Assembly: GCA_947462335.1 (NCBI GenBank)
Contig: OX381720.1
Span: forward strand, 47,790,981-47,854,980
Direction: 5' to 3'
Origin: Harmothoe impar
Taxonomy: Eukaryota > Annelida > Polychaeta > Phyllodocida > Polynoidae
Length of the DNA stretch: 64,000 bases
How positions within the stretch are numbered: the stretch's first letter is position 1; the number at the start of each line of letters is the position of its first letter. Below, piece after piece: positions 1 to 64,000 of this stretch. A program made the translations under genes and the position numbers. The notes under the pieces are model-generated. The model was not told where the DNA came from. It saw nothing but the letters and a program-made list of their open reading frames with translations, and ran no database searches.

Positions 1-893
1 ATTACATTACCATTTGATTGCCTGTTGGCCGTTGAGGCATTCACTTAACATGCTCTACTATGTTTGTCAGTTAACAAAGACTCTGTGGTATATAATAATA
101 GGCTTAACTGATTATGGCAGAGTTGCATACTGTAAATGGGGTGGCCAATAGGGTTACGTCATTAATCTTAGGTTTGCATTAACATTTCTTGCCACATAAG
201 AAAGTGAGAGCTTTTAAAATGACATTCTTATTCAGTCACAAAGATAACTACCAAAACTGCTATTACTCCTACAGTACTAGGATATTTATGACATTTGTAA
301 AACGTGACACTATGTTGCCACCTATACTGGATTAGACTATAGTCACCCAATGGCAGGAGCATGCACATTTAAAACTTCCATTTAATCAAATATTCAAGGA
401 ATATACCAATAACTGTTTGAGTATTACAATCAATGTTATTAAGATTCTGGCTAAGAAGTGCAGACATCTAATTAGTGATTGTCACGCCTATCTGATGCCC
501 CCCTTCACCCCCGCCTTCACCACTGGTGTCATAAGGTCTCCAGTTCGTCATCTGTCATATTACCTGCCATGCCACCTTTTAGTTGTACAATGCCTGTCAA
601 CGTGAACGTCTCTGATAACACATCGGTCATTAGGTTTATGGTTTTACAATATCCCCAGCCCAGATCTGGGTTTCACTACAAGTAGAAATGCCACGAAAGC
701 CCACAATAAATCTGCAATAAATCTGTTTACAGTCTGACATTCTAGACCTTAGTATGTGAACTAATAGTAGACCTAAGTGTTTGAATAGAGAGTACAAATA
801 TGAGCCCTAAATTCAATTTATAATATCTAAATTAGATGTTTGTGATTTTAGTGGACTGCTGAGTGCAGGGACCAGGTGTCCAGCCCGAACCCT
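1..893. other. Intergenic, no feature recognised
   Basis: AT-rich unique-looking sequence. Only short open frames are present, without splice support or recognisable motifs. I see no RNA gene and no repeat structure here. Confidence 0.5.
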
Positions 894-1114
894 ACTAGGG
901 TAAACTGACCTAAAGATAACCACGTACCATGAGATAACCCCCTCAATCTTTTAGTCATCCATTCATGATACGCTTTGTTTTTGTGTATCACAGTACACTT
1001 TAAGTGATATTCTTTCCAGAAAAGGACAAATAAGTACAATACCATACACGAATAACTACATAATTAAGGTGGACATCTCATGGTACGTGGTTACCTTTAG
1101 GTCAGTTTACCCTA
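894..1114. repeat. Inverted repeat, arms about 40 bp
   Basis: The left arm (about 894-935) and right arm (about 1,074-1,114) are reverse complements with one or two mismatches. Both contain GGTAAACTGACCTAAAG or its complement. The loop is about 140 bp. It could be a small foldback element; no target duplication could be fixed. Confidence 0.75.
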
Positions 1115-2258
1115 CATGCTGACTTGGAAGTTGGAGACATGCAGAACACCTGTACTCACCATGCAGGAGGTGGACGTGTGTTAGACATCCACACAGGTAT
1201 ATCCAGGTGTAGACTGTAGTAGAGCTCCTCCAGTTACTGAGTAATCCATGTGTGGTGGTAGTACAGCTATATTACACACAGGTAGGTAGTAGTATCCTCC
1301 AGTACCTATCACCTGTATAACGACCCAGCCTTAACATGGATGCTAGACCAGGTAGGATGATGGGGAGACACCCAGTACCTAAAGCCACAGGTGGGTTATG
1401 ACTATGTATAGGACGCACAGGTGAGTCTGAAGGGTGTCCAGGTAGATCTCTCCTCCAGGTAGCCCAGCACAGACCGGTCTCACACCCCCTTAGACGTCTC
1501 CCGGGCCAGGTGAGTGAGTAAGGCTGTGCAGTGTACACACTGGGTAGGGACTGGCTGTGCAGCCTGGCTCTGCCCCCTCTACGGCCCTCTACACAACAAG
1601 CAATTACTTTTAGCCACAAAACACCCTCCACAGCTTACACTGCCTACCTCCCACCCCCGCTACACTACTCCCTGGTGGTTTCCTGACCTACATACCTACT
1701 GGAGCGTGGGCTGGGCGGCTGGTGGGGGGAAACTGTACCTTAAACTGCCCAAATATTGCTGCCCCTACAGCAGCAGTAGAAGTGGAGGGAGGACCGTGAA
1801 GCTGGGCCTTATAGAGGGGAGGTGGGGGCTTAAAGCCTGTGTGTGTGGCGGGAACGCGTGGTTAAGGGGAGGTTCGCAAAGTACCATTGGAGGGGAATCG
1901 AAATACCCGAGTTAAAATATCACCAGATAAGGGGGGAGGGGAAGAATCGACCGGATGATTGGACAATATTTTCAGAAGGATTAACCCTGATTCTCATTGC
2001 CCCGACAGAACGTCCCTGTCGCATAACTAATGGAGTGGTCATTACTTAACGACGGGCGGGTAAAAGAAGTCCATCCCTGTAAAAAATAAAAGAAAGGGTG
2101 TGGGGGGGGGGGTATAATACATGATACTATCATTAAAAACAGGAGGGGTGTGAAAATGCAAACGTTCTGCACATATGGCATGTACAACCTCCCTCTCAAA
2201 TGCCCTCTTAACCCCAATCCCCCCCCCCCCCAATGCCATGACCACTAATGAAAGCTAA
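1115..2258. other. Intergenic with a decayed family-A MITE
   Basis: 1,115-2,020 is locally GC-richer, with recurrent CCAGGT/CACAGG motifs but no convincing exon. At about 2,029-2,250 a C/G-rich segment is bounded by inverted GGAGTGGTCATTA-like and TGACCACTAATG ends. It looks like a degraded copy of the GGGAGTG-ended family that starts immediately downstream. Confidence 0.4.
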
Positions 2259-3588
2259 GGGAGTGTTCATTTTTTAACAACAGGGGGGGGGCTGGTGAGT
2301 TTTCGTTTTGACACGCAAGTTATTTTGCGCCCCCCCCTCGGGAAGGGGCAAGTTAAAATCTAGCTGAGTTATTTTGCGCCCCCCCCCCCCCTTTCAATTT
2401 TTCTGCATTAATTTGCGTTACATCGCTGTGTCGCATCAGTGCTACATAGAAATGAATCTATACTTGATATATAGGATATAGGTCATATTTACAATGCCTA
2501 TCCCTATGTTTCTTCATGGCATGTACCATAAAACCCATCCTTTAACAGGGTTCTCCTTACACTGCAATGACACCGGCGGGCCGCCAGCATCGCGATTACT
2601 GCCGCCAGCATCAATTTACCCCAAATCCCTGCCAGTGTCATTTTATCTATCTACAGGTTTTTGAATTTTGAAAATCCATCAATTAGAACAAAAGTTATTC
2701 GCATTTAAGCACTTTTTTTCCAAAAAAAAATTTATCCATCAATTTGAAGAGTCAAAATTCTCACATATCTAATATAAGCCTAACCCTAATCTTACTCATA
2801 CAAGCCCCAGCTCCTACGTGAAAATTTACGGTGTGATTTTTGAGTCTGTGGAGAAGCCTGCTTTTGGGGTATATTTTTCCTGACTAAGGGGTCGTCTTAA
2901 AGGTGGGGGTTTCTTAAGGGAGGGGTTTTATGGAAAATGTACTCCTAGAAATGGCTATTAAATATTCAAATAGCAACTTTTGATTTTGATCTATGGATTC
3001 ATCAAATTTAAGCGTGAATATTAGGGACATAATATCTACCCAGCTCCCACAAAATTGCAGCTGTACTCAAAGTGCAGTGCTTCAGAAGGGGGTCAGAACG
3101 GCATACATCCGTCTCTTAACTGGAACATTTCAGAATCTAGAAGTCAAATGGTGTATTCATGTGCACTTTGAAAGCTTTATAGGAACCTTTATGTTACTCT
3201 GATATCCATAAATATCAACATTACAGTTCAATCATTCCTTGTAGGTATTGCTCTCAATGTCAAGTTAAAAATGAATGGCCTTGATCCAAGCCGATGGCCT
3301 GGTCAACCAACAGGGCAGTCTAGTCCTAGTTTGAAACAAACAGTTGGTAACAGCCTATCTTGAATGATGAAGCATCTTGGGTAGATTTGATGATCACTAT
3401 TTTAGTCTCTTATTATTTTTCAACTTGGTCATTTTATTGCAATCATATAGCAGCAGATAAAATCTGCCAGAAAAGATAGGTGTAAAAAGATGAACAGTTG
3501 GTAGTTGTTTGGGCACAAATGCATAGGTCCATGTACTGAATTACAGGAGTGTGATGCAAACCACACTAGCATTTCATCCAACATTTAA

Positions 3589-4329
3589 GGACTCTCAGCA
3601 CCCAAATTGCACTAAAACAGTTTGGAGGGTTTAATTCCAAGGAAATGTGTTAAACCTGCACATGTTATACACCATTTGAACCATTATAACACCTTTATCA
3701 AATTCCTTCCGTTATTTGAGAATTTTGTCACTGTGGAATGTGAATGGAACAAAAACGTTCCTTTTTATCTTCTTTTCATTTCAACAGCATTATGGGATGG
3801 AAATTGGATATAATACTTATGTTTAACAATTTGAAACTGATATTGATGTCCATACCTGGGGTCCTTTTTTCCCTTTAGTTGATATTCCAATTATTAAAGT
3901 CTACAGAGCCCTTCAAAGTTGTATAGTTACTAAAAAATGGTAAAAATGGCTATTTACCCCTATTATCGCCCATTTTCTAGCTAACTATGCAACTTTAAAT
4001 GGGTCTGTAGACCTTAATAATTGGAATATGAAGAAAAGGAAAAAAAGACCCCAGGTATTGACATAAAATTTAATATTCAATTAGGAAATCCAAGAATTTA
4101 GTCCAATTTCCATCCCATAATGCTGTTGAAAGAAAAAGAGGCTGAAAATGGAACGTTTTTGTTCCATCCACATTCCATGGCTACAAAAATGAGAAATAAT
4201 AGAAGTAATTTGATAAAGGTATTACAGCTATAGATGGTTCAAATGATGTATTATATGTGCAGGTTTAAAGAATTTACCTGGAATTAAACACTCCAAACTG
4301 TTTTAGTGCAATTTGGGTGCTGAGAGTCC
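3589..4329. mobile_element. 741-bp near-continuous foldback with TTAA flanks, nested in family A element
   Basis: The two halves are imperfect reverse complements over almost their whole length, with the centre near 3,960. Left GGACTCTCAGCACCCAAATT pairs with right AATTTGGGTGCTGAGAGTCC. Matching inner blocks include the segment around 'gtcctttttt' (3,870) and 'aaaaaagacccc' (4,042). TTAA lies on both sides (3,585-3,588 and 4,330-4,333), which suggests piggyBac-type insertion. It carries no plausible gene. Confidence 0.75.
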
Positions 4330-4689
4330 TTAATCACCTACAACCGGTTCCCTTTTTAACACTGAATAATCTGTTCTGTTTTAGTTGGAATTACTACACT
4401 TTTTTCAATATTAGATAAGCAAATTGTTCCTCTATCTGCCATTTTACGGTTGCATTGATAAAACAATTTTGTAGATGCAATAATGGGAATTCTGTAAATT
4501 TTGTAATATCAATTTGGAGGGTGCCCAACCATGTCTGTTTTTGGTTCAAACTCCACAAACATTTCTTTTTTGCAGTCTGGTCTGCTCTGTTATACCCGCA
4601 AAAACAATTAACCTGTAGACTGGCCTGTTGAAAACACACATCTTGGTGGCAAATGTGGGACTACGGTGCACACTAGACATGCAAGAGGG

Positions 4690-5225
4690 AAAAAATCAGA
4701 GCCCAATTTGAAAGCATTCTAATGCACTTTGGCATACAATATATTAAGGCTCAGCTCTAAATTATCTATGATTGGGGCTGGAAACTTGTTTATTTTTTAG
4801 GAAAAGTTTTAGGAAAATTGGAAATCTAAACTTGAAATAGTGCATTCTGCTGCATTTTGGTAAAAAATAACTCGGATCTGTACAATTCGGCCTCTATGAT
4901 TGGGGCCTTATCTTTTTTGAGGAAAGGTTTTGGGAAAATTTGACAATCTAGACCTGAAATGGTGCATTCTGTTTCCTTTTGGCCAACTGTATTATTAACC
5001 CTGTTTTTAGTGGGAAACTTTTGGGAACATTGGAAAATCTAGACCTGAAATGGTGCATTCTGGTGCATTTTGGCCAGAATTGTATCAAAGCTAAGATCTG
5101 TACTAGCCAGCCTTTATAATTGGGGCTGGAACCTTTCTTTTTAGATGGAAAAGTCTTAGAAAATTTTGAAATTCCTGACTTCAAATGGTGCAATCTTATG
5201 CATTTTGGCACATCTGGCATGTCTA
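4690..5225. repeat. Degenerate tandem repeat, about 100-130 bp units
   Basis: About four diverged copies of a unit containing 'gacctgaaatggtgcattct' and 'cattttggc', alternating with 'attggggc...ttttttag' segments, at about 4,805, 4,935, 5,030 and 5,160. Non-coding. Confidence 0.6.
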
Positions 5226-5795
5226 CCCCCCATCTTAAACCATCACTGAAATATTAATGTGTTCAATTGCCAATCACATGTCACAGCAGTACTAGGGGGG
5301 TTTGGGAATGCGCCGCACCCCCCCCCCAAGAAAATTTTGAAAAGAAGGCAGACGGTGGAATTTGATGTATTTTGATCTTCTTGTCTGACACATAAAGGTA
5401 AAATAGAGTTCTCATTGGATCTGGATGAATCACAAGAATGACCAATTTGATAAATAATTCTGAGGAGTTTGCCTGAACTCCAATTAAAATTTTGAAAATT
5501 CACACTGTAAAATTGTTAGATTTAATGGGTGCAACGCAAAGTGTCGCAAGAAAATTTTATGATTTTAGAGGTAATTTGCTGGATTTTAAGGCATTTCTAC
5601 AGAAATGTCTTCAGCGCCACATCGCGACAAATCGCGCCCCCTCTAAAGGTGTCAAGAAGGTATTTTACGCCCCCCCCCTCAAGAGGGTCAAGTTATTTTA
5701 CGCCCCCCCCCCTCGGAAGGGGTCAAGTTATTTTACGCCCCCCCCCCTAAACTCACCAACCCCCCCCCTGTTGTTAAAAAATGAACACTCCCTAA

Positions 5796-8050
5796 AGTAG
5801 CTTAAAGTGGGCTAATTAGTTCATGATATAGTTGCCACTACGTAAATGCATGTAAACAATTGGAACTGGCCACTGAATGGGGAATTTGTAAGTTAGGGCG
5901 TGGTCAACAGGTGGTCAGTGGGGAGGGGTGCAAGAAATGAAGGAGGGGGGGGGGCAATCTACCTTTTAATCTTTATCCAACGAGTGCGTGCTTTGTGCAC
6001 ATCTCTTCATGGCATAGGATCCTTTCTGCATGGCTGGTCATGTTTCACTTTCTCCCAAATGCTGAGTAGCTATGTATAATGCAAACTAACAGATTTTATG
6101 TGTAATCGATTGATTGTATCTCCTTAAAATGCAACAAAATATAACTATAGATACACTTGTTCTTTAATTAAACAGGCGGCAGATGGTGGGGGCATCTGGT
6201 GTGGAAGGCAGGGGGGGGGCTTTATGACGCCTCATAACTACAAATGGATTATTGGCTGCCTTTGAGGGGAAGGGGGGGGGGGGTAACCAGAAGGTGGGGG
6301 GAGTTATTATTGGAGTTAACTATACCAAGACATAAAAAAATAACTCTATTCATATTCCTTCAAATTGTTCGTATTGCTTTGACACCACATTTGTAGTAAT
6401 CTATTAAACCTACTTAAAATTAAGCTTTTATTTCATGCATCATATCGACTATACATTGCATATGCCATGCATGGCTATGGGTCTATACGTGCCGCCATGA
6501 CGAGTAGACTCACCAGAGCTGCAGTTATGCATCATGAAGACAAATACACTGGAGTCAAAATCAGCTTTTCTTATTTCTAGGAGCATTTCTGAGAAAAATT
6601 TGGTGAAACACTTTATTAAGTCAATTTTGGCGTGTAGTTTCCAAAAATTCATTTCACCAAAGCGAAATATGCATTTTAAGCCTTCAAAATTCCAAAAAAC
6701 AAAATGGCCGCCAAAATGCCAGAAAAAAAAGTCAAAATATACCCCGAAATGTCTATTATTTAATGTGTTTAGTCATGCAATAGTGCAAATTAAAGGTTTC
6801 ACCAAGACGTATATGCCTGTACTGTTTACAGAATTGATCTGGTCCTTCTGTTACCATGGCAACCATAGATAAATGTGAATTTTGGTTACCATAGCAACCA
6901 AATGCCCATCAATATACTTGCAGTTTGAATATGAACAAACGTCTGAATATAGTTTAAAAGTCTTACCTTTTCAAGACACATGGTGTTAAGGAAAGGTCTC
7001 AACAAGATGCAGCCTACCAGAAGGTCTTAATAGTTGTCCTGGCCATTATGCGGCCCTTAAAGGGTTATCATGTACCCCTGTCATTGATTGAGCTTTTCAG
7101 ATAGGCCTTTGTGAGTACAGTGCTCTTGCATGTTTTTCTGTTTATATTACAATAGCCTGACCTTTAAAGATGGTGTGTCAGCTAAATGTTTGGAGATTTT
7201 TTAGTCTCATCATATTCATATTGTATATGCTATCTGATAGGTCTTCCCTAATCTTTAGAATTATTGGCAGTGTCTTAGTCTATGAGATGAGCACATGCAG
7301 TGCAATATTCTTTTACTGTAGGTCGACACTAAAACTCCCAATGTGTTTATACTGCATGGCCCAGTGCTTACCCTATAGCTTAGTTCCTGGTATTCTCACA
7401 TAGGGGGGACACTGAGTCAGTGAGGTGAATAAGCAACATTGTTTTCTATCTCAAATCATGCATTTGTAGGCAAATATATTGAACATTGAGCACTGCATAT
7501 CAGCTAAAATAATAACAAAACCCTTGACATTAAAATTATATCCATTTTGAAGGAAAGGTTTGGGAAGTCTATTAGCTTATATACCATCTTTAAATCATGT
7601 ATACATGTGCTATATAGTTACCTTATGCTTTCGGACATTTTTGCATTTACGGGCAACAGTTTGGTTGTTTGACCCAACACTATATATGAAGTATTTACAC
7701 CTCTTGTATTCATTACACAAGTACATTATATTTGTTACAAACACCGTCCTCTCTCTATGCACCCGTCAAAACCCGACACACACACAGTACGTGCCCAAAT
7801 CAGTAACAGTTTTTTGGGCCAATAAATTCTACACATCTCGCCAGGTTTTAACATGCCCAATATAATATGAAATAAATCCAGTAAACTGGATAAATAAGTG
7901 GATCCCAGCGTGATACAGCTGCTTGTTTTCTAACGTTGGTGTTTTTTGCACCAAAGAAAAGCAGACCAAAGATATATGTCCCAGCAGCTGTTTCCCAGTC
8001 AGTGTCCATACTGGGCTGTGACCAGTGTATAATATATCACAGACGACGTT
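5796..8050. other. Intergenic, G-runs, MITE debris
   Basis: Several G9-G12 homopolymers (5,940-6,300). Near 6,440-6,540 and 7,035-7,090 there are fragments resembling the family D MITE (pieces such as 'gccgccatgacgagtagactc' cut short, and 'gcggcccttaaagggtta'). No exon or RNA gene is recognised. Confidence 0.4.
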
Positions 8051-8304
8051 TTAATCCTTTGAGGGCCACATAATGCTTCTAATGCATGAGCCCCTTTGAC
8101 GCCATGAAACATGAATTGGGTCTAATCTCCATGGCTGCATTCAAGCATCCTGCCAACTATTATGTGGTTGATACATTCCAGAGGGGTCAGCATGATGTGT
8201 GAATACAACCCTGGCGAGTAGACTCGCCAGGACTGCATTCATGCATCATGACGACAGAGGGCATGATACTGCACCTAAGCAGCATGTGGCCTTTAGAGGG
8301 TTAA
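8051..8304. mobile_element. Family D MITE, piggyBac-like (TTAA-flanked)
   Basis: A 254-bp unit with TTAA at both edges. The inverted ends are CCTTTGAGGGCCACATAATG-like and complementary to 'agcatgtggcctttagagg'. Internally it has the palindromic 'ctggcgagtagactcgccag' and repeated 'gcattcatgcatcatgac'. Other copies in the window (45.6, 46.7, 47.3, 52.7 and 62.5 kb) share ends and core. TTAA duplication with CCYTT-type ends is typical of piggyBac MITEs; the family name is inferred. Confidence 0.65.
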
Positions 8305-11008
8305 GGATTGAGGCGAGTTTACTACTATATGTGTCCATACACATACCAGACAGATTGACCAGGGGGTAAGTCGGTGGGAGGTCGTGGGAACCAGAGCATG
8401 TAAGAAACAACAATAATATGGGTCAGCTTTAATACTAACTGAACATGTATACAGAGAATGAAGGCTATCTGTAGATAATCTACACTGTGAATCGCAATAT
8501 GATATGAATGAATGGGTACTCAACATGTATTATAATTGCAATGTGGCTCTCTTTTTTTTCATGCATTATCGAACTGATCCAGACCAATTATTACATTAAT
8601 GTCACACAAAGAGAATGAAACTAGATGTAATTACAATAGAAGTTGGAGCCTCATTGTGTTAATGTTCTTTACATTTCCTGCTATTTCTTTACCCCGAGTG
8701 GTTTTGGTTTCTAAGCCGTCTATTGTAACAGCTGGTGTGCGTGATCAAGTTATCAAAAACATTGAATAGAAACCTACAGCATTGAGGCTACTTCATAGCC
8801 CCCCCCCCCCAGAGGCACACTGAGAACTTTATGGGCATAAAGGGACATCACTAGTAATGACCTTTGAAGGGGGATCTTTTTTTGGGGGGGGGGGGGAGCT
8901 CCTGCCATTACTAGAGCCATCACGATTTGACATGATTAGAGATCTTTTAGGGGGATGGGATATACAGGGTGATGACCCTGCACAGGTTACCGAATTGATG
9001 ACTTTGAAAATAAATTTGCATTTATCTATCATACATTCTTATGTATTTAAACACTGTATCATTTTCAAGTATTTTAACGAAGCCTTTTTTGAAACCACTA
9101 GTAAGCACTAGTAAACAACGGCCCACGAAGGCATATATATGTTTGTATAACAAATAACATCCTACCCTCACAATGAAAAATAGGTCTCTTTATGTACACA
9201 TACATTTTGTGTTTAATAAATTCACCCAAAACGTTCCTCCAAATTGCATAGGTTTTTAAGGTTATGATATTGTTCATTAATTCCATCTGCACTGATGACC
9301 TTTATACATGCCTAGGTTTTCAATACACACAAGAATCGTGTAAGTAAGTATAGAATATAAAATAGTTAGCCATAGACCTACAGGAAGTCACGTACAAATG
9401 TATATAAGTTTCAGATCTAAATTATACCTTTTAACAATCATGACGCCAGGTCTATTTTTCACAGCTGGTTAGGCCATTACTTGGAATAAGATGAAACATT
9501 TTTACGAGTTTTATCATAACTAGTATTGTTGAGATTAGAACACACCAATTGTAACTGTTTAATGGTCCCTGAGTATGTGGTGATTTTAGAGGCTTATAAT
9601 TTACCTAACAGATGGTGATTTGACCTGATGGATCCTCATCCACAAATTCAGAAGTGAACACTTACATCTAGGCCTATTCTTAGTATTTTTTAAAGCCTTG
9701 CTTTGATGTATGGTCACATATATCACACTCAACAATATGTCCATTCATCATACTGGATCACTTTGCTTGACACATAAAACAGGGTATCAAAACGTTTCCT
9801 GGTGTTGTATTTCCTATGCAGGTATTTTCTTCCCTATTGACGCCATACTTGGTTTTCTTTAAGAGTTAAATCCCCCAGTACAACACAACTGAATAGGAAA
9901 CTTCCTCTCTGAGTACAATCCGGTTTGGTCTGTTCATAAATATGCAATATAAACCGTCGGCTTTCTCCTACCTAGTTTTAGCCCTCCTACCCCGCCCTAT
10001 ATAATTCACATGATTTATGTCTCTCTCTGTTGGGTTTTATGCCTTCTTTGAAGAGGGTAAGTTTACAAGTCAGGTATCCATTACCACCATGACAACGTAT
10101 GACATCCTTACAAAAAGGCTGCCCACCCGGAGATGTCTTTTAAAATACAATTATATTCAAATATTCATTCAGGGGTGTCTGTGATATAGCCTTTTTCGGA
10201 CATGTATATGGGCAGTATCCCTTGTTGATATTGCAGTTATTTCCCTTTCCATTTTTAACAATGTTACCGTCAAATTTATTAATGGGGCTTGAATAGATGT
10301 AGCGTTATGAAGTACAGTCCCAACACCTTTGAATTATGCCTAGTTGTATCTCAGGGATTCTCAGAGATTACATCTGAATGAGATTTTTTTTAAAGTGTTT
10401 TATTCGGGTAAAAGATAACAGATACAAAAGTAAATTATGCATCAACGTAGCATGTGCTCATTGCATTACCTCCGTTAGGGCCCCTGATCATGCTGCAATA
10501 ACAAAAATTTCTCAGAAATACGGTATGACGTACACAAGTGCGGGTATATTACATAAGTGTTTGAATTTTCCTTCTTAATTATCACATTTTGCTATAATAA
10601 AAGAGTAATGATAAAGTAAATTTCCTTGTTAAACCCAAAGGAATATACAGTGTACATAGAACATAGAACCTCGAAGTAGAAGACATATAAACGTGCATAC
10701 CTCTAACTAAAGATCGCCACCTGCAGGCAAACCCCTTGGTTCAGGTGTCTGCTATGTGTCATGTATACGTCATCATACACCACCAGCATGACAGTCAATG
10801 ACAGTTATATAGACGTCATACGTCATATGCGTTAGTGGTGAAGAACACTGTGGGAATGTTTCATTCCAGTAAGACTCAGGATACTTGTATGTGCTATGTT
10901 GCACTGACAACACTACAATTCACATTTGAGAATGCGCACAATTTGATCTCCATACGGCGAATTATTTTTAAATGAGTGTTATTTCATTGATATACATGCA
11001 TTATGGCC
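8305..11008. other. Intergenic, nothing recognised
   Basis: AT-rich, with C/G homopolymers at about 8,800 and 8,885. The short open frames lack motifs. I see no gene, RNA or clear element in this 2.7-kb stretch. Confidence 0.4.
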
Positions 11009-11118
11009 ACCGTCCACAGAACATAAATCGGCCGCATATGGATAGAATTGCCATACATTCCCTATGTAAATTATTTATAGAACGGACCTATACGTCCGAC
11101 TTATGCTCTGTGGACGGT
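11009..11118. repeat. 110-bp foldback (ACCGTCCACAGA ends)
   Basis: Left ACCGTCCACAGAACATAA and right 'ttatgctctgtggacggt' are inverted repeats with one mismatch. The loop is about 75 bp. A candidate micro-MITE. Confidence 0.7.
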
Positions 11119-11391
11119 GACCCTCAGCCATGATAAATGTAGATATGTGTTATGAAGAAAGCTATATTATTTGAAGACATTTTTATCCAAATGTGGAATT
11201 TTCCCCTCTCACAATCTAACTGATATCTGTAAAATCACGATTCTACACCGATCCTGGACAATATTATCAATTATGTCTTTTTAGTGTTTTACTGTACAGT
11301 TATATTTGTGTGGATTTTTGAAGTAAAGAAGAGTGCCCTCTAGCTATTGCTGCCAACACTGAAAGTTATTACTGCTATGGTAGGACATATG

Positions 11392-12325
11392 GCTCACTCT
11401 CACCAAATCAGTGCAACTAAAAAAGTGACGTACATGATCGGCGGACGTACATGATCGGCGGACGTACATGATCGGCGGAGTCCAAAATCCGTCTTTTACC
11501 CCCTGCACTACGATGTTTAACTCTCCCAACCATACCTACAGGCTGTAATGTATCTTTGGGGAGTTTATTAGAAAAAAAAACCTCCCAAAATATGTATAGG
11601 GGCCGGAGGGGGGGGCTCAATGTGTAACCGATCATGTACGTCACATGACGTACATGATCGGCTTGGAATGTCATGTAAAATTTCCTATTTACCCACTGCT
11701 TGACCTGTCTATGATTACACATATTTAGACCTACATCATATGTACACCTCACTATGATTTATTTATGTTTTAAATATGGTCAGAAAAGGTAATTAAAGCA
11801 GTCAATAAATAATGGCCGATCATGTACGTCACATGACGTACATGATCGGTATTGAAATGTCATGTAAAATACTCTTACTAGACTCATCTACACATTTAAA
11901 CCATTTGAAATACCAAGACAGACATTATATGTACACCTTGGTAAGGTTTATAAATGTTTTATTATGGTCAGAAAGAGTAGGGCAGTCAATAGATCACCGA
12001 TCATGTACGTCACTGATCATGTACGTCACATGACGTACATGATCGGTATTGAAATGTCAAATAAAATTATCTTAAAAGTCACATCTACACATTTCTAACA
12101 TATTACATGTCAAGACACACATCATATGTACACCTTGGTCAGATTTATTTATGTTTTAACATGGTCAGAAAGGGTTAGGAAGTCAATAGATCACCGATCA
12201 TGTACGTCACCGATCATGTACGTCACCGATCATGTACGTCACCGATCATGTACGTCCACCGATCATGTACGTCCACTGATCATGTACGTCACTTTTTTAG
12301 TTGCACTGATTTGGTGAGAGTGAGT
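11392..12325. mobile_element. Foldback element built from a 16-bp palindromic subrepeat
   Basis: The outer inverted repeats are about 48 bp: left starts CTCACTCTCACCAAATCAGT, right ends with its complement. Both run into the motif CCGATCATGTACGTC or its complement. That motif recurs in tandem at the left end (three direct copies, 11,425-11,480) and right end (six copies, 12,194-12,292). It also occurs as head-to-head palindromes at about 11,627, 11,817 and 12,020. Between the palindromes lies a roughly 185-bp unit ('tgtcatgtaaaat'...'tacaccttggt') repeated about four times. No transposase is visible. Superfamily unknown. Confidence 0.8.
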
Positions 12326-15187
12326 CATAAACTCACAGTGATGACATTTTTACACCATATCCCCATCCGCTGCAGGGGGCAAAGGTTGTATCTTGCCCCC
12401 AGCCCCTTCCCTCCCCAGTAGATCCTGTCAAACCAACCATCCATATAAGATATAGCCATCACTAAAAGGCATCTCTAGTTTTCTCCTGTCCTGTCTCTCT
12501 GTGACTAATGTTGTCTGTTCTGTAGTAAATAGAAAAGGGTTGTCCGCCATAATTTCCAACCCGTCCTCCTCTATCAGGACTACCACGTGTGCAGTTATTA
12601 ACCATTTATAAGGGCGGGATCGAGCTGTAATTCATTATGCCTTTTTGTCGGAATGATGCACAAGTGTAGTATCTGTGAGCAACCTATTCATTAATGCAGC
12701 ATGAAAACTCTCATGTTGTCCTTACAGGGTTAAGATTCTCCTGAAAGATCGACATGAAGTATGATGGCAACGTATGAACATGAAGCCTCTGGAACATTAT
12801 GCTGTACCTAAAGGGTTAGTATCAATAGTGTCTTACAGGGGATGTATAGGACATATGCTACAGCAATGGAAATATTCTTTGCCTCAATAACATCCTATCA
12901 CCAATAGTCTGAATAGAAACTTATCCAATAGCTTTCTTTTGGCTGAATCTTTTGTCATTTGAACAGTCATTATATTATACCAAGAAATCTTGCCACTATT
13001 CTTCCTTATAGCCACAAGTAAGAAGACGTACGGGGTTTCTACAGTGGCATGGTATGTGTCACTGTGTGCACACACTAGGGGAGCGTGGGGTTGTCTGTGT
13101 GTATAGACTTTCATTAAAAAAGACTGAGTGATGAATGAGCAAAAGGACGTGAGACCCTAGTAGCCCTTGGTACAGTTCTCTTCCTTTTCTATCTTCCTCT
13201 GCAACCCCAGTTCCTACACTGCAGACATAAATTGCCAATTAGTAAGTGATGATAGGTGTGTGAATTATGCAGTATTGGTCTGTGTACAAATTGAAATATT
13301 CTTCTTTTTATTTGGAGGGGGGGTACAGGTAGTGTGAAATGGACCAACCCAGGCAAGCTTAAATAACTACCAGTACATGTACTTTGAGAAAAGATAGGTT
13401 AATAGCCTTAACTATCATTTGCCATAGATATTTGAGAGATTCACTGATTCATGTATGCTGTAAGTAACTTATTATACCAAAATGTCAATGGAATTAAAAG
13501 AGTAATATACCACAGATGTTTAACATACCACATGTCACCAACTTGAAATACCTTAGTCGGAGTGGAAAAAGAAATTTCCTCCCTATTGTTTGGTCTAAAG
13601 GCAATATCCCTCTCCTAAACTTCTGCTACTGGGTGAGCCACAGAACTCCCAGTAAAAGCAGTATCCTGACTCGTGGTGTCCAGGTTAGTTATTCCAGCCC
13701 TTCTGTACTCTGCTTCATTACTATATTTTACTACACTTAGAAGGCATACTGCTCCCTCCCCCACCCCCAGTGCTAACATATCTTCATGTAGCCCCATTCC
13801 CTTTTACATCCCTCTAGGTCTTCAATCTAGATCTAAGGTGGCACAACTTTGTGGGACTTAACTTTGTATTCATATAGAATCGAATGTACCCCCATGGATC
13901 ACTATACAGTTGTCTCAAAGCTTAATGGGGAATAATTTAATGTAGTTATTAACCACTAATTTTACACCCCTGTAGCTCCAGATGATTGCCTTGAGGTCCA
14001 TGTACATTTATTGCCGTGCTTGACCTTTCTGGAGTAAATCATGCTGACCCCATAGGCTCCATGAATGCAACATTGGTAAGCTTTTTACCATAAAAAAGGC
14101 TGCATATTCTTTCAATCACAACCTGTATAGTATCTAACCTTGGACATAGACAAGGTTTAAGCTGACTTTCCGTACCAGCAGCTTCCACCTGTCAGTGAAG
14201 CCTGCCATGAATATGGTACCCCGGGGATGCATCTCTCTGTGGTACTGAATCCAAGTCTGGAGTTCAACCCTCACTGCCTTGTTGCAGATGCATACAGACC
14301 AGTCAACAGTCAAAAGCTGATTAGCCTATTCTAATTAGCAAGTGTACAGGGACAGGGATACTTTCTAAAACCTTAACAAATCTGGTCTTCTGTTCAGAGA
14401 GGTATAGATCGATGAGAAACACTATTTCAATTTTCCCCTCATCAATTTTCAGCAGGAAATCCGACAGTTTACAAGGTGATTTAGGGCAGCCAGCTGATTG
14501 GTTTCCTGTTGGTGCTTTGATCAAGTGGTCATTGCCTTCATTCATTGAACAATATTGAGAGGCACATTGATCTTCATTGTTTACTGCATGCATTCAATGT
14601 TATATATTTGAATTACGATGGTCCTGATCATGCACCCTTATTTTGCCTAAACTAACGTTGATATATGCTTGTGACTAAACTGGACCCCACTTTACTGTGT
14701 GATAAGGTCCCAGTAGAACATTCCAGACTCTAATGGTTGTACTGTTCCATTAGGAATGCCTGGCTAACTTTTTATGATCCATAATGTGTCCGGTGTTGGC
14801 GGGTATAATGGACAGAAGGCGGCTGCACTAGATACCCTAGAGGGTGGGTTATACGTCAATGCCCTGTGTATGAACTATAAATATAGAGGTAGTTTCCAAA
14901 TGTAACTCTTGCCTGGGGCTACTGACTTAAAAAGCTGGTCCTAGACAGGATAATTAATTTACTATGCAGCTATAGGCAGCATCATGTGGGGGAGGGTGGC
15001 AAAGGATTGTAAGACAACATGCAAGCTGGTAGAGGATACATAATGTTGACTACAATCTAGAGGACAGTGCCTAGATGGAGAGGGTTCTGTCAGTGCATCA
15101 CTATGTAGGTAGGGTCTAATTGATTGTGCAGAACTAGATGACCATTGCACGAATGACAAATATGCCAACGAAGTACGGCCGAGTTGG

Positions 15188-15285
15188 TGTATAGGTACTA
15201 GTATAGCTCACCAGGGTTAGGGGTGAGCTCAGGTGGTAGGTCATCTAATTTCGGACCCACTGGCCCTATGGGCCTGAATCCCCAC
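15188..15285 (+). repeat. tRNA-like (SINE head?) sequence
   Basis: A GAGCTCAGGTGGTAGG stretch resembles a pol III A box. About 40 bp further, GCCTGAATCCCC resembles a weak B box. I cannot fold a convincing cloverleaf, so this is at most a tRNA-derived SINE remnant. Confidence 0.3.
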
Positions 15286-17409
15286 CAGTGCACTACTTCA
15301 CCTATAGGACATATAGCATAGTAGAAATGAATTCCTGTCGACATCATATACTATTCCATACAGTGTCATACTATGTAGTATGTGATGTAAGATAGCCCTT
15401 GCTTCTGTCAAATATAGGTGCAGGATTTCTACCTTCACTTCAGCTATTCATAATTTAGGGCACTACGTTGATGCATCATGACAACAAATGGACATAGCTC
15501 CTTGGGGCATCATGCCATCTTAAAATGGTTGTTAATAGTATGGTATAGGGGATTTAGGACATATACAAGAGTAAAATAGACGTAATCGGCCTGGTATAGA
15601 AACTAAATCTTCCTTTTGATTGAATCATTCTGCATTTTAACGCCTTGGTGTTATACCAAGAAATCTTGCCACCATTATGTTCTTATATGATAACCACAGT
15701 GGGAAGACATATATATGTGTCCAGGTATGTGGCTCTGTGTGCATACACTGTCAGTGTGTGTGGGTTGTGTGTGTAGACTTCTTTTTCAAACTTGAGTGAT
15801 GAATGAGCAAAAAGAAGGGGGATCCACAATAGCGCTGGGTACACATTGGACTCTTTTTTTCCCACTGCAGATTTGAATGTATCAATTAGGCAGTGCCCTT
15901 AGGTATGTGGATGATACAATATTTGTCTCTGTATATGCTACAAATGTGATAAGTATTTCTTTTTGGATGTGTGATAAACGTACACCCTACCACCAGGTAT
16001 CAATGGATCAAACCAGGCAATGTTAAATAACTATATGAAAATAGAGGAGCTTTACAAAAGTTGTGTTCTGATTTATTATGAGTTATCATTTTACACTGTG
16101 AAACCCCCACCAATTCATTTATACTGTGAGACTTGACCAAAATGTCAAAGGTGTGACTGCGTTAAAACACCATGAACATTCCCCATGCCACCAGGTGCGA
16201 TGTGATGATTTAAATGGAAATAGCTAAGTCCCTTTGGAATTAGAAAAGTTTTTTTTGAGTACAAATGAATTTCCTTCTTCAATTGTTGGTATAGTACAAG
16301 TTCAGACTTTTTGCCTACACTTCTGCCATTGGGTGAACCACAGAGCTCCTAGGACAAGCAGCATCCTGGTACCGGATAGTCCGGGTTAGTTATTTCAGCC
16401 GTTCCCTACTCTGCCTTCATTACTATACTTTACCACACTTAGGAGGCACCCTGCTCCCTGCTCCTACCCCCTACTTCCAACATAGATCTTCATGCATCCC
16501 CTTTCTCCTCTATATCCTTCTGATTCTTCATCTATACCTTAAGGCACATGTGTAAGTAGCTGGATATGCTCACTAACTGGATACCTACCATTGGCATGCA
16601 GAATGTGGTCCTACATGCCCTGAATAAGCCTCCCAGCCGGGGTTGCTTAACATTGAAATATTACTTTCAGTTTATACAATCGTCCATCAATGACAACTTT
16701 TCAAAGCTGTTTCATTTTGTTTAGTTTCAGAATGTGTCGCTGTCAATCAGTGTACACCATTCTCCAAGACCCTGTGTTCCTCCTGTTGCTTAACCTACTT
16801 CCAAATATATACAGTGTATAGCTTATCCTCCAGACAGGTTCATGCTACTTTGAAACAGGTTTTTATGCTACCTAACCTTAGACAAAGACAAGGTTTAAGC
16901 TGACTTTCCGTACCAGCAGCTTCCACCTGCCAGTGAAGCCTGCTGTGAATATGGTACCCCAGGGATGCATCTCTCTGTGGTACTGAATCTAAGTCTGCTC
17001 CTCACAGCCCTCATAGCCTGCTTGTAGATGCATACAGCACCCAGCGAAAAGCCAACAACTGATTAGCCTACTCTTTGGCATGCAGAAAGTGTACAGGGAC
17101 AGGGGTACTTTGAAATACCTAAATGAATTGGCTTTTCTGGTTACAGTGGTATAGACCGTTTGGAATGCAATTTAGCATTGAGCAGCAATATATTATACCA
17201 AGACCTGGAATACTTTTAATGTGCTGTTTGGGCACTCACTCATTCAATTTGGTACTTTCATTGAGCGGTCATTCTATTACTGACATCTATTGGCCTATAT
17301 GCATAGCTGACTATGATGAGGAAATCTATCTTCATAGTATATTCTTCATATGTCATTCGTGTTTGCTTTATGATAAACCAACCATTTACCCTGCTTTGCC
17401 TTAATTAAG

Positions 17410-17546
<137 letters not shown>

Positions 17547-17860
17547 ATTAATATGCTAGTAACTACTGGGGTGCCCTGCTGGTATGTATGGTAAAGTGGT
17601 GGCTGAAATCTTCCATTAGCAATGCCTGGCTAATTTTATATGATCCATAATTTGCTCACTGAAGGCAGGTATAATCGACAGAGGGTGACTGCACTAGATA
17701 CCCCAGAGGGTGAGTTATACATCAAAGCTCCCTGTATAAACTATAAATATAGGGGCAGTTCCCAGATGCAACCTCTGCCCAGGGCTACTGACATAAAAAG
17801 CTGGTCCTAGATAGGGGAATTAATTTGCTATGCAGCTAGGCTGTACAACATAGGAAGGGC

Positions 17861-20472
<2,612 letters not shown>

Positions 20473-20914
20473 ACCAGCTTAGCCAAATCTCGTGGCCGAG
20501 ATTAGGGTACAAGCAGGGTGCAGGTATTGTGAATAGGTTGTACCTGGACACTCCTAATGTCACCTGTGTCCAGTATAGTGTAGTGGTTAGCACTGTGGAT
20601 TTATGATGCAGAGTACCTGAGTTCAATTCTCTTCCAGGCAATGCCTGGTAATCAAATTCATAAGTAAAGCAATTTTGGAAACAGAATACATTATTCACAA
20701 TACTAAAGAAAATTTAGAAATATATATTTAAAGGACATACTGCTATTTGGCCTGGTAGGGATTTGAACTTGGGCTCCCAGCATTATGAGTCCACAGTGCT
20801 AACCACTACACTATCCTGGACAAGGTGATACAAGCATTGTCCAGTAACAACCTATTCACAATACCTGCACCCTGCTTGTACCCTAATCTCGGCCACGAGA
20901 TTTGGCTGAGCTGG
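20473..20914. mobile_element. 442-bp foldback with two inverted tRNA-like segments
   Basis: Arms of about 80 bp (20,473-20,556 and 20,832-20,914) are near-perfect inverted copies, sharing CCAAATCTCGTGGCCGAGAT. Inside each arm, facing inward, is a tRNA-like stretch: plus-strand about 20,566-20,645 and minus-strand about 20,747-20,822. Both have 'tagtgtagtggttagcac' (A-box-like) and GAGTTCAATTC / AAGTTCAAATCC (B-box-like). Stems do not pair as in a functional tRNA. Best read as two SINE heads captured in inverted orientation, or a foldback derived from them. Confidence 0.65.
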
Positions 20915-22025
20915 TCCTTGCAGAGCAAAGGGTTATGACTGTTAAAGTGTCTATGTATACGTTGGCTTGCATCCATTTTTCAGCCTATCTTTTTGATTGA
21001 CACAGACTAGGACCCGCCCACAGGTCCAAGGGTCATTATAATTACATCACACCCTTGACTATAATGGAGTGTGTGTGTGTGGGGGGGGGGGGCAATTAAC
21101 ATACATACAGGTATAGCTCCAAGCTGCACTGCCCACAACCACCAACTTGCATACCCGCACAAGGTATCCTGCATAAGGGCCCAGTCATTTATTACTAGCT
21201 GGGGGGGGGGGGGGGGGGGCTCCCGACCAATTTGTTGGTGGTAAACTCAACCCCCCTCTCCTACTACATTCGAATTTTCAAAAATTAACCCCCCTCCCCC
21301 CCCCCCCAAAAAAAAAAAATCATTGCATGCACTCGTGGTGATAAATATCTAAATGGACTATTTTGTTTTGTCCACCGCCCAGCATAGAGGCTTTTCCCGT
21401 TTTTTTTTGGAAATACAAGATCTCCTATGCTTAGGCACTGGAAGGCCGTATTCAATGCCCCCCTATGGAATACAATGTGGCCGTATTGAATGGGCTAAGA
21501 AAATGTTGTTTTTCCTTCATTAAATGACTCCTGGGGGCTGGGGCGCATCCCCCTCAGCCTGCGGCTTCGTGGGATACTGGCCCAGCCCCCACTCATGAAA
21601 TGGTATCAATGGGCGTTGGCATTTGTCTATTTATTTATCATGCCCCTTCCCACTATATCCACCAGCCCCCCTCCCCCCCCCCCCTATCCCCTGGCTCTAA
21701 CGTGATGTCTGGTCTCTCACATACCACGAGTACAAGCACCACTCACCCCTGTACTGACTCCCCTGCAGTGGGGCCTGATGCTACGGCCTAGGCGAGTGCA
21801 GGAGGGTCATTATGGTTACAGAATGCCTTTGACCATGGACACAAAATACCAATAGCAGAGGTTAGAGTTGTAGATTGCACCCAATAATAGAACAGTGGGG
21901 GGCAAATAAAAGCCACGTGGGTGAAACTGTATAGGGTATATGAACCATATCTCACACAGAAACGGTCACATAAATGCATTATAAATTGTTATAAAATACA
22001 TATATGTTTCGGTACTCTCTTATAT
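20915..22025. other. Intergenic, homopolymer-rich
   Basis: Long G runs (21,080; 21,200) and C/A runs (21,295-21,315; 21,670). No exon, RNA gene or element boundaries are recognised. Confidence 0.4.
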
Positions 22026-23010
22026 GTGGCTGCAGATGGGTCAAAAGCGAGGCGAGGCGACTTTCGACCTAAGGCAATAATAAAAGCGACCTGGCGACCT
22101 TTGAACAAAATTGACAATACATTAGAGGGTCCAAAAAAGCGACTTTCCGACCTGGACCCCTTAATTTCGGCGACTTTCCGACCTCATGGGGGGGGGGGGG
22201 GCCCTCTGCACCCCCTTATATACCACAAGTATAACAATAGTAAAAACTGCAGACTATAGGCCCCCATGCTATGACTCAGATAAGTAATTATAAAAGAGTT
22301 TAGTCTAATGATCCTATCATGGTACATGTACCTAACCACGTGGAGGCCTCTGTTTGCCCCCAAATCACCACCCTGTGACGTAGTAGTACAGGAAACTCTA
22401 ACCTCTGCTATAGGGGTTACCAGTCAGTGCTATTTATGGGTGATTTGGGATCAAACAAAGCATAGCAGACAGGTAGATTCAAGTAGAACCTACTAGTGAG
22501 GAACTAAAATGCTCCCTTACCCCAAGTCCCCCCCCCCATGTCTCGTGTTGATCTTAAGAAATGCTCATGTCGCCATATCGATCTTAAGATCCATGTCACT
22601 ATCTATTTTTTCCTCCTGTCCCATGTCACTATCTAATTTCTCCTCATGTCCCATGTCACTAGGGCCAAAAAAGGTCCATGTTGCCGTGTCAAATTTAAGG
22701 GTCTAGGGCCATACCCAGGGAATACTGTTGGTTTGTATGGGGGTGCAGAGGGGTCCCCCCACTCAGGTCGGACAGTCGTCGAAATTAAGGGCCTCAGGTC
22801 ACAAAGTCGCCTTTTTAGACCATGTATGCTATAGTCAAAATTTTCCAAAAGTCGCCAGGTCACTTATATCATTGTGCCATGTCGCCAGGTGGGGTCCTTG
22901 ATGGGGGGGGGGGGGGTCCTCATGTTGCATGTCGGACTTAAGAAAGGGCCTTGCAGGTCGCCTGGAAAACACCAAGGTCGCCAGGTCGCTTTTGACCCAT
23001 CTAGAGCCAC
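22026..23010. mobile_element. 985-bp element with GTGGCT ends and GCGACCTGG subrepeats
   Basis: Left end GTGGCTGCAGATGGGTCAAA and right end (reverse complement) GTGGCTCTAGATGGGTCAAA form TIRs continuing into AGCGA. Inside both ends are clusters of 'gcgacctggcgacc' or 'gcgactttccgacct' motifs in opposite orientations. The middle has tandem 'cccatgtcactatcta' units (about 22,585-22,660). No coding sequence and no certain target duplication, so the superfamily is open. Confidence 0.65.
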
Positions 23011-25578
23011 TTGTATGATCCCCATGGATGTGAAACTGCCTTGTGCATTGTTTGATCCCCATAAGGTGCTTGGGCATACCGACTGATCAAGTCTATAGGT
23101 GATAGCTATTATGGAGTAATGTTGGTGGCCTATATTCCGACACCCCCCCCCCTCCCCACCCAACACACACCTATGCAGTTACAGATACAGTGGGGGAGGG
23201 GGTGGGGTTAGAGGGGGCTGTGGTGTGTGCTATATTGGTACCTCCCAGTTGTTGGTGAGCAGTAGTAGGCAGTGTAGTGATAGCTATAATAACACGTTTG
23301 AATGAGAAATCCCTTATATGGTACATAGTATTAGGGCAGCCAAAGGGGGAGGGGCAAGAGTAGAGGCACATGGGCGCCCTCTGGTCTTGGTCAGTGCGAA
23401 TATGTTATCACTTTAACAGTGGTCCAAAAGGTGGAGCCACTGTATCTCGCTAATGCGGAATACCCGCACATGAAGCTACAAGCATGGACCTGAATAACCG
23501 AAATGAATTATATGAATAGAATAATCACTGAATCCTCGTAAGGCCTACTTGCCCTTATTCTGAATAATAAGAGCAATCGATATCAGCGTGGGGGTATCTC
23601 TCTCCTCTTGTTAGTCAAATCGATACGGGTCAATAAATAATGGTACCCTGAGAAATCGATGTTTCTTCCTCAATCTAATCTAGGGCAGTTTCTGCTGGGA
23701 CCAGTAACAACATCTTTAATATTAATGCCAAGAAACACGTCCGCCACTATCTTGGATGATTACTGTTTGGGCCTTATTTATAGATCATGGCCCAGTTTGG
23801 GTGAGGTCAGTTAGCCATAATTATATCATTTATTAGGATATCACTGTACAAATAGGCCTACGCTGAACTATGACCCCTGTTAGAGTCCTGTGAATTAGGT
23901 TATAATGTGGATCGATGGACATTTTATCATACAGCACGTTAAACCTTTATATAATTATATGCCACAGGATTTGTAAATTAATTTAAGACGCAGTAGATAC
24001 AAATGTATACACTGTTAACGGTTGGTTGCCATTTGTGTAGGTGTACAGGAGATTTTACCGTAGGTGTACAGTTTATTGTAGGTAAACAGTAGAATCCACA
24101 GTAAACCTGCAGTAAATTCTACTGTAAATCCATTCTACAGTAGATGGTACTGTAGATTGTACAGTAGATTCTATCGTGTACATACACTAACTATTTACAG
24201 TATACACCACATAGGTATATGTACCTTTAACCATTTATAAAGAATTATCACATATGAGTTTAGCAATAAAATAATCACCAGGCATTACACTATAATCATA
24301 ATTAAGATATCCTCATAATTCTATGCAAGAGTGTATAATATGGCTATATTTTTATCCCAGGCCAGTATTAAAAATTCCCGACGTGGGGAAAGTCTACACC
24401 CCCAAGTGCTCTATGATATGACTGGTTATCTTAACTCTGGAAGAGTGATCGCCAGGCCAACCCACTTCAGAGATAAGTCACATATCTACCATTCTGAGGA
24501 GCATTTATATAATCCTCATACGTTATCAGTTGCCAATCACCCATATAGATTAAGACATTTCATTAAGTATGCACAGGCCATGCAGTTAATCCTTACAATG
24601 CAATGAATTAGGACGTTATCTCTAATGGCCCCTCTAATATCGCTATCGAGGGGCCATTCATAAAACATGTCATGCAAGAGGGTAAGGCTGTGTGTTGGCT
24701 AACCCTGATAGGTGTATAGCCTTATTAGGGGAAACGCTAGACAAGAGGGTACTAGGGAGTTTCTCTTCAGCTGTCTGTCTTTTCGTCTTTGTCTCTCTGT
24801 GTCTGTGTCTGTGTCTGTGTCTTTCTGTATATATACACACTTTGGCTCCATCTACCTGGTAGAGTCGTAGGCACTGTATGAAGCTTGCAGGAGCATAAGT
24901 CACTGTGTGTTATAGGCTACTAAAATAAAATATGATGAAGCTTATATCGTATGGAAACGTTTGTATGAAAAAGTTTTCAGAGAGAAATTGATTTTAAAGT
25001 TCAGAAATATTCATGAAAAGGGTTCTGGAAATATACGTTCAGAAGTGGGTACATTATAGAATGGTTTTAAAACGATTTTTGATGTGTTATTTATAAACAA
25101 ACATGCGCAAACGTTACAGCCGTATTCCTTGCTCCCTTGGCAAGGCTATGTAGCCTAGACTGGGCTACCAGGTTAGCAGTTGAATACCAGGGCCCTCTGG
25201 TGGCTTTAACGGATACCTATGTCAGCTCAGAGAGGTGCTGGTACAAGTGCTGCACAGTGCTGCCTGCTGGAAGAGGATGACCGAGAGTAGTTGATGGAAA
25301 CATTTTGTTCACCGACAAGGACATGATCCATTATGTGTATTAGTTATAACAGGTTCAATAGACTTCTACACAACTATGTGTATCAACTGCTCAAAGTTAG
25401 ATAATTACTGATCTCAGAAAAAACACAATGTCAACTGAATCGGTTGAATTCTCCTTTCTCATGCATATACATCCCTTCAGAATGTATCAGACATGAGGAG
25501 GAGAGTGTATTTAATGTTGTTGTAACATTGATTGATAGCCACATGCTGTAATATTACTGTAATTTGGAATTCCCTAAA
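23011..25578. other. Intergenic, nothing recognised
   Basis: A short cryptically repetitive patch of ACAGTAGA/TACTGTAGA words lies at 24,060-24,190. A (TCTGTG)n-like run lies at about 24,790-24,825. The 91-codon open frame at 24,331-24,606 has no motif or neighbour to support it. Confidence 0.4.
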
Positions 25579-25581
25579 GTA

Positions 25582-27113
25582 GGGGAGAGAGGGGCACATT
25601 GACCACCTGGGCACATTCAACCACTCGCTCTCTTTGCTATTCCTTTGGGAATTTTCCAGCAGTTTGCCTACCACATAACCCCCTTATAAAGACAGTTCAG
25701 AGCAGCAGCATAATGTTTAGTTTGGGATGCTGAGAAGAAACCCAGACAATATTAAAGAATTTATGCTCCTGAAAGTAAATATTTGAAATTGTTAAACTTT
25801 TGTTCTCATGTTGTTATGAAACATTGCTGGCCTAACATCTGTATGGAGATCAAAATAAGCATATGAACGCTTGAATAGAACCTGATTTTACTCCTGAGTG
25901 TATTATGTAATCTGAATTACATCAAGCTTAATTATGATGGCCCGCATGGGGTACATTGAGCCATAAGATTTGGGGCACCTTGAACCATGCTCTTGAAGGA
26001 ATAGTTCCATTATTTAACACATATGCACCTATGCATTGTAGTGTATAGAAGGACAAGGTATGACTGCTCCTCACCAGAGGGCAGCAATATTTACAAGGTC
26101 TCCTGGTCAGCTTGTAGGTGAGTGATGAGATGATATAACTCACTTCAAACTCTGGGGCTACAATAGGCTAGCCTAACAAGTAGGCCTACATATTTGAAAA
26201 CACATAGTTTATTAGAGTTGAGGTACACACAAAGACACAGACATATAAGATACAATTTGGTTAAACAATTATGATAGAATACATAGTTTGCCAATTGTAA
26301 TGGTAAATTCATTAGGGGCAATTTCACAGTGTCTTTATTCCAAGAAATATTGTTTCTTTCAAGCAGAACAGCCTGTTACATCATAAAAGAATGTAATCAG
26401 AGATTTATATAGACTTTGCAAATAGCAGCAATGCTCTTAAAATGGTTCATATTGACCTAAAGGGAAATATGAAAGGCTCTTACCCAGTCACTACTCTAGA
26501 AACTATAATTGGCAGACTTGTGTGCATTAAATACCGTAAATTCTCGCGTATAAGCCTAACTCGCGTATAAGCAGCACCCCTAACTTTGACAAATTATATA
26601 AGCCGCAGAGGGGGTCTGAATATTGCGATTTTGGTACTGTAGTATACTAATAAAAACTCTCGTATAAGCCGCACCCTATATAGGCATGTTTGGTATCAAA
26701 AAAAAGCTGAGTCTGACTCGCGTACAAGCCGAGGCTTCTACGCGAGAATTTACGGTATGTATATTTTATATTCAACCTGATGCAAAAGGAACAGAAGCAA
26801 TTAATTTCATCTAAACTGTCAATAATAGATCTATATTGCTGGTTATTTGAACCATTTTATTTATGTGGTTCAAGGTGCCTCAGTGGGTGGCTCAACCTGC
26901 CCAGGGCATGGGGCTCATTGAACCACCCCAAGATTTTATTTTCAAAAATTCAAAAGAAATACAAAAAATGATCACACTTGTGTTGCCATAGGTCGTCATA
27001 TGTTGCAATGATATGAGGTAACTGCCAGATACAAAATTAAAGTTCAGGTGACTTTAATAAGGCCAGGAAAAAAATTAATGTGCAGAAGTGGTTCAACATG
27101 CCCCTCTCTCCCC
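25582..27113. mobile_element. 1.53-kb TIR element with GGGGAGAGAGGGGCA ends
   Basis: Left GGGGAGAGAGGGGCACATTG and right (complement) GGGGAGAGAGGGGCATGTTG are inverted and each is flanked by TA. Subterminal inverted motifs 'ggggcaccttgaacca' and 'ggttcaaggtgcc' lie near 25,970 and 26,870. No transposase is visible. A family C element is nested inside. The TA flank fits Tc1/mariner-like insertion, but that is inference. Confidence 0.6.
26532..26757. mobile_element. Family C MITE (TA-CCGTAAA ends)
   Basis: The ends TACCGTAAATTCTCGCG and CGCGAGAATTTACGGTA are perfect inverted repeats. Inward they continue as 'tataagcc' and 'ggctt', with internal copies of 'ctcgcgtataagc'. TA lies at each boundary. 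Related copies are at 40,857 and 60,327, and a right end at about 41,515-41,538. Confidence 0.75.
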
Positions 27114-27333
27114 TATGCTGAGCTGGAGACCAACACTTGTGCCCTCTAGTTCACAATTTCACCACCAGGTGTCCTCGTTGCGGCGTTCTCCCCCCCCCCC
27201 CTTGTGTGGGGACTTTAAAAAGGTTGAAAACCTGTCAGGGGGTGTATCAGGGTGAGGTGATTTCAATCGACAAGATCTCCTTTGCTATTCACTCTATGAG
27301 CACTATAGAAGCTGTTTCTAAAATGCGAATATT

Positions 27334-27662
27334 AGGGGGTGTTCATTTATTGAATACAGGGGGTGGTGGTGAAATTTCGTGCGGAGGGGCAAACCTTTTT
27401 TATGCCCTCCCCCCCTCGAGAGCATGTGGAACGTTTTGTGTCCCCCCCTCGCCAAAAGTGCCGAAAATTGTTCGCCCACCCCCCTTTGAACTGTAGTAAC
27501 CTGCGGGCTTTTTTTTTGCTAAAAAGGGGCTTAAATTGTTACCCCCCCCCCCCTTCAAGAGGGGGTCAGAATTTTTTAGGCCCCCCCCCTCAGGAGGGGT
27601 CGGAAATGTTTGCGCCCCCCCCCCCAACCCACACCCCCCCCCCGTAACTAATAAATGAGCAC
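27334..27662. mobile_element. Family A MITE (GGGRGTG ends, TTA duplication)
   Basis: The left end 'ggggtgttcatttatt' and right end complement 'gggagtgctcatttatt' are flanked by TTA. The interior is alternating C/G runs with 'gtcggaaatgttt'-type words and a 'tttgctaaaaagggg' core. The same core occurs in the copies at 33.2, 39.1 and 41.1 kb. Confidence 0.65.
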
Positions 27663-27877
27663 TCCCTTAGTACCATAATTCGAGGAACGGGAGGCCTATT
27701 GGGGTTAGGCCATGGGAATGAAAGTAAGAGTTTACCGTCTGGGACTTTTGGAAAACAGATGCGACCTTTTTTCATTATTCATTTTTCATTATTAGGGATT
27801 TCCTTAAAAAGCTGAACTTTTTTGAAAACTGTAAAATATTTTTCAGATCTTTCAAGAAATCAAAAAGCAAAACGTTA

Positions 27878-27881
27878 GGTT
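27878..27881. repeat. Target duplication of LTR retrotransposon (left copy)
   Basis: GGTT lies directly before the 5' LTR. The same GGTT follows the 3' LTR at 37,805-37,808. A 4-bp duplication suits Ty3/gypsy integration. Confidence 0.8.
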
Positions 27882-28045
27882 TGTTGGGGGGCGCATCGGA
27901 CGTGCGACACCAGAATCCAAGATGGCGGACTTGAGCGCACATGGCAGACAGTGTCCCAACATGTATTGATGTAGATCTACTGGTAACTCAACTGATAATA
28001 AAGAAGTCTAACATCACTCTGACTCACAGCTTGTATGCTCCAACT
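27882..28045 (+). repeat. 5' LTR
   Basis: 164 bp, begins TGTTGGGGGG and ends CTCCAACT (imperfect TGTTGG/CCAACA inversion). It contains AATAAA ('gataataaagaag', about 27,994), a plausible polyadenylation signal. It matches 37,641-37,804 except for about three substitutions. Confidence 0.9.
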
Positions 28046-28061
28046 TGGTGTCAGAAGTGGG
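28046..28061 (+). promoter_or_regulatory. Primer-binding site, tRNA-Leu type
   Basis: TGGTGTCAGAAGTGGG lies immediately after the LTR. It is complementary to the 3' end of animal tRNA-Leu (…CCCACTTCTGACA plus CCA), a known primer for Mag-like elements. Confidence 0.85.
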
Positions 28062-28258
28062 GTCAGTTTCAAACACAGGAGCTGTCAAGAGCCAGAGTCA
28101 CCAGCAAGTCACAAGTGGGTATCACCTTCAATTTTCATTCAGACTGTCTGGAAGTGGAAATTATAGTGTAGGCCTAATTGCACCAGATCTAATAGTAATT
28201 AGCACACTAGTAGCCCTAATTGTTCCAACTCAGATCAGGACCCACCTTCATCTACACT

Positions 28259-29182
28259 ATGTCTAGGCCTAGAAAACCAGAACTTAGCCTGTCAGGGAAC
28301 ATCTCAGAGAACTTTAAAAATTTTGAGATGAGGTTCCATGACTATTGTACAGAGGCCGAATACAGAGATTTGGCCAAGGACCCGGCGACTCATAGGGTCG
28401 AGTATTATGCCAAGCCACTGATGGAGATCGCGGCGCTCCGATCGTCCATGCCGGATGAGGCACTACAGGTCATCCGGTACAGCATAGAGCCCCAGATCCC
28501 GGTTGCAGACAAGGCAAAGCCATGGGTCTGGATGGAACGGCTCAGAATACATTACACCGGCACAGCCACTTCCTCGCTATTGACGGACAGATTCACCTTC
28601 TGGTTGGCCACACAAGGTGCTCAAGACTGGGAGACCCATGTACGACGTGACTGCAGCCTTTGTGGCTATGATGCCTTGACGGATGAGATGAGTCGCGACA
28701 AATTTATCTTCGGACTCCGGAACAGTGACATACGGGCCGATCTACTAAAATGCCATGTCAAAGCCGACGACACAAAGAAGACCCTGAGTGACGTGGTGGT
28801 GGAGGCCAAGACACTTGAGGCGGCTAAAAGAGCGAATCAGCTCATTGGCGAGGCGAGTGGCAGAACGGACGAGACGGTCAACTGGGCGGCCCAGGGAAAG
28901 GCCCACAAGGACATGCAGTTGAAGCGTGAGAGCGGCACATGCCACTGGTGTGGTGACAAACGTGGGCCACATCCCTGGTCGAACTGTCCTGCCAAGGGAA
29001 AGACTTGCGACAAGTGTGGCGGTAATGATCACTTCTCCCGCGTCTGTCTCGAGACACAGGGGGATAACCGCCGTCCACAGTCCCAGGGCCGTGGTGCTGG
29101 CCAGTCACGTAGGAACCGCCGAGGGAGGGGAGGTTATCATGGAACTCCGAACAAACCTCCGACCGATGATCGAGCCCGGTAA
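28259..29182 (+). CDS. gag: Gag (capsid-nucleocapsid) of the LTR retrotransposon
   Basis: A 307-codon frame from the ATG at 28,259 (start MSRPRKPELSLSG) to TAA at 29,180. This ATG was chosen because the protein from here resembles Gag; an in-frame upstream ATG at 28,220 would add 13 residues. Gag packages element RNA into particles. The N-terminal two thirds is a capsid-like helical region. Two zinc knuckles follow: CX2CX6HX4C (28,940-28,987) and the canonical CX2CX4HX4C (29,006-29,047), then an Arg/Gly-rich tail. The frame after the TAA stays open and continues into pol in the same phase, so Gag and Pol were either one polyprotein now split by a nonsense change, or are joined by stop read-through. 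I favour nonsense decay because other breaks exist. Confidence 0.88.
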   Translation: MSRPRKPELSLSGNISENFKNFEMRFHDYCTEAEYRDLAKDPATHRVEYYAKPLMEIAALRSSMPDEALQVIRYSIEPQIPVADKAKPWVWMERLRIHYTGTATSSLLTDRFTFWLATQGAQDWETHVRRDCSLCGYDALTDEMSRDKFIFGLRNSDIRADLLKCHVKADDTKKTLSDVVVEAKTLEAAKRANQLIGEASGRTDETVNWAAQGKAHKDMQLKRESGTCHWCGDKRGPHPWSNCPAKGKTCDKCGGNDHFSRVCLETQGDNRRPQSQGRGAGQSRRNRRGRGGYHGTPNKPPTDDRAR

Positions 29183-30822
29183 CACAGTAGCCATGCAGTT
29201 CAAGCTGATGGCGACCAGGCTTGCGCACCTGAGAGTGCCTACCCTCATGATCAGTACGACGAACAGTGTTACTCACTTGGTGATGTGGATGCATTTCAGG
29301 CCGGTGCAAGGAAGGGTCGTAAGTATTTTGCACACCTTCTCTTATCAGACAAGGGGGACAGCTTTGTCAGAACCCCGGTACAGATTGACTCTGCAGCAGG
29401 GATCAACACGATGCCTGAGCGCCTAGCTAAGAGTCTGTTTCCCACCATCACCATGTCACGCTCACCATATCAACTTTTCCCATACAAAAAGACCTCACCT
29501 GTGAAACCGCTTGGTCAGATCAACCTCCTGTGTGACCGCGGGAATTGATACTATGATCTAGTATTCCAGGTGCTAGCAGACAGTGACATTGGTGACAAGC
29601 CTGCACTGCTTTCTGGTGAGGACAGTGAGAGTTTAGGTCTCATCAAGATCATGGCAGATGAGGTCCTGTCTCTTTCCCCAGATGTGGTAGATGCAGCAGA
29701 TCAGGGGCAATGCCCACCATCTGCAAAGACTATCCAGATTCCACTCTCCAGACGCCTACCACCCGCTGGCAAGCTAACTAAAGATGCCATCTTACGTGAG
29801 TACAAGAGCAGCTTTCAGGGCCTCGGATACCTTGGCCCCACTGTACATTTTCAAATGAAGGCAGACGTCATGCCAGTTCAGATGCCCAATCACCGGGTAC
29901 CAGTCGCCAAGAGGGAAAAGGAGAAGGAAGCATTGGACAGGTATGTGGCCCTAGGGATAATGGAGAAGGTGGATGAACCCACCCCATGGTGCTCAAATGC
30001 CCTCATCAGGGAAACCCCGAAGAAATTCCGGGTGTGTATCGACCCAAGTCAGACAGTTAATAAGGCGATTATGAGGCCTTTCTTCCAGATCCCCACACTG
30101 AAGGAGCACTTGCACAAGTTGGGTGACGCCAAGTGTTTTTCCCTCCTTGATGTCCGTGAAGGATTCTTACACATACCTCTTGATGAGGAGTCTTCACTGC
30201 AAACCACTATGCACACATCCTATGGCAGATACAGATGGCTGTGGCTGCCTTTCGGCATATCGAGTGCACCAGAGGAGTTTCAGAAGAGGCTCTTGGATGC
30301 CCTTGAAGGGCTTGAGGGCACGATATGCATAGCGGATGATATTCTAGTGTATGGCGAGGGTGAGAGCTATGATGTGGCAAAGGTCAACCATGACAGGAGA
30401 CTAGTGGCTTTAATGGAGCGCTGTGTGGCCAAAGATATCAGACGGAACCCAGACAAATTCAAGTTTGCTCTCAAGGAACTCAAGTTCATGGGCAACATTA
30501 TTACAGACATTGGTATGCAACCTGACCCGGACAAGGTGGCAGCCATCGTTGGGATGCCGACCCAGACCAACAAAGCTGGGTTGCTCAGGTTTATAGGCAT
30601 GGCCACATATTTGTCACAGTTCTGCGAGAATTTGAGCTCAACCCTACAGCCACTTCGGATGCTAACGAAGGATGGTGCAAGCTTCATATGGTCAGACACA
30701 CAAGAGCAAGCCTTCCAGAGCGCCAAGGCCCTCATCACATCAGCACCCACACTCCTGTACTATATTGCTTGGACAAGCCTGTCACCTTACAGGTGGATGC
30801 TAGTGAGTCAGGACTGGGTGCA
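29183..30822 (+). pseudogene. pol: Pol, 5' part: protease, reverse transcriptase, start of RNase H (broken)
   Basis: Same frame as gag. The protease-like motif is IDSAAGINT (Asp codon 29,387), with Ala where most families have Gly. An in-frame TGA at 29,546-29,548 cuts the frame between protease and RT. RT follows: WCSNALIRETPKKFRVCIDP, FSLLDVREGF, LPFGISSAPEEFQKR and the catalytic IADD box (30,328-30,339), then the connection region LKFMGNIITD. Near 30,761-30,766 a 2-nt insertion in 'tatatt' shifts frame. The RNase H start VDASESGLGA is then read in another phase and stops abruptly at a transposon insertion at 30,823. RT would copy element RNA to DNA in particles; this copy cannot encode it intact. 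Confidence 0.9.
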
Positions 30823-31643
30823 CACTGTAAAAAAAATGTCGTCAAAATGACGGTGAATCACCGGCAACTTTCGGGACATCGCTTTCAGCGTTTTTTTTAC
30901 GGGGAACTGTCACCGTTAATTTGACGGAGATTCAGCGTTCTCAATTTACAGAGATTCTGTGTTTATTTAGCAGTGGTATTACGGTAACTTAATGTTTTAA
31001 TATACGGTTATTCACTGTTTTATCGAAAAACTACAATGAATCAGCCTTTTGTTTCCACATGATGTGACTAATATTCAACATGATTTTACGGTAAATCCAT
31101 GTCTGTTCAACGAGGTCCCGTTATTCACCGTTATTTGTATGATTTTTCCTTGTTGTTTACCAGACAATTATCCACTTTCCTTGCTAGCCATATGTGGGAT
31201 GTTATGTGAAAAGGGGCCTTATTACAGGGTTCATTAAGTTTCCTTTTTCCTGGACCATGTCACATATATTGCTGAATTATTTATATTCTGGCTGATGATC
31301 AATTAGTATTCAATGTGTGAAAAGGCTATATAGAAAATATAGAGAGATAAATTTATTATACCTATGATGAATTGTTCAATAAACAGGAAAACTAGTTTTC
31401 AGGATGACAGGAGTAAACATTTTATTCAGATAAACCGTCACTACAGTTTCGGCCGGATGGGCCTTCTTCAGGTGAAGATATATAGAAAAGAATTCACCAA
31501 AAAAGAACACAGTGTATAACTTATGCAACAGTTTATTCCAATTTTAGCACACACGCATATATGTAATAATATATAGATTGGCTGGTGCTCTCTCGTATAT
31601 CCCAGTAATCCATTTGTTTGACAAATATTTTTGGGGTGGCACT

Positions 31644-31705
31644 ATGGGAGTGCTTCTTTTTTCAACAACAGGGGTGGGGGGATCATTGGCGGATTTGAGG
31701 GGGGG
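31644..31705. mobile_element. Solo left end of a family A element
   Basis: GGGAGTGCTTCTTTTTTCAA followed by 'caacagggg' and a G run matches the family A terminus. No matching right end lies within the next kilobase, so it is a truncated copy. Confidence 0.45.
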
Positions 31706-32606
31706 GAACCAACAGATATTTGGGGCCCTTTTTAAGGTAAGGTTTTAGGGTAAATAACAATCAATTTTGGTATTAATTTAGTATTTAATCATTGCCTTAA
31801 GAGATTTTCACATATAAGACATAATTAGTTTGGATTCTTTTCATTTAACAGATTTCTGGGTAGGATCTTTGGATATTGGTGTAATGGAATGAAGTGGGGT
31901 GAAAATAGATCAAAAACATTTTTTTAAGGATTTTGACTGACATATGGCTACCTTATTGCCTCCATATATGATGAAATCCAATAAGGTATTGACATAAGTA
32001 TTAAGTGGGAATTTTAAAAAACATATTATGTACCCTTTATATGAAAATTGTCTGTTTATAATTCAAAAACCTTAAAAAGAATGTTCTTGTACTATTCTCA
32101 TGATATTTGCATTCCATAATACTACAGCTAGACTATTGTATCAATAAACCTGTTGAATAAAATTGTTCTGATCCAATGATGCCTAATATGTCTGATTTTA
32201 TCAAAGCAATGATTTGATATCAATTCAATACTAAATCTAATAATCCACTCATAATGTGCTTAATATTTTTGCTTGGGGCCTAGATATATAGGAAAATTAA
32301 GACTTTTCATGATAAATTTTTATATTTTAGTAATTCAGTGTTTATAGATCCCCAAAGGTTGTTACAATGCAATTTATTCCTAGCTGACTGCATTACAGAC
32401 AGCATAAGCTTTTATTGGTACCAAACTTGCCAATATTTCGTCAATTCTAGCATATTTTTTATCAAAATTGTAAAAAAACTAGTTTTCCCCAAATCACAAC
32501 TTTTATGATGTGCACGGTAATGAATTAAAACGTTTTTTTGAGTGGCCTTAAGCAGATGTATAATATGTACATACTTAATACATATCTTCTGCACTATAGA
32601 TGCGAA

Positions 32607-32718
32607 AGGCTCAGTCTCACGACCTTGGGCCAATGTTTTCGGTCAGAGCTGGCACCCAGTCAGAGCTGGCACCCGGTCAGAGACGAAAACATTGGCCCAA
32701 GGTCATGAGACTGAGCCT
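32607..32718. repeat. 112-bp hairpin with an internal direct repeat
   Basis: Arms 32,607-32,645 and 32,682-32,718 are near-perfect inverted copies ('ggctcagtctca', 'ccttgggccaatgttttcg'). The loop is a direct duplication of 'gtcagagctggcaccc'. Capable of forming a cruciform. Confidence 0.8.
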
Positions 32719-33163
32719 AAAGTGTCTCTTTGATTCTACCTATCGGGACCCTTTAAGAAAGATGTGGACTGAATAACCCTTTACTTTAATAGTCCACATC
32801 TTTACGGTTATTAAACATTGTTATTAAAGGTAAGAATCCAATGGTGAGGCCCTGCCACTGCCTTCTTCTTGGCAGATTTTGATCCACCCGTCAGGCTAAT
32901 TCTCAGGAAACATCTGAAAATGAAATGAGTGTGAGGTATGATTCATTGAGCTTGGATCATGGACAGAACATTAGTTATAATTTACGAACCAAGCAGTCCA
33001 CTGAAGAAGCATGCCATTATCAATTAATTTGATTATTTGTAACTTTCGCATTGCTAATTTACTTAAAATGGACTATAAGAATATTGAGATATATGTTTGC
33101 AATCTATGTATATTCTATTCACATATTGAACTGTATTTACTGTTGATATAGAGTTTGATCTTA

Positions 33164-33482
33164 GGGAGTGGTCATTTTTTAACAACAGGGGGGGTTGGTG
33201 GATTTGGGGGGGGGACCAAAAAAATTTGGACCCCTTGAAGGGGGGGGACCAAAAAAATTTGGACCCCTCTTGAGGGGGGGACCAAAAAAATTACACCCCT
33301 TTTTAGCGAAAAAGCCCGCGCGTTACTATAGCTCAAAGGGGTCGGCCGCGCTCATTTTCAACCTGCCTAGGGGGGGGACCGAAAAATTTGTGACCCCTTC
33401 CGCGGGGGGGACCAAAAAATTTTCGACCCGCTCGCGCGAAAATCCACCGACCCCCCCCTGTTGTTAAAAAATGACCACTCCC
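33164..33482. mobile_element. Family A MITE, complete (TTA duplication)
   Basis: Ends GGGAGTGGTCATTTTTTAAC and its complement are perfect inverted repeats, with TTA on each side (33,161-33,163; 33,483-33,485). The interior repeats 'ggggaccaaaaaaattt' and has the 'tttttagcgaaaaagcccgcg' type core. Confidence 0.8.
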
Positions 33483-34184
33483 TTAGAGCTTTTGCTAATG
33501 TTCTATTTTATATATTGATATTGATATGTTATGACAATTATGATATACCATTAATGGAGCAAAAAAGTCATGCATAAAGATAGTTAAAGATAAGGAAATG
33601 GTCAGCACACAGTCATTTATATGATGTTTCTCTTTATCTAATTAAACTATTAGTAAAGTTTCTTATGTCAAAGCATCTTTTAACTAATACCTTCGGATGA
33701 CTTCAAGTGTGACAGCCACATTCTCTGGGTAATGGATATTTAGATTGTAGAGCAGTGCACAGAGCATCCCCAATGCTGTTTGAAAGTGGCCACCTGCATG
33801 GTGACCACTGCATCGGTGGCCGCCATGAACTGACTTGCAGTCAAGACCTCTCCTGCAACAGAATAGACTTATCCATTATGATCATTATCATTATTATCAC
33901 CTCATATACCTGGAGTTTGCCCAGCATGAAGCCAATAATAGGGCAACATTATATTGACAGTGGCTGTTGGTCCACTGTTTAAATGGGAAGTGCATGGGGG
34001 ACCATGATACATGACTTGCAACACATTATAAGTAAGATTTGGAATTCAGAAAAAAAAATCTGATATAGCCACCTTAACTGGTATATTCCATCTATGTACC
34101 ACTAACCTGATACACTCCTATAGCCATGTCTCCTACACTATACTATGAGTACCTAATGCACTTCTACACCCTAGATAACCCCCA

Positions 34185-34880
34185 CCCCTCCACTTTTTAG
34201 GGAAATTTCACAGTTTTCAGGTCTTCGAACAGTTTTCTCGCCAAACCAGCCATTCTTAGGGAAATTTCATTTTCTCACGTTTTCAAACTCTTTTCTCGCC
34301 AAACTAGCCATTTTTAAGGAAATTTCCCTTTTTTCCGTTTTTGAATTTTTTCTCGCCAAACTACCCATTTTGGGGGAAATTTCACTTTCTTGCGATTTTG
34401 AACTTTTTTCTCGTCAAATAGGGGGTTTTTAGGGAAATTTCACTTTTTGGCGATTTTGAACTTTTTTCTCGTCAAATAGGGGTTTTTTAGGGAAATTTCA
34501 CTTTTTTGCGATTTCGAACTTTTTTCTCGTCAAATAGGGGGTTTTTAGGGAAATTTCACTTTTTTGCGATTTTGAACGTTTTTCTCGCCAAATAGGGGGT
34601 TTTTAGGGAAATTTCACTTTTTTGCAATTTCTAACTTTTTTCTCGTCAAATAGGGGGTTTTTAGGGAAATTTCACTTTTTTGCGATTTTGAACTTTTTTC
34701 TCGCCAAATAAGGGGTTTTTAGGGAAATTTCACTTATTTGTGATTTTGAACTTTTTTCTCGCCAAATAGGGGGTTTTTAGGGAAATTTCACTTTTTTGCA
34801 ATTTCGAACTTTTTTCTCGCCAAATAGGGGGTTTTCAGGGAAATTTCACTTTTTTGCAATTTCAAACTTTTTTCTCGCAA
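34185..34880. repeat. Minisatellite, about 58-bp period, about 12 units
   Basis: The unit contains 'agggaaatttcacttttttg', 'gattttgaacttttttctcg' and 'ccaaatagggggttttt'. Units become more uniform toward the centre and right. Non-coding. Confidence 0.9.
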
Positions 34881-35527
34881 ATTTTTTTTTTCAGACAAAT
34901 ATTCCCACTTCCCTATACTCCCCCCATTGGGAGAGGGGGTCGTATCCATTAGACATGCACATGTACTGCTCTGGCTGTACATTGAGATCTCCAGGTTTAG
35001 TACAAATGCCACCTCCCTCCTCCCACCCTTACACCTGTGCACTGTTCAGTGGGGGACCTATACTCAGGGAAACCCAAATATAATTTGCCCTCCAATGGTC
35101 TCCTGTTAGGCAGATTCTACATAATTCTTCACTCAACATAATCTTCAAGAACCTAACTTCCATTGCAGAATATTTCTGGTTCAAAATAAGCCATACATTC
35201 ATGGATGCATGCAGATTTACTTACCTGCTTTATTTTAATAGCCCATGTCCATTGCTGCCTGAGAGGATTCCCTAAGTTGATGACATCACTTCCTGTGTAG
35301 GGGATTCCCAAATCAAAATCTGTGGCAGAATATAACTTATGTGGCTCCACCTGATGGTATACGCAAAAAACGCAAACTACGTTGAATCCCGGTTATTTGA
35401 ATCTCCTATACAAGATGTAGCCACATTACACTGATTCACCGTAAACTATTTGCTTTTTACAATGCTTCAATGTTTTCAGGATAACGGTGAATCACCGTAG
35501 CGTTTTACATCTATTTTTTACAGTGCA

Positions 35528-37393
35528 GCGCTCCTTCAACCAAATGCCAAGGGTGAGTTACAGCCCGTAGCATTCAGCTCATGTCACCTCAGTGCGACAG
35601 AACAATGCTACTCTCAGATGGAGAAAGAATGTCTGGCAATATGCCAGGGACTACACAAGTTTGACCAGTGGCTATACGGGAAAGCTGACATTACAGTTCA
35701 CACAGATCATAAACCACTTGTCCCGATTATGTCAAAACCACTACACAAGGCGCCTGCCAGATTGCAGCGGATGCTAATGACCCTGCAGCGCTATCGCTTC
35801 GCACTTGAGTACAAGAAAGGCACTACCCTGCTCATTGTGGACACGCTCTCTAGAGCGGCCCTGCACACCCCAGTCGACACGCCTGTAAATGGGTTTGAGG
35901 TGTTCAGGCTGGAATGTGAATCTATCTGCCGGAGCCCCAGGCTGACTGGAGAGACCGAGAAGGAGATAGTCCTACTCACCAATGCTGACGAGACCCTCAG
36001 TGCTCTTCGGGACACAATCATCAATGGATGGCCCGACGATCGTACCCTGTTGCCCAAGGATCTTAGGCCATTTTGGGGATACAGGGATGAACTGTCTGTA
36101 CTGAATGAGGCTATATATAAGGGGGAGACTGTGTTGGTGCCTCAACAGCTCCGGGCCAAAATGTTAGGCAAGATCCATGCAAATCACCTTGGGGCTGAGT
36201 CAAACTACAGAATGGCAAAGCAGGTATTGTTCTGGCCTGGAATGAGAGCGGCAATCAAGGACATGTGTGAGGCTTGTGGGACCTGTGCATTGTATGGCTC
36301 AGCCTCACAAAAGGAGCCCATGATGTCACTACCGATACCAACCAGGGCTTGGGAGCTACTCAGCCAGGACTTGTGTGCCTTTGAGGGTAAGGACTACCTA
36401 GTAACCGTGTGCCATTTCTCAGACTGGATTGAGGTAGATGAGCTGGGGGACACTCTAGCCTCCACAGTTGTAGCCAAGACCGAGGCCCATCTAGCCACTT
36501 TTGGCGCCCCAGCAAGAATACACACAGACAATGGCCCTCAATTTATAAGTAAGGACTATGCAGATTTCGCGATCAGGTATAACTTCAACCACACAACGTC
36601 ATCTCCTTATTACCCCAAGGGAAATGGCCGAGCAGAGGCGGCTGTGAAGGTAGCCAAAGGCCTACTAAAGAAATCCATGAACATCAGCCTGGCCCTACTC
36701 CTTCATCGGAACACCCCTCAATCTGGCTACACATACTCACCTGCGCAGCGCATGTTGTGTCGCCAAACACGCACCCGTCTGCCGACCTCAGACAGACTGT
36801 TGGACCCTGAGGTGGTGGACACTCGTGTGGTTCAGGAAGAGATTGAGGCTCGGAGAGTGGCCAGCAAGACATTGTATGACAGGAATGTGGTCCACCATTC
36901 CCCACTCTCAATTGGGGACTATGCCTACTTAAAGCCCCCTCCGAACAAGCGTGGTCAGCCATGGGCTTATGGGCAGGTAGTGGACTGCAAAGGACCTAGA
37001 TCATACACCCTTCAGACCGACCGTGGGACAGCTAGCCGTAACCGGGTTCATGTGCGACCAGCTGCTCCCCCACAAAAGGACCTTGGATGCGTACAAGTGC
37101 CACAGGTACTGGTACCTGGTGGCCCACCTCTGGTGAGGGCCCCAGATCAGCCAGACCTACAAGACAACCAGCTTGAGTCGCAACCTGGGGTGACAGCACC
37201 TCGCTCTCCAGTGCGGTCCCCAATGGGTCCCGCACCGTCTACTCCAAGTGTTGGTGCATCTCGGCCTGGTGCTGGTAGTGGCCCAGTTATGAGCAATAAA
37301 CTGGCCCTCGCACCAAGCCCTTCACCTGCTCGTCGTACAAGGACGAGAGACATATATCGACCAACAAAATATGATGACTACGACCTCACATAA
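35528..37393 (+). CDS. pol: Pol, 3' part: RNase H (rest) and integrase
   Basis: 621 codons open to TAA at 37,391; it lacks its own start because it resumes mid-domain after the nested transposon. RNase H carries QMEKECLA (catalytic Glu) and HTDHKPL (Asp). The integrase zinc finger follows: IHANH and CEACGTC (HHCC type). The catalytic core has the DD35E triad: QDLCAF, HTDNGPQF and GRAEAAVKVAK. The C-terminal domain has IGDYAYLKPPPNK and a Pro-rich tail, with no chromodomain seen. Integrase would join element DNA to the genome. This segment has no internal stop, so most coding damage is upstream. Confidence 0.92.
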   Translation, partial: ALLQPNAKGELQPVAFSSCHLSATEQCYSQMEKECLAICQGLHKFDQWLYGKADITVHTDHKPLVPIMSKPLHKAPARLQRMLMTLQRYRFALEYKKGTTLLIVDTLSRAALHTPVDTPVNGFEVFRLECESICRSPRLTGETEKEIVLLTNADETLSALRDTIINGWPDDRTLLPKDLRPFWGYRDELSVLNEAIYKGETVLVPQQLRAKMLGKIHANHLGAESNYRMAKQVLFWPGMRAAIKDMCEACGTCALYGSASQKEPMMSLPIPTRAWELLSQDLCAFEGKDYLVTVCHFSDWIEVDELGDTLASTVVAKTEAHLATFGAPARIHTDNGPQFISKDYADFAIRYNFNHTTSSPYYPKGNGRAEAAVKVAKGLLKKSMNISLALLLHRNTPQSGYTYSPAQRMLCRQTRTRLPTSDRLLDPEVVDTRVVQEEIEARRVASKTLYDRNVVHHSPLSIGDYAYLKPPPNKRGQPWAYGQVVDCKGPRSYTLQTDRGTASRNRVHVRPAAPPQKDLGCVQVPQVLVPGGPPLVRAPDQPDLQDNQLESQPGVTAPRSPVRSPMGPAPSTPSVGASRPGAGSGPVMSNKLALAPSPSPARRTRTRDIYRPTKYDDYDLT

Positions 37394-37630
37394 AACGAAC
37401 TTTGTGACTTCATTCCCGGTCTACCTGCTATGTTAAACCCTGTGACATTATTTTATGCCTCATTGTTCCCAGTTTCTTTCCAGCAAAGTACTGCTATCAT
37501 GGGATAATATGACTATGGAGGTCGTCACTATTGTGTTTCTAATGATTTGGACTATACATGTCTGCGGGGATGTTTAATTCTTTAAAAAAAAAAATATATA
37601 TATATAAAAAAAATAAAAAAATCTTTTAAT

Positions 37631-37640
37631 AAAAGGGAGA
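37631..37640 (+). promoter_or_regulatory. Polypurine tract
   Basis: AAAAGGGAGA lies directly before the 3' LTR, the expected plus-strand primer position. An A-rich stretch precedes it. Confidence 0.8.
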
Positions 37641-37804
37641 TGGTGGGGGGCGCATCGGACGTGCGACACCAGAATCCAAGATGGCGGACTTGAGCGCACA
37701 TGGCAGACAGTGTCCCAACATGTATTGATGTAGATCTACTGGTAACTCAACTGATAATAAAGAAGTCCAACATAACTCTGACTCACAGCTTGTATGCTCC
37801 AACT
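37641..37804 (+). repeat. 3' LTR
   Basis: 164 bp, starts TGGTGGGGGG, ends CCAACT. Nearly identical to the 5' LTR and followed by the GGTT target duplication. Confidence 0.9.
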
Positions 37805-37990
37805 GGTTGGCTCTTCGAAGAAATGAAAATAATGAAAATTTACATTAATAATGACCTTTTTATGCGGCCCCTTTGAAGGCATGCGCGCGGTGGACGGTAA
37901 ACTCTCACTTTCATTCTGATGGCCTTACGAAAGTAGCTAATTCAATACCGAGGTTGCAGGTTCCTTAGTAGGGGGCACCATTGCTTGATC

Positions 37991-38308
37991 TGGTAACTGG
38001 CGAGATAAGCACTGATGCAGCAATCACAATGGGTACAAGCTGTTACATAATGCCCCCTAAGAAATCTGCAGTGAAGGCCAGGGAATTATCTCATTGGTTG
38101 ATAATTCATCCAGCTACATGCCTATAGGGGTCAAGCTGGACGTCCTGTGGGCGCATCCATTACTTAAGCCTGTAACTGGCGAGATAAGCACTGGTACCAG
38201 CGGTCACATGGGTACAAGCTGTTACATAATGCACCCTAAGAATTCCACAGTGAAGGCCAGGGAGTTATCTCATTTGTTGATAATGCATCCAGCTACGTGC
38301 CTGTAGCC
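37991..38308. repeat. Two direct copies of a roughly 140-bp segment
   Basis: 37,991-38,130 and 38,170-38,308 share 'aactggcgagataagcact', 'gggtacaagctgttacataa' and 'gtgaaggccaggga'. Offset about 178 bp. Non-coding. Confidence 0.8.
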
Positions 38309-39083
38309 TTTGCCCCCCCCCCCCTCCCCCCCGTCAATCTATTCCTAAATAAACCTCTTTACCATGGAATAGGCCTATGCCTATGGGGACAACGCTATTT
38401 GTACTATTGTAGGCTTCTGCAGAACAATAAAAGATAGCCTGTGTCACTATATTACACGGTTTCTGTGCAATCAAGATTCACAGCCACCGAGCACTGGCGG
38501 CACCAACACAGCAATTGACCATGCATTTGGCCCCGCCCACAAATTGTAAACATTGACACGTGCTTGCAGAGCAGAATATCAACCAATCAGATAACTCGAT
38601 TTTCTTCACTGCCGCCGATAGCGGAAGTAGCAGAGCTTAGAAACGGACGACGCTTTCGGGCTGTTTGGACGTTCTGGGTCAGTATTCTCCATTTCTTTCA
38701 TAACTGAAAGCTGTATTTTCAGGTTACATATTGCAAATAGTACTATCATCTCATTTATACGATCGTGGAATAATATACAGAGTTTTAGGGAAGCCAATGT
38801 GTAGAAACGATAAGGGCCAACATGTGAACCCAGTCAGGCAGTGGTTGTTGTCGAAACTTGTCGCGCTCTCACTGCCGCCACACAAACCTTGTTGAAGTGG
38901 CTAAAAAACCGTCTAGATCCCTACCTCAATACCACATTTGGTAGTCCATGTCCATGAGTTCTATATAGCATAGCATGGTGTGTGTATCGGGAATATCACC
39001 AAGCACTGTATCATTGTATGTTATTTTATTTTTTTCGTTGGGGGAGGGGCCAGAGGGGGGGGGGGGGGGTCGATCCCTCTTTC
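38309..39083. other. Intergenic, nothing recognised
   Basis: No exon or RNA gene. A C run lies at about 38,315 and a G run at 39,055. Confidence 0.4.
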
Positions 39084-39367
39084 GGGAGTGTTCATTTTTT
39101 TAGTTACAGGGGGCTGGTGGGGGCGTACAAATTTCCGACCCCTCATGATGGGGGGGGGGACGTAAAAATGTTAGCCCCTTTTTTAGCAAAAAGGCCCGCG
39201 TGTTACTATAGTTCAAAGGGGGTACCCGGTAGTCTATGGGACGAAAAAATGTCGGCGAGGGGGGACATAAAACTTTCCATGTGCTCTCAAAGGGGGGAGC
39301 GTAAAAAAATTCTGCGCCTCTGCGGGAAATCTCACCACCCCACTGTAATCAATAAATGAACACTCCC
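39084..39367. mobile_element. Family A MITE
   Basis: Left 'gggagtgttcatttttt' and right complement 'gggagtgttcatttatt' bound a C/G-rich interior with the 'ttttttagcaaaaaggcccg' core. Only the right side is clearly followed by TTA. Confidence 0.65.
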
Positions 39368-40232
39368 TTAGTAAGGCCAAAAAAAAAGTTGTGTTTCCGG
39401 TCACCCGACCCTACCTAGCAAAACAGGGCCGACCCTAATTTTTTTTGGACATTTTAGGATTTTTTTTTTTTTTTGATGTATATATTTTTTTTAATTTTCA
39501 TTCAACTAATTCTCTTTAATATTCTTATTTCAAAGCCACAAATGATAGGTATACCTCATAGCTAGTGAAGAGGAATCTACCAGTTTTTAAAGCTAATTAA
39601 TATCATTATTAGTTCAAAAGTTATACAAGAATCTGGGTCTGGGTGCGAGTTATATGTCAGATGCAGGATCTATGCTTGGATTTACAGTCAAATAAATTTC
39701 ACTCGCTTCGTCACTCGAGTCGCACCATTTTTTCAAAAGTGAAACCCATTGTCCGTTGACCAACTTCTCTTTTTTGGTGTGGCCACACAGGGAGGGGGGA
39801 GGGGTCCAAAAATTTCCCAGGGGGCAGGGGCAAAAAAAAAAGAGAAGAAGCATGAAAAATTCCTCTTTTGTAGGGCTAACAAATGAATATCCCCAATTTG
39901 AAAGGCCTAAGGCCAGACCAAACAAAAGTTTGTAGACCTTATTTTCTGTAATGGATTTTTTATTTTGCTTGCCTCATTTTTTTTTCAAAATTGGGAATTA
40001 TTCAAAATTGAAAATTATTTTTTCATGTAGTGGTCCACCTTTGTCAGAGGCTGGCTGAACAAAAATTGTGGCAAGAGGCTTAAAGGATTGGCATAGTCAG
40101 GGTGTGGCATATACCGGTACGTGAGATTTTGCTAGCTATTTTTTAATTATATATATTTTTTTATTGCAACCTCATTTTCTGCTTTCACATAGCAATGATC
40201 TTCAAGGAACAAATTGTGCGGTCGTCGTGTCT

Positions 40233-40738
40233 TACCGTATCGTCGCATATCGGTGCCGGGTTTTGAATAGATGCCTGTTTTGAATAAGAGCCGGGGGTAA
40301 TAGGGCTTTGAAATCAATAGGTGCCGGGCCTTGAATAGGTGCCGGGGTCTCCTTGTTTTCTAAGAGATTAGTACAAGAGTAACCTAGGATAGGGTTCTCT
40401 CCATCAGGGGATAGTATCTAATGGCACATGGTGTATTGCAGGTAGTGTTTGCTTTGAAATTAACTATCTTTGATCAATTAGTGTGTTTCCCATACATCAA
40501 ATATAAGCCTGAAATTAAAATAATGGCCACCAATGCGAGTTGGTTTTGTTATTAGAGGTCTGAGGGGCTGTTAGATGCTATTTTCTCTTTTCTTTTCTTC
40601 AAGGGGGGGGGGGGGGGTAAGTGTCCTTCAAACAATAGCTGCCGGGCCTTGAATAGCTGCCTGCTTTGAATAGGAGCCGGGGGTACAAGGGTATCCAAAT
40701 AAATAGCTGCCCGGGCACCTATATGCGACGATACGGTA
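40233..40738. mobile_element. TA-flanked element with CCGTATCGTCGCAT ends
   Basis: TACCGTATCGTCGCATAT on the left and ATATGCGACGATACGGTA on the right are perfect inverted repeats. The interior repeats 'ttgaataggtgccggg' in several variants. Shares the CCGTA terminus and TA boundary with family C. Confidence 0.8.
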
Positions 40739-40744
40739 TGCAAA

Positions 40745-41193
40745 GTTTGAAATGCAAAATCTTTTACACCCCCCCCCCCCCCCCGGTCAAAGGGTCAAAA
40801 TGTTTTACCCCCCTTACAGGTCGAAAATTGGCGGGTGCGCGGGCCCTTTAAGGCATACCGTAAAACCTCGCGTATAAGCCGCGGCTTATGCACGAATCAG
40901 ATCGGCAGTGCGGCTTATAGGATCGGCCCATGGTCAGGGTGCGGCTTATACGCGAGTTTTTACTACTATCAGATCGCTGGTGCGGCTTATAGGATCTGTC
41001 CAAAGTCGGGGTGCGGCTAATACGAGAGTTAGGCTAACTCGCGAGGTTTTACGGTAGTAACGCGCAGGTTTTTTTGCTCAAAACAGGTTCATTTCTTTTG
41101 CCCCCCCCCCCCCCGGTCAAGGGGTCCAAATTTTTTTCAACCCTCCCCAAACCCACCACCCCACCCCTGTTGATACTAAATGATCACTCCCTT
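40745..41193. mobile_element. Family A element, right part, split by a family C MITE
   Basis: C/G-rich sequence with 'ggtcaaagggtcaaaatgtt' words, ending 'aatgatcactccc' then TTA. The expected left end is not seen. A family C unit sits in the middle. Confidence 0.5.
40857..41055. mobile_element. Family C MITE
   Basis: CCGTAAAACCTCGCGTATAA at the left (position 40,859 after TA) pairs with 'ctcgcgaggttttacgg' at the right. Internal copies of 'gtgcggcttatag' and 'tacgcgagtttttac' are present. Confidence 0.75.
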
Positions 41194-41671
41194 AGTCGAT
41201 TTAAGTTTGCAACTACTGTCTTTTGTCTGGGTGTTTTTCAGAGAGAGGCTGGCATCCTGGATGTCGGCGGCTAAGTTATTAGCCTAAGCCTTGGGCTATT
41301 TTAATACAGTACAAAATCACCATTATCAGATTAGGCTGTTTTATTCTGATAACTTGGATTACGGATCCGCAGATGGAAGTTTAGGCTTTTTTTCTACCCC
41401 CCTCTGTTGGGATTTTTTGAGAATTTTAGCAAAAAAAAAGGAAAAAAAGTACATGCTGACTGGCAGGCACCCAGAATTAGGCTTTCAAAATTGGGAATAT
41501 TTCTCAATTAGTTAGGCTTATACGCAAGATTTTACGGTACTACCCACGGTCGTTTAGGTTGCAATTCTCAGACCCGATCAAAAAAAAAAAAAAAAAAAAA
41601 AAATCCGACCCTACCTACCTAGTTTTTCTCATGATGTTACCGGAAACGAACCTTCTTTTTTTTTGGCCTAA

Positions 41672-43965
41672 GGGGGGGGGGCAGACTCAAACCTGCAGTC
41701 AAGACTCAAGGGGTTAACATCCCCCCCCCCCTCAATAATGCCCGGCCATGGGTTGAAAATCCGTGCTTTTCCCCTAGGGCCCCACTTTTTCCTATGTGGG
41801 AGAGGTCAGGGCCTAGAAGCCATGTCTCTGGAGAGGTATAACGTTTGGAAATTATGTGTATTTAATAGATAGATCTATGATATTTAAGGTCTAACTCTTG
41901 GCAAAAAAACAAAAACAAATTGGGTGGGCGGGGGGAGGGGGACATATCCCCCCCCCCCCCCCCACCACTCTGTGACTGACAGTGACTGGTGGGGGCTGGT
42001 CAGTCTCTCTAATAGTGATGGGTTTGCTTTCTTTCTTGCGGGGTTTGCGGAATTTCGACCCCCGAGACAACGTAGGGCCTACCCCTCTTTGGAAAGATGG
42101 GGGGGGGGGGGACCAGTGTTGCCGAGATGACATTGGCACATCGGCTTTTGCCGATGTAGAATCGTAATGGCCGATGGCAGCCATAATGGCCGGCCATGAT
42201 CTCAGCTTTCCAACAGTGAATAAATTTTTCAAATATTCCTACTAGAAGCTGAGTTAGGTAGATCCAACTTGCAAGCATTTTTTTCAGTGAATTTAATCAT
42301 TTTCCAATCGATTTTGTAAGCTGTTATTAAGGAATCATCACAATCTGTATTCATTTATATGAAAAGAGGGCCCATGTGGCCTGTGTAAAAGGCAAATGGC
42401 CTGTGTAAGATCTTGCGAAACAGGCCAGATTGGCCTGTGTGCAAAAAAAGTTTTCGGCAACACTGGGGGACAATGCCTACACATTAAACAAATCAATCAA
42501 TCATTCAGTTACCATGCAGGAGTGGCTGAACGTCGATAAAGTTGGGGAGACAGCTCCCAAAAGCCAGAGGGTGTTCATTGTACTTTGTTTTTGGAGAATT
42601 AGACTTTCAAATTGGTGTATTAAAGCAGGGATATATGATTAAAGGGTTGTTTAAACATGATCCAAAGAACATTTTACATCTGGGGGAGTTTCTGAGTGGC
42701 AGTGCATTAGGCCACCTTTTGGCTCCAACTCTTTTTTTTGAAAATTTATCAAAATTTCTCGGAGGGAAAATGCCAAAAATCTTGGCGGCGGATCCGTAAA
42801 CCAAGTTAATCAAAATAAAACGGCCCTATAATGATGCATTGACATAGTATGCTGCCCTTAAAGGGTTAACAGAACGTCTTATTGATGTGTGTATATTAAC
42901 CATCAGCTCTGCGTCCACTTTGGGCCCCGTTCACCTCCGTTATTGGCCAGTTTATGCTGCATATTGACGTCCTTAGGAGGCCTTAGAATGCCTATAGCAC
43001 TCACTGACTGGCCAGCATCAATACAGCGGCTATTAACACACTACTTTATCAATCTAGGGTCCCACAAGTTGGGGCTGTATAGCAGAATATCAATATATTG
43101 CTGCGGTAAGACTGGCTATTTGCCTGCTGTGTTGGCCTGAGTAGTGACCAGCCTATAGGCCTACAGTTTGTATTTGTCCTAGCACAATGATTCAGCACAT
43201 TTCAGGTAGGGGCACATATGGGACGCTGCTCTGTGAGAACTGTGTTCTGGACTACATTCAATTATCATGCGTCAGGGATATAATGAACGCTAAGCCTCTT
43301 GGAGTATGAATGCCATGTACAATTATATAACTTATAGGGCAATAATTACTTCATGTATATCACTCTATCTGATCGCTGTGTCTGTCTATCTCCGTGTTTC
43401 TCTCTCCCTCTCTGCTATCAGACAGTGTTTGGCAGACCGCCATTTCTCACACTACATCAGTCCATATGGGCTGTGGTTTTATTGTGTGTGGTCATTAAGC
43501 ACTCGTGTGAAGAGCTGTTATGGTGTACACTTACTGCTCAAACTCTGGGGTAATGACCAACTGGAGGACGCTTAAATGCCCTGTGCACTTGACCGTTATA
43601 GCTTTAATAATGGACTAGTAGTTCATGGCATGTGGTATTATTCTTTGTGAATATATATATATGTGTGGAGCAGTCTAAAATAGCATGCTTTTTATACATT
43701 TCAGATGAGGGTCGGTCATTAGAAGGAAGGCCCATAAGCATGAGAGGAGTGAGGCTATTTATATTTCACAGACTGGAGAATATCAGGCCTCTTCAATCAA
43801 CTTACCCCAGTCAAAGAACCAAGGGCACCTTACAAACATAGACATGTGACTAAGAACCTGAGGGCTACACTGGAAGTTACTATAGTAAAGACACAGGTGC
43901 CATGCCTTTGGATTATCTAATAGTTGTACTGCATAACACAATATCAAAGCTTCTTCACCCAAAGG
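41672..43965. other. Upstream flank of the coiled-coil gene, no exon seen
   Basis: Homopolymer-rich to 42,120, then unique-looking AT-rich DNA. Near 42,840 'cccttaaagggttaac' is a family D end fragment. I see no supported exon or promoter motif. An in-frame TAA at 43,966 bounds the first coding exon's frame upstream. Confidence 0.4.
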
Positions 43966-44043
43966 TAACCAGACATTTCCCAAACAGACAGACCAGGATA
44001 TATTTGTGAAGACCGACGTAGAAGAAATCATCATCCATCCAAG

Positions 44044-44367
44044 ATGTCACAACGAGGGCGCCGGTCACGCCCTCTGGGGTCGGTACGCCGGTCACTATCG
44101 GGAAATGAAAGTATCCTTAAGCTGCCCCCTCTGACATCACCCTCACACAGTATAGACAGGTCCTACCAGGGTATCAGTGGTAATGCCTTATCAGTGCCAC
44201 CACCCAGGGCCAGCCCGGAGAGGGCAGAGCGGGCAGAGCGGGAAGAGCCACCGAAGACCAAGACGCCGCTGTTGTCGGGACGTCAGACGTCGTCGTCACG
44301 GTCCGCGGGCAGTAAGAGTGACGACAGCGCCAACCTGGAACTGAAGAAGGACCTGCGGGAGGCTCTG
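44044..44367 (+). CDS. Exon 1 of coiled-coil gene
   Basis: 108 codons from ATG (MSQRGRRSRPLGSVRR) to LKKDLREAL, phase 0, donor GTATGT. The exon is GC-rich compared with its flanks. It contains an Ala-Glu-Arg repeat (ERAERAEREE). Beyond the donor the frame continues open into the intron for about 74 codons, but the protein character changes. Confidence 0.78.
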
Positions 44368-47300
44368 GTATGTACTACTGATATGTCTCATTTATTAACC
44401 ACTGAAACAAACAAAAAGATGGGAACATTTTTACTGATATTATCATATGTTTCCAATAGTATGACCTTGTTTAAAGCTGTCGTAACCCGAAAAAGAAAGT
44501 TTTTAAAAAATGAAAAGAAAGAAGGGAGATTGCCCTACTCCCCCCATTACTCCTACAGATTATACAATAAGCTCATTATCCCCTTTCCATGATGTTCTAA
44601 TCAAACAAGGGACCCACTGAAGATGAATATATGAAGTAAGTCATGAGCATGCTGCATGAAGATATATTCTGAGTTTATATACAAAAACCTACAGATTTAT
44701 CGTTTGAATAGACAGCTCACTTGATGTATTGCCCTACAAGCAGTAAGCATGTATCACAGAATGATATATACGTATTCCACAGTGGGAAAGAATCTCACCT
44801 TATTTGAGAATGGATGACTTAATATTGTGATGCACTGCCATTTCACTTAGACTCATGATCTTATTCAACTTTCAACCGAGTGTGTCTTTGGATTGCTCAA
44901 ATGTCCCTTTTGGTGTCTTTAAAAAACAAAAAAAGTATGGTGTACTTTGTATCTGCATGACCTGTGGTATCTGTCTACTGTCTGTGACAAATGTAATCGG
45001 TAATATAGCATCATGTGGCTTATTTCTGGTAGAGATTGAGTCATTACATTTTTTTGATGGCACAAAGAAAATATTTACATCGTCTACAATCTATTGATAT
45101 TTGCTTGGGGAAAATACCAATATAGATGATGCACGTGTATTGATAAATATACTGGTAGTGGTACTTCATGGAGCTTCATTGGCAGTCTGTAACCAATATG
45201 TATCCCTTTGGGGACAGCTGAGTGTTTACTGCACTATGCACCCTGGTGGGTAAATTGGCCAAACTGCATTCATGCATCATACCATCGCGATGGGGCTGAT
45301 GCACCCCGAATGGTTGGCATGATAAAGTACCGGCAAATTACTTGCGGGCATTGCATTGGTGCATTATAATGACCAATGGACATCATACCTTCAATCTTTA
45401 AAGATTTATCATATGAATACACGCCCATAGTGTATCATCCATATCATAGCATTAGGTCTTAATTGCTACTTCTATTGCTGTATATAGGACTTTAGCCATT
45501 GATCCCCATGTTTGATAAAGCAATAGGGCGTTGATCGATGGAGTAAATGTTAGTCAGGAATTTATAGAACCATATAAATAGACCTCGCCTAATGTATATA
45601 CATGTACACATATATTAACCCGTTTAGAGCTGCATAGGGCTTAAATGGGATATGTCCTTGGTCATCATGATGCAGAAATGCAGCCATGGCCAGTCTACTC
45701 GCCAAGGCTGCATCATGCCGACCCTTTGAGAGTGTATCAGCGTTGCATATAACCACCCCAAATGGCTGCATTCATACATCATGACGACAAAGAACATAGC
45801 ATATTAATTAAATCAGTAAATGGTTAACTGTAGGAAAATCAAGTACCACCATTGGTGTACCGACCTAGTCTAATGGGGAGTGTGTAGGGAGACGTAATGA
45901 GGACCGCATGTCAATGTGTGTATAAGGGGGAGACAGAGTACATACCAAATGGATATATTATCTTGGCCCTTTGAATGCCCAGTCAATAAGGATTTGCTGG
46001 ACTCATGCAGAAATAATCGAGCCTTGTCGCACTACTTGGAATTGCTTTTAGGTGTGTGGAGAAATAATCGTTGAAATGGTTTATATAAATGATTTTATGT
46101 AATATCAACAACTGATAGACATAAATAATAAGATGCCCAAAAGAGTATAAAGAACATTGAGCACTTAGTTATCAGATTGTAGTCTCATGCTACTGTATTG
46201 TCCTCGCCATGTTTGTATGCTTGTATGCTTAAAAAGACCATATTTTGATACACATTATCCCTTACTGTTCAATTGTAACAATACAGGTAGTTTTCAGAAA
46301 AGGAACAAATCAATCCTACCCGCTGTACCCACAAAAATATGTTTCATTGAGGAAAAAATTACGGAGCATTTTGCGTGGATGAATAATAATTTTGGCATTT
46401 CTACCCCTCCCCCCCCCCACCTCCCCCTGATATCGGGTTCGGTGGAAACTTGTTATAGACATGGGAAATCCAACTCCCCCACGTCAAAGGCTAATACTAA
46501 TTGCTAACCATGTTTTGGTAGGCAGTGAATATAGCAACTTTTGTTAAGTGCTCAAACACTGGCGCCATGGGGCCTGGGGGCAGAGATCAAACAACGGCAT
46601 TGCCGGGGCACACAACCATATAAAGCAGCCATGGTAGGGGTGTGGGGGTGGGCTAGTCCTTTAAGGACAGGGTACTGCTTTAATGTAGTAAGGTCTTATG
46701 TCGTTTTGATTCAGGATTGTAGTACTGGTGAGTAACTCATCAGTGGTGCATTCACGTATCCTGCTGACTCTACATGCTTGATACACTGACTCTCTGCACC
46801 CTAGAAAGGCAGTGAATTTAAATTTTAAAAATAAAATAAAATATATGATGCAGCAATGCAAAGCGAACAGGTTACTCTGTAGCACTGTGACAGCATGTTG
46901 GTGCATCACGATGCCAAGCACTTTGAGGCATCATCTAGTCCTTAAAGGGTTAATATTTCCTAATAAACCCACGTTTAATATGTATCATGTGCCAATCCCC
47001 ATGATCTATAGAATGTGCTGACCTAGAGAAGCCATCCACATATAGCCTACCTGTATATAGACTAGTAATTGGCTAGAAGGTTAAGCCATATGCTGGAAGG
47101 TGTTACCTAGGAAGGGTTAACTTTCCTTAAGCCCTTTGTGCAAAGCTTAAACCCAGGAGGTGTTGGCAGGCCTGGACTATTCTTAATGGTCTTGTTGACA
47201 TAGTGTGTGGCTTTCCATGTTTTCTCCCGCCAGAACCCTGACCGGACTCTTTGAGTTAACCCTTTAAGGGCCGCATAGTGTGTAATGCCCTTTAATGTAT

Positions 47301-50300
47301 CATGTCCTTTGGCGCAGTGATGAATGAATGTCGTCCTTGCGAGTAACTCAACAGTGGTGGATTCAATCATCATGCCAAATCTACAGAGTTGATACACTAC
47401 CGAAGGGTTTGCATTACACATGAACGCTACCCTAACAAGTAGATTCTCCAAGGCTACATTCTAATTTCATGTATCATGACGATAAGGGACATGGTACATG
47501 AAAGTACTATGTAGCCCTCACAGTATTAATGAGGCTCATGTTGGACTGGGTAGTGTATACTTTGGGCCGACACCAGGTCACACCACACAGAGAGCCTATA
47601 TGAATGAAAAGAAACATGATAGCCTATAGACTTATTGAATAAATGTTTAAAAGCAAATTCAGGAGAAGCCATGTCAATTTACTAATTCAATGCCGGAGCG
47701 ATTATTCTTTATCAGGAGTTCAGATTCAGATATAGGATGATTCTAACAAACACATCTAGTCTAGATCATGCAATGTATTTGTCTTACACCTTCCTTCAAA
47801 AGTCTTGCTCAAGGGATTTCCTATAAAAAATAGGGAGGTATGGCCGCTGCACTGTTTGTGTCTAAAGATTGTTGTAATAAATGGTATATAGCAGCATTAT
47901 ACTATCCACTCTTGGTTGCGCCATCTTACTTAAGTAGAACTAATCCATGCTACGACTCTACCGATCAGTTCCCAAATAACCTCTACGTGTATAAGGCACA
48001 GATAAAGCAACTATGGAGATTCATGTTTACTGTTAGATCCCATCCTGGATGTGGCTTCTTTGAGAGCCCATGTTGAAGCCATTACGTGACTTCTTTTTGA
48101 GCCCATTACGAAGCTATGATGTGACACCTGTTGGTCTCCATATTAAAGCCATGATATGGCTTCTGTTAGAGTCCATGTTGAGGCCATGACGTAGCTTGTG
48201 TTAGAGCTCATGCTGAAGCAGTGATGTGGCTTCTTGTAGGACCCATGTTGAAGCAGTGATGTTGCTTCTTTGAAAGCTCATGTTGAAGCTGTGACGTGGC
48301 TTCTTGTAGGGCACATGTTGACGCCATGATATAGCTTCTTGTAGAGACCATGTTGAAGCTGTGATGTGGCTTCTTGTAGAGACCATGTTGAAGCTGTGAT
48401 GTGGCTTCTTGTAGAGACCATGTTGAAGCTGTGATGTGGCTTCTTGTAGAGACCATGTTGAAGCAGTAATATGGCTTCTTGTAGAGCACATGTTGAAGCT
48501 GTGATATGGCTTCTTGTAGAGTCCGTGTTGAAGCTGTGATGTGGCTTCTTTTTGAGTCCATGTTGAAGCTGTGATGTGGCTTCTTTTTGAGTCCATGTTG
48601 AAGCTGTGATGTGGCTTCTTTTTGAGTCCATGTTGAAGCTGTGATGTGGCTTCTTTTTGAGTCCATGTTGAAGCTGTGATGTGGCTTCTTGTAGATCCCA
48701 TGTTGAAGCTGTGATATGGCTTCTTGTAGAGCCCATATTGAAGCTGTGATATGTCTTCCTTTTGAGTCCACATTGAAGCTGTGATGTGGCTTCTTTTTGA
48801 GCCCATGTTGAAGCGGTGGTGTGGGTTCTTGTGGAGCTAATGTTGAAGCTGTGATGTGGCTTCTTTTTGAGTCCATGTTGAAGCTGTGATGTGGCTTCTT
48901 TTTGAGTCCATGTTGAAGCTGTGGTGTGGCTTCTTGTAGAGTCCGTGTTGAAGCTGTGATGTGGCTTCTTGTAGAGCCCATGTTGAAGCTGTGATGTGGC
49001 TTCTTGTAGAGACCATGTTGATGCTGTGATGTGGCTTCTTTTTGAGTCCATGTTGAAGCTGTGATGTGGCTTCTTTTTGAGTCCATGTTGAAGCTGTGAT
49101 GTGGCTTCTTTGAAAGCCCATGTTGAAGCAGTGATATGCCTTCTGTTAGGACACATATTGGAGAGCCCATATTTAAGCTATGATGATTTAAGACGTCTAA
49201 TCTAACACACACATTGAAGCCATGAAGTGGATTCCTTTATAATGTAATCCACAATTGAATCATGATGTAGCTTAGTTTTAGAAGCCACAGCAAAAGCATG
49301 GAATGTTTACCACAATTGAAATCATGGTAAGCAATGACGTTGCTCCTTATCAAAGACATTTTTGTAGCTTCTATCATAAACTAGCATGCATGACATTTAT
49401 CTTAAATAAGGAGCATTTTTCAGTGTCCATAACTATCAAATGTATTGGGTATTGTATTTTGTGGGAGCACCCTGTTTCAGTTCCATACTCATGGAGAGCA
49501 TATTGTTGGATATAGTTGCACAAGTACATGTAGTTAACTTGATAGTCCTAATCCAGCTAAACGAGGGATTACTCGCAGTGAGCGACACAATGCAGATCGC
49601 CGTAAGTTACCACAGATAAGGCGAGTCCCCCCGCTGCCCGTGGGCACTTTGACCGGAATAAATGAGATCGTGACTAGTAGATAAACCTGTCGTTATATTT
49701 ACAGTATCAAGTAATTACACTTGATAGGTGTCGTGTTTTGTTTGCATTATTGACATTGGTTGACCCTATTTGTGTTATGGATTATGGCTAAAATGGTTTC
49801 AGACCTGGGAAATCCCTAATTGCAGCATTTTCCTCAGAAAACTTATTATGATAAAGGTTACCCAGGAAGTGCCGTTTTTAACCCAAGAATCGCAGCTATT
49901 AGAACAAACTAAAGAATGTATGAGATTAATCTTGTTTTCGCCTTCACATTATTCATATCTAAAGTGTTTCATTTCATTCTGTGAGTATAACATATATTTA
50001 TATCTTATCATAAAAAGCCTGCCTACTATGAACAAAGCGTTGAATGAGAGTACGTCCCTGGCTCCGTTGAAGACAAACAGTATGATAGTGAGTCATTAAG
50101 AAGGTATTATTTATTGTAGAATGGAGATACAGAATTAACGGTAGGTCACAATGGATTGTGTGAATTTCCCATCTCCTACACCATACATCCAACACTTACA
50201 AATGTTTCTTTATATTCATTTAATTAAAAAACCTCAAGTAGATCCAAATGTCCAAATTATCCTGCTCATCCTTAACCATTCCTGTATCATCCCTGTGGTC

Positions 50301-53300
50301 CTAACTTCGACTCAAACAATTCAGAATGCCTAAAGTATGTTCCTCAACTTACTGTGTTTGAAAAAGCCACACACAAAGGATGCTCTGCATGAGATGCATG
50401 GAACTACCTTCCTGCGTGGTTGCTCATACGTGTTGAAATTGTTATCAACATGATTCCTGGTCTGATGTGGATTCTGAATCAAATATTAACCGATCCTTGG
50501 TCAATAATCATATTGTGCTGATTTCCAATATGAATTCAAGAGTGTCCCCTGTAACACATTCTGTCAGGACTGAGTTAAGGAATGCCATTGTGTGGTAACT
50601 CATTTGTACTGTAAGGTTTATAACTGTGACATGATGTGATATCCTACACTGCCATGACTAAGGGACCTATTATGGACATTTTCTAGATCAGAATATTGTA
50701 TATTTTTCAACGAATTGTATATCAATATATATTATTCATATCTTGGTACATACGTGTATGTTCAAACCCCAATTGCAACTGAATCTCCTCATCAAATGTC
50801 TAAATGAAATTAATATAGATAATCTTAAATCTTTCAGTCTCGTGAGAAGCAGCTGAAGGCACAGCTGGCGGCGTTACAGACCGCGATAGAAGGTCTGAAG
50901 ACTGAACTAGAGGAAAAGGCACGCGCCAACCAGGCACTTCAGGAGCAGATAGAGAAACTCATAGCCCAGGTAAGGTAATATGGTAGTATTATGAAGATGT
51001 GTCTCAGGTTTCAGTTGTTCAGTTTTGGTGGCTTTGGCGGTGCCATCCGCTTGGCATTGTGTCCACTAGAGGTGTCACGGTACTAATCGGCCCAGAAAAC
51101 CTAGGACAGCCAAATAGTCCCTACTAAAAACGGAATTCTAGTGGATATAATCAGTGCTAGGAGACCTTATTTTTGACTGGGAGTAATAATAGGCATACCA
51201 GAAGATGGGCAATGCCTGGTTTAAAAAAAGTTTTAAAAAGTTTTTGGTATCCATGGTAACCAAGGGGTCACGCTTTGAGGTCAAAGTCAAGGTCGCAGGT
51301 CGGTGCGGCACTTGAAAAATTGATCATATTCAGACCATGCTTTTTCCATGGCAACTAGCGCAAAATCTAATCTGACTCCCATATTGACGGACATTTTTAA
51401 AAGATCGGAAATGACGTCAGCTTTTGTTTAAGGCGTCATTTATGAACGCCATCAAATTTTGAACCACATTTGGAGCCACTTGATAGTGAAAAAGAGGAAA
51501 ATATTAGAACATCACCGTGCCAATTAGTACCGTGACACCTAGAGAGCGCCCTGGGAGCGTTGACCAGAATTTAGATTCTGTAATGTGCAAGAGGAAGGAA
51601 ACAGAAAAGGTGTATTGGAAGATCAACTCTGCAAGATGTCTTTTTTTTAGCCTGGAAGACATATAAAACTTGAGCTAGAAATCACTCTTAGTGATATATA
51701 CACTTGTCATGCCTTCATCTGCCTACTTATAAAAAGTAAATTGCAGAAAAGTAAAGACATATGTACGATGTCTTTCAGGAAGCCCATTACAAGGAGCTCT
51801 ATGAGAAGGAGGTCATTGAACATAAAAAAACGAAGGAACAACTCTCCAACAGTGAAGACTTGGTCTTCGCACGAGACCGGGAGATATCTCAACTCAAGCT
51901 GGCACACGAAGAGAAGGTCAAAGAATTGAATATCAAGGTGAGACCTCAACTCTCTCATTCCTATCCGAAAGAAACGAGACTTTTCTGTTAGTCTGTGTCC
52001 TTAAGCAGAATAGGGAAATGTGCCATTAATATAACTATGATGTTGTTCTTCTGCCATTGATCCTGAATACATGTAAAACTGAATACAAGAAATACCAGAG
52101 ATTGAAATTACACTTCGTCTACTTTCAGATGGAAAAGCGAGTGTTAGAAGTTGAGAAAGCAAAGGACGCAGAAATTGCTACAAGGGACGAAAAGTTGAAG
52201 CGATTAAAAAGCCAAATGGCCGATGCATTGCGAGGAAATTCCTGGTACATAGAAGTTCACTTTCCTAAAATCTTAAACTCTAGTATCGTATATATCACTA
52301 TCAACTTGATATTAAGAAAACCTTTTTTTCTTTAAAAGTCATCTTGTATCAAAGATCAAAGTGTACTACAGAAAAAAAACTTACAGGTATAATGATAAAT
52401 AAACATTTATTGGTACAAGAAATGTATTACCATAATGACTTGACTCCCCTATTTCCTACAGGGAGAGGCAACAACAGTTGGACGAGTTGAGTAAAGAGCT
52501 GACCCGGGCTCAGGAGGAGGCAGATATGCTGCGCATGAAAATGAAAGCGATGGCTAGAAATGGTGCTAAAACTGTAAGTGTATTCTAAATATTGGATTTT
52601 TTTACGGCAAATGCGCTTTTATGAAGTGTACAATCGTGGGATGTCAATGTTGCTTACTGAAATTGTGATTGCATTACAATGTAGTAGTCTCCATTTGTAG
52701 ACATCAGCAACCGAGGACCGTAGCTGTTAAAGGGCCGCATAGTGCTTTAATATACATGTGCTATGCCCTTTGACGTCATGATACATGATACATCAGGGTT
52801 GACACTGTCAGGGGAAATATTTTTTGTTCCAGGTCAGGGAAATGTCAGGGAATTGCAGATTTTTTGGCAAAATCTCAGGGAAAATATTTTGTCATGGAAA
52901 ATCTTTGAAATACCAAACAAACTAACCTGTTTTCTTTGAAAAGCCTGTATTTCACTATGATTTTAAGGGAGAAAAATGTCTAAATCCTCAAAAAGAAGGG
53001 GGTAAAATGTGTGCACGCATGCGATACACAAAACTCATTGTTAAATAATGACCACTCACTAACTAAAAAAAAACGAGTGCATATTCATAGTTGGAGGGCA
53101 TTTAAAAACATTGGTTTTATGTCGCGATTGTCAGGGAAATTTGATATAATGTAAGGGAAAAGTCAGGGAATTTAAAACTGCCTTGTCAGTGGCAACCCTG
53201 TACATTCATGCATCATGGTAGCCTTTCAGGGGTGCATCACCTCCGTATGGTTGGCATCATGCAGCACTGGCGAGTTACTCTCCAAGAATGCTTCCATGTA

Positions 53301-56300
53301 TCATGACGATAAAGGACATAATGCATTAAAGGCACTATGATAACTTTCATAATTATAGGTCATAGGTCATCAAAGATTGATTTTGAAATGTTGTTTCTTC
53401 AGTCACCCTCATCAGCAAAGAAGGTTTGTAATTGAGCGACGCTCAAACCTATTATTTGCATTTTTTTTATGTTCATCAAATTAATTAATCTACTATGTTC
53501 GTAATATAATTGTAGAATGATAAACGAAAGACTAACAATTTGATAGTCATAATATGTTTGTCTATTCTCAAGGTTTTACTAAAAGTGTCCAATAGCTAGT
53601 TGGATGTCTGTTCTCAAATGCATGATGTGTGTTTTGTATAGCTAGTAAGGATCAAGCAACACGTCCCCAGTAACAAATTTAACATACCATTTTACCTGCA
53701 CACAAGGAAACTAAGGATTCCCACACTAGTAACAATAGTCAGATTCTTCTTCGCGACAGAAAACATTCTGGTGACACAGGAGAGGGTGACGTCACATCCG
53801 GTGGCCAGATTCGGCGCCAAATTCGAATGGAGAAGAAGCACAGCGCCCACAACAGCAGCTCTCAATCATATTTGGAGGAATCTAACAGGTAAGGATACTT
53901 TATATATGATTTATTTTACACATATTTGCACAGTTGAGAAATATCTAACCATTGATATTGAAAATTTTCCTTCAGATGGCCGAAAATGTGACCGAAAATG
54001 TGACCGAAAATCCGCCGGTGGGCGAAAATTGGGGATTTTCGGAAATTGGGATGAATGGTCATCCACATGTTTCTAATTTCTCAAATGTGCAATTATAGTT
54101 CAGTTTTCACAATAATATGGATTTTGTCATCCAGTTATAGTGGAAAATTGGAGTTTAGATTGTGTAGAGCTTAGTTGCTGTTAGGGGCTGGCATGATTCA
54201 GCAAGACCAGTCATCCATCTTGGATTTCTGACTGAGTCACTGATTTATGTTGGCTTTTTATTTGTTATGTTGGCTCACAGTGCAGTACTGCTGCTTCATT
54301 TGTTGAGGAATGTTTCAATAGCGAAACGAGCCTTCATAAGGAATAAAATTGTGATGGGATAAACTCATATCTGCAGAGATAGAAATTTATCCTATTATAC
54401 ACTGTAGATCTCTGTTTTATTAGTGAATACACTTTTAAAATAAAGAACCAGGAAGGACTTACCACTGTCTTATGCATGGTCAAAGACAGAATAATATCAA
54501 CTACTACCTGTCATAACAGCTTGGCAGACTCTAGATATTGGTTGAAGTCAAGACACTTAAAGCTTTGCTTGCTACTTTGTAGTTGACACCTCAGTTATTC
54601 CTTTATAACTCAGTTATAGAAGAATGACATTTGAGGTTGTTCTCCACTCATACAGACTTGAGTGAGGTGAACTGTCAAGTCAGTGTCAGGTGTGTCTTGT
54701 TGTACTTTGTACATGTTTGGACCAGTCCTTACCAAGACATATACCTTATGCCCAAAATTTCTTTGAGGCATTAAATAACTCAGTTGTGTTGATACAGATC
54801 CACACTGAGTGCTTGTGTTGAATACACAAGTTTACCCATACCTTATGCCGAAAAATTCCTTGAGTTAGGCATTTAAGAAGTTTGTGTTGTTGTGAAATGA
54901 AAACACAAAGAGACTTAACTGGTCCACCTTTTTTAGGGTCTCAATTATGTGCTTAGGGTTTGTGACTGGTAACACAAAATACCTATACCTTATGCCGAAA
55001 ATTTCTTTGGCCTTGTGTTTTAATCCCCACCTTAAAACACTATTAGCACACATGTCTCTTTGATTTGAACATCAAGATGACTTAACTCATGTGGAGGTAC
55101 CTTGGGTTTGGACTAGTTTCCAAAAAGACCCACACCTTATGCCCAAAAATTCCTGGGTTTCACGTCACAGACGTCGCTGTCAGTCACGTCATAGACGTTG
55201 CCTCTGTCAATCACGGCGTAGACGTTGCAGCTGTCAATCTTGTCATAGACGTTGCTTCTGTCAATCACATCATAGACGTTGCGGCTGTCAATCACGTCAT
55301 AGATGTTGTAGCTGTCAATCACGGCATAAACGTTGCTGCTGTCAATCACGGCGTAGACGTTGCAGCTGTCAATCACGGCGTAGACGTTGCAGCTGATCCT
55401 CATGTAGGAGACGCTCGCGTCGCAGACGTGGCCGCTGGCGCTAGCGTCCCAGACGTGGCCACTGGCGCTCGCGTCCCAGACGTGGCCGCTGGCGCTCTCG
55501 TTCCAGATGTGGCCGCTGGCGCTCGCGTCCCAGACGTGGCCGCTGGCGCTCGCATCCCTGACGTAGGCGATGTTGCTCGCATCCCAGACGTAGGCGATGT
55601 TGATCACATTAATGGTCTCACGTTAATGATGCTCTCATTGATGGCGATCTTGTTGATGCCAATCATGCCCTAGACCTAGCCGCTGACACTTGATACTAGC
55701 TGGCGCACATTCAGTCTATGTTAGGGATGTCGCAGACATAGCCGCTGTCGCTCAAGAGAGTTGTAGGCGCTGGTGCGCACGTTGTAGACGTTGCAGCTGT
55801 CAATCACGTTGTAGACGTTGCAGCTGTCAATCACGTTGTAGAACTTGCAGCTGCCAATCACGTTGAAGACGTTGCAGCTGTCAATAAGGTCATAGACGTT
55901 GCAGCTGTCTTTCACGTCGTAGACGTTGCAGCTGTCAATCACGTCGTAGACGTTGCAGATGTCAATCACGTTGTAAACGTTGCAGCTGTCAATCACGTTG
56001 TAGATGCTGCAGCTGTCAATCACGTTGTAGATGTTGCAGATGGCTTTCACATCGTAGACGTTGCAGCGGATAATCACGTCGTAGATGCTGCAGCTGTCCA
56101 TCACGTCGTAGACGTTGCAGCTGTCACTCACGTTGTAGACGTTGCAGCTGTCAATCACATTGTAGGCTTTGCAGCAGTCAATCACGTTGTAGGCGTTGCA
56201 GCTGTCAATCAAGTTGTAGACTTTGCAGCTGTCAATCACGTCGTAGACGTTGCAGCTGTCAATCATGTTGTAGACATAGCAGCTCGCATCCCAGACGTGG

Positions 56301-59300
56301 CCGCTGGCGCTCTCGTTCCAGACGTGGCCGCTGGCGCTCGCGTCCCAGAAGCAGGCGATGTTGCTCGCATCCCAGATGTGGCAGCTGTTGCTCACATTAA
56401 TGGTCTCACGTTAATGATGCTCACATTGATGGCGTTCTTGTTGATGCCAATCATGCCCTAGATCTAGCCACTGACGCTTGATACTAGCTGGCGCACATCC
56501 AGTCTATGTTAGGGAGGTTGCAGACATAGCTGCTGGCGCTCATGTTGGAGGCATAGATGCTGGCCTCGATATCAGCTGGCGCACATTAAGACTATGTTCT
56601 TCTAGGACTTCGCAGATGTAGCTGCTGGCGCTCACGTCTGAGGCGTAGCCGCTGACGCTCACATAAAATACATAGCCGCTGGCGCTCAAGAGAGTTGTAG
56701 CCACTGGTGCGCAAGTTTTAGACGTTCCAGCTGTCAATCACGTTGTAGACATTGCAGCTGTCAATCACGTTGTAGACGTTGCAGCTGCCAATCACGCTGT
56801 AGACGTTGCAGCTGTCAATAAGGTCATAGACGTTGCAGCTGTCTTTCAAGTCGTAGACGTTGCAGCTGTCAATCACGTCGTAGACGTTGCAGCTGTCTTT
56901 CAAGTTGTAGACGTTGCAGCTGTCTTTCAAGTCGTAGACGTTGCAGCTGTCAATCACGTCGTAGACGTTGCAGCTGTCATTCACGTTGTAGACTTTGCAG
57001 CTGTCAATCACGTCATAGACGTTGCAGCTGTAAATTATGTTGTAGAATTTGCAGCTGTCAATCACGTCATAGACGTTACAGCTGTCAATCATATCGTAGA
57101 CATAGCAGCTGTCAATCACGTCATAGACGATTGCATGTCAAATCGTCGTAGACGTTGCAGCTGTCAATCACGTCGTAGATGTTGCCGCTGACAATCACGT
57201 CGTAGAAGGTGCAGCTGTCAATCACGTCTTAGACGTTGCAGCTGACAATCAGGCCGTAGACGTTGCAGCTGGCCATCAGGTTGTAGACGTTGCAGCTGAC
57301 AATCAGGTCGTAGACGTTGCAGCTGCCCATCACGTCGTAGATGTTACAGTTGACAATATACTCTTAAGTATCCAATTGTCTAAGCCCTCATCCACGTCAC
57401 AGACGTAGCCGCTGTCCGCTTTTGTATTTGGTTTGGACTAGTTTCCGAAAAGAAAAGACCCACAAATTTGGATCACTTAAGAGTTGTGGATACTTGAGTG
57501 CACTTTACCTGGTTAGGGTTTTGTACCTCTTTGTTTTAGGGTATCATTCAGTTGCAGCTGTCAATCATGTTGTAGACGTTGCCGCTGTCATTCATGAAGT
57601 AGACGTTTGCACCTGTCAAGCAAGTCGCAGATGTTGCAGGTGTCAATAACATTGTAGACATTGCAGCTGTCAATCACGTCATAGACGTTGCAGCTGCCAA
57701 TCATGTTGTAGACTTTACCGCTATCACTCACGATAAAGACATTTGCAGCTGTCAAGCAAGTTGCAGCTGTCAATTATGTTGTAGATGATATAGGTGTCAC
57801 TCAGGTAGTAGCTATTGCAACTGCCAATCATGTTGTAGACGTTGCAGCTGTAAGTCGCACATGTTGCAGATGTCAATCACGTGGTAAATGTAGCAGCTGT
57901 GAATCACATTTGTTGATGATGCAGCTCTCTCTCATGTTGTAAACGCTACAGCTGTAAATTACGTGGCAGACATTGAAGCTGTCAATCATGTTGTAGATAT
58001 TGCAGACGGCATTCTATGGCGTAGATATTACAGCTGTCAATCACGTCGTAGACGTTGCAGCTGTCAAACACGTAGACCTTGCAGCTGTCAAACATGTCGT
58101 ACACGTTGCAGCGGTCAATCACGTCATACATGTTGCAGGTGTCAATCACATCGAACACGTTGCAGCTGCCAATCATGTTGTACACGTTGCAGCTGTCAAT
58201 CACGTAGAAGATGTTGCAGATGTCAACCATGTCATAGACGTTGCAGATGTCAACCATGTCGTAGACATTTCATCTGTCAATAACGTCCTAGACGTTGCAG
58301 CTGTCAATCCGCCGGCAAACATGTGATGTCAATCAAGTAGTAGACGTTGCAGATGACATTTATATTGTAAACACGTCAGCTGTCAATCACGTCGTACACG
58401 TTGCAGCTGTCAATCACATCTTAGACGTTGCAGCTGTCAATCACGTCTTAGAAGTTGCAGCCGTCAACCAGGATGTTGCATCAGTCTATAACGATGTAGA
58501 TGTTGCAGCTGTTAAACACGTCATAGACCTTGCAGCTGTCAAACATGCCGACACGTTGCAGCTGTCAACCACGTTGTACACGTTGCAGCTGTCAATCATG
58601 ACGTACACGTTGCAGCTGTCAACCACGACTTTGGAGGTTTGTCGTTTCCACCGCTTGCTTTCGGAAAAGGGCAGGGCTTTTGGCACTGTTAACGCTGCCA
58701 GATGTGCGTTGTAGGTTTTAGTGAAAAACCTTGACAACGGGAAGACCATGGGCACCCACTATTGGGTGTGCAGGGCCGTCCGCACCGACTATCGAAGGAA
58801 TCCTCCTTCTCCCAGATATAACAAGTTCTGAGACATTATACTGGTGTTCAGCATGTTCCAGCGTTGGGGTGCCAATGAAGGCTTGTCCACCCAGTTCTTG
58901 GGATTCAAGCTAACGATACTGATTCTGCTGGTGTCGGGCCAAAGAGGCCAGGTCATCCCTGCACTTGATCTCCGCAATCTGACTTGGCTGGATTCGGGGT
59001 CTGCGCATTTCGTTCTGAAGGGTCTGATGAAAACAGCGCATACGGGGGGAACCCCTCAAAGAACTGGTCCTGGAACCGTTCCACGAGGAGGAGACTCTGT
59101 GCGTCGTCTGTGCCCTGAAACGTTACGTGCGGGTCACGGAGCCAGCCAGGTTGGACAAGGAAGGGGGAAGGAAACACTCGCTCTTCTTGTCCTTCCGCAA
59201 GCCATTTGGCGAGATTGGGCAGGACTCATCAAAGCGATGGGTCCTTGCGGTGTTTTCCGCAGCTGGGGTGGACACCAGGGTATACCGAGCTCACTCCACC

Positions 59301-61505
59301 AGGGGTGCCAGCACCTCTGCGGGAGGGAGACTCGGTGTATCGACTGCTGTTTTGCTTAGGCATGGGTCTTGGAAAGGTGCCAAGACCATGGCTAAGCACT
59401 ACAACAAGCCTATCGAGAACCCCAAGCCTCCCAAGACGCTAGCCAGGATCCTCCTGGAGGACTCAATCGAGTAGCTGGGAACAAAATTTTCAGAGCCTTT
59501 TTGGGGGAAAAGACACACCTCAAAAGGGGAGAATTTTGGCCCTTTTGCCGTAACGATAGTTTGTATGAACTCTATTGGCTGATCATAGTCATAAGCCTTA
59601 CTAGAGGCAGCAGTTATCTGTATGTGATAAACACTTTTTCTATGTTGGACAATAACACTGCCACAGCTGTGGTGAACTGTATGGCAGTTATGCCTTCTTT
59701 GCTATATAGCAAAATGTCATGCAACCTAGTCAAAACCATATCACAAGGCAATAGAACATCACCTTTAGGTGAAATAAAGTATCTATTTTCCGTTATCCTA
59801 TATGAGAAGTTACAGTCCTTTATGGGAGAGTAACATTATGGGAAATAAGCAGTGAATCTAGCTGAACTTTGAAGTCTCCTGTGTCACCAGAATGTTTTCT
59901 GTCGCGAAGAAGAATATAAGATTAATCGAGTACTTACCATTTATATAAGTATGAAGATTAATCGTTGTTCTTCGAGAGACAGATAAACATATCTGTTGAG
60001 TACACAGGCCCACCCATCCATCCCTAGGATGAAGAAGATTACTACTAGCGGTATAATCTCTCACCTACTCATGAGGGTGCTATTTAGACAAAGTAAAAAG
60101 AGCACTACTGTGTACTATTTCCAGATGTTTTACTTTCAGCAAAAGATTCACTGCATGTGGGCGCTAATCTGACCACCGGATGTGACGTCACCCTCTCCTG
60201 TGTACTCAACAGATATGTTTATCTGTCTCTCGAAGAACAACGATTAATCTTCATACTTATATAAATGGTAAGTACTCGATTAATCTTATATTAACAATTT
60301 ACTCTCAGCAGAACCTTGGCTATCACCCGTAAATTCTCTCGTATAGGCCGCGGCTTGTATCCGAGTGTGACTTATACGGGACTAGCACATCCTGGTACCT
60401 CAGGTAGTCGGGGGCTAACCCCCTATCTCTTATCAGGCTAATCCCCTCCCCTTACACCTAGAACAAAGGGACTGATAAGAAATTCATCCATAGGATCGGC
60501 ACAGTGTCAGGGTCCGGCTTATATGCGAGTTTTTGCCGCTATGGAACAGTACTAAACTCCCCATAATCAGATAGCCAGGGCGGCTTATAGGATCGACCCA
60601 AAGTCAGGCTGCGGCTTATACGCGAGTTAGGCTTATACGCCAGAATTTACGGCATATAGCGTACTGCGTATGTCCATGGTATTTAACTGTGGATGATCAG
60701 ACAGGGATATACTTGTATTGGATTTGGGGGGGCACCTTTTTTTTTAATAAGGCCAAAAACAAAGTTGTGTTCAGGTAACATGGCCCCAAAAAAATAGGGT
60801 AGGTAGGTCGATTTTTTTTTTTTACTAAATTTTGTTAAGGATTATGAGACCAAAATCTTCCCCTTTTTCGCATAATTTGAGTAAAAAAAACCTAATTTTG
60901 GTAGAAAAAAACCCACGAAAATGCCTTCCCAAAAAAAATAAAAATTGGGTAGGGCCAAAAAATTTGGGTCGCTAGGGATACCTGAACACAACTTTTGTTT
61001 TTTGGCCTAAAGGCAACACTGAGCAGCCAAACTGAATACTTGTATACATATTGCTATCAATCATAACCTGTGATCATTATATGACTGATGGACAGTTAGT
61101 AATTGACACTGATGACGTGCACTGTCACTACCTACACAGCTTATAGTCGGCCAATTAACTGTTGTCCCGCATGTTGAGTGGTCTGGCAATGGTCAAGGAC
61201 ATAGGGAAATCCTAAATGCCACAGTATCCATGGATAGCGCATCAAACACCAATTACACATCATGACCATGAATCTTGCACTGGCCCACCTGAACAATAAA
61301 TATGCCTTTAACAAATAGCTTTGTTCTATTGCAGGGAGTCGCTGGCTGCGCCAACTGTGATGCTCTAGGTTCCCGGATTCAACATTTAGAACGCACAATC
61401 ACAGAAAAGGACAAAATTATACGCGACCTCAAGGGAATCAGTGCCCGGTTCGAAAAGCAACTGACTCAGAAGGAAAACTTAGTAAAATTACAAAACGGAA
61501 AATGA
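44044..61505 (+). CDS. Coiled-coil protein gene, seven coding exons, predicted 344 residues
   Basis: Joining 44,044-44,367; 50,838-50,969; 51,779-51,937; 52,129-52,244; 52,462-52,573; 53,403-53,423 and 61,335-61,505 gives one open frame of 344 codons plus TGA. All introns are GT..AG. The product starts with a basic, Ser/Pro/Arg-rich, probably disordered region (residues 1-95). A long heptad-type coiled coil follows (about 96-280, Glu/Lys/Gln-rich). A short linker holds a CANC (CxxC) motif, and a last coiled-coil helix ends the protein. I see no signal peptide or membrane segment, so an intracellular scaffold or cytoskeletal role is possible but not shown. I do not recognise the family. The start is the first ATG after an in-frame TAA 78 nt upstream, though a further 5' exon cannot be excluded. 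No AATAAA lies within about 400 bp of the stop. Confidence 0.8.
45615..45827. mobile_element. Family D MITE in intron 1
   Basis: TTAA at each edge, start CCCGTTTAGAGCTGCATAGG, inverted end 'cagtaaatgg'. Core 'agtctactcgccaaggctgc' as in other copies. Confidence 0.6.
46651..46953. mobile_element. Family D MITE in intron 1, partial left end
   Basis: The right end 'agtccttaaagggttaa' is typical. The left end 'tagtcctttaagg' is altered, without TTAA at the expected place. Core contains 'ggtgagtaactcatcagt'. Confidence 0.5.
47256..47529. mobile_element. Family D MITE in intron 1
   Basis: TTAA-CCCTTTAAGGGCCGCATAGT at left; right end 'actatgtagccctcacagta' then TTAA. Core 'gcgagtaactcaacagtgg' and 'catgtatcatgacgataagg'. 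Confidence 0.65.
48060..49160. repeat. 35-bp minisatellite in intron 1, about 30 units
   Basis: The unit runs 'catgttgaagctgtgatgtg' then 'gcttcttgtagagac' or 'gcttctttttgagtc'. Measured period is 35 bp (for example 48,351, 48,386, 48,421). Two unit variants alternate in blocks. Units at the edges are degraded. All three minus-strand frames stay open because the unit has no stop in any phase; I do not treat these as genes. Confidence 0.95.
50838..50969 (+). CDS. Exon 2 of coiled-coil gene
   Basis: 44 codons, acceptor CTTTCAG, donor GTAAGG, phase 0 both sides. Starts SREKQLKAQLAALQTAIEGL; a clear heptad pattern. Not delimited by its own start or stop. Confidence 0.85.
51070..51540. mobile_element. 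471-bp TIR element in intron 2
   Basis: AGGTGTCACGGTACTAATCG and the complementary right end 'ttagtaccgtgacacct' are inverted repeats of about 22 bp. No coding sequence. Superfamily not certain. Confidence 0.7.
51779..51937 (+). CDS. Exon 3 of coiled-coil gene
   Basis: 53 codons, acceptor TCTTTCAG, donor GTGAGA, phase 0. Peptide EAHYKELYEKEVIEHKKTKE onward, charged coiled coil. Confidence 0.85.
52129..52244 (+). CDS. Exon 4 of coiled-coil gene
   Basis: 116 nt, acceptor CTTTCAG, donor GTACAT (weak), leaving two bases of a Trp codon completed by exon 5. The resulting junction, GNSWERQQQLDEL, keeps the helix going, which supports the weak donor. Confidence 0.82.
52462..52573 (+). CDS. Exon 5 of coiled-coil gene
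   Basis: 112 nt, acceptor TTTCCTACAG, donor GTAAGT. Completes the split codon and ends in phase 0 with ARNGAKT. Confidence 0.85.
52728..53360. mobile_element. Family D MITE split by another element, intron 5
   Basis: The left part begins 'gttaaagggccgcatagtgc'. The right part ends 'aaaggcactatgataac'. The two halves are separated by a 407-bp insertion. The right core has 'actggcgagttactctccaag'. Confidence 0.55.
52794..53200. mobile_element. 407-bp nested element with CAGGGTTG ends
   Basis: CAGGGTTGACACTGTCAGGG at left and complement CAGGGTTGCCACTGACAAGG at right. TACAT flanks both sides (52,789-52,793; 53,201-53,205). The interior repeats 'tcagggaaa'. The CAGGG termini resemble hAT ends, but the 5-bp duplication is shorter than the usual 8, so the assignment is open. 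Confidence 0.7.
53403..53423 (+). CDS. Exon 6, candidate 21-nt microexon
   Basis: Seven codons (SPSSAKK) between acceptor TTGTTTCTTCAG and donor GTTTGT, phase 0 on both sides. It could be skipped without changing frame. Support is the strong acceptor and preserved phase only. Confidence 0.5.
53743..53818 (+). repeat. Left inverted terminal repeat of DIRS-like element
   Basis: Starts ATTCTTCTTCGCGACAGA and includes a TGACGTCA palindrome (53,787-53,794). Similarity to the right terminus (inverted) fades at about 53,818 ('cagattcggcgcc'). Confidence 0.8.
53889..54098 (+). CDS. Possible leader intron and short first ORF of the DIRS-like element
   Basis: A donor-like ACAG/GTAAGG at 53,889 and acceptor TTTTCCTTCAG ending at 53,975 would remove 87 nt. 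They place an ATG (53,976) immediately after the junction. That ATG opens 40 codons (MAENVTENVTENPPVGENWG...) ending in TAG at 54,096. It may be the remnant of a Gag-like ORF1. No family match is recognised. Confidence 0.35.
54099..55159. other. DIRS interior, non-coding, with spaced repeats
   Basis: Four copies of 'accttatgcc(c/g)aaaa' lie at about 54,742, 54,840, 54,987 and 55,134, with related words around them ('tttggactagtttcc' at 55,108 recurs near 57,434). No RT-like frame is found here. Confidence 0.6.
55160..58627. repeat. 27-bp minisatellite inside the DIRS-like element
   Basis: The dominant unit reads 'gttgcagctgtcaatcacgt' followed by 'cgtagac'. A GC-rich variant ('gccgctggcgctcgcgtccc' plus 'agacgtg') fills 55,385-55,600 and 56,275-56,360. 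Because 27 is a multiple of three, long frames appear on both strands (Asp-Val-Ala-Ala-Val-Asn-His type on plus). Larger duplicates exist: 55,605-55,760 recurs at about 56,395-56,550, and 55,746-55,810 at about 56,680-56,745. A 190-bp non-array island lies at about 57,355-57,545. Units toward the right end are more diverged. Confidence 0.95.
58628..59474 (+). pseudogene. DIRS-type tyrosine recombinase, truncated and disabled
   Basis: The YR enzyme inserts circular element DNA by strand exchange through a tyrosine. Visible blocks: an N-terminal core-binding piece (HRLLSEKGRAFGTVNAARCA, about 58,650-58,711), then PPSPRYNKF. The catalytic domain has LLVSGQRGQVIPALDLRNL (first Arg), RAHSTRGAS (the HxxR box) and AKHYNKPI (the nucleophile Tyr). 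Breaks: TAG at 58,712, TGA at 58,829-58,831 and a one-base frameshift at the G run near 59,043-59,048. The 5' side is cut off by the minisatellite at about 58,627. The final frame ends in TAG at 59,472. Motif order and the HSTR...HYNKP pattern match retroelement recombinases (DIRS/Ngaro) rather than phage integrases. Confidence 0.85.
59475..59874. other. DIRS 3' non-coding segment
   Basis: 400 bp between the recombinase stop and the internal complementary region. A 110-codon open frame at 59,501-59,833 shows no recognisable motif. Probably untranslated. Confidence 0.5.
59875..60008. repeat. Internal complementary region (ICR) of DIRS-like element
   Basis: 59,875-59,915 is the exact reverse complement of 53,743-53,783 (41 bp). 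59,913-60,008 is the exact reverse complement of 60,197-60,292 (96 bp). They overlap by the trinucleotide AAT. In DIRS-1 the equivalent region templates completion of the ends and circularisation. Confidence 0.9.
60173..60292. repeat. Right inverted terminal repeat of DIRS-like element
   Basis: Contains the inverted 30-bp core with TGACGTCA (60,183-60,190) and a right-only extension ending 'gattaatcttatatt'. A GGTAAGT sequence (60,267-60,273) resembles a splice donor and is mirrored in the ICR. Confidence 0.85.
60327..60652. mobile_element. Family C MITE in intron 6
   Basis: Left 'ccgtaaattctctcgtatag' and right 'gcttatacgccagaatttacgg' (ends only) are inverted. The interior has 'gcggcttataggatcg' copies and inverted 'ctgataag' words. 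It sits just 35 bp right of the DIRS end. Confidence 0.7.
60751..61007. mobile_element. Family B MITE, complete (TAA duplication)
   Basis: GGCCAAAAACAAAGTTGTGT at left and complement GGCCAAAAAACAAAAGTTGT at right, flanked by TAA (60,748-60,750; 61,008-61,010). Inside are 'gggtaggtaggtcg' and 'gggtagggcc'. Confidence 0.8.
61335..61505 (+). CDS. Exon 7 (terminal coding exon) of coiled-coil gene
   Basis: 56 codons plus TGA after acceptor TTCTATTGCAG. Starts GVAGCANCDALGSRIQHLER, giving a CxxC pair and a final coiled-coil helix. Confidence 0.82.
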   Translation, partial: GVAGCANCDALGSRIQHLERTITEKDKIIRDLKGISARFEKQLTQKENLVKLQNGK

Positions 61506-63857
61506 CAATAATTGAGCGCATTGTGCTCAACTAGCTTTACAGTATGGTGCAATTACGTGTGTACATATTTGTATACATAAGACTATAGTGCGAGCAGCAA
61601 GCTATAATCGCTTGTTTTTGTTTTATATGTCAAATATTCGTACTTGGCTCTCAGTTCAAGTAGTCGTGAATTGATCTGGAGACCGAGAAAATAATTGATA
61701 TAAAAGTGCTGCCTCGCGTCTCAGACTGGACAGACATAACGCATAAAAAGCACGCCCAAATACAGCACATGGTAAAAGGAGAATGCCTGTCGTGCCTTCA
61801 ATTATCATACCAGAATTTGTCATCATTCAACATCAGGGGGAGGGGGTTCGACTTTTGTGCGAATGCACAAAAAGTTTGGCTCGCGCTAGAGAAGTTTCTG
61901 GCTCTCCTCTTGATCTCATGAAAAGGTAAAAGGTGTCAAACTGCCTCCCCCCCCCCCCCCGACTTTTATAAAGTATTAGTAAAGACAACTCCCTTGTGCC
62001 AATTTGGTGAAATGGAAAAAGTGCTGTGATACCAATTCCTATATGCTATCGCCTATGCCCAAATTTAAGTTATTGGCAGAAACTTGAACGCTGATAGGAG
62101 CAACTCACTAGTAAAGGACATTGACTGGCTCAGTTCAGGTGGGTGGGAGCTATCCATGTTATCTGTTTACATAGTCTCCACCCTCAGACACTGAGCGTGC
62201 CTTCTCACATCAACCTGACAACCGGAAAGTATTCTTTCATGGTGCTGCATTGTTGAAGGATGATTTAATAACTGTTGAATATGGAGTTTTAAGATGATGC
62301 TGTGTACTTTGGCATTGTAAGTTAAAGTTGGAAAGGGTAATGGGTTAAGCTTGAATCATAATGTTGATGTTGATGGAAAAAATACATTTAATTTATGTAT
62401 GCTATAATTGGCTATGAAGTGGGTGTTGGAAAAATGGTCTAAAAGTGTGGCTACTAGTCAAGTTCTAGGATGTAGGTGTTCTTCTGTAGTCTCATGTTAT
62501 TTGTCATAATGCACAAATGCAGCGTCGGCGAGTAACTCGCTGATGTTGCATCATTCTGACACTTCAAGACTGCATCAAGTTCAACACTGCAAGGTCGACA
62601 TGATCAATGAATGCAGGCCTGACAAGTTACTCATCAAGGCTACATGCATGCATCATAACAAAAGGGACCCTTAAGGCGTTGTGAACGCTGTCATGCTATG
62701 TGTTAGTTAGCCCGCACCTGGACATGGTTCTTCCAAATACCACTGCTGCCCCACAAGGTCGAGACGAGGTGTTAAACACCAAGTCCATGACCAGTGGGCA
62801 GTGGTTATGTGGAAGAACCCTGGCCAGGTGTCGGCTATCTGACTTAACCCTCGGTTATCTTAGGTATACAATATACCCAAAGTGTGAAGCCTTTGTCTCA
62901 GCCGTCCACCGTGGGTTAAATCTCTATAGGCAAGTTAATGTTGGTGTCTGCACAGGAAAAAACCTTTGCACATGATACAAATTCTGTCTGTTTTTTGTCT
63001 GTTCTTAACTTGTTATATTCAGATGGTAATTGTATCGGCTATATTATATGGCGCCAATGTTGCCGGGCAACATTGGGATATATTCCCTGTGTATTCGTTA
63101 TACAATGAACAAATTGCCTGTGATAGTTGTTTTATATTTATTATTACAAACATGTACATAAATATATATGTATTTGTTCTTCAAGAACTGTGCCTTATAA
63201 CATGTGCAGAGATGACAATAAACAGTTTAATACTCTACATATCTTACTTCTATTATATATAGTATCTTTTAACATCATATATTACCGGTATATCTGGGAC
63301 TGATGTCAACAGCATCAAAAGAAGAGCTCTTTCTCGTCACGCTTACTCAAGTACATCGTAACAGTATATAATATAGCAATGCTTTTGGCAAGAGACCTAA
63401 ATGAACCAATGGATTAGTATTATATCACCTGTAAGTCTGTAGCGTTTATCAGTGCAAATACTTTAATCGACCTTCACAATGCGTAGCTAAATCTCCTGAG
63501 GCGTTTTTTTTTTAAATAAAAAAACTCATTTGTGAAGTCACATGATTGGATTTTAAAGCAAGTAGTTCGCGCATTCTTTCAGAGTATCTACATGCTAGTG
63601 ATCAATCGGCAGTGGGGCCAAAAAAGTGTTTCATATTGCCCGACACTACGTAGCAGAACAGGGCCAACCATCGAATTTTATTCAATTTATTCAAGGTAAT
63701 TTATGGGAACTTTCGAGGCCGCGGTATAATAAGGAAAAAAAGGAATTTGACCAACCTAACTTAGATTTTCGGACCATGTTAAAGGGACAAGAAAATACAT
63801 TTTTGGAGCTGGGGACCTAAATAGAAGTACCCGGTAGTCATAGATATGGCAGACTAG
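61506..63857. other. Downstream flank with a family D fragment
   Basis: The 3' untranslated region of the coiled-coil gene presumably starts here; an AATAAA occurs only at about 63,215. At about 62,500-62,690 a degraded family D copy has 'cggcgagtaactcgctgatg'. The 64-codon open frame at 63,626-63,820 is unsupported. Otherwise nothing is recognised. Confidence 0.4.
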
Positions 63858-64000
63858 ATACGCTATGACTCTGGTATTTCAGTATCAGATGATTCCTCCG
63901 GTAGTTTCTTCGTGGAACCTGACAGGGATTTCCGTTCTCCAACCACTTTGGGGTGTGGAGCAAAACTTAGTGAGTCTTTGTCAAATCTTAGAGAGACGAC
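63858..64000 (+). CDS. Possible exon or ORF start running off the window
   Basis: 47 codons open to the edge after an in-frame TAG (63,855), reading IRYDSGISVSDDSSGSFFVE and on to SLSNLRET. The Ser/Asp-rich composition looks more protein-like than its surroundings. 'ggtatttcag' at 63,873-63,882 could be a splice acceptor. No family is recognised; it may be a gene exon or a transposon Gag. Confidence 0.25.
   Translation, partial: MRYDSGISVSDDSSGSFFVEPDRDFRSPTTLGCGAKLSESLSNLRET

Follow-up and report, generated by a model that had tools for sequence, protein, structure and literature searches.

The 64,000-nt stretch of DNA analysed here (the window) holds, at 53743..60292 on the plus strand, a 6550-bp element bounded by ATT at each end, whose ends are set by an internal complementary region (ICR). 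We consider it probable that this is a DIRS1-derived non-autonomous retrotransposon, for which reverse transcriptase and recombinase would have been supplied in trans, and which entered its predicted host intron fairly recently. Taken alone, the element is an ordinary, well-preserved case of a known structure; what is added to the first-pass annotation, which had described a DIRS-like element, is that this copy is disabled and carries a minisatellite, while its ends remain perfect in cis.

Element ends and internal complementary region

A repeat search of the 64-kb window showed 53743-53783 and 59875-59915 to be exact reverse complements of each other (41/41 bases), as are 60197-60292 and 59913-60008 (96/96). 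The two internal segments form the left ICR (59875..59915, plus strand, 41 bp) and the right ICR (59913..60008, plus strand, 96 bp), which overlap in the trinucleotide AAT (59913-59915). In a direct check, the reverse complement of 59875-60008 was identical to 60197-60292 followed by 53746-53783 in 134/134 bases, with ATT as the common trinucleotide. The two perfect complements sharing AAT, as first proposed from inspection of the letters, thus match the joined ends at every base. With independent bases assumed, exact inverted pairs of these lengths are expected in 64 kb about 1e-15 (41 bp) and 4e-48 (96 bp) times by chance, and the 96-bp pair 60197-60292/59913-60008 exceeds every other exact inverted pair of the window in length. 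None of the 14-mers of 53743-53822, 59875-60008 and 60155-60292 was found elsewhere in the window beyond the element. The window does contain another perfect inverted pair, of 61 bp, that has no DIRS look, but the notion that the matches are due to chance, or to an unrelated foldback or hairpin, can practically be dismissed: two separate perfect arms join, overlapping by 3 nt, in the order predicted for DIRS, beside a DIRS-like recombinase, and the chance expectations are negligible.

The termini also carry inverted repeats, exact over 31 bp and about 70-80% alike in their outer part. The left conserved repeat (53774..53804, plus strand, 31 bp) is the exact reverse complement of the right one (60173..60203, minus strand, 31 bp); the repeat search extended this to an imperfect inverted pair of 49 bp and 88% identity (53774-53822/60155-60203). 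The left divergent repeat (53743..53773, plus strand, 31 bp) matches the inverted right end in 27 of 34 aligned columns, and its right counterpart (60204..60241, minus strand, approximately 38 bp) was delimited by the same alignment of the termini. The alignment between the left terminus and the inverted right one starts at about 60241 and runs inward, which leaves an overhang of approximately 51 bp at the right (60242..60292, minus strand), complementary to the ICR only. A right terminus some 50 bp longer than the left had been anticipated, in good agreement with this extension. A palindrome, TGACGTCA, which we take to be a CRE/ATF-like site, lies in both conserved repeats (53787-53794 and 60183-60190), occurs four times in the whole window and might be part of the element promoter. 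The 7-mer ACACAGG at the border of the divergent and conserved repeats is found in each terminus and in each half of the ICR; it falls short of the at least 10 conserved nucleotides reported at this border for DIRS1-like elements in the portion of PMC3266345 available to us.

Both element ends read ATT and the junction AAT, that is, NTT-type ends identical to the junction; such ends are given for 23/28 DIRS1-like elements in the part of PMC3266345 consulted. The flanks read GTCAG/ATT...ATT/AACAA, in which ATT itself may be read as a 3-bp target duplication, and no 7-mer target duplication was common to the two 20-nt flanks. The element ends are fixed, up to which ATT belongs to the element and which to the target. 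The earlier statement that they are fixed to the base therefore stands in so far as the ICR sets both ends, and is softened by the ATT at either end, which leaves this choice. The predicted empty site is GTCAG-ATT-AACAATT, and the predicted empty allele around it reads ...ACAATAGTCAG-ATT-AACAATTTACTC...

Comparison with known DIRS elements

Judged by its termini and ICR, the element is one of the DIRS1-like elements. Inverted termini, ICR, 3-nt junction, right extension and recombinase remnant are all as described for this type, which upholds the interpretation of the ICR as a circular-junction template. DIRS-1 of Dictyostelium discoideum likewise has inverted termini, a right extension, an ICR with a 3-nt junction and a tyrosine recombinase, according to the available sections of PMC5633606 and PMC3266345; the latter gives the conserved terminal repeat of DIRS1-2 as 304 bp, as against 31 bp in the window element, which is without working genes.

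The closest likeness, in sizes and end letters (not sequences) compared with Table 3 of PMC3266345 (Piednoel 2011), is to four mollusc elements, LgDIRS1 and LgDIRS3 of Lottia gigantea and AcaDIRS1 and AcaDIRS2 of Aplysia californica, which share the ATT ends and AAT junction. In the order divergent repeat, conserved repeat, right extension and ICR, the table gives 35, 31, 48 and 39-86 for LgDIRS1; 30, 36, 49 and 42-86 for LgDIRS3; 36, 32, 48 and 45-88 for AcaDIRS1; and 34, 36, 48 and 44-88 for AcaDIRS2. Accordingly, a right extension of 48-49 bp in these four compares with approximately 51 bp here, conserved repeats of 31-36 bp and divergent repeats of 30-36 bp with 31 and 31 bp (left), and ICR halves of 39-45 and 86-88 bp with 41 and 96 bp, the right half being longer in the window element. 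At 6550 bp it is also longer than these elements (4680-5808 bp), though gag and pol were not found in it, and its minisatellite and broken recombinase set it apart from them. A fifth mollusc element, LgDIRS2, is not close (34, 141, 46 and 46-67, with AAT ends). In the same source, the conserved repeat measures at least 62 bp in 22/22 non-mollusc elements with a value, that of CaspDIRS1 being listed as not determined.

A PAT-like or Ngaro-like element would also encode a tyrosine recombinase and show no evident target duplication. Such elements carry split direct repeats A1, B1, A2 and B2, as described in the available portions of PMC3266345 and PMC9210276, whereas the ends of the window element are inverted and complementary to an internal region; no split direct repeats joining the element ends were found in 12 direct families, among the matches listed. 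We regard this assignment as very improbable.

A recombinase remnant and its relatives

What remains of a tyrosine recombinase gene lies at 58619..59474 on the plus strand and lacks the N-terminal part; the homology extends from 58619 to 59471, in two frames. The remnant is interrupted by stops at 58712 and 58829 and by a frameshift near 59046, and tblastn (E 1e-3) detected in the element no counterpart to residues 1-91 of P0006 or to residues 1-32 of P0001. It retains the R, K, HxxR, W and Y positions typical of tyrosine recombinases, and these are invariant in P0001, P0002 and P0004. The proposed recombinase gene of the right type beside the ICR is thus recognisable by its catalytic positions, but as a truncated remnant with two stops and a frameshift rather than as a gene.

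Eight related recombinase proteins (P0001-P0008) were found in the protein collection. The nearest, P0001 (91% identity) and P0002 (88%), are both unnamed; they share the catalytic positions of the window recombinase but have unbroken frames. The more distant relative P0004 matched Phage_integrase (PF00589) at E 2.8e-4, below the family cut-off, and a PHROGs integrase at E 0.0026. P0001 and P0002 gave no convincing profile match, P0001 reaching only PF13495 at E 0.073, and no family was found when pieces of the window were tested against Pfam, PHROGs and NCBIfam. Assignment to the tyrosine recombinases is therefore suggested by the motifs together with the weak integrase matches of P0004. A PDB sequence search returned a match to Crov539 at E 8.9e-7, which was disregarded since its 23 residues are too short; the corresponding profile search gave RanBP2 at E 1.3. 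The AlphaFold model of P0001 (mean pLDDT 48.7, pTM 0.42) was left out of fold searches. In viral contigs, P0001 yielded one candidate stretch and no relatives, and a 26-base stretch of the terminal repeat had no matches; a locus found there with query A2 (L001, 86 candidates) was dropped as weak (32% over approximately 63 residues), and the same query yielded 78 candidates and no relatives in genome contigs.

Missing gag-pol and a minisatellite interior

When all six reading frames of the element were compared with Pfam, no family matched even at E up to 1, gag, reverse transcriptase, RNase H and methyltransferase included. Since Pfam misses the element's recombinase too, this result is fair evidence against a conserved reverse transcriptase and weaker evidence against gag. 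Rfam gave no matches in the window. As read from its sequence, this copy cannot be autonomous, and because gag and pol were not found we name it a DIRS1-derived non-autonomous copy, not a working element. By eye, a possible splice donor (CAG/GTAAGG) and acceptor (TTCAG/ATGG) precede a short open frame at 53880-54075, perhaps a relic of a gag leader.

The region in which gag and pol would be expected, about half of the element, is occupied by a minisatellite of approximately 3.5 kb (55150..58627, plus strand), an array of approximately 129 units of 27 bp with no coding signature. Alignment of the units to their consensus revealed 77 inserted and 70 deleted positions, and variation by codon position (units against consensus) was 0.178, 0.173 and 0.216 at all sites and 0.145, 0.173 and 0.145 outside CpG. 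The 27-bp unit is open on both strands, which accounts for the long open frames in the array. A coding function was considered and rejected: outside CpG, third positions did not exceed both others in any of the three frames. A search with the 239-aa minisatellite frame against proteins gave nothing at E 0.001 (7997 candidates sharing most words were scored). According to the repeat search, segments from the left side of the array reappear inside it (57427-57453 and 57534-57555), and one piece of 261 nt has a second copy 788 nt further on, at 90%.

No description of a DIRS element with a minisatellite interior was found in the portions of the literature searched, for example in those of PMC3266345, PMC2685390 and PMC5633606, nor is one described in the sections covered of PMC9210276, PMC8498967, PMC12477816 and PMC8969392.

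Age and possible movement in trans

According to the published DIRS model, the transcript of such an element would lack its outermost ends; the ICR would serve as the template from which these are restored, and the cDNA would circularise, leaving a single ATT at the junction. Tyrosine recombinase would then recombine the ATT of the circle with a genomic ATT, with no target duplication. For the present element we propose in addition that reverse transcriptase and recombinase would have come in trans from an intact relative, and that the copy may have entered the host intron fairly recently. In the published model the element ends are rewritten from the ICR in every cycle, from which we infer that the identity between ends and ICR should behave like that of two LTRs. 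In the window copy, 0/134 positions differ between the ends and the ICR (95% upper bound 2.2%).

A relative of the recombinase remnant bears on whether its loss preceded the insertion. The alignment of P0005 to the window stays in one frame across the recombinase frameshift (213 aa, 94.4%), and with the shifted frame as the query P0005 was the best of 4 matches among 138 candidates. The frame change in P0003 is located at a different place from that in the window. Over the 107 codons compared, the private changes number four in the window copy, one of them the stop at 58829, and three in P0005. A further claim, that P0005 shares the stop at 58712, was dropped, as protein letters cannot decide it. 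The simplest reading of these sequences would be that the window copy and P0005 descend from one recombinase-dead lineage, which suggests that the element was probably mobilised in trans by an intact relative after its enzymes were lost. Given the missing pol, such movement appears to be the likelier history, with P0005 as the one relative on which it rests. The shared frameshift could instead be a recurrent change in a run of G, and P0005 could be an allele of the window copy.

The main alternative is that a complete, autonomous DIRS1-like copy was inserted and decayed in place, with gag-pol deleted and the minisatellite arising or being inserted later. The stop at 58829, being private to the window copy, fits this course and indicates that part of the damage may postdate the insertion; no sibling carrying this deletion was encountered, nor a second full copy or an empty site, and minisatellites are able to grow fast or to be captured ready-made. 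Against it stand the 0/134 differences between ends and ICR although the units of the array have strongly diverged, and the presence of several recombinase lesions, one of them common to P0005. Depending on codon position, units and consensus disagree at about 17-22% of sites, which makes it unlikely that the array diversified only once the element was in place; an array that was already old could, however, have reached the element afterwards by insertion or shuffling. Decay in place is hence unlikely, yet it is the alternative that deserves most weight.

With the non-autonomous, trans-mobilised reading still preferred for this copy, a more far-reaching proposal is that a whole non-autonomous DIRS1 lineage has been spreading although all that it has kept, around a minisatellite, is the termini, the ICR and a dead piece of the recombinase. 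This we advance tentatively, the balance lying marginally against it. If true, the lineage would constitute a natural deletion experiment, suggesting that DIRS circularisation and integration require no more in cis than termini and ICR. The loss of the enzymes, with termini and ICR kept free of differences, hints at the parts needed in cis, and the element could be the pattern for a small reporter element.

Modelled host gene and surroundings

The element is contained in the last intron (53424..61334, plus strand) of a predicted gene and has the same orientation as that gene. The gene model comprises seven exons on the plus strand, at 44044-44367, 50838-50969, 51779-51937, 52129-52244, 52462-52573, 53403-53423 and 61335-61505, which form one open frame for a coiled-coil-looking protein, with GT-AG introns and agreeing phases. 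The placement inside a gene intron, part of the original description, is thereby supported on the basis of this model. No Pfam family reached its cut-off in the three plus frames of 43501-53500. The first intron of the modelled gene holds a 35-bp minisatellite of approximately 31 units (48048-49149); on the minus strand all three of its frames stay open for 200-340 aa. The motif CGGCTTATA is shared by related repeats at 60490-60628, immediately right of the element, and at 40896-41030.

The 61-bp perfect inverted pair mentioned above (20481-20541/20847-20907) has arms separated by some 300 bp and encloses another inverted stretch; it looks like a foldback or MITE-like element, not a DIRS. A Ty3/gypsy-like element is located at 28220-37393, with a gag-like frame that has no Pfam match, a reverse transcriptase frame at 29549-30850 and an RNase H and integrase frame at 35501-37393; the latter two are approximately 4.6 kb apart, a distance that includes a 58-bp tandem array at 34194-34882.
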